Assembly (NCBI GenBank): GCA_033182465.1
Contig: CP137324.1
Span: 2,232,001 to 2,296,000, forward strand
DNA length: 64,000 nucleotides
Direction of reading: 5' to 3'
Origin: Sanghuangporus weigelae
Lineage: Eukaryota > Basidiomycota > Agaricomycetes > Hymenochaetales > Hymenochaetaceae
Part shown: positions 1 through 64,000 of the stretch, one piece after another
How the letters are laid out: each line of letters begins with the position of its first letter
How positions within the stretch are numbered: the stretch's first letter is position 1
The notes under the pieces: generated by a model
Seen by the model: the letters and a program-made list of their open reading frames with translations, nothing else
Databases searched by the model: none
What the model was told of the DNA's origin: nothing
Made by a program: the position numbers and the translations under genes

Positions 1-27
1 TTCCGAATCGATACCAACAAAGCAATT

Positions 28-1854
28 TTACCGATCAACATCGACATCGCTATTCGACTCTACCATTTTATCAGGGAGCAGAGATGCGGCCATAAGTGCC
101 AGGATAACTATTCCGATGGCGACAATGTAGACGAGCAAGCCGTTCAACAGATTGTACTCGATCGATGCCGCGAACAAAGACGTTGTCGCTGCAGGACCAA
201 TTGCATGGATGGCGGCTGTGACGGCTGCAACAAAGCCGTTGGTAGCTCCGAGAGATCTCTTGTTAGGCGCAGCCAGGGTAACAAAGATAAATGCGCAGCC
301 TGAGAAAGTGACATCAGAAATCAATCATTGTGGTTGTTAAACAAGTAGTATTGCTATTACCTCCACTCATATCAGAGAAGATACAAAGGCAAAGCTGGAA
401 GCAGAGCGCAACCCAAGTGATCGAGCTCAAGCCATAAGTCCGAGCAAGTAAAGTTATCATCGGGAAGAGCATGAAGATTGGGATGTTTGCGAACAAGGCT
501 AGCATAAGTAAAGTTTTCGCGCCGAGCCAGTCATGAAACTTTTCAAAAGAGAGCACTTGGAAAATTCCCATGGTCAGCCCGTACAAGCCGAGAAGGGAAC
601 CGATTGTTGGCGGAGACAATCCTAATCCACCGAGCTGGATAGATGTCGCATAAAAAAGTGGCTCCACAGAAATAAAAGCAATGTCAATGAGGGATAAGAG
701 AGCGTAATTGAGAACTGCGATCAGAACAGGGCGCGTGAGCACAGATTTCATAGGAGGAATCGCTTCGACTTCATCGATAATTATGTATTGATTCTCAAGT
801 GAGGGAGGAACGGAATGGCTTTCTGAGTTGTCTACTTGATGGACTTGCCTTGCAATTAGGTGTGGAGTCTAAATAGCATAAGTGTGGCTCACTGGATTGC
901 ACACAGTAGTCACTTACCTCTTGCAAGAACAGGAAAACGACGACCGATGACGCTATTGGAAAGAGAGCAACAACGAGGCAGGGAAGAAAATATGGATACT
1001 CTTTCCAGAAGGGACATCTGCTGAAAGCCCAAGGAAATCGCTCTGCAGGATGAGAAAGTTGACCACCGATGAACGGACTTTTGCCAGGAGAGGTGAGAAA
1101 TTCGACATCATGGAAATCAGCAGAACATACCCCAGCATAGCGCCAACAGACCACACAACAGGAATAAACGCGAAAGCTTGCGCCATGTTTGAGAAGTCGG
1201 TTATCTCGCCCATCATGCTTTTAATTACTCCTGAGTATCCATTCAATAATCCAGCTAAGCATCGACTATTGAGAAGAAATTGAGTTCTCGAAGCTGCATT
1301 TGTGCGTGTTAACCGAATCTACCTATAAACAAGCCATGGAAATGTTCTTGATAGACCAAAACATATCATTGATATGGATAGTCCAGTGAAACCAACAAAA
1401 AGAACAGGACGTCTACCAACAGAATCAGACAAGCGACTCCAGAAGAGAACAGTCAAGGCTTCGCATGCAAAGAATAGTGATTCCTAAAAGGCTGCTTAAT
1501 GGAGTTTGATTCTTCCAGTGATTTGACCCACCAGAAGACCCGCATAATATCCGGCCTTGCGTTCATCTCCGCCTATAATATCTAGCCCTTTTATGAGCTT
1601 GCGAAGTCGAGGGTTACTTTATTAGAATAGCACAAAAGAGCCAATAGTCAATGACTTTACATGTATTTCACGGTACTCACCTCGTTGATGAATGGATAGA
1701 TCGATTGCGAAGTTACAGGCTCCGAAAGTTGCACAAAAAGAAGAGCGGCGATTTGAGATGTTGGTAGCGGTGTTCTTCTTTGTGCCTGACTCCCAGCGAT
1801 CAAGGGAGTTCGCTCATCCAATTCGTTAGTGATAGAAGCAGAAGTAGAAGACAT
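28..1854 (-). CDS. MFS transporter, DHA1/ZIF-like multidrug or metabolite carrier
   Basis: Predicted polytopic exporter of the major facilitator superfamily, acting in the plasma or vacuolar membrane; substrate unknown. Seven exons fit in phase: 1681-1854, 1532-1597, 1323-1483, 1131-1265, 893-1077, 361-822 and 28-299, giving about 484 aa. The N-terminus carries RTPLPTSQIAALLFVQLSEP and YPFINE, the usual first-helix signature of fungal DHA1 carriers. GGDERKAGYYAGLL and SRLSDSVGRRPVL (the loop 2-3 MFS motif with GRRP) follow, then LAGLLNGYSGV and GGQLSHPAERFP. The C-terminal half shows hydrophobic helices and LAAPNKRSLGATNGFVA. The start is the only ATG ahead of the family N-terminus. The fifth splice is the least certain: a stronger donor at 917 breaks phase, so I used the donor at 892. 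The downstream neighbour lies outside the window. Confidence 0.86.
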
Positions 1855-4800
1855 CCTGGGGATATTTTTCCGGGAGAGGATTCTGTTTATCCTTGGGCAT
1901 CAAGAATGATTCGCAGCATTAATTTCTGTACAAAATTGAGTTCATATAGAGCTGGTTCGTCAGAACTGATGTTAGAGAGATAACTTTGCGAGACGTAAAT
2001 GCAAATTTCAAGAGTTTGCTTGTTTGCATCTATTTGGTCTGTCCATATATGGACATGCGCTCTCGCACCTCTGAGTTTAATAAATAAATAATGCAATGCT
2101 CTTCTCCACCAAGCACATGCATGATAGTGCATGAGCAAGACTTGTTGTAAAGAGCGAAGGCCTAGCTTTCAGAATTACTGCGCTTCCTTCCCTGAGTATG
2201 TTTCACACTGGTCAACCTTAACAATCTTTATTTGACCATCTCGTTTGTTCAGCAAGCCGATATACATCGTGGATGCGTGTCCTCGGCATTTGGTGTAGTC
2301 TGCAGGCACGAATTACTGATGCTCCTCGTAATTGATTTAAGAAGACTGCTTATATCGGGAATAATCGGACGTCATGTGCTGGAACCACGGTATCATGAAT
2401 TCGTTGACGTGTGAAGGGTGATGAAGTTTCATCGACGAATAACAGTGAATGAGGTCATGGAAGATCTGGATCCCAAATGAACAGAGTGCAATAAAACATC
2501 TCAGAACTGTACAAAGATTTGCGCTTTTTACTGTCGAAACCTATCGAGGAGTCGCAAAGTTCATTGGTGGATTTAAGGGCTGACTTCGTTCCTTAGACTA
2601 TATCCTTTCGCGGTGCTTCAAGTTTGCGGGCGAGTCATACTTTGCGCCCAACATTGTTTTAGACCAGGGAGGGAGGGATGAGTTGATGTTTGCAATTAAT
2701 TCAAACACTTCTTCATTATACCTGGTCGCGACGGTCAAGAACGGTGCGTAGTTGATCCCCGTTCGCTTTCTCAACAGAACAGCGGAATGGAGACGTTACT
2801 TCGTTGGGGACAGCTTGCTCTACTTGCGCGGTAGCTCAGAGTATAACTTACCGGCGCGGAAATTTGGTCAACCTTAATTCGATCTTTTTCAAAATATTCG
2901 TGAAGTGATGCAGAAGCCTTCAAAAAAGCGAACAGCTTATTGGTGTGACAAAACTTCCGTCTCCACGGATCTTATACTGAGCATGCTGCCTTTTCAATGG
3001 AAAATATCACGATCAATCAGGATTTCTATCGGGAACGTTCATTGTAGGTGATGACAGAGCGTTACTCGTGGTCTCGCACTGAGATGAGATGGGCGAGAGC
3101 TCAGGGCCAATACGCGCTGTGAAAGGGAATTATGCATTTCATCAATGATTTGATGTGACTCTACCTTCACTGTGAGCGTTCTCAATGAAGCGATGCGAGG
3201 AATCAGAGGCAACAAGTTGAACTGTCATCGAAACCATCACTTCGTGAAGAAGTGGGTAGTACTAATTGTATGGTTCGAAGTACAGAAGGATCTAAAATGC
3301 ACAGAGTATCAAAGATGCATAAGGAAACAAGAAAAGCGTCCCAAGATTCTGGGAAAGCGTTAGAATCATCTTCCCCTTGATCGTCAAATATATAACGATA
3401 TGCTACATGCGAAATAGCCCAAAAGTTGGACAGGTTAATCAAACGTAGTCAATTGAACAACGCCGAATTTATACTTACACATGCCGACTCGGAGTTCTGC
3501 GTGCACAGCCATAGAAGTCAGGATGATACGCCACGCCGCAAAAGGCAAATTCCGGCGTCTCCGAAAGTCCGTCTACCCTCGTTATGCTTGTAAAGATTTA
3601 CTTTTGTATTCAAGCTTGGACTTGATTGAAGAAGTTGAAATTGCTAATGAGTTTGCAAGCGCCTACCTATCAGACGCGAGTGATTCAGTGAATTGCCTAG
3701 CCTGCGCGAAGGGCGGTTTGGTAGGCACCTCGAAATGAGGCGATGAATTGAATCAGCGTCAATAAAACGACGATCCCCATTGCATTCATTGGAGTCGCTC
3801 CGCAAGAGAGTCGTCTCATGTTGATAACGAAGCAACTCTTCTGACAAAACGTGGTATGGTCCACGTGAAGCTTTGCTGATTCAAACATTAAGCACCAGTC
3901 AGTATTATCTGGTATGCATACTGACTGTCGACAGGATGATCAAGCGCTTACGGTTATCAGGAAATACTTTCCCGATTGATTTCCGACTTTGTCAGTACTA
4001 GCGCCTTATAGTGTTCGAGCGTCTAAATCCCAATGTCTATTTTAGGGGAGAACGTCTTGAGAAGATTGACGCGCGTAACGTTGTAGTTTCAGGCAAGACT
4101 GCAATCCTTACCTAGTACCTTCCCATCTTAATTCTTCTCTTCCCCTCGTCTTCCAAAATCATTAAATTTTCATCTAGGAAAAGTACTGCGCATTCCAGTG
4201 TCGGCATCCCGCAAATAAGGCATTTTCCGAGAAGCGTTGTATACAGAAATAGAACCCATCTCTTCCTGGTGTACGCGCGTTTTGTGTATTGAGTATAATA
4301 AGAAGACGGCAAAGTTTAAGCCATAGAACCCGTGATTGACTGCCGCTTCTCAAGCAGAGAGAAAAAGTTGTCTCCTGCGCGATGAAAACGTGTCTTTGTG
4401 TTTGCGGACGCACACGATGAAGTCGCGTGCAATTTGAATTTTCGGTCGGAGTTCCAAACGATGGTACATACTGAGCATTGCGGGGGGACGGTCCGGTTCG
4501 GTCATACCCTTTCATTTTCTCACTGACTCACTCGTGGAAGAATATATGAACGAAAGAACGAGGGATCGAGATCTAAAGAACCGCGGACGTTTATCGTGAT
4601 ACAGGATTGAATAGAAAGGAATGGCTTGCATTGTGTGTTCGAATCATTTGGACATGCATGACTCGGAGCGAGAAGTATTGGAATTGGTAGCACAGTAACC
4701 TAACACTTGCTTATCGCGCAAGGTTTCAGGTGCCTCAGTAACTACACGTATACGACTCGCTTCTGTTAATCGGAATGAAAAATAAGTCAATTAGAGTTTG

Positions 4801-7800
4801 CTAGACTCGGACTTCGGATAATCAATGCATAGCCTCTACACAAGCTCAGAATGCGTGGAAGCGGGCAAGAAGCAGAGATGGATGATTCCCCTGTCGTTGA
4901 CGGCAGTCAAGAACGGCCCGCATAAGTAAGCATGCGAGCTCGATTGACTGCGGAGGAATGATTCTGGCTCAGACACGGAAAGCCGGGTCTCCTAAAGCGA
5001 GAAATGCGATCAACGGACAGGCAGTGTATGAGCATGTTGAGGAGAGACATAGGCAGTCCTATTAATCTCACCGCGCTTGGAACAATGATCATGGTCGTCC
5101 TGGATGGAATAGACGTGTTATGGAAGCACCAGCTGCGGAAAGCGCCGCATATCTGTTTGAAGCAAACAGAGATAGTGAACAAGAAGGCGGACATGTAGCG
5201 AGCCATGTACTTGGTTGGTAGGGTTAGGGTCTACCTTGATCATCAGAGAGTTGGATAGTGTTTACACATGATATCAGTTACGAGGTGGTCATCGGACTTC
5301 CACAGTGAGTCAGGCTCAACTGGATTCATTAAATTCATGTACCAGCAGACAAGGAATTCGAGACTCACAACAGCACAATTAATAATAGGCTCGCTACATG
5401 AGAAGGATGTGTTGCACCCCTGTCATCAGAGAGAAACATAACCACAAGGCAGACCTAGCATACTGAAGAGAGGTGGGGATCGTCGCAGCGGATTAATCAC
5501 ACCGCGCTGGTATCAATAAACTTGGCCATCCTGAAGACACGATGTTAACGAGGACAGCTGTCTGTTGGGCGCGTTGTGCGGTGCACAGTGCGGGAATGCG
5601 CCACATGACTGTCCAATCCAGTTCAAGGTCGATACGTGAATGAGAAAGAACTCAATGAATGACGAGAGTAAAAATTATTCTCGGACGAAGCACCGATCCC
5701 AATGGATTCCATGGTGAGCCACATACTTCGCAGAGCACCGCCTGAGGGGCCTGAGATGAACACACCGTAGCGCGTCCGACCAGAGGAGCTTTAGATACTG
5801 CATTCCTGACTGACACGGCACTGCCGGTTAAATATGAATGAAAAGAGGCTTGATGGTGTAGAATACACACGCGCAACCACCAAAAGGACAATAAAGTAGC
5901 CATGTACTATTTACTGAGTGACGAGCTCCAATGACACCACAGTCCATTCCATAGTCAGCAAGCCCACTTTCAAGCAGTCAGACGAGAAACGAGGATCCAA
6001 CCACACTCAGAACAAAATGAAAGATAAGTAGCCAGAGCACTGCACACTAGCCTGTATACATGTCTGGTGAGCCACAAAGACGCTTGACGATCACGAGGTT
6101 GCCCTCTCGTCTGAAGGAAGGATCACGGAGCGATGACGATGACTATGATGACTATGCGCTAGCACATACACCGCATACGGGACACCGAGTAGCGAAAGGC
6201 GCGAGCGAGAATCGGACCGAACATCGCTACAGATGTGAGGAAGAATGATAGTTATTGGAGGCAAAGGCTGTCCTAAGAATCTCGCAGGGCCTTGCTTCCC
6301 GGTTTCCAGAAGGAAATCGGGAGTACAGGATTGTGCAAATAAGTCTTCAGGAGAATTCTATAGGATGCTTGTGGGTGTGCGCAGTTTGCGGTCCGCGATC
6401 ATATGTACCTTCACATATATTCCTGTGCGGGTAAGTATATAAGCAGACACTCACGAGTGAACAAACAGCGGTTCGGAACATCTCACCGAACGTAGCCGGT
6501 CTGAAAAGGATTCAAGGTCCTTGGCCACACACAGCCTGTAACAGAGTCTCGAAGAATGTACTGATGCGTGAGTGGTCAGTGGGTACAGTATATGTGAATC
6601 GCAGGCGTCATGTCGATCGACATCGCCGAGACTACCATTCTATGCTACCCGTTCGCCGAAATCATCATCCACCTCCGCCATCCGCAGATAAGTGAAGTGA
6701 AATGAATTGATACCGGTCATTGTCCAAGACTTATCGAGCACAGCAATCATCTATAGGCAGCGAATAAGAGAGCTCGAGAGGAGTCGAGCTCCATGGGGCC
6801 AGTCCAGACACTGAGACAAGACGAGTGGCATCGTCACTCAGGTACAGTGAGAGCTTGGCAGAGGGGACAACAGTTGAGAGCTGAATGACATCGACATCGA
6901 GGAGACTATGGGAGAGTCCAAAGCGATTACACATCCCATCCAAGCTTCTCAGTCACGTACGCACATGCGAGGCAGTGCATCAGTCTGAGTTAAAAATGGT
7001 GAAAGGAAGCAAGGAAGCAAGGAAGGGACTGAATTAGGTGCCGAGTCGAGCGAGGCGGTGTATTTAAAATTACACGACGAAACGAGTAGAGTTTTCTGGA
7101 AAACCTCGTTTGTATTGCCCGAGCCTCTCTGGGTCTTGGAAGTTGAATGAAGCTTATGCTCCGGAGTCAGTGAAATGTGGATTTTAGGCACGTATGTATA
7201 TGTATTCTTGATGGAGCAAGGCTATGCGGACCACCTGAAAAACCGTGTATGCCGAGAATTCTACGGAGAGTGTCCTGGATGTATGCTAGCATATCCGGCG
7301 GAAAATACTCACTGCGCCACTGAAGTTTCATTTCTAGCGAAGAGCGCGAAATATGTCAGGATAGGGATTCTGTGAAGATCCTGAAGATTTTTTTTAGGAT
7401 GGCGGTGGCACGTTGGACTGCCTCATGCTGCGGCCCACGCAAAATATCGACCAACCCAAGAACGGTGAATAGGACGAATAAGGACAGAAGCTGAGTAAAG
7501 AAGAGGGGATAGCAACGGAATAGCAATCGAATCGAATTATTGTTGTTATATGGTGGTCGGAAGAAGGATAAAGGGGGTAAAACACAGAAGTGATACAGAA
7601 AAAGGAACAAGCGCGAGTCGATCGATCGACTAACAAATAAAGTGCTCAGCAACGGAAGTTTTACGTGACGATCGTCGCCTCCCAAAGATGAAGGCTAGAC
7701 ATTGTTGTTACAAATGCACTGCGGGGGTATACGACGGACGGCGGGCCTGTGGTTATAAGCACGCACAGTCGGTGTCGGTGTCAAAGGGGCGCACTGCTGT

Positions 7801-8134
7801 AATAAATATAATACTATTTGTGTTATGCTGTATTCCGCGAGCTAATATAGAAGTATTACATAAGCCTTGGCATTCATCGCCTCTCCCAGAATATACTTGT
7901 TCATAATAAAACACCCTGGACTGTCTTGCCTTCTCCCTCTTCCCTCTTAAGCCCCCATCAGGCCCTCGTTCCCCTACTTTACATATTCCCGTCTTATAAA
8001 CTGGCGGCATATTCGCGAGTTTCGTGCAGCACTTCCAATCCCGACGAGTTTCGACCTCGCAACACCCGCTGCACACAAATCTCGCGTGTTTTCTTCTCTG
8101 GTGTTGGTAGTGATATCATAATCGATTTCGGACG
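1855..8134. other. 6.3-kb gene-poor stretch, no supportable gene
   Basis: I could not support any gene here. Open frames are short, in mixed orientations, and lack family signatures. The one stretch with some protein-like character is on the minus strand near 3697-3888, with a hydrophobic segment NAMGIVVLLTLIQFIASF followed by possible splice signals near 3480; it weakly recalls helix 4 of basidiomycete DUF6534 membrane proteins but could not be extended. The last 200 bases before 8135 are pyrimidine-rich with a TATAAA-like box near 7996, fitting a promoter and 5' leader for the calcium-pump gene. A short AAGGAAGC-type direct repeat lies near 7004-7025. Confidence 0.5.
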
Positions 8135-11100
8135 ATGTCGAGCTCGAGGGGAGCGAATACGAGCGATGGTGACAATGCGACAGGACTGAATTCAATCCCG
8201 ACGATTGATGTGGTCGGTGTGGATGACGATGAGGTGCCTTCTAGCCCACACAGTGCTGTGCACAATTCGGAGAGCAATCCGCAAAATCAACATTCCCAGG
8301 CGCTGCGTGGTACAGGTGCGCCTGATGTGCGGGAAACTGGATACGCCGGAGGGGAACATGACGCGGGCTCTCAAGGCGTGCCACAGATCCTCACCGACGA
8401 CGCGACTCCGCCAGCCTCCGCAGGCGCGTCCCCCACTTCCCCGACGCAACCCCAGCCTCAGGGCATATTGCTGGACGTGCCATCAGGCTCAACCCGCCCA
8501 CGTTCTGGATCTGCTTCTGGAAACTCCGTCTCTTTCTCCTTACACTCACGTTCCGCCTCGCCTTCACCTTCTCGTCCAGATGATGCTTCTTTCCTTACCA
8601 CTCCGCCTTCTCCGACTTTGTCTACTCATTCTACTCCTTCGTCTGTGGGTCCGTTTGCGACTTCGCTTGCTCTGCGAGACAATAAGCCCGATGCACATGA
8701 TAATGGGCTTAATAGTCTCCAGTTGCTCTCGCCAAACTCGCCGCACATGCGCAAGAATAGCGCTGCGACGTTTACATCCACCCTCGCGGGTTCCGAGGGC
8801 GAGCCTGGGAGTCCGAGTAGTCCGACCGGCCAGTTGGGTGTACATCATAGTCTTGATGGGTATCCGAGCTCTCACCAAAGTCACTCCAGACGAACTAGCA
8901 TTACTATCGCTGCTCCAGCCACACCACACGTTGACGACGAAAATGCTTCACCCACGAAGGCCAAGAAAGTCTCGGATGAGGAAGAACCCAAGGACGTCGA
9001 GAACGGTAAAAGCAAGATCTCGCTTTCGGATGAAGACGAAAGTATGTTGGATACCGGACCCTTCCCGAAGGAACTTACCCCTCTCACGTTGGCAAAGCTG
9101 GTCGATCCGAAGAGTATCCCGTCATTAGAAGCTCTTGGAGGCGTAGAAGGTATTCTTAAAGGCCTTGGTACAGATCCGAGGCGGGGTCTATCAGCTTCAT
9201 CTTCCGATGGTAGCCCGCCATCATCGGCTTTCACTGCTCCCGTTGAAGAACGGCAACGGATATACGGACACAATCTTCTCCCAATGCGGAAAAGCAAATC
9301 GCTCTTGCAGCTCATGTGGATTGCGTTGAAGGACAAAGTCCTCGTTTTACTTTCCATAGCGGCTGTAATCTCCTTCGCTCTTGGTATGTTCCAGGACTTT
9401 GGTACACCTCGTGATACCTTTTCGTGTGGTAATGGAGAGACTTGCACGGAGCCACCCGTCGATTGGATTGAGGGTGTCGCGATTATGGTTGCTGTCTTCA
9501 TCGTCGTCGTCGTCGGTTCCCTGAATGACTGGCAGAAGGAAAGACAATTCAAGACACTCAACGAGAAGAAGGAAGACCGAACTGTTAAGGTCATTCGAGA
9601 TGGCAACGAAAGGGTCATCAACACCAAGGTACATCAAATCTTCTACTCTGCATCCGCCTTGTAGATATTAATATTGTATACAGGAACTGGTGGTCGGCGA
9701 CGTCGCCCTTCTCGAACCTGGTGAAATCGTCCCATGCGACGGGGTCTTCCTTCAAGGACACAATATCAAGTGCGACGAGTCTGGTATCACAGGTGAAAGT
9801 GACGCGATCAAGAAGCTGTCTTATGCGGAGTGCATCGCGCAGGAAGCTAGTGGTCACCTCAGTGCACATACCGACTGCTTTGTCATCTCCGGAAGCAAGG
9901 TCCTTGAAGGTGTCGGCAGCTATGTTGTCATCGCCGTCGGTGTTAAGAGCTTTAACGGAAGGATTATGATGGGTTTGTTCCTCATTACCCCTCAATCTTA
10001 TTTTACAAGGATTGCTAATGATTCTAATAGCTTTGCGTACGGACAACGAACATACTCCTTTACAGTTGAAACTCAATCGTCTTGCTGAGCTCATCGCTAA
10101 ATTGGGAAGCGCTGCTGGTCTCCTGCTCTTTACGGCTCTCCTCATCCGCTTCTTCGTGCAACTTGGTACAAACGACCCACCGAGAACAGCGAACCAGAAG
10201 GGTCTTGCCTTTGTGGATATTTTGATTATCTCGGTGACGCTCATTGTCGTTGCTGTACCGGAGGGCCTGCCATTGGCTGTGACACTCGCTTTGGCGTTTG
10301 CAACAAAGCGGATGACTCAGGAGGATTTGCTCGTCCGTGTCCTCGGGAGCTGTGAAACGATGGCTAATGCTAGCGTCGTGTGCACGGATAAGACGGGTAC
10401 GCTCACGCAGAACTCGATGACGGTTGTCGCTGGGTCTGTAGGCATTCATGCGAAGTTCGTGCAGCGACTTTCGGAGAACGCAGCGCGAGCAAACGTCGGT
10501 GAGGAACCTGGCTTGCGCGAGACGCCGGAGCAGAAGGAACGAAGACGGAAGCATCCGGATGATTTCGCGATCGATCAGAGTGAGCTCAACTCGGTTTTGA
10601 GTCCGGCGCTGAGGACGTGCTTCAACGAGGCGATCTGCATCAACTCGACTGCCTTCGAGGACATTGACGAGAAGACGGGTGAGAAGTCGTTCGTTGGGAG
10701 TAAGACGGAGACTGCGTTGCTCAAATTCGCAAAGGATCTCGGATGGTCGGATTACCACACAACTCGACAGAACGCGGAGACCGTCCAGATGATTCCTTTC
10801 AGCTCCGAGAGGAAGGCTATGGGTGTCGTTGTCAAAGTCCGGGATGGTCTATGGCGTCTTTACCTCAAGGGAGCGAGTGAAATCTTATCGAAGAAGTGCA
10901 CTCGGCATGTTGTCGTCGCTCGCCCCGGTGAAGAATTCAAGGACACAGAGCAAGATGAAGTCGAGACGAAGGATATTGATGCTATATCGAGGGATAATAT
11001 CTCTAGGACAATCATTTTCTATGCGAATCAAACGCTGCGCACGATTGCGTTGTGTTACCGCGATTTGGATTCGTGGCCACCGAAGAACATGGAGGTTTCG

Positions 11101-12869
11101 GATGCTGATGAGGTACGGAATTTCTATTTCGTCGTCTCCAAGAATCTAAATGGTTTGTTTCAGGTTCCTTATGAGGCATTGGCTGATGACATGACACTCA
11201 TCGGTATCACTGGCATCGAGGATCCGTTGCGCGAAGGAGTAACTGAGGCTGTCGCTCAGTGCTTTAGGGCCGGAGTTCAGGTCAAGATGTGTACCGGTGA
11301 CAATGTCCTGACTGCGCGTTCCATCGCACTGCAATGCGGTATCTTCACTCCCGGTGGTATCATCATGGAAGGTCCTGCGTTCCGCGAACTTAACGACCGT
11401 GAGATGCTCGAGGTTGTTCCGAGACTTCAGGTGCTCGCACGTTCATCTCCGGAGGACAAGAAGATCTTGGTCGAGAAGCTCAAGGAGTGTGGTGAGATTG
11501 TTGGTGTCACGGGTGATGGGACTAACGATGGTCCGGCCCTCAAGACGGCTCACGTCGGTTTCTCCATGGGTATTGCGGGAACGGAGGTTGCAAAAGAGGC
11601 GTCTGACATCATCCTCATGGATGACAATTTCGCGAGCATCGTGAAGGCTATTATGTGGGGTCGCTGTGTAAATGATGCAGTGCGCAAGTTCTTGCAGTTC
11701 CAGATCAGCGTCAACATTACGGCTGTGATCATCACTTTCGTGACTGCCGTCGCCAGTGAGGAGGAGCAAAGTGCGCTGACTGCAGTTCAGCTCCTGTGGA
11801 TTAACATCATCATGGATACTTTCGCTGCTTTGGCTCTCGCAACGGACCCTGCAACTCCCGCGCTTCTTGATCGCAAACCGGACAGAAAGACTGCGCCGCT
11901 GTTCACTGTCGACATGTACAAGCAGATCTTCGGCCAGGCGTTGTACCAGACGATCATCGTTCTCATTTTCCACTTCCTTGGAAACACCATGTTTAACTTC
12001 CAGTCTGATCCGAACAATGAATCCGTGCAGATTGACAATGATGCCAAGTTAAGCACCCTCGTCTTCAATGCGTTCGTCTTCGCGCAGATCTTCAACTCGA
12101 TCAATTCGAGAAGCATTGATCAGAAGAAGAACGTGTTTGAAGGCATTTTAAAGAATTACTACTTCATGGCTATCACTCTTCTCGGTGCGTGCGTTTCCCG
12201 CAGCTTTGGTTTGATATAACTAAGATTAACTTGCATGTAGAAATTGGTATCCAGGTCCTCATCGTATTCGTCGGCGGGCATGCTTTCTCCGTAACCGACA
12301 TCTCTGGAAAATTCTGGGGAATCTCACTCGCTCTCGGATTCTGTTCGCTCCCTATTGGTTTCCTCATTCGGTGTATTCCCAACCCGCCCGTTGCGAAGTT
12401 CTTCCACAAGATCCATCTACTTCGCGATCCTGACGCGCCTCTGCCGACGAACAGACCGAATGCTGGCTCTGCGGATACGATTTGGAACAACCCGGCGATC
12501 AACCTGCTGAACGAAACACTCAGTACATTCAGCAGTATTCGTGGCGGACGTGCCCGAGCAAACAGCCTCGTCTCGAAGAGTCGTTCGGCCAGACTCGAGG
12601 AGGCAGGTGTCAGATTGCCGAACATCATGACGATGGTACCGACTATCGTCGCGAGTTCAATTGGCGGTGGTTGGAAACCCGATAAGGAGGGATCGCTTTC
12701 AGACCCCGCGGGCTCGGATCCGAGTCGAAGTAGCGCAGCGCTCTGGGAGGGGAAGGTACAGCTTCACCCCGATACCTCGAAGGATGATCCAGCGTACAAG
12801 AAGTGGGGACAAAACCTCGCGCCTGTCGATACTTCAAAGCAGGATAACAACCTTCAACCCAACATCTAG
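8135..12869 (+). CDS. PMC1: P-type calcium ATPase, PMCA/Pmc1 type (P2B)
   Basis: ATP-driven Ca2+ pump expected in the vacuolar or plasma membrane, removing cytosolic Ca2+ (probably in exchange for protons). Exons 8135-9628, 9684-9972, 10031-11112, 11164-12184 and 12241-12869 stay in phase and give about 1504 aa. Visible signatures: LLPMRKSKSLLQLMWIAL at the start of the core, DESGITGES (actuator TGES), PEGLPLAVTLALAFA (helix 4), CTDKTGTLTQN (phosphorylated Asp), GDGTNDGPAL (hinge), and LLWINIIMDTFAALALATDP (helix 6). The core begins only near residue 340; before it lies a Ser/Pro/Asp-rich, apparently disordered extension, which makes the protein longer than yeast Pmc1. The intron 11113-11163 is 51 nt, in frame and free of stops, so its retention would add 17 residues. 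The pyrimidine-rich leader upstream fits a promoter. The P2B assignment is secure; the gene symbol is by family only. Confidence 0.96.
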
Positions 12870-14810
12870 ACGTTATTATAGTCTTTCTCTGATTACATTC
12901 CGTCCCAACCCGCATCTGCAATACGGTTCTGTCTCCATAACATCCTTTAATTCCTTTCTGGGCGAGATACGTCTGCTCGCATAATCAGTGTCGTACGTCC
13001 TATTCATCCCCGACGACGCACAGTATACTCCGCCAAGGAACGAGGATCACGGAGTGAGCAAGGAAACATCCACAAAAACTTATAGAAACATTGGTGCACG
13101 GAATGTTACTTTCGCTCGCGGAGAAATCAATATGGTGACGCGATGACGACCAAATATTTTGTACATAAGTTTACGATACAACGATACTTTCCCTTTTTAT
13201 ACTCAGCATAAGTTAGACTTCCCTTTTCCCCTCTCTTTTTATACCCTTTTTTCTGCTCTCAAACACGCTTTGGCTCTCCTTCCTCATCATTTATTTCATT
13301 TCGTCATCATACTCAGCACTGGCTGTCTTTCTTTCTCTTTTCCTTCTTCTTTCTCCTTTTCTATTCCTCTCGTTTACTCTTCCCATACTGTTTCCCCATC
13401 CACCTTACGAAACGCCCTGTAGCATGTACGTACGCCCTTTTTCTTCTCGGTCACACATAGTTCCTGCGCTCAATCAGCAGTGCTGTCACGTATCATCGCA
13501 ATGATTTTGCTGAAAAGACGTTACGATCGTTCTACATAGACATAATGAAATGCTTTTTGCTGCTGAAACTTCGATGATCGAGGCGATGACGTAAGGATTG
13601 ATGTGGGATTTTTCCGGCTTAGCTAATTGCATAAAATTCAAGAGTGGCAAGCACTTTTTTTATTACTCGATTTTTCTGCGAAGACAGAGGAGACACCTTC
13701 TCGAGGCAGAATTGCGTTGACAATGAATGCGTACAAGATGATTTCGGTGATGCTCATCGCTTACGATTTAGTGCAACCCTGCTTCGAGAATTTACACTCG
13801 AGTGATCACATCCTCGACGTCTGGTGAACTCACGGGTTATCATAACTAACAGTCTGTTCCGACGCGCCTTTACCGCTACGGCGCTACGACGGAGTCAGAG
13901 AACTCGCCATCACCAATTTTTCTAGAACAACCGCTGAATCAAATTGTTTTACAGGGACCCCAGCTAATATAGTGAGGATACCAAGCGCATGGGAGCGATC
14001 GTTTTTGCGCTAAGAGCAGTGATTCGGACAGTCGGTCTCCAGCGTTACAAGCTGTGAAGACGTTTGCAGGCTCTCGACGTACTGAGAGAATGGCTGCGAT
14101 GTATGAGTGTTGGTTTGATGGTACTAAGATAATTGTGCTCCCTGGAAGTCAGAAGTTCTCAGAACACGCTTAGCCACGAGCCAGACAACAATAGACGCAA
14201 ACATGCGCGCAACACCGTGCTCTGCTTGAGACGCTCAGCGAAGGCAATGGGTGTGGTGAATCGAGCGTGCGACACTGCGACCTGATCATGAGAAATTGAA
14301 TATTCCATTCAAATTGTTTGTCCTTGTTTGTCTCTTCTTCTCACACGACAACCATCACTGACACTGGATTAAGAATCTCGACATCATAAAAGCGATGTGA
14401 ATCGCAGTTAAAGTCGAGCATTTACTAGTAGCCAGGAACCTCCTACCCGGTACGGAGTTTCCGATCGGCACAGTGTTAGAAAACATCCGATGTTGCGGCC
14501 GCAAGTCTCCTTCAAGCAAGCTACTTCCTTCCCGCGATATCTCTCTTCATCGTGTTTTCGCTTTGAACCTCGATATTGACGACGTCGACTTTCGCTCTTT
14601 GTCCTTAAGCCTTCACTGCGACTGACTTGCGTAGCTGGGACTGGGTGTGCGATTTGGACGTAGTAGAAGTTAGTGATAGACAAGTGTAAATTCGGCTTGC
14701 CGTGATCAGTTGTCAGTTTTCCTGTGCACACTGATCATCGAGATGCGGGTACTGATTTGTCCGCGCCTGCTGCATTGTAGTTGCTTTGTCCAGCTGATTT
14801 GCAGTCAGTG
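12870..14810. other. Intergenic region, 1.9 kb
   Basis: This holds the 3' flank of the calcium pump and the upstream region of the acyltransferase-like gene. A pyrimidine-rich tract covers about 13185-13420; its open frame is Ser/Phe/Leu-rich low-complexity sequence and is not credible as a gene. I see nothing else that can be supported. Confidence 0.5.
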
Positions 14811-16858
14811 ATGTCGGCCTCAGAGCTTGCAAATCTGTCCTGGTGCCGATCCGCACGCACGCAAAGCGGCGAGGGGTCTGTTTTTAGGCGCCCGCTCGGC
14901 GCTGGAGAGCTCCGATTCTATTGGGACTCTGTGTTCAACGGTACTGCAGCGACTATTGGTCACTTGGTTCTCGAGGCAGAGTCGGAATACGAGAAGCGGA
15001 TTTTCTGCAAGGAAAATATAGAAACGGCGTGGATGCGATTGAAGCAGCGTTTCCCGCTACTCGCCGCCTCGGTTGACGAGTTGCCCGACTCCAAAGTCGT
15101 CGAATTCGTGCTTGATGAAATGTCGCTGCGCACAGTTCGACATGGGGAAATAAGTTTCCTGGATGATCTCCAGTCAGAGGAGGACGCAACGCGCTTGATC
15201 GATAGGCTGCAGAACGGACCTCCCGTGCTGACGAACGAAATCATAGCAAAACTCATGATTGGGCCTCAGAGAAACAGGCCCCACACATATCATGCAATCA
15301 TTGTCATTTCTCACTGCATCACGGACGGAGTCACCGGCATGACGCTCAAACGAGAACTATGTCAGGAATTGGCAAAGCTATCACAAGACCATATTCTTAA
15401 AAAACCGCTGGAGGAACGGCTATATACTCTTTTGCCAGTAGAGAGTCTTGGCCCTCATAGCAAAGATAATTCATCTCGGAGACGATGGTTCTCAGCGGTG
15501 GCCAAGATAATTTACCAGCTCAGACGGGCAAGATTCAAGGTATTGATGGAGAGATTTACCATTATTCAAGCATTGATGTGTCCCTTTCAGGATGGACATA
15601 CTCTCCCTACAGTTTGCCCTGTCGAGCCTGACGTGCCAGCTCTGTCGCGCACACTGACGCTTCACTTGCCTGCATTACAGACAAGACAAGTTCTCGACAA
15701 ATGCCGCGAACTAGGAATTACCTTTGGAAACGCGCTCCCGGTCCTGAGTCAACTCGCTTTTACGCGTGTACTCTACAGATGTCGCCGTGAAGGCAGCCCA
15801 TTGCGTCGGCGATCGCATGAGGTCAGTGATATCGAATGGGAACATCGTCGTGTTCAACCGATGCACTTTGCTGGTCCGCTGAACCTTCGACCTTATTTGG
15901 ATAGAAGGTGGTACGATGCAGGAGGCACATCGAACGTGTGTATGGCTGTCGGGTCATATCATATTGTCCTTCCTTGCATGCCAACTCCAGAGCCAATTTA
16001 CGAGGAGCTCTCATTTGATTCGGCAATTGTGAAACCACAGTCACTTTCCCACTGGCTCAATGGCCCGCGCCGAGTCAATTGCTACTTGTCTGACGAACCC
16101 GAACTTGACTTTTTCTCGGGCGCAGACTTACCAAGTAAAGCCGATGTTCCAACCTTCTCTTCTCTGTTATCTCCGCGACGATTTTTACATCGCGCACATA
16201 TGGTTTGGGCGCAAAATGCAGCATTCATGCGCCATCCTCTGCTTCACGAACTTCAAGTCACTCACATGCACGAGCTCTGTCGTCAATCTCGGGATGTTGG
16301 ATTAGCTTGGAGGGCCAGACAACTCGGTCTGAAGCAGACTGCGCGTGATATTGCTTCTAAACCGTGTAGTTCTCCTCCTGTCGGAAGCGGGTACGTAATC
16401 TCGAACGGCGGAGCAAGCTTGGGGAATGTGAGTACTTACCGAACCTCATTTTCTCTGCTCATGAACTGCGGCTCACATCAAATGACATATTCCAGAGAGA
16501 CTTGCTACTGCCTCTTCATTATCCATTGTCATCCACCTCTTCTGCTAGGGACAGTGCTCAAGTTCGCCCACGCCTTCACATTCGTGACAACATTATTCAT
16601 CTGCGTTGCCGTCCCGGAGAGCTTTATCTGGGTGCACTCGCAATGCAAGAGCAACTTACGTTTTTCGTTTACGTCGATGCGCGTGTGTATGATCTGAATA
16701 TCGTACAAGACTGGTTGGAGGATGTGCGTGCAGGTACTCTACATTACTTCGGTGATGGTGCGGTCGACGTTACCGAGACGAAATCTTGGAACATGGGTGT
16801 GGTTGCAGGCGCAACTGCGAATCTCGCAGACGATAGGCCTGTGCTGGCGAAACTATAA
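14811..16858 (+). CDS. Stand-alone condensation-domain-like acyltransferase
   Basis: Member of the CoA-dependent acyltransferase / NRPS condensation superfamily without adenylation or carrier domains. Two exons, 14811-16427 and 16496-16858, phase 0, give about 659 aa. The first ATG is at 14811; an upstream in-frame TTG is not a plausible start. The key motif is SHCITDGVTG near residues 165-175, which keeps the H-x3-D-G pattern of the catalytic HHxxxDG motif but with Ser before His. Later blocks GITFGNALPVLSQLAFTRVL and AGPLNLRPYL recur, as I recall them, in fungal proteins of this family. The 3' exon carries GELYLGALAMQEQLTFFVYVD, a beta-strand-rich end typical of the fold. Substrate is unknown: an acyl or acetyl transfer to an alcohol or amine is the family expectation. 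No biosynthetic cluster surrounds it. Confidence 0.78.
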
Positions 16859-17663
16859 AAGCCGCACGTCGCAGGCTCTGGCGTTTAAGAAGGTTTATCT
16901 TCTGTACTATGCGTCTTGTTTTCTTCGTCAGCTTTGGATTTGCTTGTCGAAATTTGGAACGCAATGAGGATTTGCTAGTTCACCAATCAAAATATTAGTT
17001 GTATTGTGTGGTGTATATGTATCAACACGGAGAGTCCACTCATAAGCTAAATGTTTCCGGAAACCGCAAGTAAGTGTGTAGTATTTCAATTCTTCAGCTA
17101 GACCATTGGCAATTGTGCTTTGACCTGTTCTTTCCACTACGCGACGAGAACTTCTTGTAGACGAATGAGCGGCTCGTACTGAAAGGCGCTTGAGCTCCGG
17201 CTATAGAAGTAAATCACTTGTTCCATTATCTTCAAGATGATATCAGGCACGCTGGATATAACGTACATTGACTCAGTTCGATTGATCGATTTGCATTTGC
17301 AGCACAAGCATACAAGGAGGAAAGCATATCGATAGCGGGGATAAGAGAAAAGGGATGTAGCAAACATGGTAGCTGCATTACAGATAGAAAGTGAAGAGAC
17401 AAGAACTGAAAGAAAGATCAAGAAGCCAAGCTTTTATGCAAGGATAAGATACGATAGGGCATAGATGAAGTCGCAACAAATGAATGCAGGAAGAAGTGAT
17501 TGAAGAAGATAAGGATATGGATATTGCAGTTAAAATGGGTAAGAATGCCATTGACATTCATTTTAGTCCCGCATCGACGGATCTTTCAGTACCTCTTGTG
17601 AAATTCGCGAGCGAAGGTCGAGAGGAAAAACAGAAACGATTTCTATGGCCGGTCACCGAAGAC
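16859..17663. other. Intergenic region between convergent genes
   Basis: The span holds the 3' ends of the acyltransferase-like gene (+) and the unrecognised 277-aa gene (-). I see no coding sequence with family signal; the two short open frames at 17137-17421 (-) and 17484-17705 (+) have no support. Confidence 0.5.
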
Positions 17664-18549
17664 CTAGTAGGTCTCGGTTTCATCTTCGTCATCCGACAGG
17701 TCTAACATTCTAAAATTGGTGTCGAGGCCAAGGATTTCTCGAAGGCCAGCATCATAACCATGTTCAAAGTCATGGTTACCGAGGTCAGTGAAATCTTGCG
17801 TCTTGAACGGAGTCTCGAAGTCATATGAGTATCTGGAATCGAATGAGCGGTCGACGAATTCGCTGAAAGAGAACTCCACATCAGAGTCTTCGTCATCAAT
17901 GAGATCCTCTAAGGATATCTCATTTCGAAGCTTGGAGGCTCCGTGACCGTGCCACCGACTCTGCCTTTCGTTGCTTTTTGAACCATCATCGGCCTGCGGG
18001 AGGATCCGGCGGTTTTCGTAACCCACGGCATGTCTGCGATCCAGTATCTCATTAACGAGACGAAACCGCCGAAGCAGCATGGCAGTACCACGCCTCGGTG
18101 CGATGTTGGCATATCTGCTAATTTGAGCGATGGTGTAGAGGCCCTGGTGACCGTCTAGAATGAACGGATATCGACGAACTTTAAGAGGTGGCATGCGAGA
18201 GTTGGTATAATTCCCGGTTCTGTGGTAAGATCGACGTGATGCGGGTCGCTCAAAGGCACTTTTATCTTCATGCCTTGAAATGGGGATATAGGTACGTTCT
18301 TTGTGACCTAACATGGACGAGTATATTGCAGGCCCGGAATGAATCGTTTCGTATGAGTCCACACTGTCCGTGGACGCGGCTTTGGACTGTCGCTCAGACG
18401 CGTTAGCTAGTGGCTTGAAAGTCCATGAGTAACAATATTGAGAACATTTGAATGAAACGACCTACACAATTCGAAGTTGGCTCATAAACCCTAAACACAA
18501 AGCCGTCTTTGCAGATTTCACGGTCTAGGGTAAGAGGGATTTTGACCAT
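17664..18549 (-). CDS. Unrecognised protein, 277 aa, acidic C-terminal half
   Basis: I do not recognise the family. Two exons, 18466-18549 and 17664-18413, join in phase 0 across a 52-nt intron with a GTAGGT donor, giving 277 aa. The start ATG at 18549 opens a compact first exon (MVKIPLTLDREICKDGFVF). The longer open frame alone would need a GTG start, so the two-exon model is preferred. Residues about 80-140 are basic and structured-looking (PFILDGHQGLYTIAQISRYA, then an Arg-rich RRGTAMLLRRFRLVNEILDRR). The C-terminal 100 residues are strongly acidic (SLEDLIDDEDSDVEFSF, LDLSDDEDETETY). No signal peptide or membrane helix is visible. A nuclear or regulatory role would be a guess; conservation should decide whether the gene is real. 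Confidence 0.5.
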
Positions 18550-18988
18550 TTCCGAGGAGGGCAATTCGGGTCTAGCAAGATTGCAGCAAGTCTTCGTGTG
18601 CTTGTTTCGTGAGGACGAAGGGAAATGATGAATAGACAGCAGCGAATTAAGAGTTGGAAGAAAGGGGTATAGAGTACGAGGTAGAAGAGCAAGTCGCGAT
18701 GGTGGCTGAAAAAAAAAAACAGTTCTTTTGTCGCTTAGATTACTGGGCAAGTCACGTGTCCATGTCGGCAGACGACAATGGAGTTGCATCCAAAAAAATC
18801 AATCTCGCTGCGCATAAACTTCCATTGTTAGTAGCATCAAATCCTACAGGTACATACCATACTACAATTTCCTACGGTGATTTGTTACGAGAAACAGTTC
18901 CTCAGGCTTGTGCTGACTCCTCGTGGCGCTGTTGTTAATGTACAAGAACGAGAAAAAAAAGAGAGAGAGACGATGAATGTCCGCGTCT
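18550..18988. other. Intergenic region downstream of urease
   Basis: This is the upstream region of the 277-aa gene and 3' flank of urease, both on the minus strand. It contains an A-run near 18709-18720 and a GA-rich stretch near 18953-18973. No gene is seen. Confidence 0.5.
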
Positions 18989-21900
18989 TCAGAAAAGGTT
19001 GTACACTTTTCCAAGCGGAAGCTTAGTCGCCGGTTCGACATCCATGAGTACGCCATCTGCCGTCACATCGTAACTTTCGGGATCGACCCGCATGTTTGGT
19101 GTAACGTCGTTCCATCTCATGTCCTTCTTCGTGACATTACGACATTTTCGTACAGCCACTGGACGCTTGCGTATTCCATACCTCGAGATGGCACCGACGT
19201 CCAGTGAGATCTGGGAGACGAAGAGGACGGACGTGAGCGCTGCAGCGAGCGGTTCTGAGCCCCACATTGGTTGACCATACACGGGCTGAACAGTCGGGAT
19301 CGAAGCGTTCGCATCTCCCATCTTTATACAATCGAGTCAGTAGCGGCAATCAAATGAAATGTATGCATCTCACTTGCGCCCAAGCAATCACACCCGATTT
19401 CAGAACGACCTCGGGCTTTGCACCGAAGTTCTCCGGTCTCCACAGCACGAGATCGGCAAGCTGGCCTACAGCAACTGATCCTACGACGTGATCAAATCCA
19501 TGAGTAATGGCCCTGCATAAATGTCAACAAATGGCTCCCGAGTCGGTGAAGGTGACTAACGGGTTGACAGTATACTTAGCGATATAGCGCTTGACCCGTC
19601 CGTTATCTTTACCTTCCACATCACCCAACTCCTTGAGAGGTCCGCGAACTTCACGCATTTTGCTTGCTGTGCGCCATGTACGACTGACCACCTCTCCGAC
19701 CCGGCCCATCGCCTGTGAATCGGACGAAATCATGGAAATTGCACCAATATCATGAAGAACATCCTCCGCTGCCACTGTCTCCTTCCGGATACGCGAGTCC
19801 GCGAAAGAAATGTCTTCGGGAATCGATTTGTCCAAATGGTGGCAGACCATGAGCATCTTGGGTGTGATAACATATCAATCAGGAATCACGATAAATGGGA
19901 TATAATATGCTTCCTACATCCAAGTGCTCATCCAGAGTGTTGTTAGTGAATGGTCTCGTAGGATTGGTTGAGGAAGGAAGGACATTATCCTGCCCGCAAA
20001 CAACAATGATGTCTGGTGCATGGCCACCACCTGAGAAGGAATCAAGATTGATATCCGTAAAGTCGCGAAAAATACTTACCAGCTCCTTCCGTATGATACG
20101 TATGGATCGTTCGACCTCCGAATGCGGCGATAGTACCTAAGCAAGACAAAAGTCAGTAATTCTCTATTTGTATGTGATTACCTTACTTTCAACGAAACCA
20201 CTTTCGTTCAGCGTATCTGTGTGTATATTGACCTGTACATCATATTTATCACCAACATCCAGGCAATTCTTGATGACAGCAGGTGTAGATCCCCAATCTT
20301 CGTGAAGTTTCAGGCCCATTGCTCCAGCTTTGACAATATCTTCGAGAGCAGCTGGACCTGCATCGTTCCCTTTTCCAGTGAAGCCGAAGTTCATTGCCAT
20401 TCCATCGGTTGCTGATATCATCAACTGCATATCCCATGGACTCGGCGTGCACGTCGTTGCGCACGTTCCGGCGCTCGGACCTGTACCGCCTCCTACCATC
20501 GTGGTTGTGCCAGCAGCCAGAGCTTCGGTGACCTGCTGAGGACAGATAAAATGTACATGGATGTCGATCGCGCCGGCAGTGACGAGGAGTTTCTCGCCTG
20601 CGACAACTTCAGTGCCTGAACCGACGACCATGTCAGGCGAGACGCCTTCCATGATGTCTGGATTTCCAGCTTTGCCTATGCCACAGATGTATCCATTTTT
20701 AACACCGATGTCAGCCTAAGGAGGCGTTAGGCAAACCTCAAAGTAGAGGCGATTGCGGCAGACCTTATAGATACCAGACCAATCGACAATCAGGCAATTC
20801 GTAATGAGAAGGTCCAAAGTTTCAGTGGACGGACGATTTGTTGCCTGTCCCATTCCTTCACGGATGCTTTTTCCTGCGGAACAACTGTCTGATCTATTTG
20901 ACTCCATAATACTCAGAAACTCGCTTACCTCCACCAAATTTGACTTCGTCTCCATACACAGTCTAATCTTAAGATCAGCGACCTTCCTAACTACAGAACG
21001 TGATGACCATACCAAGTCTTTTTCAACTTCAATCCAGAGCGAAGTGTCGCCAAGACGAACTCTATCTCCGACGGTAGGTCCAAACATTGAGACATATGTT
21101 TCGCGTGCAACAGTCGTGTCCGCAGACACCTCCAACGCACCGGATTCTGGAGCGTGCGCAAAGCCTTTCTGAACTAGTGCCGCGACAATATCTTCAGTTC
21201 TACCAACATCTACAACACCAGAGGCCAGGAGATTTCCTCCAGTGATAATTTTGTGACCAGCAATTGACACCAGGGTTACTGTCTTCGCATCTCCCGGCTC
21301 AAAGCGGACAGCTGTTCCGGCAGGGATATCAAGGCGCTTCCCGTAAGCTTTTCCACGATCAAATACGAGAGCTGGATTGGTCTCGATGAAATGATAATGA
21401 GAGCCAATTTGGATGGGCCTGTCGCCGTTGTTTGTAACTTTGAGTTTGACACGTTTCCTTCCTTTGTTGATCGTGATCTGCTCTTTTTTGACAATAACGG
21501 CACCTGGTGCTTTAGTAGGCTCGTAATCGGAGGCATCAAGGACAGGGAATAGGTCATCAGGGGGAATGGGCAAGAATGAACCATACAAAGCTTCGCTGAG
21601 GTTGCCCGACTCCGAGCAAATAGGATCATGCACGGTCACAAGAAAGACACTAGTTGGACCAAATAGAAATGAGCCCACGAAATATAGGAACGTAGAGTAG
21701 GGACAAGCGCACCCGTCAATGAACGTCCCTTCGACCTGGATCTCGTGCAGAAGTGGGACAACACCGGGAAGGACATGCCTTCTTCCAAGCATCTTCTTCC
21801 CCAGGTCCATCAAATCAGAAACAGAATGAAGACCATCTCGAATGCGCTCCTGCAGTTGTGATGCAATCAATGCAGTCGCCTCTGTCTGATTGAGTCTCAG

Positions 21901-22038
21901 GCCCCGTGCAAGACGCTTCTGAGCGAGAAAGCCCGCCTATCTCATCGTAAATTTAGTTGTAAAATCACGACAAAATTGATTGAATGTGTTTGCCTGGTGA
22001 AGAAAGAGCTTCTCCTGCTCCCTTGGAAGAATGCGCAT
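18989..22038 (-). CDS. URE1: Urease (fused gamma-beta-alpha chain)
   Basis: Nickel enzyme splitting urea to ammonia and carbamate in the cytosol. Eleven exons (21994-22038, 21713-21936, 21013-21649, 20929-20962, 20764-20873, 20187-20715, 20080-20136, 19918-20030, 19561-19856, 19374-19512, 18989-19321) fit in phase and give 838 aa, the usual fungal length. Signatures in order: [16 protein letters not shown] and [17 protein letters not shown] (gamma), [10 protein letters not shown] (beta), [27 protein letters not shown] (Ni ligands), [13 protein letters not shown] (the Lys that is carbamylated), [15 protein letters not shown], and [20 protein letters not shown] (mobile-flap Cys-His). All active-site residues visible are intact, so the enzyme should be functional if the accessory proteins exist elsewhere. 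The first intron (21937-21993) has a GC donor. It is divergent from the MBL-fold gene, 255 bp away, with two GATAAG boxes just upstream. Confidence 0.97.
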
Positions 22039-22293
22039 TGTTAGATGACGGTTGGCTGCAACCCGAGGTACTGGAGATAAGGCATGGTGAACGAACGATA
22101 AGTCAAGCCAAGCTTAAGGTCATCTGCCTCCTGCCAAATCCAGGTTTATATTGGTCACGTGGTCTAGTTTAGGGTGTCCTTTTCTTGACTCGGAACTCTA
22201 CCTCCACGTTCATTTGTGCAGTGCAACTGCTTCTCTCTGCGAAGTTAACACCATGAGAATCTGCAAGAATCAAAAACGCTATCTTCAACCGCG
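22039..22293. promoter_or_regulatory. Divergent promoter of urease and MBL-fold gene, with two GATAAG boxes
   Basis: The 255-bp gap between two divergent start codons must hold both promoters. On the plus strand GATAAG occurs at 22077-22082 and 22098-22103, about 40 and 60 bp upstream of the urease ATG. GATA factors of the AreA/Gat1 type bind HGATAR and control nitrogen genes, including ureases, in fungi. The motif is short, so chance occurrence is possible. Confidence 0.45.
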
Positions 22294-23285
22294 ATGCGCA
22301 GGACGACACTCGGACAGTCCGCTGCTTTCACGGCATCGAAGCTGACCTCAACAGTCTTCAAGATCGTCGAATATGATGATATCTACTCAGAGCATCCCTT
22401 CATCTACGCCAAGGTCTTATCGGACGTTATCATTTTGATTGATTCCGGCTGCGGAGGTGCATCGAACGATTCGACAATCGATGTAAAGAGTTTACGGGAT
22501 TTTGTGAAAATCTGGCCCGTTGCCGATAACGACGGTCAACCTCTGAATAAACACGGTGCACGCAAATACATAGTGGTATGTACGCATTGCCACTACGATC
22601 ATATACGTGAGTAAATTGGTATTCTTCTCTGTCCTAGTAACTCACAACTTTATCAGTTGCACTGGAACAATTCTCAGAGGACTCACAGATACTAGCTTCG
22701 TCACATTGCCCAGCTTTCCTCGCGCCAGAGAACCTCCCGCAGAATACTCAGTGCAAGCGACTCAAAATATCTGTGCCAAAATACACGCCGACACTTGTCG
22801 ACCATGAATCAGTCATCATCTTTAATGGCAAAAATACCGGTTTGCAGATATTGCATACGCCTGGACACACGCCAGATGAACTTGCACTCTGGGATGCGAA
22901 GGAGCGGATGCTGTATGTCGGTGATACTGTTTACGAATGGGAGCCAATCATTTTCCCACCAGAAGGAGACATAGTACAATGGTTTGCAACGATGGATTAT
23001 CTTATCGACTTCGTCACGGACTCGGATCGCTCCGCCGTTTTCAATCCCGTAAAGATCAATGCCGGCCATGACACGAGTATGGTGAACGCTCTGGATGTCC
23101 TGCAAGAAGGGAAATCATTCATAGCGGACGTTATCTCAGGAAAAGAGCGCGTCAAGAAGCGGACGACTGTTGATGGCGTGAAACTCGTCTCGTATGCTAG
23201 AATGGATGGGAGGTTCAGCTTGCGTTGTCCGGAAAGATTGGTTTTGGATGCCAGAGAAAGGATGCCGAAACTTCGTGCCAAATGA
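22294..23285 (+). CDS. Metallo-beta-lactamase-fold hydrolase
   Basis: Putative metal-dependent hydrolase of the MBL-fold superfamily. Exons 22294-22606 and 22657-23285 join in phase across a 50-nt intron to give 313 aa. The metal-site motif THCHYDH (HxHxDH) sits at the end of exon 1, followed by HTPGHTPDELALW, VGDTVYEWEP (the bridging Asp in GDT) and INAGHD in the later strands. This order of motifs is that of glyoxalase II-like enzymes. The start ATG at 22294 is followed by a short basic, Ser/Thr-rich segment that might be a weak targeting sequence. Substrate cannot be told from sequence. It shares a 255-bp divergent promoter with urease, which allows but does not prove co-regulation. Confidence 0.88.
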
Positions 23286-23832
23286 AAGATAGCAGGTATT
23301 TTCTTCTATTTCACACTTCGGCTTTTATATCAGGGTTAATGCTTCCTCTGCTATTCACAGTAAGCTGTATCTGTGTGTATGATTGTATCGTGTCTCTGAC
23401 TGGAAAATGCCGCGTGATGATAAACAAGCAGCTTCCCAGAATGGTAAGAGGTGATCGACGCTGATTCCACACACGAACTGGCCGATTTCGAGATTCTGTG
23501 ACCTTTACAATACTAATAAAAAGACATTAGAGATGGGCGAAGCTCTTATGGAAAGTCTAATTTTGCCTGGCAGCTTATAGAAAAGCAATGAGAGGAAAGA
23601 CGGTCACGATGATTGGCAGTATGTTCAAGGCTGCCTGTGGCTTGGACTCTTCATGTGACGATGTGGCCACCTTCGCTTATTGAAGGTTAAATAAAGGCGT
23701 GACTATGTTGAACTTGTCTTTCTCTGACTTGTCTTTATCAACCACCACGCCTTTTTCCTTGTCAAGAGACGACTGATCGCACGCCAGTGTCAGTCTTCCC
23801 CTCCTATTGACCATAATAACACCTTCGAAAAC
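23286..23832. other. Intergenic region
   Basis: This is the 3' flank of the MBL-fold gene and upstream region of the next plus-strand gene. No coding sequence is supported. Confidence 0.5.
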
Positions 23833-25084
23833 ATGCTGCGCCTTTCGGGACTGCGAGGGGATGCTCGAACCTTGTTCGCGATGGACGAGGCTATGCGTCG
23901 ACGGAAGACGTCTGCCTCCCCCCAAGGCGTTGTGGATCATCATTCAAAGTCTAAGGTGCGTGCTTTTTGTCAATAATCTCCTTGTGTCGATACTGACATC
24001 TGATTGTCGTGTTGAAGCCCGCTCCTAGTGTGGTCACTTATAGCACAAGTCGTCACACTCGATCCAAAAACTCTGTCTCATCTGCAACGGCGGATAGAAA
24101 AATAGAAGAAGTTTATATGAATGCTGTTCGCAGAGTGAATACACGAACTGTACGTCTGTCTCTGACTTGATGCTTATTCTTATCTGACTCCTTGCGAAGT
24201 TTCTTCTTCCTCGTCCCCGATACATTTATGGTGATGTATATGCTCCCGCTTATCAGCCCTGTCTCGAAGATGAGGTCCGCCGAGCCCCCACTTGGGAAAT
24301 ACCCAAATTGACATTCGAGGCTTTTGGAAAGAGGTGCAAGGCCTGCGTCGAGAACTCAGATCGAACCTGTGTTCGCTCTAAAGCGAATCCAAGAGGATCA
24401 GCTTTGGGGAAGAATACTGTAGTCATGCGAGCACTTTGTGCATTGCCAACTGAGAGGGATGTTTCCGTCATGATGTACCCGCCAGGTCCATCTCCTCTGA
24501 GACGCTGCTTCAGACCGGACCACGTCGACGACCTTTCAGATGAATCAACCGATTCAATACGTCTGAGCTCCACATCCGCTCTGCCAAAAGAAGAGCAGCC
24601 TGGGAGGGCTGAACTCGAAGTGGATGTAGGCGAAAATGAAGAAAGGCCTCTGCACCATAGTGTACACGGAACGCTCTCGGCGAATTTTGCGCAGATGAAC
24701 ATGTCCCGAATCTTCGAGGCTCTAGATGAGAGTGTAGTGACCTACGTTGAGGGCCCCTTCCTTCCTGATAGGGATGAAATCAGAAGCAATGAATCCCAGG
24801 ACAAGTTATCTGCGGCTTCACGAGAATATTCCATTTTAAAGGATGACGGCCAAGAACCTCCTTTTGGCTCGCAAACCAAACACGATGCTCCTGCGAAGAA
24901 AAATGTGACCTTTGCGGAACATCCGCCTGTACAGCGAAAGCTCGCTACCTCGGGCAATCTTGATATTTGCGTTCAGCTCTACCGTGCCGCCGATAGAGCA
25001 TGGCGTCGAGCCCGGTCGCTCGGATCATCATTTCTCAAAAATAAGAGAGACATTCTTTGCGGCAAAAACGCACTTCAAAAATAA
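23833..25084 (+). CDS. Unrecognised 379-aa protein with Cys cluster (local family founder)
   Basis: I do not recognise the family. Exons 23833-23955, 24018-24149 and 24200-25084 are all joined in phase 0 with good GT...AG signals and give 379 aa. The N-terminus is basic (MLRLSGLRGDARTLFAMDEAM then RRRKTS). The middle has FLLPRPRYIYGDVY and a Cys cluster, KRCKACVENSDRTCVRSK, with a C-x2-C-x7-C spacing that recalls a partial zinc-binding site, but no full known finger is present. Acidic stretches follow, then KKNVTFAEHPPVQRKL near the C-terminus. No signal peptide or membrane helix. A decayed tandem copy lies directly downstream (25610-26370), and the shared blocks between copies support the reading frame chosen here. 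Nuclear function is only a guess. Confidence 0.6.
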
Positions 25085-25609
25085 ATCTGTATACCCCCGT
25101 ACTATTTTCTCCTATTGACAATCTTAAAGCGATATTGTTACTTAGACCACCGCTTGTTTTCTCTTCGTTCGTGTATTACTGCTCTCAAGTCAGATTCCCT
25201 TTGAAATCCATGCCTGCTCTCCCACTTTCCATCCATTAGCATGTTTCCTTGCTCCTCTTATTCTCGACATGGAGATGCACTGTCTAGCAGACTCATCATC
25301 AATTGACTACAGCATGGTTCACGAACCGTGTCGCGATGGAAGCGAGGGCATCCTCGCAAAGCGATGGTGCCTTTTCATCTATTCGACTTCGAGCCAAAGA
25401 CTCAAAATGCTGGATCAACGCAGGCCAAGCATGATATTTTTGACCTTTTCAGAAGAGGCGCAGACATTTGAGGTCGGCAACGCTCAAATGCCTCTTTAAT
25501 CTTCTTTTTTTAGAAAAAAACGCAATAAGAAGAGTCACTATGAATGCTTCACCGGAAACCAAGGTCCTGTCTGCGACGGGAATCCTCCATATGTCAATGT
25601 GTTTTTGTG
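25085..25609. other. Intergenic region between gene and its decayed copy
   Basis: Nothing coding is supported. An A-run lies near 25515-25520. Similarity between the copies becomes visible only from about 25610. Confidence 0.4.
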
Positions 25610-26370
25610 GAGGCCGCCCTCGTTATTTGAAAGCGAAATACTCCCGTTTACCAGTGCGTCCATCGAGGGCCCGAAAGGAGAATCCCCGAGTTGCCATACG
25701 AAGCATCGGGGAAGAGGTAGAGGGCCTATATTCATAACTCGAATCGAACTTGTGTTCATGCCAAAGCGAGTCCGAGAGACTCGGTCTTAGGAAAGAGTAC
25801 CGTGGCCATGCGTGCACTCCATACAGTGCCGAATCAAGGGGCGGCTTCAATGATAGCGTACTGTACCAGCCAGGTTCATCCTCGTTACGTTTGTGCGTCA
25901 TGCCGGATCACTCAATGAGCTTCCAGACGATCCTATTAACGCAATAGGTGCAAGCTCCTCGTTCACTCTGGAAATCAGGCAACAGCATAGGAGGCCTGAT
26001 CTCGAATGGATCGTGGCCACTGATGCAGAAATGCCTGTGTTTACAGGACACTTTCAACGGACTTTTCGCAGATTATCATAACCCAAATCTTCGACTGCAG
26101 TGGAGGACTCTTCACTGCTCAATGTGACTGAGTCAAAGGCATCAGATCCGAGGAACATCTATCTCGGATTCGCATTCGCGTAAGTGCCTTCTTTCGAAGA
26201 ATCAGGGGCAAGGACCTCCCTGCGAGTCGGAAGCAAAACACGATTCTCCTATACAGAAAGGAGTAACATTCGCAAAGCGCCTATCCGAACAGCGTAAGTT
26301 TATTACTCACTCAGGCTGTCTCGATCTAGGCACTCGGCTGTAGTATACCGCATCTTTCAAACTCTGAAGG
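25610..26370 (+). pseudogene. Decayed tandem copy of the upstream 379-aa gene
   Basis: This matches exon 3 of the gene at 24200-25084 block by block and in the same order: RPRY, then E-x-x-GKR, then NSNRTCVHAKASPR for NSDRTCVRSKANPR, then VLGKSTVAMRAL for ALGKNTVVMRAL, and finally KHDSPIQKGVTFAKR for KHDAPAKKNVTFAEH. The frame is broken: the codon for the first Cys of the cluster (near 25718) reads TAG, and there are length changes near 25700 and later. The middle acidic region is poorly aligned. The order and orientation make this a direct tandem duplicate that has since decayed. Confidence 0.8.
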
Positions 26371-26495
26371 TCGTCGCTGAGGCTCTGAGGCTTCGCATTA
26401 CGAAGCAGAGTCAAGACTAATGCCTCTTTCAACAATTCGCGAATCTCTCCTAGATAGAGGTGATTATATCCTAGGAGAGAAATCGAGCCTTTCGT

Positions 26496-26875
26496 CTACT
26501 CAACTCCATAAAAGAATCCTTCAAAGCACTGGCGGAACGATCGCCAGTGTCACTCTACCTGTAATCAGAGATGCTGAAGAGTCATGCAAAGCCAAAATAC
26601 CCCAGAGAAGATAATGGGAAGGCAGTTGAGGTGGCTGGAGTACTTTAGCACAGTCAAGATAGTCTGAGTGAGCTGTTCGTTGCAGGGCAAGGAGTTACTG
26701 TTGAAGAAAAGGCTCCTTTGAACCTGAGGATGACAAATATTTCATCGGTTTTCTCCAGGTCGGACCTTTACTCGCGTCCCAATTCAATTTGCAGCACAAA
26801 TCATCCACTTGCCAAAATATCGTCACATCCCATTCCGTCGAGTCTTTTGGACAACCATTATATGCCTTTGTACTG
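26496..26875 (+). pseudogene. Fossil of an alpha/beta-hydrolase gene, copy A
   Basis: Scattered pieces match the intact hydrolase gene at 45650-47025 in the same order. At 26496-26560 the DNA matches exon 1 round YSTPNEEFLKALAERPP; near 26610 KAVEVAG matches KGVEAAG at the exon 1 end; at 26684-26715 QGVTVEEK matches EGIVVEDK at the start of exon 2; near 26835-26870 VESF matches the exon 6 block PLLVESFEGLPPAYVQ. The frame is broken at several points and the catalytic middle is missing. A second fossil with closer similarity to this one lies at 33030. Confidence 0.65.
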
Positions 26876-27394
26876 TCCATTTGTCATGGCAAGAGCCGCA
26901 AGAGTAGTGACGGGAACTTCTGAGGATAAAAAAGAAGCTCAGAGTCTCTTATCATAGAACAAGACATGACTCGCCTCGAAAATCCAGAACACAACAAATG
27001 GCAAATAAACGCGATGAAGTTTGAATAGCGACCGTGAAGGAAGTAACGATGAATATGTATCGAATAAAGAAAGGCATGGTCTTTGTCTTGTGCGTCATAA
27101 GAAAAGGTGCGGAACAGTTGAAGAATTCATCAATTCCCACCGTTGAATGTGACTATTAGTGTGCACTGCAAGGCCGTTTGCCTCCTTTCAAAAGAACTAC
27201 TCAATGAACATACAGTATCTACAGAATTGCGAGGGATCCATTGATACCGGGAGTTACAGTAAGCTCTGCAAAACCATGGAAACGACCTGTAGCGCAATGC
27301 AGAAGTGAATGCGAAGAAACATAAATATAGAATAAAAATAACAATGAATATAGAACAATGGATGACCGCATCACAAAAAGTACAAATAACACTA
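26876..27394. other. Downstream flank of NWD-A
   Basis: No gene is seen. The stretch 27225-27365 resembles 33385-33530, the corresponding flank of NWD-B, which supports the tandem-duplication reading. Confidence 0.5.
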
Positions 27395-30300
27395 TCATAT
27401 CGAAGTTTGCTTGGAATGGCCTTTCGCCCAGTTCTCTCCTAGCGGGGAATTCAGTAAATCCAGCTTCGTCGAAAACTTGCAATTGAAAACAGCCTTATCT
27501 CGGGTCCACCATAGCGTTTGGCGCATATCCTCCGGTATCCATGTCAGCAACTCGCCTCCTTCGCCTTTCACCCAGCCATCTTTTGACAGCGTCCAGTTTG
27601 AGAGTGCACGTTGTCTGGAGGCTGCTGGCCCAGTACCTTGGACATTTGAGCTAGAAAGTGCATCTGCTGAGTGGAACACCGAAGAATCTATCGTGTTCCT
27701 TTTTGCAAGCCTTCCACCGTGTCCTGGAACGATACCTCCACCATCCACATCCCAGATACGAATGTTCTGGTCTCTAGATCCCGACACGACGCGCGTCCCA
27801 CTCGGTGATATTGCGACTGGCCAGACGCTGCCTGTGTGCCCTTTGAGTGGGTCCGAGGCGAGCTCACCAGTGTCGACAACCCAGATGCAAATGGTCGAAT
27901 CTTCGGAGCCTGAGACAACGAATCTGCCATCTGGAGAGAATACAACGGACCCGACGGCCTGCGAGTGTCCTTTGAGTGGCCCCGAGATGAGATTTCCGGT
28001 TTTGGCATCCCAAACACGAATTGTTGCATCGTCAGAACCCGACACGAAGCGCTCGTCCGGACAGAACGCAACCGACCGCACCCGGCTTGTATGCCCCTTG
28101 AGTGGGCCCAGGGCGAGCTCACCATTATCTGCATTCCAGATGCGTATTGTTTTATCATCGGAGCCTGAGACGACACGCTTGCCATCTGGTGAGATTGCCA
28201 CCGAATGGACTTTGTCTGTGTGCGCCGCGAACGGACCCGATATAAGACTGCCATTCTCAGCATCCCAGACGTTAATACGCCCATTACTGAGGCCTGATGC
28301 GATGCGTTTGCCGTCGGTAGAGACTGCAATTGACAGGACGCTGGTTCTATACCTCTTGAGTGGCCCCAACATGAGCTCGCCACTATCAGCATCCCAGATG
28401 CGAATAGTGCCATCCAAAGAGCCTGAGAGGATGCTTTTCCCGTCTGGCGAGAATAATACTGAACTGACACTCTGTGTGTGACCCTCGAAAGGACCAGTAA
28501 GATGCCTGCCGCTGTCGGCGTCCCAAACACGGACCGTTTTATCATCGGAGCCTGAAACGACACGTTTCCCGTCAGGAGACAACGCGACCGATCTAACCCA
28601 GTCTGTGTGCACCTCGAATACGCCCGATGCGACATTGATACCTCCCACGTCCCAAACGCGAATAATCTTATCGAATGAACCGGAGATGACCCGTTTCCCG
28701 TCTGGAGTGAATATGACTGAGGTAGTATATGCTATATGCTCCCTGAATGGACCCCAGATACACTGTCCGCTGTCGACATCCCAAACGGCAATTTCACTCC
28801 CGCCTGAAACGACGCGTTTGCCATCCGCTGAGAATGCTATGGAATTGACAAGGCCCATGTCGAAAGGTCCAGAGACGAGTTCGCCGTTGTCAATGTTCCA
28901 AATGCAGATCGCCCCATCTTCAGAACCTGTCGCGAGATACTTCCCGTCTGGCGAGGTAGCCACTGATCTTACATAGCCTACTTTGATCGGAGCCGAGATT
29001 CGCTTCCCGGTACAAGTGTCCGAAATGTGGATTTTCCCTCCACCAGAACCTGACACTACCTGTTTTCTGCCCAAGGAAAAGGCGACGGACGTGACCGCAC
29101 TGTTCACTTCAAGCGGATCCGATATGAGCTCGCCGCTGAAGGCGCTCCAGACACGAACCGTTCGATCGTGAGAACGAGATACTATGTGCTCCCCGTCAGG
29201 AGAGACAGCTATCGAGGTGATCCACCCTGTGTGCCCCTTCAAGGTCTTGATGCACTGGCCTGGAGTCCTTGTTCCTAATATGTCCACTTTGATGACTGGA
29301 TGTGTTACTGAATAGTGATCCGCAATGAGCGATTCCCCCTTCCAAAGAGATATTGCAGATAGATAGATATGGGGAGCACTCTGCGAGATCGGGTACTCGA
29401 AAATACCGACCAGTCTATACGCGGTCCATAGGAAAGACGACAACTCCGAATCAATCGACTATAGGAACATAAGCAAAGGTGTCAAGGACTTGTGAAGAAT
29501 CACTAACCGTGGTCCATGAACCGGTTATATACAGAGCTCGACTTGCAATCCGAATAAAGCATCCAGTTATAGATAGAACTTCGAGCCAGTACAAGAGGTG
29601 AACAGTAGCAAAGACTTTCAACTTGTCCCGCACTGTAGGCAACCTGTCGGACCACTCGAGTTCGTGTAAGTGCGCTGCCCAGAAGCGACAAGCGTAGTTT
29701 AGGTGTGGAGGGATCTTGTCCGTGATACGTTGGTCAAGCTTGGGAACCTCAGAGTTGCGGAAAAACGACGATTCAATATCACACATGTTGAAATGCAGTT
29801 TCTCTGCCATTACGTCGAAACACCGCTCAGTCACAGCTTGCTTCTGCATAACCTCGTCGATGTGCCATGGCTCCTTCCCGGACCTCCCTGATGACAATAG
29901 ATAGTCGGCGAAAGACGCGTGGTACAGTCGAATTGAGCTCCCGGGCTCGTACGAGACTACGGATCGAAGGCGCCTTAATATGAAATCCACGATGTCCTCT
30001 TCAAGGCCGAGAAAGACTTCGATAATGGCATCGGTCATAGCTTCCTTCGAGACTAAGACAAGCCCCAGAATTGCTGTGCCTTCATCCTTTGAGTCTGAAT
30101 TATCCTCCCAGATTCCTGAACCCTTGAGAATCGTGGCATACAAGCTATCGATGCCATTACCGCCTACTGATTGAACATCGTCTGCGAGCTTTTCTAGGCT
30201 CCGTCTCGGATTGACAGCACATTGCACCATTTTAACCGCAGTCGATGCCCAAATAAAAAGTCCGTCCGCGGCATCACAGAGCACTTGGAGACTGTCGTCC

Positions 30301-32315
30301 CAGTCCTTCCCTTTTGGTACTCGTTTGCCGAGTGCCTTTGTCATCTCGTGTCGTATGTAAAGATCAACATCATGCCGACCTTCCTTGGTCCTATGTTCAA
30401 GTTCGATATGTCGAATATAGTCGCTTTGTATCAGATCTTCCATAATATCTCCTTCGGGACGACTGGTTACGAGAATGCGAACTTTCGTTGGGAGTGTCGT
30501 GAAATTTGTCTTGAGCAATTGCAGCAAGTCGCGACGTTGTTCCACACTCCCACATTCGTCCAGTGCATCGAGAATAACGACAATTGGTCCCTCCACCGAA
30601 TTTGCGGTTGCATGGAGAGGTTCTAGAAGCAGCTTTTCAAACTGATTCTTCATCGTGCTACTGCATATTGTCTTGTTTGCTTTGAGGGCTTCAAGGATAT
30701 GCCCCGAAATGGAGGGATGGTGTGACGCAAGTATATATGCGATAGTGCGAACAACGGAACTCGGATCGCTCTTCTCCCGTTCAAAAAACATATGCGCAGG
30801 TGAGCATGTTTTCACGCCGCACTTGTCTGAAGCAGTCACTGCAATGGTGCTTTTTCCGGACCCAGCAGCTCCGGTGAGCCAAAGAATGTTTGGAGACGTC
30901 TCAGAAAAGAGGAACTCAATGATCGGATCCAAGTATTCCTGGCGCGTTCCGTCAAGGCATCGAGGTCGTTCCGATACACGGGAAGGATCCGATTTAGACG
31001 GGTCCAACAATGCTTCCAGTTGTTGCTGTGATTCTGCATCGCAAAAGATCAAGAAAGTGAAGTGCATGACATAATTGAGACGCACTGATATCAAGGACTT
31101 CTTTGGCAGTATTCAAGCCAACGACCGAGTCCAGCTCTTTTCTGAGCTCAACGAAGCGTGTTGAGTAATCACGAATCTTTTGACCGTTGCCTAATTTACT
31201 CATTCGACCTATGATGGAAGGTTTGATTCTCCGTGCAGAGACAGTCGAGGAATGTACCTACCCAGGAAACCATGCTTGGCGTATTCTTGTACAAAACGAG
31301 AGCATTCGGCAGTCTCACTCAATAAATCCTTCACTATGGGCTTCAACATCTTCGTCTTGTTGTCTAAGCCACTCGTCTCTTTCGAGAAATCGAAGGCCGT
31401 TCTCATCTTCCCCACTAGATCGATCAGCTCCGAGTCTGTATGGAGCTGCTGAGATACAAGCTGCAGGGTACGATCAGTCGCGAGAAAAGCAGGTGCCGTG
31501 TATGATATCAATACATACCTTGTATAAAGCCGAGGTCGCTTGCCATGACACGTTGAGGAGAGGGTGTATCTTGATGAGGTATCAGCGGATATTCGGGCTT
31601 GAAAGAAATTGACTGACCTGCGCAATATTATCGACCATATCGATCATCACATCCGCCGCTTCGATAACAGGTCCAATAGCCTCCGCTGCGGAGTTTGTCT
31701 TATTTGTCAGAGCTCGGACTCCTTCCACACTCTTCTCTGCCGTATCGATCTCAATTTTTGCGCGATTCAGTACATCTACACTCTTCAGATGAAGGTAAAT
31801 ACTTCCGGTCGACAATTGCCGTTTGCGACTCGACAGGAAACTTGTCGGTGGAATGAGACTAACTCGGACTATACAGCCACGTTAAGAACAAATTCCGATC
31901 TTAATTCTGATCTCACCATTATCCTTACTAGAATCGACCAACAGCTCGCCGACAATGACTTCGGCCTCGCCAACAAGATCAGGACCGAGCTTTCTCACTT
32001 CTTTCAGACGGATCTTTAAAACGGAAGCTACTTCATGCTTCGAACTACTTTGTACTGAGCAACCAAAGGTATGTATGTCATGCAGGCAGAACTCACAATG
32101 TAAACATGCCATTCCAAACGGGTTCTCCCTCATCATTCAGAATCCCTGTTTTACGGACAGCCTTGGCGAATTTCACTTCCACATAAAACGTGGCATCTTT
32201 TGCGTGATTCGAGGCGCCATGGACGCGGATGACTGCAAGGCTGTCAGTTAGTGAGAGATGGGTTAACAAGGGAACACTGAGGACCTTGCAAGGCAAAGTG
32301 GTTTCGCTCCTCCAT
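27395..32315 (-). CDS. C2-NACHT-WD40 STAND protein (NWD-A)
   Basis: NLR-like signalling NTPase; fungal relatives act in non-self recognition and programmed cell death. Nine exons fit in phase (32285-32315, 32097-32232, 31917-32047, 31618-31868, 31519-31569, 31262-31460, 31086-31208, 29508-31033, 27395-29458), giving 1503 aa. Domains: a C2-like fold at about residues 10-110 (VIRVHGASN, then GILNDEGEPVWNGMF), a helical region to about 305, NACHT with P-loop GAAGSGKST near 362-370 and Walker B VVILDALDEC, then RILVTSRPEGD, and from about residue 880 twelve WD40 repeats of the SVAFSPDGKRVVSGSDD type. The C-terminal DGWVKGEGGELLTWIPEDM tail is seen in many basidiomycete NWD proteins. The exon 2/3 acceptor was chosen on phase and on agreement with NWD-B. 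The frame is open and all NTPase motifs are intact. It lies in direct tandem with NWD-B. Confidence 0.92.
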
Positions 32316-33636
32316 GCTGAGGAAGAGTGCAGGTAAGCTGAGGGTCCACTCCCTGAATGAGCAGTCCCGTCCTTTATCCCAGACACAAATCAAAAGAAGC
32401 ACCTGATTCACGGGATGTCCTCGTGTTTGATAGTGTCATAAGCGTTTTTTCCACACCATCGTACTTCTTTGATTGATGAACCGGATCCAATTCAAGAACA
32501 AACATCTAAGTAGTGCAATTCAGGCGACTGCTATGCACCTGTGAAGCTGAAGTCTAGAGACATCTTGACAATGCCAATAGATAGAGGTAGAATAGACAGG
32601 TTCAGGCTTGGGTTGGGTTGTGGAAGGCAATAAGCACTCAGCATCGACGGAGGGAAAGTTCGAGACAGATTTTACCTGCTACTAAAGTCAGACGGAGCAC
32701 TCATTCAACCAACCGTACGTATGCTCACGTGTACCATATTTCTACAAACAGCACTGCTCTTGTCTTGCAATATGGATTGTTTCCCAGATGAGGTCTACAC
32801 GAGCATCAAGATAAGCTATCGGAGGAGGTGAATATACAACTGTGGGCTAGTCTGCCACACCGGCCGTGAACCGGATACTTCCGAGCCAGACCGGCTGCGA
32901 AAGTAGATTATCGGCAGCTTTGAGAAAATTCCCACATAATATCAGAGATTCAACATTTTCGGAAATCTACAAGGGCGGGCAGCTGTGGAACCGGAACCAC
33001 CATGGGAGATATCACTTTATGACACTGTACCCATACCTGAACAAGGAATTCTTCAAAGCGCTGACAGAACGGTCGCTAGTGGCTCGTACCTGTGGAGGCC
33101 GTGCATAGTCAGATTAGCTTGGAGAGAAGGCAGTTGGGGCGTCTGGTTCACGTCAGTACAGTCGCCATGGCCTCAGTGAGCTGATTTGAGGATGTCGAAT
33201 ATATTATATCATGCCTGATTTCCCCGGGTCGAATTTCAAGCCGTCACGCTATTGCCGAAATACCATCGCTTCTCATGCTGAGTCCGTTTGTTTCTTTCCC
33301 TAACCGAATCATTTATACGTGGACGTATACGCAGTGAAGGATTCTATCTACAGTATATTCGGATTGGCGAACAATCTATCAAAGGGCATCAAACAAAAGC
33401 GTCCGGGGTCAGACGGACTGATCACATTAAGCTCCGCAAAACTAGGAAAACGACTGGTAGAGCAATACGAGATAGAATGCGAAACATAAATAAGGAATAA
33501 AGATAACGTTGAAGATGGACGGGACCAAGGGAACCACGTCGCAAACAATGCTACTAACAGCCAGTGATCTCGTATATTGAACGTTACTTGGGATAACTAG
33601 CAGCCATTGCCAGCCAATAATCTCGCAGATTGAACC
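32316..33636. other. Region between the two NWD genes
   Basis: 32316-32830 is the upstream region of NWD-A and resembles 38831-39285 upstream of NWD-B. 33030-33190 holds the second hydrolase fossil. 33385-33530 resembles the flank downstream of NWD-A. Nothing else is coding as far as I can see. Confidence 0.6.
33030..33190 (+). pseudogene. Fossil of an alpha/beta-hydrolase gene, copy B
   Basis: Only the exon 1 part is recognisable: NKEFFKALTERS near 33039-33075 against NEEFLKALAERP of the intact gene at 45650, followed by a stretch resembling the exon 1/intron 1 region (about 33128-33185). At the DNA level it is closer to the fossil at 26496 than to the intact gene, so the two fossils were most likely copied along with the NWD gene. 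Confidence 0.55.
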
Positions 33637-36600
33637 TCACCTGGGATAGCCTCTCGCCCAGTCCTCACCTACGGGGGAATTCTGTAAATCTAGCTTCATT
33701 GAAAATTGACCGATGAAAGCGGTGTTCCTCAGTCGCCAAAGTGCACCATACATATCCTCCGGTATCCATGTCAGCAACTCGCCTCCTTCACCCTTCACCC
33801 AACCGTCTTCGGATAGCGTCCAGTTCGAGAGCGTGCGTTCCCTAGAGGCTGCTGGGCCAGTGCCTTGGTCATTTGAGCCTGTATGCGTATCTGTTCGGTG
33901 AGACGACGAAGGGGTTGTCACGGCCCTTCTTGCAAGCCTTCCGACGCATCCTGGAACGATGCCTTCATTACCCACATCCCAGACACGAATGGTGTTGTCC
34001 CAAGATCCCGACACGATGCGCGTCCCACACGGCGAGTATGCGACTGACAGGACGTCGTTTGTGTGCCCCTCGAGCGGCCCCAAGACGAGCTCCCCTGTAT
34101 CGACATCCCAAATGCGAACAGTTCTATCCCAGGAGCCTGAGACGATGCACTTGCCATCTGGCGAGAAACAAACTGACGTGACGCTGAATGTATGACCTCT
34201 GAGCGGTCCCGAGATGAGTTTTCCAGTTCCGGCATCCCAAATACGAATTGTGTTATCACGAGAACCCGACACGACGCGTTTCCCGTTCGAGGAGAATGCG
34301 ACTGACCGAACGGCATCCGTGTGCCCCTTGAGCGGTTCCAAGACGAGCTCGCCACTATCCGCATCCCAAATGCAAATCGTCGCATCTAAAGAACCGGATA
34401 CGACATGCTTTCCATCTGGCGAGTATCCCACCGAATAGACAGTGACTGTGTGCCCCTTGAACGGACCCGATACAAGCCTGCCGCTGTCAGCGTCCCGGAT
34501 GCAGATGGTGTTATCGCAGGAGGGTGAGACGAAGTGTTTTCCGTTCGGAGAGAACGCAACGGAAAAGAAGAGGAAACAGTAGCTTTCTGTAGCGCGTTCG
34601 CATCCTGCTCCCTCTACGTGTGCATTAAACGGACCTGCGAGGAGCTCGCCGCTCTCGGCATTCCAAATGCAAATTGTCTCATCATCAGAACCGGATACGA
34701 CATGCTTGCCATCTTGAGAGAACGATACCGACTCGACACTGGATGTGTGCCCCTTGAAAGGACCAGCGAGATGCTTGCCGCTGTCGGCGTCCCAGACACG
34801 GATTGTGTTATCCTCTGAGCCTGAGACGATGCGTTTCCCGTCAGTAGAGAACGCGACTGATCTAACCACTCCTGTGTGCGCCTCGAATGCACGTGACGCG
34901 ATCTCGGTGCTGCCTCCTACATCCCAAATGCGAATAGTACCATCCCATGCACCAGAGATGACGCGTTTACCGTCTGGAGTGAAAATAACTGACATAATAT
35001 CTGACGTGTATTCCCTGACTGGACCCCATATGCACTGTCCACTGTCGACATCCCAGATGGAAATCTCAATCCCGCCTACGACGACGCGTTTCCCGTCCGG
35101 AGAGAATCCGACGGACCAGACAACGCCCACCTCGGAAATCTCCCTTACGAGTTCGCTGCTGTCAACGTTCCAAACGATTATCTTAAATGCAGAACATGTA
35201 GCGAGATGCTTCCCGTCTGGCGAGACAGTCATTGAATCTACTTCGCCTACATTGATCGGAGCTGCGACTCGCTTCCCGGTCCCAGCATCCCAAATTCCAA
35301 TCATGCCATCTTTACAACCTAATACATACTTCCCATCCGGCGTGACTTTGCGGAACTCGACGTCCTTGTCGTCCTCGAACTGCGCGGAGACAAGCTTGCC
35401 GTTCTCGTAATAAAATACCTTCCCGCCAGAGACCGGGATGACACGTTTGCTGTCCGGAGAAAACGCGACCGACGTGACCGAGGATTCACTTGCTTTAAAC
35501 ACAGAAACGGGACTGCCAGTGTCGACATCCCAGACGTGGATCGTCCCTCCTCTGCAACCCGACACGACCTGCTTGCCACCTGCGGAGAACGCGTCGGAGA
35601 GAACCTCACTGCCCACCTCAAACGGACCCGCAATGAGCTCGCCGCTGAAGGCACTCCAGACACGCGTCCCGTCTCTAGAGCCAGATGCGATGCGCTCCCC
35701 GTCACCGGAGACTGCTATCGAATTGACATCGCCGGTGTGCCCCTGCAAGAACTTAATGCACTGGCCTGGTGTCCTTATTCCCAATTTATCTACTTTGACG
35801 ACTGGGTGTGATTTTGAATAATGGTCTGCAATGAGCGATTCGCCTTTCCAAAGGGATATCGCGGATAGATATATATGAGGAGCGCTTTGCGACATCGGAT
35901 ATGCAAAGACACTAGCCAGCCTATACGCTCCCCGAAAAAGAGAATAGATCTCGTCCATTGACTGCAGTAGGGTCAGAAAAATGATAATGTGTATGGACAA
36001 AACACTTACCGACGACCACATACTTGCATTATACAAAGCGCGGATGGCGATGCGAGTAAACTGTCCTGTCAGACTAAGCACCTCAAACCAATACAACAGG
36101 TATTCCTCTCCAAAATTTTTCATACGATCCCTCAACTCGGTCGAAACAGCTAAATTCGATAGCTCGCACAAATGGACAGCCCAGAATCGACATGCATAGT
36201 CCAGGTGCGGATGAATATTATTCGCGATGCGTATCCGCAGATCCGGGGCATCCTCATTGCGGAAGAACGACGATTCAATGTTGCAAATATTGAATCGCAA
36301 GTTCTCTGCCATGATCTCGAAACACCGCTCGGTCACGGCTTGCTTCTGCCTAGCCTCGTAGATGTGCCATGCTTTGTCGCCGGACCTCTCTGGTGATAAC
36401 AGATAGTCCGCGAAAGACGCGTGATGGAGCTGAATAAGCTTTCCGGGCTCGTAAGAAAGCACAGAGCGTATCCGTGACAACGTGAGACCCAGAGTTTCTG
36501 CTTTGAGTCCTAAGAAGGCCATGACGAACTCAGCGGTCATGGCTTCCTTTCCGACTATTATGAGCCCCAGGACCACTTTGAATCGAGACCTCGACTCGGA

Positions 36601-38830
36601 ATCATCCCATGAAATTCCCGAGTTCCTGAGAACCGTCTCATACAGAATATCGATATCGCCCACACCGACCGATTTGATCTCGCTTATCAGGGTTCGTAGC
36701 TTCCGTTGTGGATCATCGAAGGTGCGTACCATCTTGATTGCAGTTGACGCCCAAATGAAGAGCCCGTCTGCTGCATCTGACAGAGCCTTGATCCCATCAT
36801 CCCACACAGGACTCCTTGGCATTCCTTCATCAGCGGTATCATCAGCTAAACTATTCAATTCCTCCATGATATATAGAGTGACATCGTTACGACTCTCCTC
36901 GTTAGCATGCTGCAGTTCAAGCTGACGAATATGGGATCGTGACGACAGACTCCTTGTAATATCGCTCTCTGGACGACTTGTAATAAGAACGCGAACTTTT
37001 GATGGAAGCTTGGGGAAATCAGACTTCATCAAGAATAGCAGCTCTCGTCGCTGTTCCGCACTCCCGCATTCATCCAATGCGTCGAGAATAACGACAATGG
37101 GTCCCGTGATGAAACTTCCAGCGGTGCGAAGCGGTTCTAAAAGCAGCTTCTCATATTGTGTTTTCAACGTGGCGCCGCATATGGTCTTATTAGCTTCGAG
37201 AGCACCGAGGATGTGCGGCGCGATGGAGGGATGGTGTGACGCTAGCATGCACGCGATGGTGCGGATAACGGAGCTCGGATCGCTCTTTTCTCGTTCAAAA
37301 AACATGTAAGCAGGTGAACACCCTCTCGCTCCGCATCTTTCGAATGTGGTCACCGCGATGGTACTTTTTCCTGAGCCGGCAGCTCCGGTGAGCCAAAAGA
37401 CGTTTGGAGACGTTTCAGAGAAGAGAAACTCCATGATCGGATTTAAGTATTCCTGACGCGTTCCGTCAAGACATCGAGGTCGCTTCGACACACTGGAAGC
37501 ATCCGACTTGAAAGGTTCCAGTAACACTTCGAGCTGTTTCTGTGACTCTATTTTGCAAAGGATCAGGAGAGTGAACATATGATATGAATGAAACGTACTG
37601 ATATCAAGGACTTCTTTAGCCGTATTCAAGCCAATGACCGAGTCCAGCTCTTTCCTGAGATCGACGAAGCGTGCTGAATATTCACTGACTTTTCGTCCGC
37701 TACCAAATCTGCTCATTCGACCTATGATGGAAGTTTAGTCTCTACAGAGACAGCCAAGAAACAGACGTACCGAAGAAATTGTGCTCCGTATACTTCTGAA
37801 CAAAGCGAGCGCATTCAGCTGTCTCACCCAATAAAATTTTCAATATGGGCTTCAGTAACTTCGTCTTGTCGTCCAAGTCCCTTGCCTCTGTCGAGAATTT
37901 GAACGCCGCTTGCATTTTGTCCATCAGATCGATCAGTTCCTTGTCCGTATGGAGCTGGTGAGATACGACCTGCGGGGTACAGTTAATCGCGGGCAAGGAT
38001 GTCGGGGAACATATCTGGACGCACCTTGTATAAAGCTGAGGTTGCTTGCCATGACACATTGAAGATGGGATGGATCTTGAAGAGGTATCAGCGGCATTCC
38101 AGGCTTACTATGACAAGCAGACTGACCTTCGCGATAGTATCAACCATCTCGATTATCACATCTGCCGCTTCGATGACTGTTCTGATGATCTCTATGGTGG
38201 ACTCTGTCTTATTTGTCACCGTTCGGATTCGTTCAGCTCCCCTCTCGGCCGTTTCGACCTCGATCTTTGAGCGGTTCAGTGCATCAACTTGCTTGAGATG
38301 AAGGTGAATACTGCCAATCGATGCAATCGACGATAGTCGTTTACGACTTATTCGGAAACTCGTCGGTGCAAAGAGGACAACTCGGGCTAGCCAAGCATAT
38401 CAGTTAAAATTCTAGAATTATCTCCGAACTCACTATTATCCTCACTGGAATTGGCCAGTAGCTCCTCGACATTGACCTCGGCCTGACCAATCAGATCATC
38501 TCGGCCAACCTTTCTCGCTTTCTTAACATACACCTCAAAAACGGCAGATCCTTCGGACTGCAAACTGCTCCACGCTGAGCAACAGAAGAGATGAACTGCG
38601 GACACAACTCACAAGGTCATTGTGTCGTTCCAGGCCGGTTCTCCCTCTTCATTCAGAATCCCCGTCTTGCGGACAGAATTGGCAACTTTCACTTCCACAT
38701 ACAAGCCGGCATCTTTTGCATCACTTGGGACATCGTGGACGCGGATGACTGCAAAAAAGTCAATCAAGGATGATGCACCGACAAGAGAACACTGCGGACC
38801 TTGCAAGGCAAGGTGGGTTTGCTCCTCCAT
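33637..38830 (-). CDS. C2-NACHT-WD40 STAND protein (NWD-B)
   Basis: Tandem paralogue of NWD-A with the same exon structure (38800-38830, 38613-38748, 38434-38564, 38127-38386, 38025-38075, 37771-37969, 37599-37721, 36010-37547, 33637-35961), giving 1597 aa. Domains: C2-like (VIRVHDVPSD ... NEEGEPAWNDTM), helical region, NACHT with P-loop GAAGSGKST near 365-373, Walker B VVILDALDEC near 462-471 and RVLITSRPESD, then fourteen WD40 repeats from about residue 890 and the DGWVKGEGGELLTWIPEDM tail. One repeat carries an extra ten or so residues (EGAGCERATE) before its conserved core. Three introns (38749-38799, 37548-37598, 35962-36009) are multiples of three and stop-free. The frame is open and key NTPase residues are present. 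The two extra repeats suggest repeat gain or loss after duplication. Partner and ligand are unknown. Confidence 0.93.
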
Positions 38831-40973
38831 GCTGAGAAGGATGAGGTTGGGTTCCACTCTTTGAATGAACACTCCCACCTTATATCCTGGAGTTGATCGC
38901 CGTGTTGTCCTCGTGTCTGATACCATCATAAGTGTTCTCCCATGTCATTGTACTTCTTTGATTGATGAACCGGATTCCTTCACAGTCGACATCCAGGTGA
39001 CTATCAGCGACAACTATGCACCTGTGATATGAAGTCTGGAGGTCCCTTGACAATGTCAGTAAATAGAGGTTGAATCAACAGTTTGGGCTTGAGGCCCTTG
39101 AATTGTGGAAAGCAATAAGCAGTCGGCATCAGTAGAGGAAAAGGTCGAGACAATTGTTCCCCGCTTCTTCTTTTTCCTGAGTCAGACGGAGCGGTCATTC
39201 AGTCCAACTCAGTACCTATAACACCGTCCTTCCTTCGCAATATGAATCAATTGTCCACATGAGCATCAAGATACGATACCGCAGAACGCACAGCAGCACA
39301 GCACGCAACCATCTTCGCCGCAGGACACCAGCCTAAAATTGAGCAAAGCTGTACTTCTTTCTGGGAAATTCGCCCGGATTGAATCAGACCTACTTCTAGT
39401 GTTATTGAGGAACACGCGCCACAGAAGTCGGGAATTGCTATAATAAGTACATATTACAGATACAGTTGACTGCCAGTAAAGTACCCATCATGACATGCTC
39501 TGCCTGTTTATCCATCCATTGCCAGAGACACCGCCTTCCTTTCGTCAACCCTAAAGCGTGTATCCATCTTTCGGCGGATATATAGGTGCGCTGTACTGCT
39601 TCGGGAGAAAGACTATTGTAGTTCCAGACACTTGCTCACGAGAGCACCATTTCAGATTCCACATTGCGGTGCATCTGAGAATGCAGTTGGCAGTGCTATG
39701 GTTCACAGGTTGAGACTAATGGTAAAAATAATTGACAGATCGATGAATTGTCCTGTTGAATGGATACAGCTTTTTGCACTGGACCATGCACTTTGGCAAA
39801 GAAATGACCATGTATACAAAGGAGTTCACGCAATGGTATTTACTGTAATATCTGAATGCATATAATTGGAAATCGGTAAGCTGACATCGGTTAAGAATGA
39901 ACATGTTAGACGCACTATAAACACGTAATTCTACTCTGCCTCCCAGTACCTGCAATGTCCTCCGGCCCTTGAATTTTCACCATCAGATTGTGTATACTGT
40001 CTCACGCAGCAATGAGCACCTCCTTCATGGCCATCCTGGCCTCCCTTCTCTTCGACTACTGCTCTAGAAACCAACACGTCCTCAAAGATTCTCGCGAAAG
40101 TTGATGCTTCGACGAGATACTTGTCGAGGCATGGCGATACGTTTCCTCGGGTGGAGGAAGCCTGGTCCTGGATCGGTAGTCCACAGATGCTAAGCCGGCC
40201 CTCTGAGGTGAGCATTTCAGTAGACGAGGTATTTCTTTTACGATGGGTGTTCTGATAGTGGCTCGTTAGAACGTGCGGAAGTACGTAAATTGGCCATCAA
40301 AGTCGACGGTAACAACTGCCATCTGTAGGCTAGGGAATGTCTCACTCTTTTCATTCACGGACAGAAGGAAAAATTGTTTGTGCCTTTCTTGGAACGCTTA
40401 ACCTCTGGAAGTAATTCAGACGTCATGAAATTTGTCCACTTACAGAGCACAAACAAAACGTATAACCAATCAACGTAAACATAACTTCATGATCGCCGCT
40501 GTGAATTCAACCTTTGAGTGAAAGACAGAAAGAAGAGCGCACCTACATGTACTTCGCTTGAATCATCTTACTATCGAAAGCGTCAATATGTCAGTTGATG
40601 ATGCTCCATGCAGGAGGCTCGAGTAATCGTTGACGCACCAGTCTTGATCGCATTTCGCCTCAGCTGCTACGATACAGCACAGCTTTTTCTAAGAAAACAA
40701 GGCCGACCGTTTTCAGAAACCCAAATATCGGCTTTTAGCAAGTCATAACAACCGAAAGCGGTGAGTGATCATAATGAAATAGGGATAACAATAGAAGTCC
40801 GTCGCGCGCGCAAGCCTCGGATGCTTTAGACCACACGACACAAATAGAACCAAACACCTCTTTGGTACCTGTTCAAAACGCGTTCGCTGGGCGCTAGAGA
40901 CCTCAGCATCTCTCTTTGTTACCTCTCATCTCCTCTGCTATAGCAATTCATCTCTGTTGAAATTCCCACCAGC
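38831..40973. other. Intergenic region, 2.1 kb
   Basis: 38831-39285 is the duplicated upstream region of NWD-B. Beyond it I see no supportable gene. A minus-strand open frame with an ATG at 40215 (94 codons, containing LDKYLVEASTFARIFEDVLVS) has some protein-like texture but no family signal and no clear splice partners. Confidence 0.4.
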
Positions 40974-42391
40974 ATGCCATACGACTACGACTATAGTCAT
41001 TACGCATCCACCTTTGATAGCTCGTATGCATACGGGTCCTCTGAAGCAGAGTATCCGACGGCCAATGCAACCAACTTCTACTACTCTGGAAGTGGAGCGC
41101 CTAGAGACGAGTACACTGGTACCTACGGCGGCATTGCTGAAAGCTCTGGTCCATCAGTGAGCACACTTCTCCACTTCCCTAGACAAAAGTTACTGAACCG
41201 ACTTCAAAGAGTGCTGGACCAAGTGCACCCGGTGGCTTCGCCAATGGTATGGTCGACAACGCGGGGTCCACGGTCTCGACATTCATGGGAGCATCTTTGC
41301 TTCACACTCCCTCATATGATGCAGGATTGCCTGCATTTCAGAACGACAAACTTGATAACGGACAGATGGAAATTACCGACCGTTTCCAATATACCAGCTC
41401 GCCTGAGGACTCTTCTTCCTCATCTTCCACGTCGGGCGATTCGTCGATTGTTAACTGGACGAATGATGACATGCCTCAGCAATTCCCAGATGCCCAGGGA
41501 CTTGTCTTCAGTACGGAACAGTCTTTCCTGACTCTTTTCCGCGACTCATACCTACAGACTCGACCATGCGGGTTCGATGTCTCGACGTCATCTACTTCCA
41601 ATTACTATCTCTCTGCGGGATTACCTGCCACCGCTACTACGATGCCGTCTTTGGCTCCTGCGCCAGAAATATCGCACGGACTGACCGACCCTGCACATTC
41701 TGGGAACTCGATACCCTTGAGTATCAACTCCTTCCCTGTGTCAGCTAATTCTTTGCCCGTGCTTCCCCTGCCAGGCATAAGTAACAAGCCACCCCAAGAC
41801 ATGAGTCTTGACTCATGTCGAGATTTACACATGATTGTAAATCCCAACATAACTCGAGAGACACGACAAGTGCAAAGGCTGGTCGATCCCAATGTTCATA
41901 CGAACGCACTCCTCGCTGAACCCAACATCGGCACTGCACAAACACCCACGGCCGTAAACACGGCTCCTTCAAGCCTCGGCTCCGCATCTTCAATTATAAC
42001 CACGACGATGACTTCAGTGTTGAAAGGGAAGAGCAGGCGTGCCGGACCTCAGATCCGGGAGAGACCCTTCAAGGCCAAGCCGGTCTCTCCGGAATCAAAG
42101 TATCAATGTTACTTCTGTGGTCATTCTTCAAAACTTCAAAAGGACCATGAGCGCCATGAATGGCGACATAAGAGAACGGCAGAGGACGGATGGTTTTGCC
42201 CAGGCTTGACGAGCCCTTGGGCTGAATCGTGTACATGCCCGGTGCTCGGGTACACGCGCAAAGATCTGCTGATAAGGCATCTGAGGAGTCGGGGCTCTGG
42301 GAGCCCCTGTTACGAGGCTGCGATAGAGATGGGCTGGGCTCCAGGAAAGAGAGGTAGCAGCAAAGTATTTAATGGCTATAAGCCTGAATAA
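40974..42391 (+). CDS. Putative zinc-finger transcription factor, 454 aa
   Basis: Exons 40974-41156 and 41210-42391 (phase 0, 53-nt intron with GTGAGC donor and TTCAAAG acceptor) give 454 aa. The N-terminal 300 residues are Tyr/Ser/Thr/Pro-rich and look disordered, starting MPYDYDYSHYASTFDSSYAY, as in many activation regions. The C-terminal part has a basic stretch (KGKSRRAGPQIRERPFKAKP) and a C2H2-like pair: YQCYFCGHSSKLQKDHERHE (C-x2-C, H-x2-3-H), then WFCPGL ... CTCPVLGYTRKDLLIRHLRS with a further C near the end. The spacing of the second finger is irregular. A nuclear DNA-binding role is inferred from the fingers and composition. A much shorter acceptor at 41182 would make a 26-nt intron and is rejected. 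A decayed copy of the finger region lies 450 bp downstream. Confidence 0.75.
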
Positions 42392-42845
42392 AGTCGTCCG
42401 TGACATACATACTCTACATCCTGGTACCCGATTTCCTGTACAACAAGCCCCAGCTTGCTTTTAATATAGTGATACACTATTCGTCCGTGGTAACTTTCAG
42501 AGCAGAGCGTTGAGAACGAAGTATCAGAGGATCCGATGTTTCGGGAGATATAATGATAAAGTCGATGGAAAACTTACGAAGATGATGCACGAAGACACAT
42601 TTGAATCGGTAACTCTGTGCATTTGGTATTTGAACAAGATGAGGAAGCGCGAAAATTGTAAGAACTGTACATGATCAAGTGCGTGAGACATCATAGCCAC
42701 ATCCGGGAACCAAGTTTGGTTAGCTAATCCGTTACTTTGCTTTATTAACCACAGATTCGGTAACAGAATTCACATGCCCAGAGCGCGAGCCTCAAGTTCG
42801 ACTATATGCACTCTAGATATAATCACGCATAGATACCTGTAAAAC

Positions 42846-43062
42846 AGACGATGATGACTTCAGCGTCGCCACCAAAGTATCGATGGCGCTTCTGCGGTAA
42901 CCCTTCAAAAATCCTAAAGGACCATAAGCGTCATGAGTTCTAGCACTCGAGGACACCGAATGATGAATAATCTTGATCGGGAATGACGTTCCCGTTGACT
43001 GACACCACGCAAATGGAGTCCACGCCCATAACTAGGATGCTCGGATATACTCGTACTAATGG
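42846..43062 (+). pseudogene. Decayed partial copy of the zinc-finger gene
   Basis: The DNA and its translation follow the finger region of the gene upstream: a shared gatgacttcag block, then KYRWRFCGNPSKILKDHKRHEF against KYQCYFCGHSSKLQKDHERHEW, then a stop, then MLGYTRTN against VLGYTRKD at 43037-43060. The order and spacing fit, but the intervening second Cys cluster is lost. It is a direct, truncated duplicate of roughly 42003-42265. Confidence 0.75.
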
Positions 43063-43169
43063 TGTCAGTCAGCCACGATGACTCTGAGGTCCACGTACAT
43101 TGGAATTATCAGAGAAGGAATAAAGGAACAGAACGATCTGGCGCAATTCTTAAGGAGTCACAATTCAGA

Positions 43170-43352
43170 AAAGATGGACTTACGGCAAATATGTCTGCAG
43201 TGGAAGGAGGACGAGGTACTTGTGGAAGCAAGAGACAGAGCAGCCAAGGTATGGAGGCTCAGTCCAGGCGAACTCATCCTTTATAAGCCATTGAGCCACT
43301 CCGTCCGATATCACGACGACGCAAATAAGCGCGTCGTCTCGGGCGACTAAGG
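43170..43352 (+). pseudogene. WD40-repeat relic of an NWD-type gene
   Basis: 43243-43350 reads AAKVWRLSPGELILYKPLS followed by HSVR and KRVVSGD, which is the VWD-x-x-SGELI-x-GPL ... VRSVAFS ... KRVVSGS pattern of the WD40 repeats in the two NWD genes. Just before it, near 43175-43195, another frame gives YGKYVCSG, matching the DGKYV-x-SG core of a preceding repeat. The piece lies on the plus strand, opposite to NWD-A and NWD-B, and no NACHT part is recognisable nearby. Confidence 0.6.
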
Positions 43353-44225
43353 AAAAAAGATGTTGCCTCCTTGTTTGCATGAATACAATAAGATTAGTCT
43401 CTACAAAGGGTATCTATGCTGGTGAAACCGACTTTCATCTGGTTTCCGGCTTTGCACCATTACCGATTTAGAGCGAGAGTCGACCCAGAACGAGCCATGC
43501 ACGTTGATTCCATATAGAAGCAAGACCTCCAACGACTGGACGGGGGAGCATGCATAAGGACATGCGTATTGCGAGAGATTTTCTTCTTCCGATATACGTA
43601 AGAGTATCGTCAACGTACAGGGATCTTCAGTGAGATAGTTTTAGTCCGGGAATCACGCCGGCTGACCATCACCCACCGATTCAAGCAAACCTCCCGCTCT
43701 ACTTGCTTAAAATGCCCAAGCCCTTGAAAAACGTTAGTCATGGCAGCAAGCATGTAATCCCTTTTTATAAGGTAAGAATGCAGTGATGGTACGTACGAGA
43801 GCCGTGCTGAAGGCCGAGAGATGGTAAGATACAATAGAACTCTGCCCGTTTCTGAGACTCAGAAGGTGTTTTAGTCCCCGCACCTTCAGACGGAGAGAGG
43901 ATGGTAAAGCAGGGTTGACCATTCAACTATTGTCGGTGAACCAATATACCGTGCGGTGTCAACTAATCCTCTCTAACGGAGCAAGATTTTTTTAGAGCCG
44001 GTTCTTGGGTAAAGATTGCACATGGTATAAATTCCCAGAAGATTTCATACGTCTACAAAATATTGAGGTGGTGGGTATCAGACGGAGTATAATGGAGCTA
44101 TGAATAAACGACATGAGACCGTGATGCGATTCTAATCGTTGTGACTCCAGCGCCGTGTATGAAATAAATGACAGAAACAGGACAACAGAAAAAAGCAAGC
44201 AGCACATACTCGATTATGTCTTGTT

Positions 44226-44979
44226 TCACTTGTCCGCCTCCACATCCTCAGCCATCCCTGCTCCAGGTTTGACAGTCTCCAAATCCTCCTTAAGCATCCT
44301 CTTTCCTTTCCGCTTTCCTTGTCCTTCTGTATCATCATCTCCCTGAGCTTTCTGGCTTTTCAAAAATTCCTCCCCTCGAATACGGAGGAATTCTTCCAGA
44401 AGGGCGGCGTTGCGCGAGTTAGCTTTGAACGCTGCTACACCTACGTCTCCGACGAATGGAACGAGACCCACTCCTGCCGAGAAGGCGTTGTTGAGGAGCA
44501 TGCGGTGCAGAAGCCAGTCTGGAATCCTATAGTAAGCAAATATCAGTATTATGGGCCTAGTGAAAATACTGTACAAGTTGAGATGCACGAACTCGGCTTG
44601 CTTCGCTTTCCGAACAACTAATGTGTAATTCAGCAACGCATCGGCAACATCTCCCACGCCAGGGATGATCCCGATGACGAAGGTCCACCCAAATCGCATG
44701 CCGCAAATTCGAAAGCCCTTGTCAAGTCTGTGAGCACGACTTTTGACTTTGCGGAGGACCTTAGCATCGCGCTTTGAAAGTCCCGGGGGCAGTTCGCGCT
44801 GCGTTCGAGTCTACGTCAGCATTGAGATCGCTTGAACGAAGATTAGAGTGTACCTTGCGTTTGTGCGTCTTCCCATTCTCGTCAACCCATGTCTCCCAGA
44901 CGGGGTCGGCAGGCTCGTACTGTTTTAAATGCTTCTCAAAGATCTGAAGATCAGCTTTCGTAAGGATCTTTGAGGACAT
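44226..44979 (-). CDS. DUF4112 family membrane protein
   Basis: Small protein of the DUF4112 family, found in fungi and bacteria, of unknown function. Exons 44854-44979, 44575-44798 and 44226-44526 join in phase to give 216 aa. Signatures: KLRKVKSRAHRLD-like basic lead (here VLRKVKSRAHRLDKGF), then MRFGWTFVIGIIPGVGDVADALLNY, then IPDWLLHRMLLNNAFSAGVGLVPFVGDVG and AFKANSRNAALLEEFLRIRG. Two hydrophobic, Gly-rich segments (IIPGVGDV and LVPFVGDV) are the hallmark repeat of the family and probably enter a membrane. The C-terminal tail is Lys/Glu/Asp-rich and charged. The second intron (44527-44574) is 48 nt, in frame and stop-free, so it can be mistaken for coding sequence; the family pattern argues that it is removed. 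Head-to-head with the hydrolase gene at 45650. Confidence 0.9.
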
Positions 44980-45649
44980 TTTCTATGGGGTAGTAATTGA
45001 GGAGGATGAGAATGTTTAAAGAAGGGAGAAGGAGGTACTTGCTGCTGCGGGATGCGAGCTTTTGTATTCGACGCATGGCAGTGGTGTGGTCGGGCTTTAT
45101 CGATCGACGGCGCTATTTCTGTATATCACAGCCTTGTGACAGAGATGTGACTGTCGCGTCTCCTTTCGGGCACAGCCATGTCGCCGGCCCGGCACAGCTC
45201 GCGACCGTCTCCTACTTTTCCTAACTTACTTTCGGTGGACCTGAGCCTCATTTTTTAGGCCGTGGTCTGGCATTCTCTTCTAATGATGATGCGTTGTAAT
45301 GCGGATAGAATCCTGGTCAATTCACAACGTCTGCCATTTGCTTGTGACGATGTTCTCGGAGATAAGAGGGTATACCACTCGTGTCGGCTGACCCGGTGAC
45401 AGATGCATATTATTATCACCTCGAGATATTCGGGGCAGCTCAGATCAGGAGCGTAGGAAGAAAGATGAGTGCTTCGGCTCGTTTCGAGCTACATCAATGG
45501 TGCGAGTGTGAGAAACGTTGTGCGTGTGATAGTCCGGCGAAGACTGAAACTGAAAGAGGGGGGGGGGGGGGCATTACAACGACCGTTGCAATCAACTACA
45601 TAGTTCACGGACGTCTTCCTCGGCGACTGACCTATCTCCGTTCCTCGAT
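44980..45649. other. Divergent upstream region with a 14-G run
   Basis: The gap between the DUF4112 start and the hydrolase start holds both upstream regions. A homopolymer of 14 G lies at 45558-45571, about 80 bp before the hydrolase ATG. A plus-strand open frame at 45381-45734 crosses this run and has no family signal. Confidence 0.5.
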
Positions 45650-47025
45650 ATGGCACAGTGGGCTCATTACTCGACTCCGAATGAAGAATTCCTCAAAGCA
45701 CTTGCCGAACGGCCACCATTTTCTCCTCCCGTAGTGAAGGACCCCAAGGAAGGTGACGAAGTGATCATGAAGCATCAGAAGCTTGTGGAGGAAGAGTTGC
45801 GGAAGGGAGTCGAGGCAGCTGGACCGCGTCAGTATTTGTCGCGATGATCAATCTGAGTAAACTGATGCTATTATTCATTACTTAGCTGAAGGAATTGTTG
45901 TTGAGGACAAGCTCGTGCCCGTTACAACTCCGCCGGGAGAAATCAAAGTCAGAGTATACATGCCACAGTCCGAAGACTCCTCAGAGACATTTCCGGTGTA
46001 CGTTCACATACACGGTAAGCCATTTATTCGTACTTTTACGAGTACTCACAACATGATCTAATGAGCTTGGTTTCGATTTAAAAGGAGGAGGGTATTGCGT
46101 TGGTACTCTTGATCTTGATGAATTCGTATGCAGAGCTGCGAGTGCAAAGCATCGCATTGTTGTCGTGAATGTCGATTATCGCCTTGCGCCTCAGTTTCCG
46201 TTTCCGACGGGTATCGAAGATAGCTACGAAGCAGTGAAATGGGTACGTACCATACTTTGTGTGCTCTTTGCTTACTCAACCTTCTTACCAGGTAGAAGCG
46301 AATGCACCAAGTCTCCGAGTCGATTTGAAGAAAGGGTTCATAGTAGGTGGGAGATCTGCTGGTGGAAACTTCACTTGCGTTATCACGCAACGTGCGCGAA
46401 GTGACCCAGAGCTGCGGGGAAAGCTCACTGGCCAAATCTTGCAAATCCCTTCTACAATTTCCCATTCGGCCGGTTACCCTGAGAAGTGCGCGGCTTTCAA
46501 CATCAGATTGAGTGTCAATGATAATCAAAACATCCAGATTCAAAGATAAAATGATATCATATGAACAGAACAAAGATGACCCTATACTGAACCGCGCGTA
46601 CCTCGCTCTTTTCATAGGTGGGTCGATATTCATAGTGTCTTCAAGTCCCACTCATCAGCTTCTGTTCCTGCAGGCGCTTACAAACCTGGTCCGCAATCGG
46701 ACGTCAGAGTGTCGCCTCTACTCGTAGAATCCTTTGAAGGACTTCCACCTGCATATGTTCAGGTAGCTGGCGCAGATGTGTTACGCGATGATGGTCTTTT
46801 GTACGAGCAATTCATGCGAGAGGCGGGAGTGCCGACGAAGCTTAAAGTGTGAGTGCGAACTCTCTGGAATCTGTGTACAAGATTGGCTGACAGTTGAAGT
46901 GTAGTTATACAGGAGTGCCTCACGGATTCGACGTCATTTATCCCGACCTCAAGATCAGCGAGAAATGGCGCGCGGACTTCAACGCTGGAATGCAATGGCT
47001 ATTGGGGCTCTCTAAACAATCCTGA
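45650..47025 (+). CDS. Alpha/beta-hydrolase fold-3 esterase (HSL family)
   Basis: Predicted carboxylesterase/lipase of the hormone-sensitive-lipase family. Seven exons (45650-45827, 45886-46014, 46085-46242, 46292-46485, 46538-46617, 46674-46848, 46905-47025) fit in phase and give 344 aa. Motifs: VYVHIHGGGYCVGTLD (HGGG oxyanion hole), VVVNVDYRLAPQFPFPTGIED (DYRLAPE-like), FIVGGRSAGGNF (nucleophile Ser in G-x-S-x-G), VAGADVLRDDGLLYE (catalytic Asp region) and YTGVPHGFDV (catalytic His). The triad is intact. There is no signal peptide, so it is probably intracellular. It begins MAQWAHYSTPNEEFLKAL, and this start is echoed by two fossils inside the NWD duplication at 26496 and 33030. Convergent with the OPT gene, 171 bp away. 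Substrate unknown. Confidence 0.93.
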
Positions 47026-47196
47026 AAGGACCATAAAGAAACATTAACTGTTGTCAATCAGAATGTCGGAATGCAATTTGTTTCTCATCTCAAAAACCAA
47101 TGCTCATAAGATATTCTACGTTCTGTAACCGTCTCGTGATTCAAGGGTTTCGTGCTTACAGGAACCAAAACGTAGACATTAAAAGTACTATACATC

Positions 47197-50071
47197 TCAT
47201 GTCAACCGTTTACAATAATCAGGATTACCCGTTGGGTTCTGAAGGCCAGTGTGAGTGAAAATTAAAACTCTAGATGACGAATATGTGGACTTACCAGGGC
47301 CCATATAGGGAATGGCCTAACCGTCCCAGAACCACCGCCAACAGCAAACGTGTATATGAACACCATGACTTGCGTACCTCCATCAAGCGCCGCGCTCATG
47401 AGGAAGTTGTATTTACGGAACCAGCGAGGCCGGTACCGGCGTAAATAATACTGCGAGAACACGGCAAGCATGAAGGTCGAGAACACCGAAGTATTAATTC
47501 CGACACTAAGATAGCCAAGGGCCCAACAGAGAATAGGTGTGACGACTTTGTCGGCGTGGAGTTTCGGGAATTTCTGGTGAATCAGCCAGAATGGAACAGG
47601 TACGGCGAGGCCGATGAGGATCGAAAAGGGTACGATCTACAGAAAAGTGGGCATGCCGTTGTCTTCGCGAACCAGAAAGAAGGACTTACAGCATAACGTC
47701 CACCCGGCTTGTAGAGCTGCTTTCCCAATGCACCCCAAGTGATTGCGTCACTGTTGAATGACTGCACATGGATCAGTCTTCGCTGAAGATAACGAGGGAA
47801 AATCGTTCCGTACCTGGACTTGCTGACCACTCCAAACATTAGTCCCCTGAACGTCAAGCAGAACTTCGCGCTGTGCACCTATAATGACTTTCATAATCAC
47901 ATAGTTTAATAATCCTCCAATGATGGTGCCAAGAGACTGCACGAGGAAAGTCACACGGGGTGGCAATTTCGTATATTGGCCCATCTTAAGGTCGCGGATG
48001 AGTCCACGGGCTTGCAGCATTGTGTTGTAACCGTAAAGCGAAAAGTACATGTTTGCTTGCGGATTCCCTGGAATCATCGCACCGCCGACCATCTGGACAA
48101 GATTCTGCATGTCCGGCGCGAAACCAGTAATGGCGTAGACCGTCGTGACAAACGGAAGGAAGACGGCACTGATAATGAGGCCAACGATAAGACCCCACCA
48201 AGGTAGGTTTGACTTGCTCGTGTAGATGGTGGCCATGGCTATCGCGAAACTTCCTAGGAACACAGCTGAGTACCACCACATGTGAACCTCAGGATAAACC
48301 TTCATCTTCGCGCGATGAGGATCAACGCTTTCACCCGACCGTTCCTTCTTGATCACGTCGATGATATCCCGGCCGTACCACAAGAAGACATGTACGATCG
48401 TCGCTCCAATTGCGAGATTAGAGCCGATCTTCGTAAGAACTTGAGAGGACGCAAAATACGGGAGGCCGACCTGCTCCAGCTTTTGTTCGTCGAGAAGGAA
48501 CCTGTCATCCAGGATAGAGAGTTGATCATAGCTCGATCCGTCGAAGTTATACAGGGCTTGTGAGAGCCACGGGAAGTTCTTGCCATGCCAAGCGTTGGTC
48601 GCAAAGGCAATACAGAATGCGGTACTGTAAAAAATCGCGACGTCAGTAGAACTATCTTAAGCGAGTGGCTATAGACGCTCATACATGCATATCGCTGTGC
48701 CAACATAGAGCGTGAGCTGTGTCGATAAGGGCGTAAAAAGGGCTCCCATCGAGCCTCCTCCAGAACCAACATAATTCCAATCGAAACAGAATGCGAACAT
48801 ACCAAGACCCTCGTTACCCGCTGCACCACCAAAGATGCGCGTGAACCACGCAGAGTCCTGATTTGCAAGACAGAAAATACTGACACCAGTAAGCGTCCTG
48901 TAGCGAGAGTATCAGCGAGGTTTATTCGAAAGAATAACCGAGAAACAAGAAAGCTGGACTCGAAAGGCAATTGAGAAGGTGAAATGAAAGTCATGACATA
49001 CGGAGCGATATACTCAGGTAGCCACTCCCAGACAAAGATGACGATGAAAATAGCCCAGAAAAATTTGACGCGTTTCTTCTGCATGAAGATACCCTTTCCG
49101 CGATGCAGAGCGTCAAATAGCTGGACAGTCGGCAACAAGTTGGGGAAGACCATGTACGTCGGGTAAACCAAGAACGAGCGCATCACCCCACCGAGACCGT
49201 ACCCGATCATCTGTGAGCCAATCAGAGTGAAAATACCACTCGCGATGTTCGGCTCGAGATTATAGTACAGTTCATCAGTCTATAAATGCGGTGTCAGGCA
49301 TACAATCAAAAAGCAACGAAATAATTGATACGCACAGCAAAAATACTGATCGCAAGCGCAGAGTCAGCTGCGGTCGAGGAGAAAATGGTAATAGCAACGT
49401 GCTCCTTGAGGTCTGAGCAAATTACGATTAACATTGATGGGATAAACTGCGAAGACTGTTGGTGATATGCCTACTGAAAGGACCAGGATTCATGAAGCGC
49501 CAGAACCGGTTGTCAGTCATCCGAAGTCGTGCGCTGGGATTTCCCGGGCCAGGGATAATCTCCTCCAGCACCTTTCCGAAGATATAGGCAATGATCTGAA
49601 GGAAGAGTTGGCTGACGGAAATCGTCTGAGGGCGGAAATACTAGAAAGATCAAATCAAATCAATATTATAGTAGAGTCCGGTCGGTGAGATAGCTAGAAA
49701 AGACGAACGAAGATTTGTCCAAGGACAGCGCCGAAGCAGGAAAGACCAACACCGAGGACCAACATCCTGAAGGTCAGAACAGGCTGTGTCGGGTCATCCT
49801 CAAGAGATACAAGGCGCGTAGCAACGTCGATGTCGGTCTCTAGGTAACGATAAGTATACAGATTATCAGAGTTACTTCATTCAGATTCTACATGCAAGGG
49901 AAGCGACAAACCAATAACTTTCTCCTTGCTGTCTGCTACGTCGTCCCAGACAGCCACAGGCTCGGAAGAAGTGCCAGAGCTGAGCGACTCTTTATCAACG
50001 TTCTTCTCATCGTACGAGTCTTGCCGAGTCTTCTCGAGAGGGACGGAAGGGACATTTCCCAGTGTAGCCAT
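47197..50071 (-). CDS. OPT family oligopeptide transporter
   Basis: Proton-coupled importer of small peptides in the plasma membrane. Ten exons (49912-50071, 49709-49839, 49475-49640, 49336-49412, 49002-49279, 48685-48897, 47814-48624, 47690-47761, 47295-47636, 47197-47238) join in phase to give 763 aa, normal for fungal OPTs. Signatures: LSCFGAVLGQIFYFRPQTISVS, NPGPFNLKEHVAI (the NPGPF-x-x-KEH family motif), SQMIGYGLGG, KFFWAIFIVIFVWEWLPEYI, FCFDWNYVG, ATNAWHGKNFPWLS, NVWSGQQVQSFNSDAITWG, and a terminal GNPDYC. An in-frame GTG further upstream is not a plausible start; the ATG at 50071 opens a hydrophilic tail of about 65 residues. Hydrophobic helices fill the rest. The last exon codes only 13 residues plus the stop. 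Nitrogen regulation is common for the family but no clear site was identified. Confidence 0.96.
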
Positions 50072-52296
50072 CTTGGTGGCAAAGGCCACAGTGACAGGAA
50101 GAGCACCTGGGGCCGACAGGAGATAGGCTGGAAGTTCCAGTGGAAGGATAGAGTCTTGCACAATACACTATATATATATTGAAAGCTCGCAATCTGTAGC
50201 GTAGTTAGCGCAGATGCGCTCGTCTATAGCGTCCATTCCAGACTCCCGCTTCCCACATGACGATTCGCGATAAGCTCCAAGAACTCTGAATGAAAGCCTG
50301 CGAGAAGACGGGAGAAGCGCGAGGATTCGGCGGTAGCCATGGCCCTGGACAAACCATCAACCACTGGCATGTGGACTCGACAAGTTCTGCATGTGTCGAA
50401 ACGGGCGATTCAACTTACATAAAAGCGGCCATTTGCCTTCTGCAATCTGCAATCGGGGCCTTCTTCCCAGGTAAGATATAGAGTCGACGGGTCAACATTG
50501 CTCGGCATCACACGAGGCTATTCATAACGACAGTTTATGTCAAATTCTCCTCATGGGCGAGGTGATGGACCCTGTCTTTATGTAGCCGATGCTTACTTCA
50601 ATTTGATTTCCCGGATGACACTGAATACTGGCACGGTGATTGATGCGGAACGGTCGTGCTAGACGGTCCGCCGTTTGATAACGGGTAGACGAGAAAACGC
50701 CAAAAATAACAAGGTTCTATGATTTGGGTGAATTTTCGTTCCCGTATGCATGGAAGGACCTCAGCAAGGCACACCGTCCAGAGAGCCAACTCCCACATGG
50801 AGAAACGTGCTTTAGGTGAATTATCAAGTAACGCTATGTAGGCAGCACCAGATGGACGCGTTGCTCGATCTCCATATATTTCGGCTAAGTCTAGCTTCTT
50901 ATCTCGTTTGTCAGGAAGAAAAAAGAAACTTCCCGTCCATTACACCGCCTCGTTCGGATAAATATCCTCAGTAGCCACTTGACGTTGCCGTTTTTGCGAC
51001 ACCGTAATGCAGGTACCATCATTGAGCGATAAGTAACAGTAATAGCGCAACAGGGAGCCACGCTTGACAATACACACCGGCAGCGAGGGCCGGTTGAAAA
51101 CGTTGCAGCAGTAGTACGGGCATGCAGTCGCACGATCGCATGCATATGGTTCTATGTTCTTGCCAAGAAAACACGGATCCTCTCCCGCATGGAAATGGAT
51201 ACATAGCGAAGACACGTTATTTCGTCCAGAGCTTCTACAATAAGCACCGACCGCAGAAAGGGAATGTGGAGAAACTCACAACGCACTTCAAAATACTTGC
51301 CAAGAGACAAGTAAGGATGATGAGAAGATGAGAAAACTACAGCCAGAAAAGATTGAATTTTGTTTTGCGACGGACTCTATGACACGTGTTACTCTTCTGA
51401 CAGTTTCTCATTTCCCTCATTTCCCAATAAGGTGATTAGCTTCAAGGAATTTCCTTGTTTTTTCGTCCGGGAGCAAATTTGCTTCACCGATCGATGTCTG
51501 CCCATCTATCTAGCATCTAGGGAAAACGATGCGAGGCCGTCCATATAGGCAACTCGGAGAGAAAGAGTGCCCATCATTCGAGTTTATTTCGCCTTGTCAG
51601 AGTCCAAAGATCTGGCAGATTACTAAAGCAAGGGTCGTGAGAGTGTCCAAGCAGAAGCTGAGGAGCGAAAGGCTTTGTTATTAATGTTGAGATATGCAAA
51701 GCTTTCGGAAAAGATACGCGTACAGACACTCACAGGCAGCAGAGGGCATCAGGCAGTTTGAAGGGAAGTAATGTGGTTTACGATATGGCGTCGGTGATTC
51801 CGTTGCTACTTATACTATTCAAAAAGCGAGTCGGGTCATTTTGGTCGCGGTCCCGCAGTCAGTAGCCCAATCACGAAATCGCTGCATAAGTAAAAACTGC
51901 GACAATGTACATAAACGGAAGTTTTTATTGCATTCGTACACCTTAGAATAGCAGTACACGAATTTCGGTTTGTGAATGAGTGCGACCATGGAAAGATGTT
52001 GCTGTTAGTAGATATGATTCCATCCGATTCCAGATAAGTCCGGCTTAGTAGAGCCTAGAGGATGAGAGTTGGGGCGAACGTAAGATGAACAAAATAAGGA
52101 CAGGCCTAGGTAAAGGGAGATTAAGAACGGAAAAGGTCGAAAAGAAAAACTACAGCCCGCATATGTACACATGCATGTACGTGCAAATTAAGGATAAGCG
52201 TTAGAAAATGAGGAACAAAACCGAACAAGAACGGAACGAAGAGGCGAAAATAAACGAAGATCCGGGTAATTTCTGGTAGCGGTTAATGTAGTCGGG
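50072..52296. other. Intergenic region, 2.2 kb
   Basis: Upstream region of the OPT gene and 3' flank of the Ser/Thr-rich gene. No gene is firmly supported. A minus-strand frame at 50940-51215 reads Cys-rich (CFLGKNIEPYACDRATACPYYCC) but lacks an ATG, a signal peptide and clear splice partners. Confidence 0.45.
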
Positions 52297-55200
52297 TTAA
52301 AGAGCATTTCCATACATCTGTGAAACCAAACCATCCCATCAGTCAGCAACAACTCACCAACATGACATCCGTGGAATACACTGACCTGGTAACGCCCAGT
52401 CTCACGACTCTCCCCAGAAATGTAACTCAGCCGTTGCCCAGCATCGCTTGCACCATCAGCATAATCTCTGAAGAAAGCGAAGTCGTATTTCCCCTCTGGG
52501 CTCTGCGAGCGTAGCATACCGAGTGAGATGCCCGCTGCTGGTGCCGCTTTTAGACTGGAGTTTCTCGCAGCGTCCACATTGATGCCAACGCCGGAACCAA
52601 CGCTTGACGCCAAGATTGAAGAGCCACTCATGCTTACCGGACCATCGGATGAGTATGAGTATGCGCGAGTGCTTCCTGCTGGAAGTGGAGGTACCACTTT
52701 GGCTTGCTGAGGAAGCGAGGCAGACGAAGACGTCGAGGTGGAAGACCGTACAGACCGTGCCCAACCAGGCTGTGAGAGCCAAGAATTGTACCCTTCTCTC
52801 TCACCATCTGCAGCCCCAACGTCACTGCTCGTGGTGCTTGCTCGATAGTCAAAGATATCAGGCATATCCATTGGCTTGTCTTCTCCATCCGCTGGCGAAG
52901 CAGCTTGGTTCCTAAGATCCAGATCCAGCTGCATTCCAGGATCGGCGAATGGGTCGTGAGGGACCAATCTAGGACTAAAAGAGCCTGTATCGTTCGTCCT
53001 CTCCATCTTGTTCAATCCAGGAGGTGCAACGACACTAGCATTGGTCCTGATAGAACTTGAGCCTGATCCGGACTGTGAACTAGTGGAATTCGAAGGAGAA
53101 GCTTTCCATGCAGCTGTCTGCTTCTTCAATGCACTGAGTCTCAAAGCCGGCGGGAGTAGATCCTCTGGATCCCAGAAGGGGTCATCGGGACGTGGAGCTG
53201 TATCATTCTGTCTAACTGGTGGAGCTGCAATCGGATCTGTGTTCGCGGCAGGAACCCGAACAGGACTCGGTGCACGAGCCCTTCCAATCTCTACAGGAGT
53301 CGCCGAGTTCGACGTGGACGCATCCAAGAACGGATTGGCACTCGCATTCACATTTCCGGTCGCTTCTGCATTGGATGAAGAGACACCACCAACAGGAGGA
53401 AGGGGAGAGAGAGCCCGCACGGGTGCAAGCGGTGGGAGGAATGAGCCATCTCCATCATCAAGACCTCGCTCGTACACTTCTACAGGCTTCTCTCGGATAT
53501 GCTCTATCCCCTTCTCCCTCAACACGTTCTCCTTCCTGGGGGTTAGGGCACCGCGGACTCGAGCAAAAAAGGCACTAAACCCTCCATTCTCCCCATCATC
53601 ATCATCGTAATCTGACCCTTGGCTTCTGGATCTTCCAATTCCAAGGAAAGCAACATGCGAAGGACTAGATGCGTGTCGACTCTGCGAGCTTCCGCTTCGA
53701 GGAATCCCAGGGCCAAAACTCTCATGAGCAAGCGCTCGTACGCGCGCACGTTCGCGTCTTCTACGGAGCAGAAAGAATGCGATGACCAAAATGAGGGCAA
53801 AGCTGCCGACGATGGAAATGACGATACCCGCGATCGTCGCAGGCGACATTGCTTGTTTACTAAAGTGTGTTTAAGTATGGATCAGGAATGAGTAGGTTCG
53901 GGCGGGATGGACGTACGCTGCATCAGCAAGAGGTATTCCAGAGTTCGTACCGCTAACAGTACTTGATGGACCCAGAGATCGAGTCGATGTTCCACCAGTT
54001 GGGGTCAAGGAAAATCTAAGATTGTATCAACATTTTAGTCTGACGTCAATCAAATAATAAAACAAGAAACAAGAACAAGGAACGAAAAATAAAACAAAAA
54101 TAACAGAAAGTCTCCTCTAAACGAAATGAAGTCGAAGCGAAATAACGCACCTTCCACCGACATTCCCAACAGGAGACGTGGCTGCAGAACCATCATCACT
54201 ATCATCAGCAGAAGTCGGAGCCGTGTCCTGGGCAGGGGTGTTTTGAGCTTCAGGAGTCGTTGTAGCGCTTTGATCCGGCGAAGGTGTTCCAGAAGTTGCA
54301 ATCCGCTGTGGAAAAGGCGGTGTAGACGTCTGAGTTGAAGCCGCCTTGCCTCCTCCAGGTGTGAACGTTGAAAAGAACCCAGTTAGAGACGTTATTCGGC
54401 TTGCAAGGTCTCCGTCGTCATCCGTCGACGTAGCGGTGGCCAACGCGGTTTCAGTCGCGGTATCTGTCGTAGAAAGAGCGGCGGAGTCGAAGGTGGGCGG
54501 ATCTTGCGTCAAGGAGTCACTAAGGGTGACGGATGTTGAAACGTCGCTGGAAGCTGTAGCCGTCGCTTCTGGATCTGAGGACACAAACACGGCAGTCGAA
54601 GAAGACGTTGAAGCCGAAACGACTGTCGCATCCGAGGTGGTACTTCCGACCGTATCTGAAGATGCATCGGAAGCCTCCGTCGTCGTCGACTCAGAGCTCG
54701 CAGCAGTAGTGGTCGCCGAAGTGACATCATCACTTGCAATACTTGTGGTTGCCGAATCAACGTCTGATGAAGCAGTCGACGTTGCCACGCCAGACGAACT
54801 GACGGAAGTCGAATCCGAAGCTGAGTCTTCCGCCGTACCAGAGCTACCACCAGTAGTGGGCTGCGATGCTGCTACTGTTGCTGCCACCGAGCTAGTCTCT
54901 TCATTACCATCGGAAAAGGGATCTGACGAGTTCGACGAATCGGTGGCATCAGAAGAAGAGTTCGAAGAGGAGCTTGAAGTCGGTGTTGGGTTGGCGGCTG
55001 TGCTCGGGGTCGTTGGCGTAGCAACGGGATCAGACTGGCCTTCAGTTCTTGGAGTCGCAGCAGCAGCTGAAGTGGGCGTAGGTGTAGAAGCAGGAGTAGG
55101 AGAAATTGTCTCCGTAGATGGAGCAATTGCCGCTGAGCTTGAGCTTGGACCTGAGGCAGAAGATGGCGCTGCGTATCAGATTCAATTAGAAATAGAATAA

Positions 55201-56238
55201 AATAAGGTAAGATACGGGATAGGATCGTTTACTTACCGATCGAATTTGAAACAGCAGAGCTTGAAGACACGTCTGCAACAGTCGAAGAGGCCTCTACGGA
55301 GCTGGAAGGAAGAGCAGTCGGTGTAGACGTGACAGAGATAGCGCTAGAGATTAGGCTCGCGCTACTTGTTAGAGGTACTTCGACAGTGGCGGCTGCAGAA
55401 TGTGTTTAGTACTATTATTATCTGAGAAATGGCACAACTGACGGTCTGAAGTTGAGATCTCGTTCGAGGAAGAGACACTTGTGGAAGTTGAAGAGCTCAC
55501 AGCGCTCTCTGCGTCAGAAAGAATGGTCGCCAAAGATGTCGTTGAAAAGGTTGCAGGCTCGCTGGCTGAGATCGAAACAGAAGACGGAATTGTTGATGAA
55601 GACAAGGTTACGCTGCTCGATGAAGTCAGCTCAGAGGATGAAGCTGCATAACAGAATCAGTAATTTGTCTGAAACAAAAGATTCTTAAGACCTCACAAAT
55701 CAAAGTCAATACTGCGGACGAGGAGCTCTGTGACGTCAAGCTCACAGCCGAAGTCGTCGTTGCGAGGGACTCGGAAGATGATACTGAATATTAAAACTCA
55801 TTTACATTGCAACCTCGAAAGAAAGTATGGTTAAAAACTCACGTGCAGAAGCCGAAGAAGCAACCGAAGAAGTGGCGAGAAACGTGGAATCCGAGCTCGA
55901 GCTGCTCAGCACAATATCGACAGATGAGCTCGAGCTAAACGATGCGACCTCAGTAGACAAAGCTAAAATAAAAGAGCTGAATGGTCTTCAAATCGCGAGG
56001 TATAATGAGGCGCACCATCAGACGTGGACGTCGCATCTAAAGAGCTTGACGACGTCGACACCTCTGAGCTTGAGGACGCTGAGATGGTCGCAGAAGTTGC
56101 CGCTATCTCTGTCGGCGTACTGCTGCTGCCCGCATCCGAGCTCGTTGTCAAAGATGAAGAAGGTGAAGAAGAAACGAATGATGACGACTCGCCGGGAGCC
56201 GCCTGCGAGACGTCCGCACCACGAGCTGTCAAAGACAT
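52297..56238 (-). CDS. Ser/Thr-rich single-pass surface protein with long cytoplasmic tail
   Basis: Mucin-like membrane protein of no family I can name. Exons 56016-56238, 55843-55962, 55697-55783, 55443-55643, 55237-55392, 54151-55168, 53917-54015, 52386-53859 and 52297-52317 join in phase and give about 1132 aa. The first roughly 620 residues are nearly all Ser, Thr, Ala, Val and acidic, suited to heavy O-mannosylation. One membrane helix follows (TIAGIVISIVGSFALILVIA) with a stop-transfer LLRRRRERARVR, then about 490 residues of Ser/Pro-rich tail. This layout recalls fungal wall sensors (Wsc/Mid2 type), though no WSC Cys domain is seen. The N-terminus is unsure: ATG at 56238 gives no signal peptide, and a 5' exon starting at 56419 and ending in TTCGCCT with a GTGAGT donor is an in-phase alternative. 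Five successive introns are phase 1. Confidence 0.75.
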
Positions 56239-58013
56239 GTCAGATTTTCGTCGATCACGTTCAACTCTAATTCCTCTCTATTTTCCGTCCTCGACAGCCC
56301 GCCGACAAGCACACGCTGTCAAAGCAGAAGAGCAGAAGAGAGAATTAGAGGCAACACTCACAGGCGAAAGAACGGCGTCGCGGTAACGGGAACGGAGAAG
56401 AAGTAAAAGGGATGTACATAGCTGCGACGTCTCCTGGACGCGCCCTCAAAAATCTTTCACTCAAACCCTCTATAGGTTGTCTTTCGACGGCGAGGACGAG
56501 CAAAAAAAGAAGGGAATCAGGCCAGCCAGATGATCATGGTCAGGATGAGGTAGGGGGAAGGGGCTGCGAGCGATGAGCCGCGGGTTCTGCTAGGATTTGT
56601 TGTTGCTAATGGGAGGCCGTTGGCTCGCAACGAACTTTTGCATCCGCGTGCATGCCTCCGATGCCGAACACTCAGCTTGGAAATGGCAACTTCCGAACAT
56701 CAGCCTTTTTGGTTTCCGCCCCTTTGTATTTTCTTTCTCATGAGTCACCTTGAAAGGGACTATTGTTTTTTTCTGTACAGTGAAGAGAGATGCTCAAAGT
56801 AGCCAATGTTCTATGGGCTCTCAGAGATTATTCTCGCTTCATTTTCTCTACTAAATTCTCCCTGGCAGCTGTATTGTGTGAAAATGTAATCTCACCTTCC
56901 TAAACCATTCCCACTCGGGCTGTGAAGTAACCACCTCAACTAGTACTGTTCCACCATCTCTGATGAAGCGATCGCAAGTGATTCACCATTGGTCCGGAAG
57001 ACCAGTGTGGGAGGCGCCATAGGTAAGCGTACGCATCTTGCAGTTGCGGTGAGTCCCATCACCATACTCCTCTCCGCATCAGTTGTACTGAACGACAACG
57101 CGTGGCGTAATGCTGTAGTCCTCTGAGTCATTTACGTAGAAGACATTTAGTGTTTTTTGGTTGCATGCGCTTTTCTTGCACGGAAAAACCTCCGGCGGTC
57201 GGTTCAGTGACCTTTTCAGTTTGACAACAGGAGGTTTGTTTGGTCCTAAGTATGGCTCTCATGATCCAGGTACCAGATTCGGGAATATCAGCTATCAACA
57301 CGCATCATTTGAAATATGTACTGATTTCTGTTCTTCAAGTGAACCGAGCTCGGTGCGAACTCAGTATTGCGGTTGGAGAGTACTGAGAAAGGCCCGTCGT
57401 AGGAAAATCCTTGTGAAATGTAAAATGGATCGTAGGAACAGGTACTCTAAGTAACAATTTCTTCGCGCCTTCGCATTAAAATCCAAGAAAGAATCGCGAA
57501 GTCGTTCACTTCAGCACTGCTTCCTCTTGAATCGAGGGACCGTTCGGATGAAGTTACCCAGCGAACAACAAACAGTGTGGCTAGCTACGGCTCATGGCGC
57601 TGCGATCTTCCACTATGACAACAAAATATCCAATTGGTTCTCATGACGCAGTAAAATATCAGGTTCGGTTCTTACAACTCACGTGAATGATATGAAAATC
57701 CCGCTGATTATGTTCCTTACGTGAAGCGAAGGCAATTATGAGCTTGGGAACTGGGCACTCCATGTCAAGGCTCGCGAGAGCACAGAGGAAGGTTGTACTA
57801 AGGTAGTTCAGCACATGAACGTAGGTAACTATAAACTATACACATTTCAGGAACTCGTAATGAAGGGTATGTATGTAGAAGTCTTTTCATACAAAAACCC
57901 CGATTGCCATAATAAAGAATCATAAAATTGTTTATTTTAGTGTCATCAGCGCGAGGAAATGTCTCTTCCAACCGAGGCTTACGCGGTGGTTCCTATCTAT
58001 CCACGAAGGAGCC
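56239..58013. other. Intergenic region, 1.8 kb
   Basis: The part near 56226-56425 may include a 5' exon and first intron of the Ser/Thr-rich gene. The rest shows no supportable gene; the open frames at 56940-57131 (-) and 57161-57454 (+) have no family signal. Confidence 0.45.
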
Positions 58014-60288
58014 TCAGGCCAACATCCAAGGCGTGCGATGCACCCAGCTACGCGCACGCTTCCCATAGATGTACATCGGAATAGTCATCAAGCACACCCA
58101 GGCGTTGATCCCACCAATTGTGCAGAACGTCCTCAAGATACCTGTCAATGATCCGGTCCAGTAAGAAGTTATTTCTTTCTGGTGATAGTGAAGGCGAACG
58201 GACCTTGGTTGAGTATCCATGGCGTGACATAATACGTCAAGCCGAAGGCAAAGATGTTTTTGATGCAGCTGTGTGGGTATTAGCACCGTACCCTCCGTTC
58301 CTGACGAGTTGGGATGGTGACTTACTTGATAGTAGCGAACGCTTCGGGTGCATAATGCGGATGTGCATCTACGACATAAGACACGACGCTGCAGACATCA
58401 ACCTGGGTGGGTACGGGAGGCTGAACGATAATAAAGAACGAAATAACGTACGCGATACTCCCGACTGCTTGGCCGAAGTTGATCAACGAATAGAATATCT
58501 CAGGGGCGATCCAGTGGACCTTGTAATGTGCGGCGAGGGCCCATCCGAACCAGCCAATGGAAAAGGCAATTATCGTCGGGATCATTATCAACAATCGGAA
58601 CCTGTCATATTGAAGATCGAGAGGGAGGCACCAGGTAAGTGCGGGCTAAATAAAGAGTGATTGATACCGTGACGCACTCAGGCTCATAGACTCCACCGTT
58701 CCGACGTGCCATGAACGTTGCAGTCCAGTCACTCAGAGGACCTGCGAACACGTTTCCAAGGAAAGCAGCAATGAACGGACCGACACCGGCAATGAGTCCG
58801 ACTACGCCTGCGCCATAGCCGTATCCAAACGCTGGGTCCGAGAAAAGCATCGAGACGGATACCGACAGCGCGACCACTGTCAGGGCGGATATCAGCCTTC
58901 ATAATAGAGACCTTGTGGGTCAATGAGGGGACATACACCAAGCTTGTGTTGTCCCATATACAAGCACTCCCCATGCAACCACCGGACTAAGGACAAGCGA
59001 AAACGGCCGCAACGCAGCCTTGAAAAGGTTCTCGTCTGAATACCTCTGATTGTTCCACGGTTTGAGCAACTGTAAAAATGTCTTTGGCGGTTCTAGACTC
59101 TTATTCGAGCGTGCCTCGACGTCTGAATATGAGACTATTTCTTTATCCTCGACACCGCCGTCGCCGGATGGGGTTCTCTTGCTGGCTGCTGAGTCTGATT
59201 TCTCTTTGAAATCCTCGACCGGGAGAACCTCGAATTTTTCGCGGACGTATGCCGTCTCAGGGACGAAGAAGATGGTTAACACCAAGAGGACCCCGCACTG
59301 AGTCGGCGATGAACGTCAGTGATCTGACGAAAGTAATAAGTTCGTTCATACCATTGCAGCAATGATGATGAAGCACACGCGCCAAGATCTGAGAGGGACG
59401 ACTTGTCAAAATGCAGAATCCGTTCGTGTGAGCACAGGACATACACGTCTTGGATAAGATATCCGTTGACGATGGAGACTCCGCAGATGCCTCCCAAGAG
59501 AGCGAACTAGATTGGGAAATCAATTCGATGCTCCTCAAGGGATGCCCAAAGATCGATAATCATACGCACACTCCATACCGCAATCCACTTTCCTCTCTCG
59601 TGGACGAAAAAAATATCGCTAATCCAACTGTCAGGAATTTAATAGACATAAGCCAAACAAAACATTCTCACGCAACAGTAGCTTGCGCAAGACACTCGAT
59701 CGGAGCCATGCCCATACCACCAATAACTCGACTCGCCGTCAAGTTGCCAAGGTTCTGCGAAGCAGCGCTCCAGATTCCTCCCCATACCAATAATATATTT
59801 CCGAGTAAATAAACAGGTCTTCGCCCCCATATAACGCTCGCTGGTGCTGTCAGAATCAATACAAGTCCAATGGAAAGTACCAGATCGCCCGTGATCTTAG
59901 AGAGTTCGCCGACCGTTGTGTCGAGTGCTTCTGCGACCTGCACAAGACCAGCACCAATGATGGGACCGTAGGCGCCTACGACGCCTGCACCGTACGTTAT
60001 GGTTACCATGAGAGCTATTTTGCGCCACTGGGGCCAGTTGAGCGGATCGTTCGGCGAGTCCGAAGGTTGCGGGACGAGAATGATACCATCCTTTCCGCGC
60101 TTCACGTTCGGGTCAGACGCATCGTAGTGCTTTGAACCCCGCGCGTGTAAATCATCAAGCAGGGAAGTTCCTGAAGAAGTACATTATTACGATTCATGAC
60201 GAGTATCGAAGAGCTTTATTAGCAAACGAGTAAGCGAACCTGGGACGTTTTCACCAAGGTAGGGATCGGAGAGGATGCCGAGACCCAT
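58014..60288 (-). CDS. MFS transporter (DHA1-type drug/polyamine-like), 577 aa
   Basis: Twelve-helix major facilitator carrier; likely proton-driven exporter in the plasma membrane, substrate unknown. Ten exons (60240-60288, 59672-60170, 59570-59627, 59445-59506, 59352-59388, 58937-59297, 58678-58876, 58326-58601, 58204-58268, 58014-58141) fit in phase and give 577 aa. Signatures: DPLNWPQWRKIALM, the fungal MFS lead-in before helix 1; APASVIWGRRPVYLLGN (loop 2-3 with GRRP); LTASRVIGGMGMAPIE; ISDIFFVHERGKWIAVW; and FVPETAYVRE before the central loop. After the loop come AAFLGNVFAGPLSDWTA and, at the end, TIPMYIYGKRARSWVHR. Exon 5 has only 37 nt. The last intron uses a weak GTCCGT donor at 58203; splicing there restores the spacing to the terminal TIPMYIYGK motif expected for the family, while reading through hits a stop. 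Confidence 0.88.
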
Positions 60289-61297
60289 TCTTTCGACTCG
60301 AAAATACCAATTAGCCAGAGAGTCGAAGCACTGCTCGTTCGATGCTCTTCGTGGCTAGAGACTTTATACCCAAGGTACTTTTAGGCTAAGTTATTCATAA
60401 GAGGACAGTCCGACCATCGCGTCATCTACTATTCGCCAAAGCCCCCAGCTTCATTCTTCGAATCAATATTAGATGAGAAATCATTGGCTTGACGATGAGT
60501 CGCATCAATTATTCTCGCAAACATGCGATGACCGCGTTGGAGAATCAAATGGCAGCTATTGCTTCGTGACTTCGTCTTGGAGGTCAGCTGCTGATTCTGA
60601 GTTCCCATGGCGGCACATGACGGCTAGAGTACAAGAAACAGAATTGATGAGTTTATCACGTAATAAAGCGGGCAAATCCAATAGCAGGAAGTGGTCATTC
60701 ACTAGAATGCAATTGATTGGATAGAAAAGTACATACAACGTATCAAGCGTAAATCCACCACCGAATCCGGGGTTCTGAGTCGTTTCTGGGCATAACTTTG
60801 ACTACAAGGATGGCCGACATTCTACATGCTTATTCCAGATGCCTGAGCTCAGGTTGATGACATGGTGAGATGCATCTATCTCACAAGCATTCTGCGAATC
60901 ACGCGACTCCGAGTAAATACATCGATTGGCAACTCTAGTGTGGGGCTGGAAGCATCTGGTGAGTCAGGTAAAGAAATGGCACCCAAAAACATTAGGAGGA
61001 ACAACATGGTAGAGCCCACCTTTGAACTGGTTGCATGCCATGCACCATGTTACGTGCAGTTCCTAGACGATTGGTTCATCATTGGCACGCCTCAGTAATC
61101 ATGGAAGGCATCCATCTCGTCTCTTGCGATAGAACGAAGTATGGCAAACGATATTAGGCTGACAATCGGAAATGTTCGACTGGTGGAAACCCGAAATTGA
61201 GTCCTTACTAACATACGAAGTTTGTGTTCAAAGATCCACCTTTACTTGATTGTCCGCAAAGTCATTAATGGAGACCATCCTACGTACAGAACGATTC
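60289..61297. other. Intergenic region, 1.0 kb
   Basis: Upstream region of the MFS gene and 3' flank of the next minus-strand gene. Short open frames at 60473-60724 (+) and 60862-61098 (+) have no family signal and are not called. Confidence 0.5.
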
Positions 61298-62611
61298 TTA
61301 GCTATCTGGTTCGCTACGATAACTAGGAGGTGGGGTGGCAGCGGATGTGCCAGAAGAATTGCGAGACCTTTGCTCTGGAGTTACGTTAACTATGAGTACT
61401 TGATCGATGAACTACAAACGGGATAAATTACATACCCGGATCTCGGGGCTGATTACTCGTGACCATAAGTTGTTTGCCTGCGGAGGAGTTGTTGGTCCGT
61501 TCGTCCATAGAATTTTGGCCTGGAATGCTAGCTGCAATTAGGGCTAGCCATTGCATATTATCGGATCGGGATCGTTCATCATTTTCGCTAGTATACACTG
61601 TTGCATTATTCGAGTGCACTCCAAGGCTTTGTGGATGTAACGATCGCTGCTGTTCTTGAGTCATGGCGTATGGGCTAAGTATGACACTTGCATTTGTCCG
61701 CCGTCTCCGTTGTCGCAGGTGACGCAGTAATAAGACAGAAACTATACTTCCAGACAAAACAAGTGCTGCAGATGTTGCTCCTGCGATCACCTGCCTTTGC
61801 AAATGTGATTTATCTTCCACTATTGTTGGTGGGGTAGTAAGACTCGTATTAGTTGATGATGGTGTCTGAAACGAGGTTTCTGGTGTAATCGCTTTTGTAG
61901 AATCTAATGATACAACTATGGCCGTAGTCGAAGGCATCCTCATAGATACTGATTGCGCTGTATTGGTTGGTGTTAGAGATGCCTGAATGGACACGGACTG
62001 ATCCATCGTGCTTGAAGTTGAGGGCATCTGAGTAATTGCTGACGATTCAGCTGTGAATATGATTATAGTTTCAAATGTTTGCGTATGCAAAGGCGTGGTT
62101 GTTGGTTGGCCACCATAAATGATGACTGGACCTGGACCTCCCGAAAAAAGACGGCGCCCGGAAGAAAGCAAAAGTGCATCTATCTCCATCTTTGTTGTTG
62201 AGAACGAAAATGGAAGTTATCGACCGGGACAACAACGAGATGCGTGGCTGACTTACATCTGCACGCGGAAATTCATTATGCGAGGGATGATGAACTTCAA
62301 GTCCAGAGGCAGTTGTTGACGCTTCAGTCATTCCTTGTTGGTTTAGCGATACTTCTGGTTTGGTCTTGTTGGTATAGGAGAATGTTTAAAAATAAGATAG
62401 GCATACCTTGAGTGATGCCGAAAACATAAGAATAAGGATCTGAAATGGTTGTTGATATTGGTGTAGCACCGTGTAAAGCTTTGGCGGATGAAACAGCTGT
62501 ATTACCAAGCGTGGAAGAATTACAGACTCTGTTCGAAGCCGAATCTGCGACTTCGCTAATGGTAGAAGCTGTGCGGAAGAGACAGGCCAAGATAAGCAAA
62601 CAGTAGACCAT
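61298..62611 (-). CDS. Signal-peptide, Ser/Thr-rich single-TM protein, 375 aa
   Basis: I recognise no family, but the architecture is clear. Exons 62407-62611, 62257-62333, 61436-62189 and 61298-61389 join in phase and give 375 aa. MVYCLLILACLFRTAST is a convincing signal peptide. A Ser/Thr-rich ectodomain of about 190 residues follows, with potential N-glycosylation sites (NSST, NTSL). A single membrane helix (VIAGATSAALVLSGSIVSVLLL) is followed by an Arg-rich stop-transfer (RHLRQRRRR) and a tail of about 120 residues ending in TPPPSYRSEPDS, which holds a PPSY motif that can be bound by WW-domain ubiquitin ligases such as Rsp5. The final exon was added because reading through its GTATGT donor would end the protein after two more codons. 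The layout recalls the larger surface protein at 52297-56238, without sequence similarity that I can see. Confidence 0.7.
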
Positions 62612-63682
62612 TTCACCAAGTCTCCGAGGCAGAAGAAAGCGAGGCCGAGCTATAGCACTTCATGTAAGGTCCAGTTAAGTATGCCTTACAACAATGATCT
62701 ATGATGTGTGAAGTGTTCCAGGCACTTGGCAGCGAGTTACTCCCTCAGCAGCCTATGAAAACAAGTATCAAGACTCTCATGATACGAATATAATGTGTAT
62801 GTAGAAGTTGAACTAAAGTTTAAGTAATTATCCATCCAAAATTACATTAGGTAACGCACCTATATGCATGCTCGACCTGCATCGCAGCAAACACGTCTGT
62901 GAAAGTTGAACGAATTCAAGACGGCAGCATCTATTCCTCTGTACCATTCATACTTCTGAGGCAAATGAGACTTCTGAGGCAAATGAGATTCTGACGCGCT
63001 TTCCACAATTTGACTTTGTGTGCAAGTGAGACGCAGAGGATCGAGCTGCTTGCATCCTGATTGAAGGAGTTGCCATCCTTGAGTAGTTGAGGTCAGATTA
63101 GGGCGTCACTCATCTAGAAATTCGGCAATACTGTAAAGAGCGAGATGATTCTTTGCTCGTATACCAGGAATTGTATCCTATTAGACTGTTAGTTTGGTTA
63201 CAATGGTAGAGTAGCTGAGCAAGACTAAGATGGCGAACACGGGACAGGTAAACACGTGAGGCTGAGTTCAAAAATGCGGTATTGATATTGATTTTGACTG
63301 TCTACAATATCGATGTCTGCTATAACATACTGATTCAATCGATATCAATCTTGATTGAGTTCAAACAGTGTGATAAGGGTAATGACTGTTCTCGTAAGCA
63401 GACTTTGGGATCATCACTACAAGTGGATTGCTATTAATAACAGACATCTTCCTACATCGAGCCATCTAACATCTCATACACAAACACAAGAAGGCGCATA
63501 GAGAATTGCTGTTCACATAGCAACATAGATGAAATGATTGCTCTGTGAATGACAGTCCAAAGTGAATATCACATCCGATATTTAAAGGTAAAGATAAATA
63601 GGACAAAATTATTATTCGGCGCCTCATAAAGAGGATTGTAAGTTATCCATACGCGAACAGACGACGATTCCCTTTACGCAGA
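62612..63682. other. Intergenic region, 1.1 kb
   Basis: No gene seen. It contains the 18-bp tandem repeat listed separately and an AT-rich stretch with repeated atcgat/gatatc words at about 63275-63355. Confidence 0.5.
62952..62987. repeat. Perfect 18-bp tandem repeat, two copies
   Basis: The 18-base unit acttctgaggcaaatgag occurs twice in direct contact (62952-62969 and 62970-62987). It lies between genes and codes for nothing that I can see. Confidence 0.9.
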
Positions 63683-64000
63683 CTATTTCTCCTTCGTCGT
63701 GACGCCTTCCGTATAGGCAGGCGGCGGGATAGAAATTGTGGAGGCGACGGCGGGATTGTTGGCGGAGACTAAAGTGGATGCCGAGTTGCCTTTGTCATCC
63801 GATTGATCCATCTTCTCCTCAATCTTCTCGTTACCTGCAGCAACGCCTTCCTCTTCGTCGGATCTACTTTCTGAAGTGACCGAGGCGCCGTCGCTCTCGG
63901 CTTGCTCGGCCTGTGCGGACAGTTGAGGCGTAGGTGATCGAGCTCGCGTCCTAGCAGGCGGTGGAGGACTGGGCGGCGCAACCTGATCAGCACCGGCTGG
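63683..64000 (-). CDS. C-terminus of a Pro/Ser-rich protein (partial)
   Basis: The minus-strand frame from the window edge runs 105 codons to a TAG at 63683-63685. It is rich in Pro, Ser, Ala, Glu and Asp (PPSPPPARTRARSPTPQL, then SESRSDEEEGVAAGNEK) and ends in ISIPPPAYTEGVTTKEK, which holds a PPAY motif. The competing frame that is open from 63993 is Arg/Leu-rich and is the shadow of this one. The composition and the terminal PPxY suggest a cytoplasmic tail or arrestin-like or adaptor region, but the body of the protein lies outside the window, so no function is given. Confidence 0.6.
   Translation of the reverse strand, partial: PAGADQVAPPSPPPPARTRARSPTPQLSAQAEQAESDGASVTSESRSDEEEGVAAGNEKIEEKMDQSDDKGNSASTLVSANNPAVASTISIPPPAYTEGVTTKEK

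Follow-up and report, generated by a model that had tools for sequence, protein, structure and literature searches.

Genes A and B, a tandem pair at positions 27395..38830 of the 64,000-nucleotide stretch of Sanghuangporus weigelae DNA analysed here (the window), probably encode NLR-type (STAND) receptors of a C2–helical–NACHT–WD40 class, in which the WD40 repeats would recognize a target and the front end would act at membranes, presumably with cell death as the outcome. Both proteins have what marks a fungal NLR, namely a NACHT with nucleotide-binding motifs together with an N-terminal domain and a C-terminal repeat array. The recognition role first proposed in a sequence-only reading gains support, albeit indirectly and among paralogues, because WD40 positions equivalent to the contact positions of Podospora receptors are under diversifying selection and because receptor modules are exchanged between family members.

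Architecture of genes A and B

Both genes are intact, lie on the minus strand (as do all features given below) and have nine exons. Removal of eight GT-AG introns of 47–58 nt from each leaves a single open frame, and a spliced aligner queried with residues 1–905 of A recovered the same start and all eight introns of B. Splicing, Pfam matches and a repeat model define gene A (33637..38830) as a 1597-aa protein with the order C2, helical region, NACHT, 14 WD40 repeats and tail, and gene B (27395..32315) as a 1502-aa protein of the same order with 12 repeats. The tandem pair had been placed exactly by the sequence-only reading, from the start of A at 38830 to the end of B at 27395, and its domain content was upheld as well: a C2-like N-terminus, a helical region, NACHT and 14 or 12 WD40 repeats.

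Exons 1–3 encode the C2 domain (A, 38434..38830, residues 6–98; B, 31917..32315, residues 12–93), for which the match to PF00168 is above the Pfam cut-off in both proteins (E 7.9e-13 in A, 2.3e-8 in B) and under it in four of eight other paralogues. Exon 8 carries NACHT (A, 36010..37547, together with a downstream helical part; B, 29508..31033). NPHP3_N was matched in both proteins (E 1.3e-26 in A); Pfam's NACHT is above cut-off in A (E 1.9e-10), and the corresponding stretch of B exceeded the cut-off in a genome search (47.1 bits). Motifs read by eye in exon 8 of A include GAAGSGKS (P-loop) and ILDALDE (Walker B-like). The WD40 arrays (A, 33955..35742, residues 897–1492; B, 27728..29236) contain 14 and 12 repeats by a family-derived repeat model, and 12 and 11 by Pfam's own model; judged by order and best match, B has no blades equivalent to A repeats 3 and 4. 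The C-terminal tail of A (33640..33954) has no Pfam match, and its last ∼70 residues are conserved across the family.

The helical region, encoded by exons 4–7 (A, 37599..38386, approximately residues 100–311; B, 31086..31868), is conserved throughout 21 aligned models. Among 14 family members it gave no Pfam match above cut-off: a Goodbye match, under cut-off, was found in one member that is neither A nor B (E 0.01), and a weak RPW8 match in one paralogue (E 0.0021). A genome search for Goodbye (PF17109), which ignored introns and had no positive control, returned 0 matches. Searches of the region against NCBIfam yielded nothing above cut-off among the matches seen (best E 0.014), and a PDB profile search gave nothing significant, the best match being a dynein chain (E 0.059) that we took as chance.

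Structure prediction by AlphaFold for the NACHT exon 8, from a two-sequence input, reached a mean pLDDT of 37 and the model was discarded. For the WD40 exon 9 the mean pLDDT was 66, with most of the array at 70–95. The predicted WD40 blades are supported by this model, and their overall arrangement is not, since Foldseek TM-scores were only 0.25–0.47 among the 50 matches listed.

A large family that exchanges WD40 arrays

Within its genome the pair is not a special locus: A and B belong to a large, partly broken and recombining family, with at least 39 NACHT matches across the genome (33.87 Mb, 13 contigs). We modelled 23 genes, comprising A, B and 21 paralogues picked for their match to A, and used 16 of them in pairwise tests. 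Each of the 23 can be aligned with A or B over the whole stretch between the C2 region and the onset of the WD40 array, NACHT included. There is also a stand-alone C2–helical gene, L034, whose existence suggests that the front end could work alone.

A and B are not a simple recent tandem duplication, because the NACHT of B is closer to that of L011, a paralogue 220 kb away (77% identity), than to that of A (62%). L011 itself combines a B-type NACHT with an A-type WD40 array, the exchange point lying at CDS 2538–2544 within the conserved linker that precedes the array; the equivalent site in A is at 35887..35893. WD40 arrays have moved between paralogues.

Diversifying selection at four WD40 repeat positions

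Domain-wide omega across eight paralogue pairs was 0.49 for WD40, 0.21 for NACHT and 0.23 for the helical region. Within the repeats, positions 5, 7, 23 and 25 pooled gave an omega of 3.19 (p = 3.2e-10; 8 pairs, n = 417 codon pairs, dS free) and, in the four close pairs, 3.77 (p = 1.7e-8; n = 219), under a model that ignores recombination although recombination is present in the family; six core positions gave 0.16. Codons with a single difference in the close pairs showed 70 nonsynonymous and 4 synonymous changes at the four positions, an excess over the neutral expectation of 0.70 nonsynonymous (binomial p = 1.8e-7), against 252 and 337 at positions other than 4, 5, 7, 23 and 25. With position 4 added, omega exceeded 1 in all 13 pairs and was significant (p < 0.001) in 12, the remaining pair being without significance; these pairs share sequences, and the positions were chosen on the same data. 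Tested one by one with dS free, positions 5 and 23 alone remain significant once 43 positions are corrected for; 3 (p 0.018) and 7 (p 0.019) are nominal only, and 25 (p 0.053) and 4 (p 0.14) are not significant. A fit for position 4 with class-specific codon frequencies (8 pairs) ran up against its limit (omega 54.6, p = 1) and was set aside. In the family, amino-acid change is in excess at a few repeat positions when repeats and pairs are pooled, and purifying selection prevails elsewhere. The putative target-touching surface appears to change more rapidly than expected by chance and the remainder to be conserved, a pattern suggestive of a family that recognizes changing partners.

The fast positions were noticed in these data before we compared them with Podospora, where diversifying selection acts on codons 7, 9, 25 and 27 according to the available text of Paoletti et al. 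(PMC1805685). The HNWD family is characterized by four diversifying repeat positions that flank a conserved pair, and the pooled and per-position tests find diversifying selection of this pattern here. The Podospora HNWD/NWD proteins (HET-D, HET-E, HET-R) likewise combine NACHT with WD40, and the diversification of the four equivalent positions would fit A and B being allorecognition (heterokaryon incompatibility) receptors like HET-D/E, with a polymorphic self protein as ligand, rather than parasite sensors. We nevertheless regard this as rather unlikely. A C2–helical front replaces HET: among the Pfam matches listed for residues 1–340, A has C2 and an insignificant DGKD_4H, B has C2 alone and HET is in neither, and a genome search for HET (PF06985) returned 0 matches, again ignoring introns and without a positive control. 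The repeats also differ from those of HNWD proteins, whose internal identity is over 85% in the part of PMC4986451 available. Here mean repeat identity in A and B is 0.47, and the highest within a protein is 0.68 in A, 0.71 in B and 0.79 across 18 proteins. Highly identical repeats were not found, and HNWD-like homogenization of repeats was not seen. Repeat number is also nearly constant, with 14 WD40 repeats in 16 of 18 paralogues, and whole arrays are exchanged here as against the constant exchange of repeats in Podospora. Finally, the size of the family would suit broad immunity at least equally well.

It is improbable that the excess is an artefact, be it from relaxed constraint, from misaligned registers or from shuffling of non-orthologous repeats. 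Modules do recombine, and a repeat finds its best match at its own index in just 524 of 1680 comparisons. However, relaxation predicts an omega near 1, not ∼3, and positions 13–17 and 32–36, which we take to be loops in the WD40 structure, have values <0.7. Moreover, dS at the four positions is near that of the array (relative 0.97 in 8 pairs, 0.89 in the 4 close pairs), each half of the array gives an omega of 3.2, and the close pair A–L011 gives 4.66 for the five-position set. A role for A and B as scaffold or signalling ATPases, whether in development or in trafficking, with C2 used for vesicle targeting and no part in recognition or cell death, is highly doubtful: NACHT–WD40 and C2 parts are by themselves no proof of immunity, and the C2 has its best PDB sequence match in the plant C2 protein At3g55470, but such a role sits poorly with a large, partly broken, recombining family and with diversifying selection at repeat positions equivalent to a contact surface.

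A proposed mechanism and its relation to known systems

As NLR-type receptors, A and B would use the WD40 array to bind a variable protein ligand, which might be non-self, come from a parasite or be a guarded host protein. Its binding would free NACHT for nucleotide-driven oligomerization, which would cluster the C2–helical front end at a membrane, where C2 may provide lipid binding, probably calcium-free, and the helical region may execute permeabilization, cell death or signalling. This executor step rests on analogy because the helical region has neither a Pfam match above cut-off in 14 members nor a significant PDB match. The HeLo/MLKL/RPW8 four-helix membrane executors are similarly helical and placed ahead of a NOD domain, as the weak RPW8 match might recall; they differ in that no match exceeds the cut-off and in that C2 precedes the helical region in A and B. 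New specificities could arise from point changes at contact positions and from receptor arrays being swapped via the conserved linker.

Apaf-1 is a STAND ATPase kept inactive by two WD40 propellers, with a CARD at its N-terminus. A and B share the STAND ATPase with WD40, and have the C2–helical front where Apaf-1 has CARD; the WD40 exon 9 model, of modest confidence, matches Apaf-1 structure 3sfz with low TM-scores (0.37/0.28).

The system had been called little studied, which is fair for its function; its architecture, by contrast, is already in print as a large class of Agaricomycete NLRs with C2 and Goodbye-like N-termini (available text of PMC9815663), a C2 class also appearing in that of PMC4986451. 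The same sources put annotated N-termini of basidiomycete NLRs at ∼15% in a 2014 survey (PMC4986451) and called the function of the Goodbye-like domain open in 2022 (PMC9815663). A and B resemble this class, as portrayed there, in the succession of C2, helical region and NACHT and in the large paralogous family, and differ in that our searches reproduce the Goodbye assignment only weakly. We tentatively raise the possibility of an immune-type receptor repertoire, in an Agaricomycete-type fungus, that diversifies by swapping whole 14-repeat cassettes via the conserved linker, with selection acting on the contact residues shared with ascomycete incompatibility receptors and L034 serving as a membrane executor or adaptor in its own right. 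Both this family and the Podospora receptors, whose arrays evolve in different ways, diversify at the same four WD40 positions, suggesting a mode of recognition common to two phyla. The family lends itself to direct testing: with candidate contact residues, an exchange point and L034 as a naturally free-standing front end now named, assays are possible for ligand binding, for diversity among alleles and for activity at membranes or in cell death.

Surroundings of the pair

The sequence-only reading had placed the pair in an island of gene fossils. For NLR remnants in the window this did not hold, all 18 pieces of A or B recovered by tblastn lying inside 27300–38900. The window holds 32 further open frames of at least 150 aa outside A and B; 20 were scanned and nine have a Pfam match, these neighbours being ordinary genes such as a urease, a P-type ATPase and an OPT transporter.

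The tandem genes and their surroundings

Genes A (38830-33637) and B (32315-27395), both on the minus strand, were each modelled by hand with 9 exons, encoding 1597 and 1502 aa respectively, and all 16 of their introns are GT-AG and 47-58 nt long. A spliced protein-to-genome aligner queried with residues 1-905 of A reproduced the start and 8 introns of B. C2 was above the Pfam cut-off in both proteins (A, 7.9e-13; B, 2.3e-8), NPHP3_N was matched in both and WD40 gave 4e-110 and 1.1e-105, respectively, while NACHT was above cut-off in A by Pfam and in B's stretch by genome search. Read by eye, the P-loop (GAAGSGKS) and a Walker B-like motif (ILDALDE) are intact in both genes. With the Pfam model, WD40 stretches numbered 12 in A and 11 in B; a model made from the family's own repeats gave 14 and 12. 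Splicing, Pfam and the repeat model bear out the sequence-only reading, which had described two intact tandem proteins with a C2-like N-terminus, a helical linker, NACHT and 12 or 14 WD40 repeats and had proposed HMM searches for C2, NACHT and WD40. The finding is real, belongs to a known kind and shows a signature of recognition that can be measured.

By order and best match, the array of B (29236-27728) has no blades corresponding to repeats 3 and 4 of A; if the array forms two seven-bladed propellers, the first propeller of B would have five blades and its function may be affected. Beyond the array lies a C-terminal tail (33640-33954 and 27398-27727) whose end is conserved (GWVKGEGGELLTWIPEDM...), and the tail of A has no Pfam match.

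The locus had also been placed in an island of gene fossils. This was not upheld for NLR remnants, none of which was found in the window outside A and B at E 1e-3. There are 32 frames of at least 150 aa outside the two genes, and of 20 scanned, 11 had no Pfam match and 9 matched P-type cation ATPase, urease, metallo-beta-lactamase fold, DUF4112 or OPT transporter pieces. Pieces of a urease gene (20167-21936, minus) and a P-type cation ATPase gene (8114-12866, plus) lie on the low-coordinate side of A and B. Two long open frames, 14781-16694 (plus, 638 aa) and 52191-53870 (minus, 560 aa), had no Pfam match at E 0.01. ARAGORN found no tRNA genes in the window and TRF one short tandem repeat.

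A paralogue family

The window occupies C7:2232001-2296000 (C7 and C6 are contigs) of a 33.87 Mb genome in 13 contigs, in which a NACHT search found at least 39 matches. We modelled 23 genes, namely A, B and 21 paralogue loci (numbered L0xx), mostly the best matches to A and hence a sample biased to A-likeness. All 23 models can be aligned with A or B over the C2 region, NACHT and the stretch up to where the WD40 array begins, the alignment starting at residue 19 or 23 in L019 and L027. Eighteen exceed 1400 aa without a stop, and L013, L016, L023, L029 and L031 are shortened or stop-containing in our models. The 18 long proteins carry 14 repeats in 16 cases, 13 in L025 and 12 in B. Among eight further paralogues tested, C2 was above the Pfam cut-off in four (L022, L027, L011 and L028) and below it in L014, L017, L018 and L025 (E 0.0022 to 0.02), so that some family members have a degenerate or diverged C2. 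L033 (C7:2470500-2473500) is a broken C2-NACHT-WD40 relative that retains a recognisable front end and fragments of NACHT and WD40 but lacks other parts.

Selection on the WD40 repeats

Selection was assessed within one genome and so concerns paralogue divergence, not polymorphism. Maximum-likelihood omega over 8 pairs was 0.49 for WD40, 0.39 for the tail, 0.34 for C2, 0.23 for the helical region and 0.21 for NACHT, and pairwise counts placed WD40 above NACHT in 13 of 13 pairs. When the WD40 codons of 13 genes from two clades were counted on a 43-position repeat register, nonsynonymous change was as high as the synonymous mean at just five positions, namely 4, 5, 7, 23 and 25. A codon model of 8 pairs (16 genes, each used once; L014 and L030 excluded), which ignores the recombination that occurs in the family and takes branch lengths from the same data, gave omega values of 4.5 at position 5, 2.9 at 7, 5.0 at 23, 1.6 at 25 and 2.1 at 4; position 3 was at 1.2, not significant, and the remaining 37 positions were below 1.

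With dS free, positions 5, 7, 23 and 25 pooled gave an omega of 3.19 (8 pairs, n = 417, p = 3.2e-10), rising to 3.77 in four close pairs (n = 219, p = 1.7e-8); the two halves of the array gave 3.21 and 3.16, and six hand-picked core positions 0.16. Tested singly with dS free, positions 5 (1.3e-5) and 23 (9.8e-5) remain significant once corrected for 43 positions, 3 (0.018) and 7 (0.019) are nominal only, and 25 (0.053) and 4 (0.14) are not significant. Single-difference codons in close pairs comprised 70 nonsynonymous and 4 synonymous at the four pooled positions, an excess over the neutral expectation of a 0.70 nonsynonymous share (p = 1.8e-7), and 252 and 337 at the 38 positions left when position 4 is also set aside. 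By pair, the five-position set (4, 5, 7, 23 and 25), picked on the same data, had omega above 1 in 13 of 13 pairs, which have sequences in common, and was significant at 0.001 in 12, the L017-L018 pair giving p = 0.09. A limited literature search recognised no published selection test on the Agaricomycete C2 class.

These positions were compared with the Podospora NACHT-WD40 incompatibility genes (HNWD) after the per-position omegas had been obtained. According to Paoletti et al. 2007 (PMC1805685), HET-D/E repeat codons 7, 9, 25 and 27 are under diversifying selection, flank conserved codons 8 and 26 and lie, in a model, on the interaction face. Offset by 2, they equal our positions 5, 7, 23 and 25, which flank conserved positions 6 and 24. 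The two families appear to have a contact surface in common. A and B differ from HNWD in showing no HET match and in repeats that are not highly identical, and membership was rejected on these two grounds. Within-protein repeat identity averaged 0.47 in A and B with a maximum of 0.79 over 18 proteins, in which no repeat homogenisation was seen.

Module exchange between paralogues

L011, at C7:2.48 Mb, has a mosaic structure, with C2 and NACHT that cluster with B (A+L011 rejected, AU 7.9e-5 and 1.6e-6), a WD40 array that clusters with A (B+L011 rejected, AU 5e-8), and helical and tail parts compatible with either grouping. A single breakpoint fits best at CDS 2538-2544 of A, in a conserved linker ∼70 nt inside exon 9, where it accounts for 790 of the 1113 informative sites, a fit reached in 0 of 10000 permutations. 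Since CDS 901-1400 is also A-like over much of its length, the history of L011 probably includes more than one exchange. Upstream, B and L011 have ∼1.1 kb in common at 88-96%. Among the nine genes of a cluster on C6, with A as outgroup, NACHT and WD40 trees were mutually rejected (AU 1.5e-7 and 5.0e-5). The neighbours L012 and L013 (C7:1.90-1.92 Mb) are 96-100% identical at +1300 to +2050 (NACHT region), 97% at +550 and 78-91% in other bins from the start codon onward, a pattern that suggests recent gene conversion.

The C2-helical front end

C2 was the only significant Pfam match in residues 1-340 of A and B. Its best PDB sequence match is the plant protein At3g55470 (E 2.1e-5), whose acidic loop 3, DHDTFSSDD, is replaced by KKARKVGRDD in A and LKEVRKLGPD in B; given what is known of calcium ligands, we infer that C2 binding would be calcium-independent. 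The helical region is conserved across 21 aligned models, and its best Pfam matches among 14 members scanned were all under cut-offs: DUF7708 in three (best 2e-4), RPW8 in one (0.0021) and Goodbye in one (0.01). A profile search found no PDB relative of this region (best E 0.059). The architecture is already known: PMC9815663 describes a C2 Goodbye-like double domain at the N-terminus of a large number of NLRs from Agaricomycetes and regards a cell-death activity of Goodbye-like domains as not yet firmly established. We class A and B as further members of this architecture, in which their helical region would be a putative Goodbye-like domain.

One predicted stand-alone gene, L034 (C7:2078300-2081300; model at L034:185-1362, from an aligner that places GT-AG introns only), encodes C2 and the helical region followed by a stop, with 290 aa and six introns, and has neither NACHT nor WD40. 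Apart from one 29-residue stretch (E 0.018), no NACHT-WD40 remnant was found at E < 1 in the 5 kb after it. Over the helical part, L034 shares 37-49% identity with the 12 relatives compared, with dN 0.42-0.54 and dS 1.9-3.2 (estimable for 7 of the 12). That the frame is still open at this divergence is more in keeping with long constraint than with a recent truncation. This predicted gene suggests that the C2-helical front end may be able to act alone, and L034 could possibly encode a separate effector.
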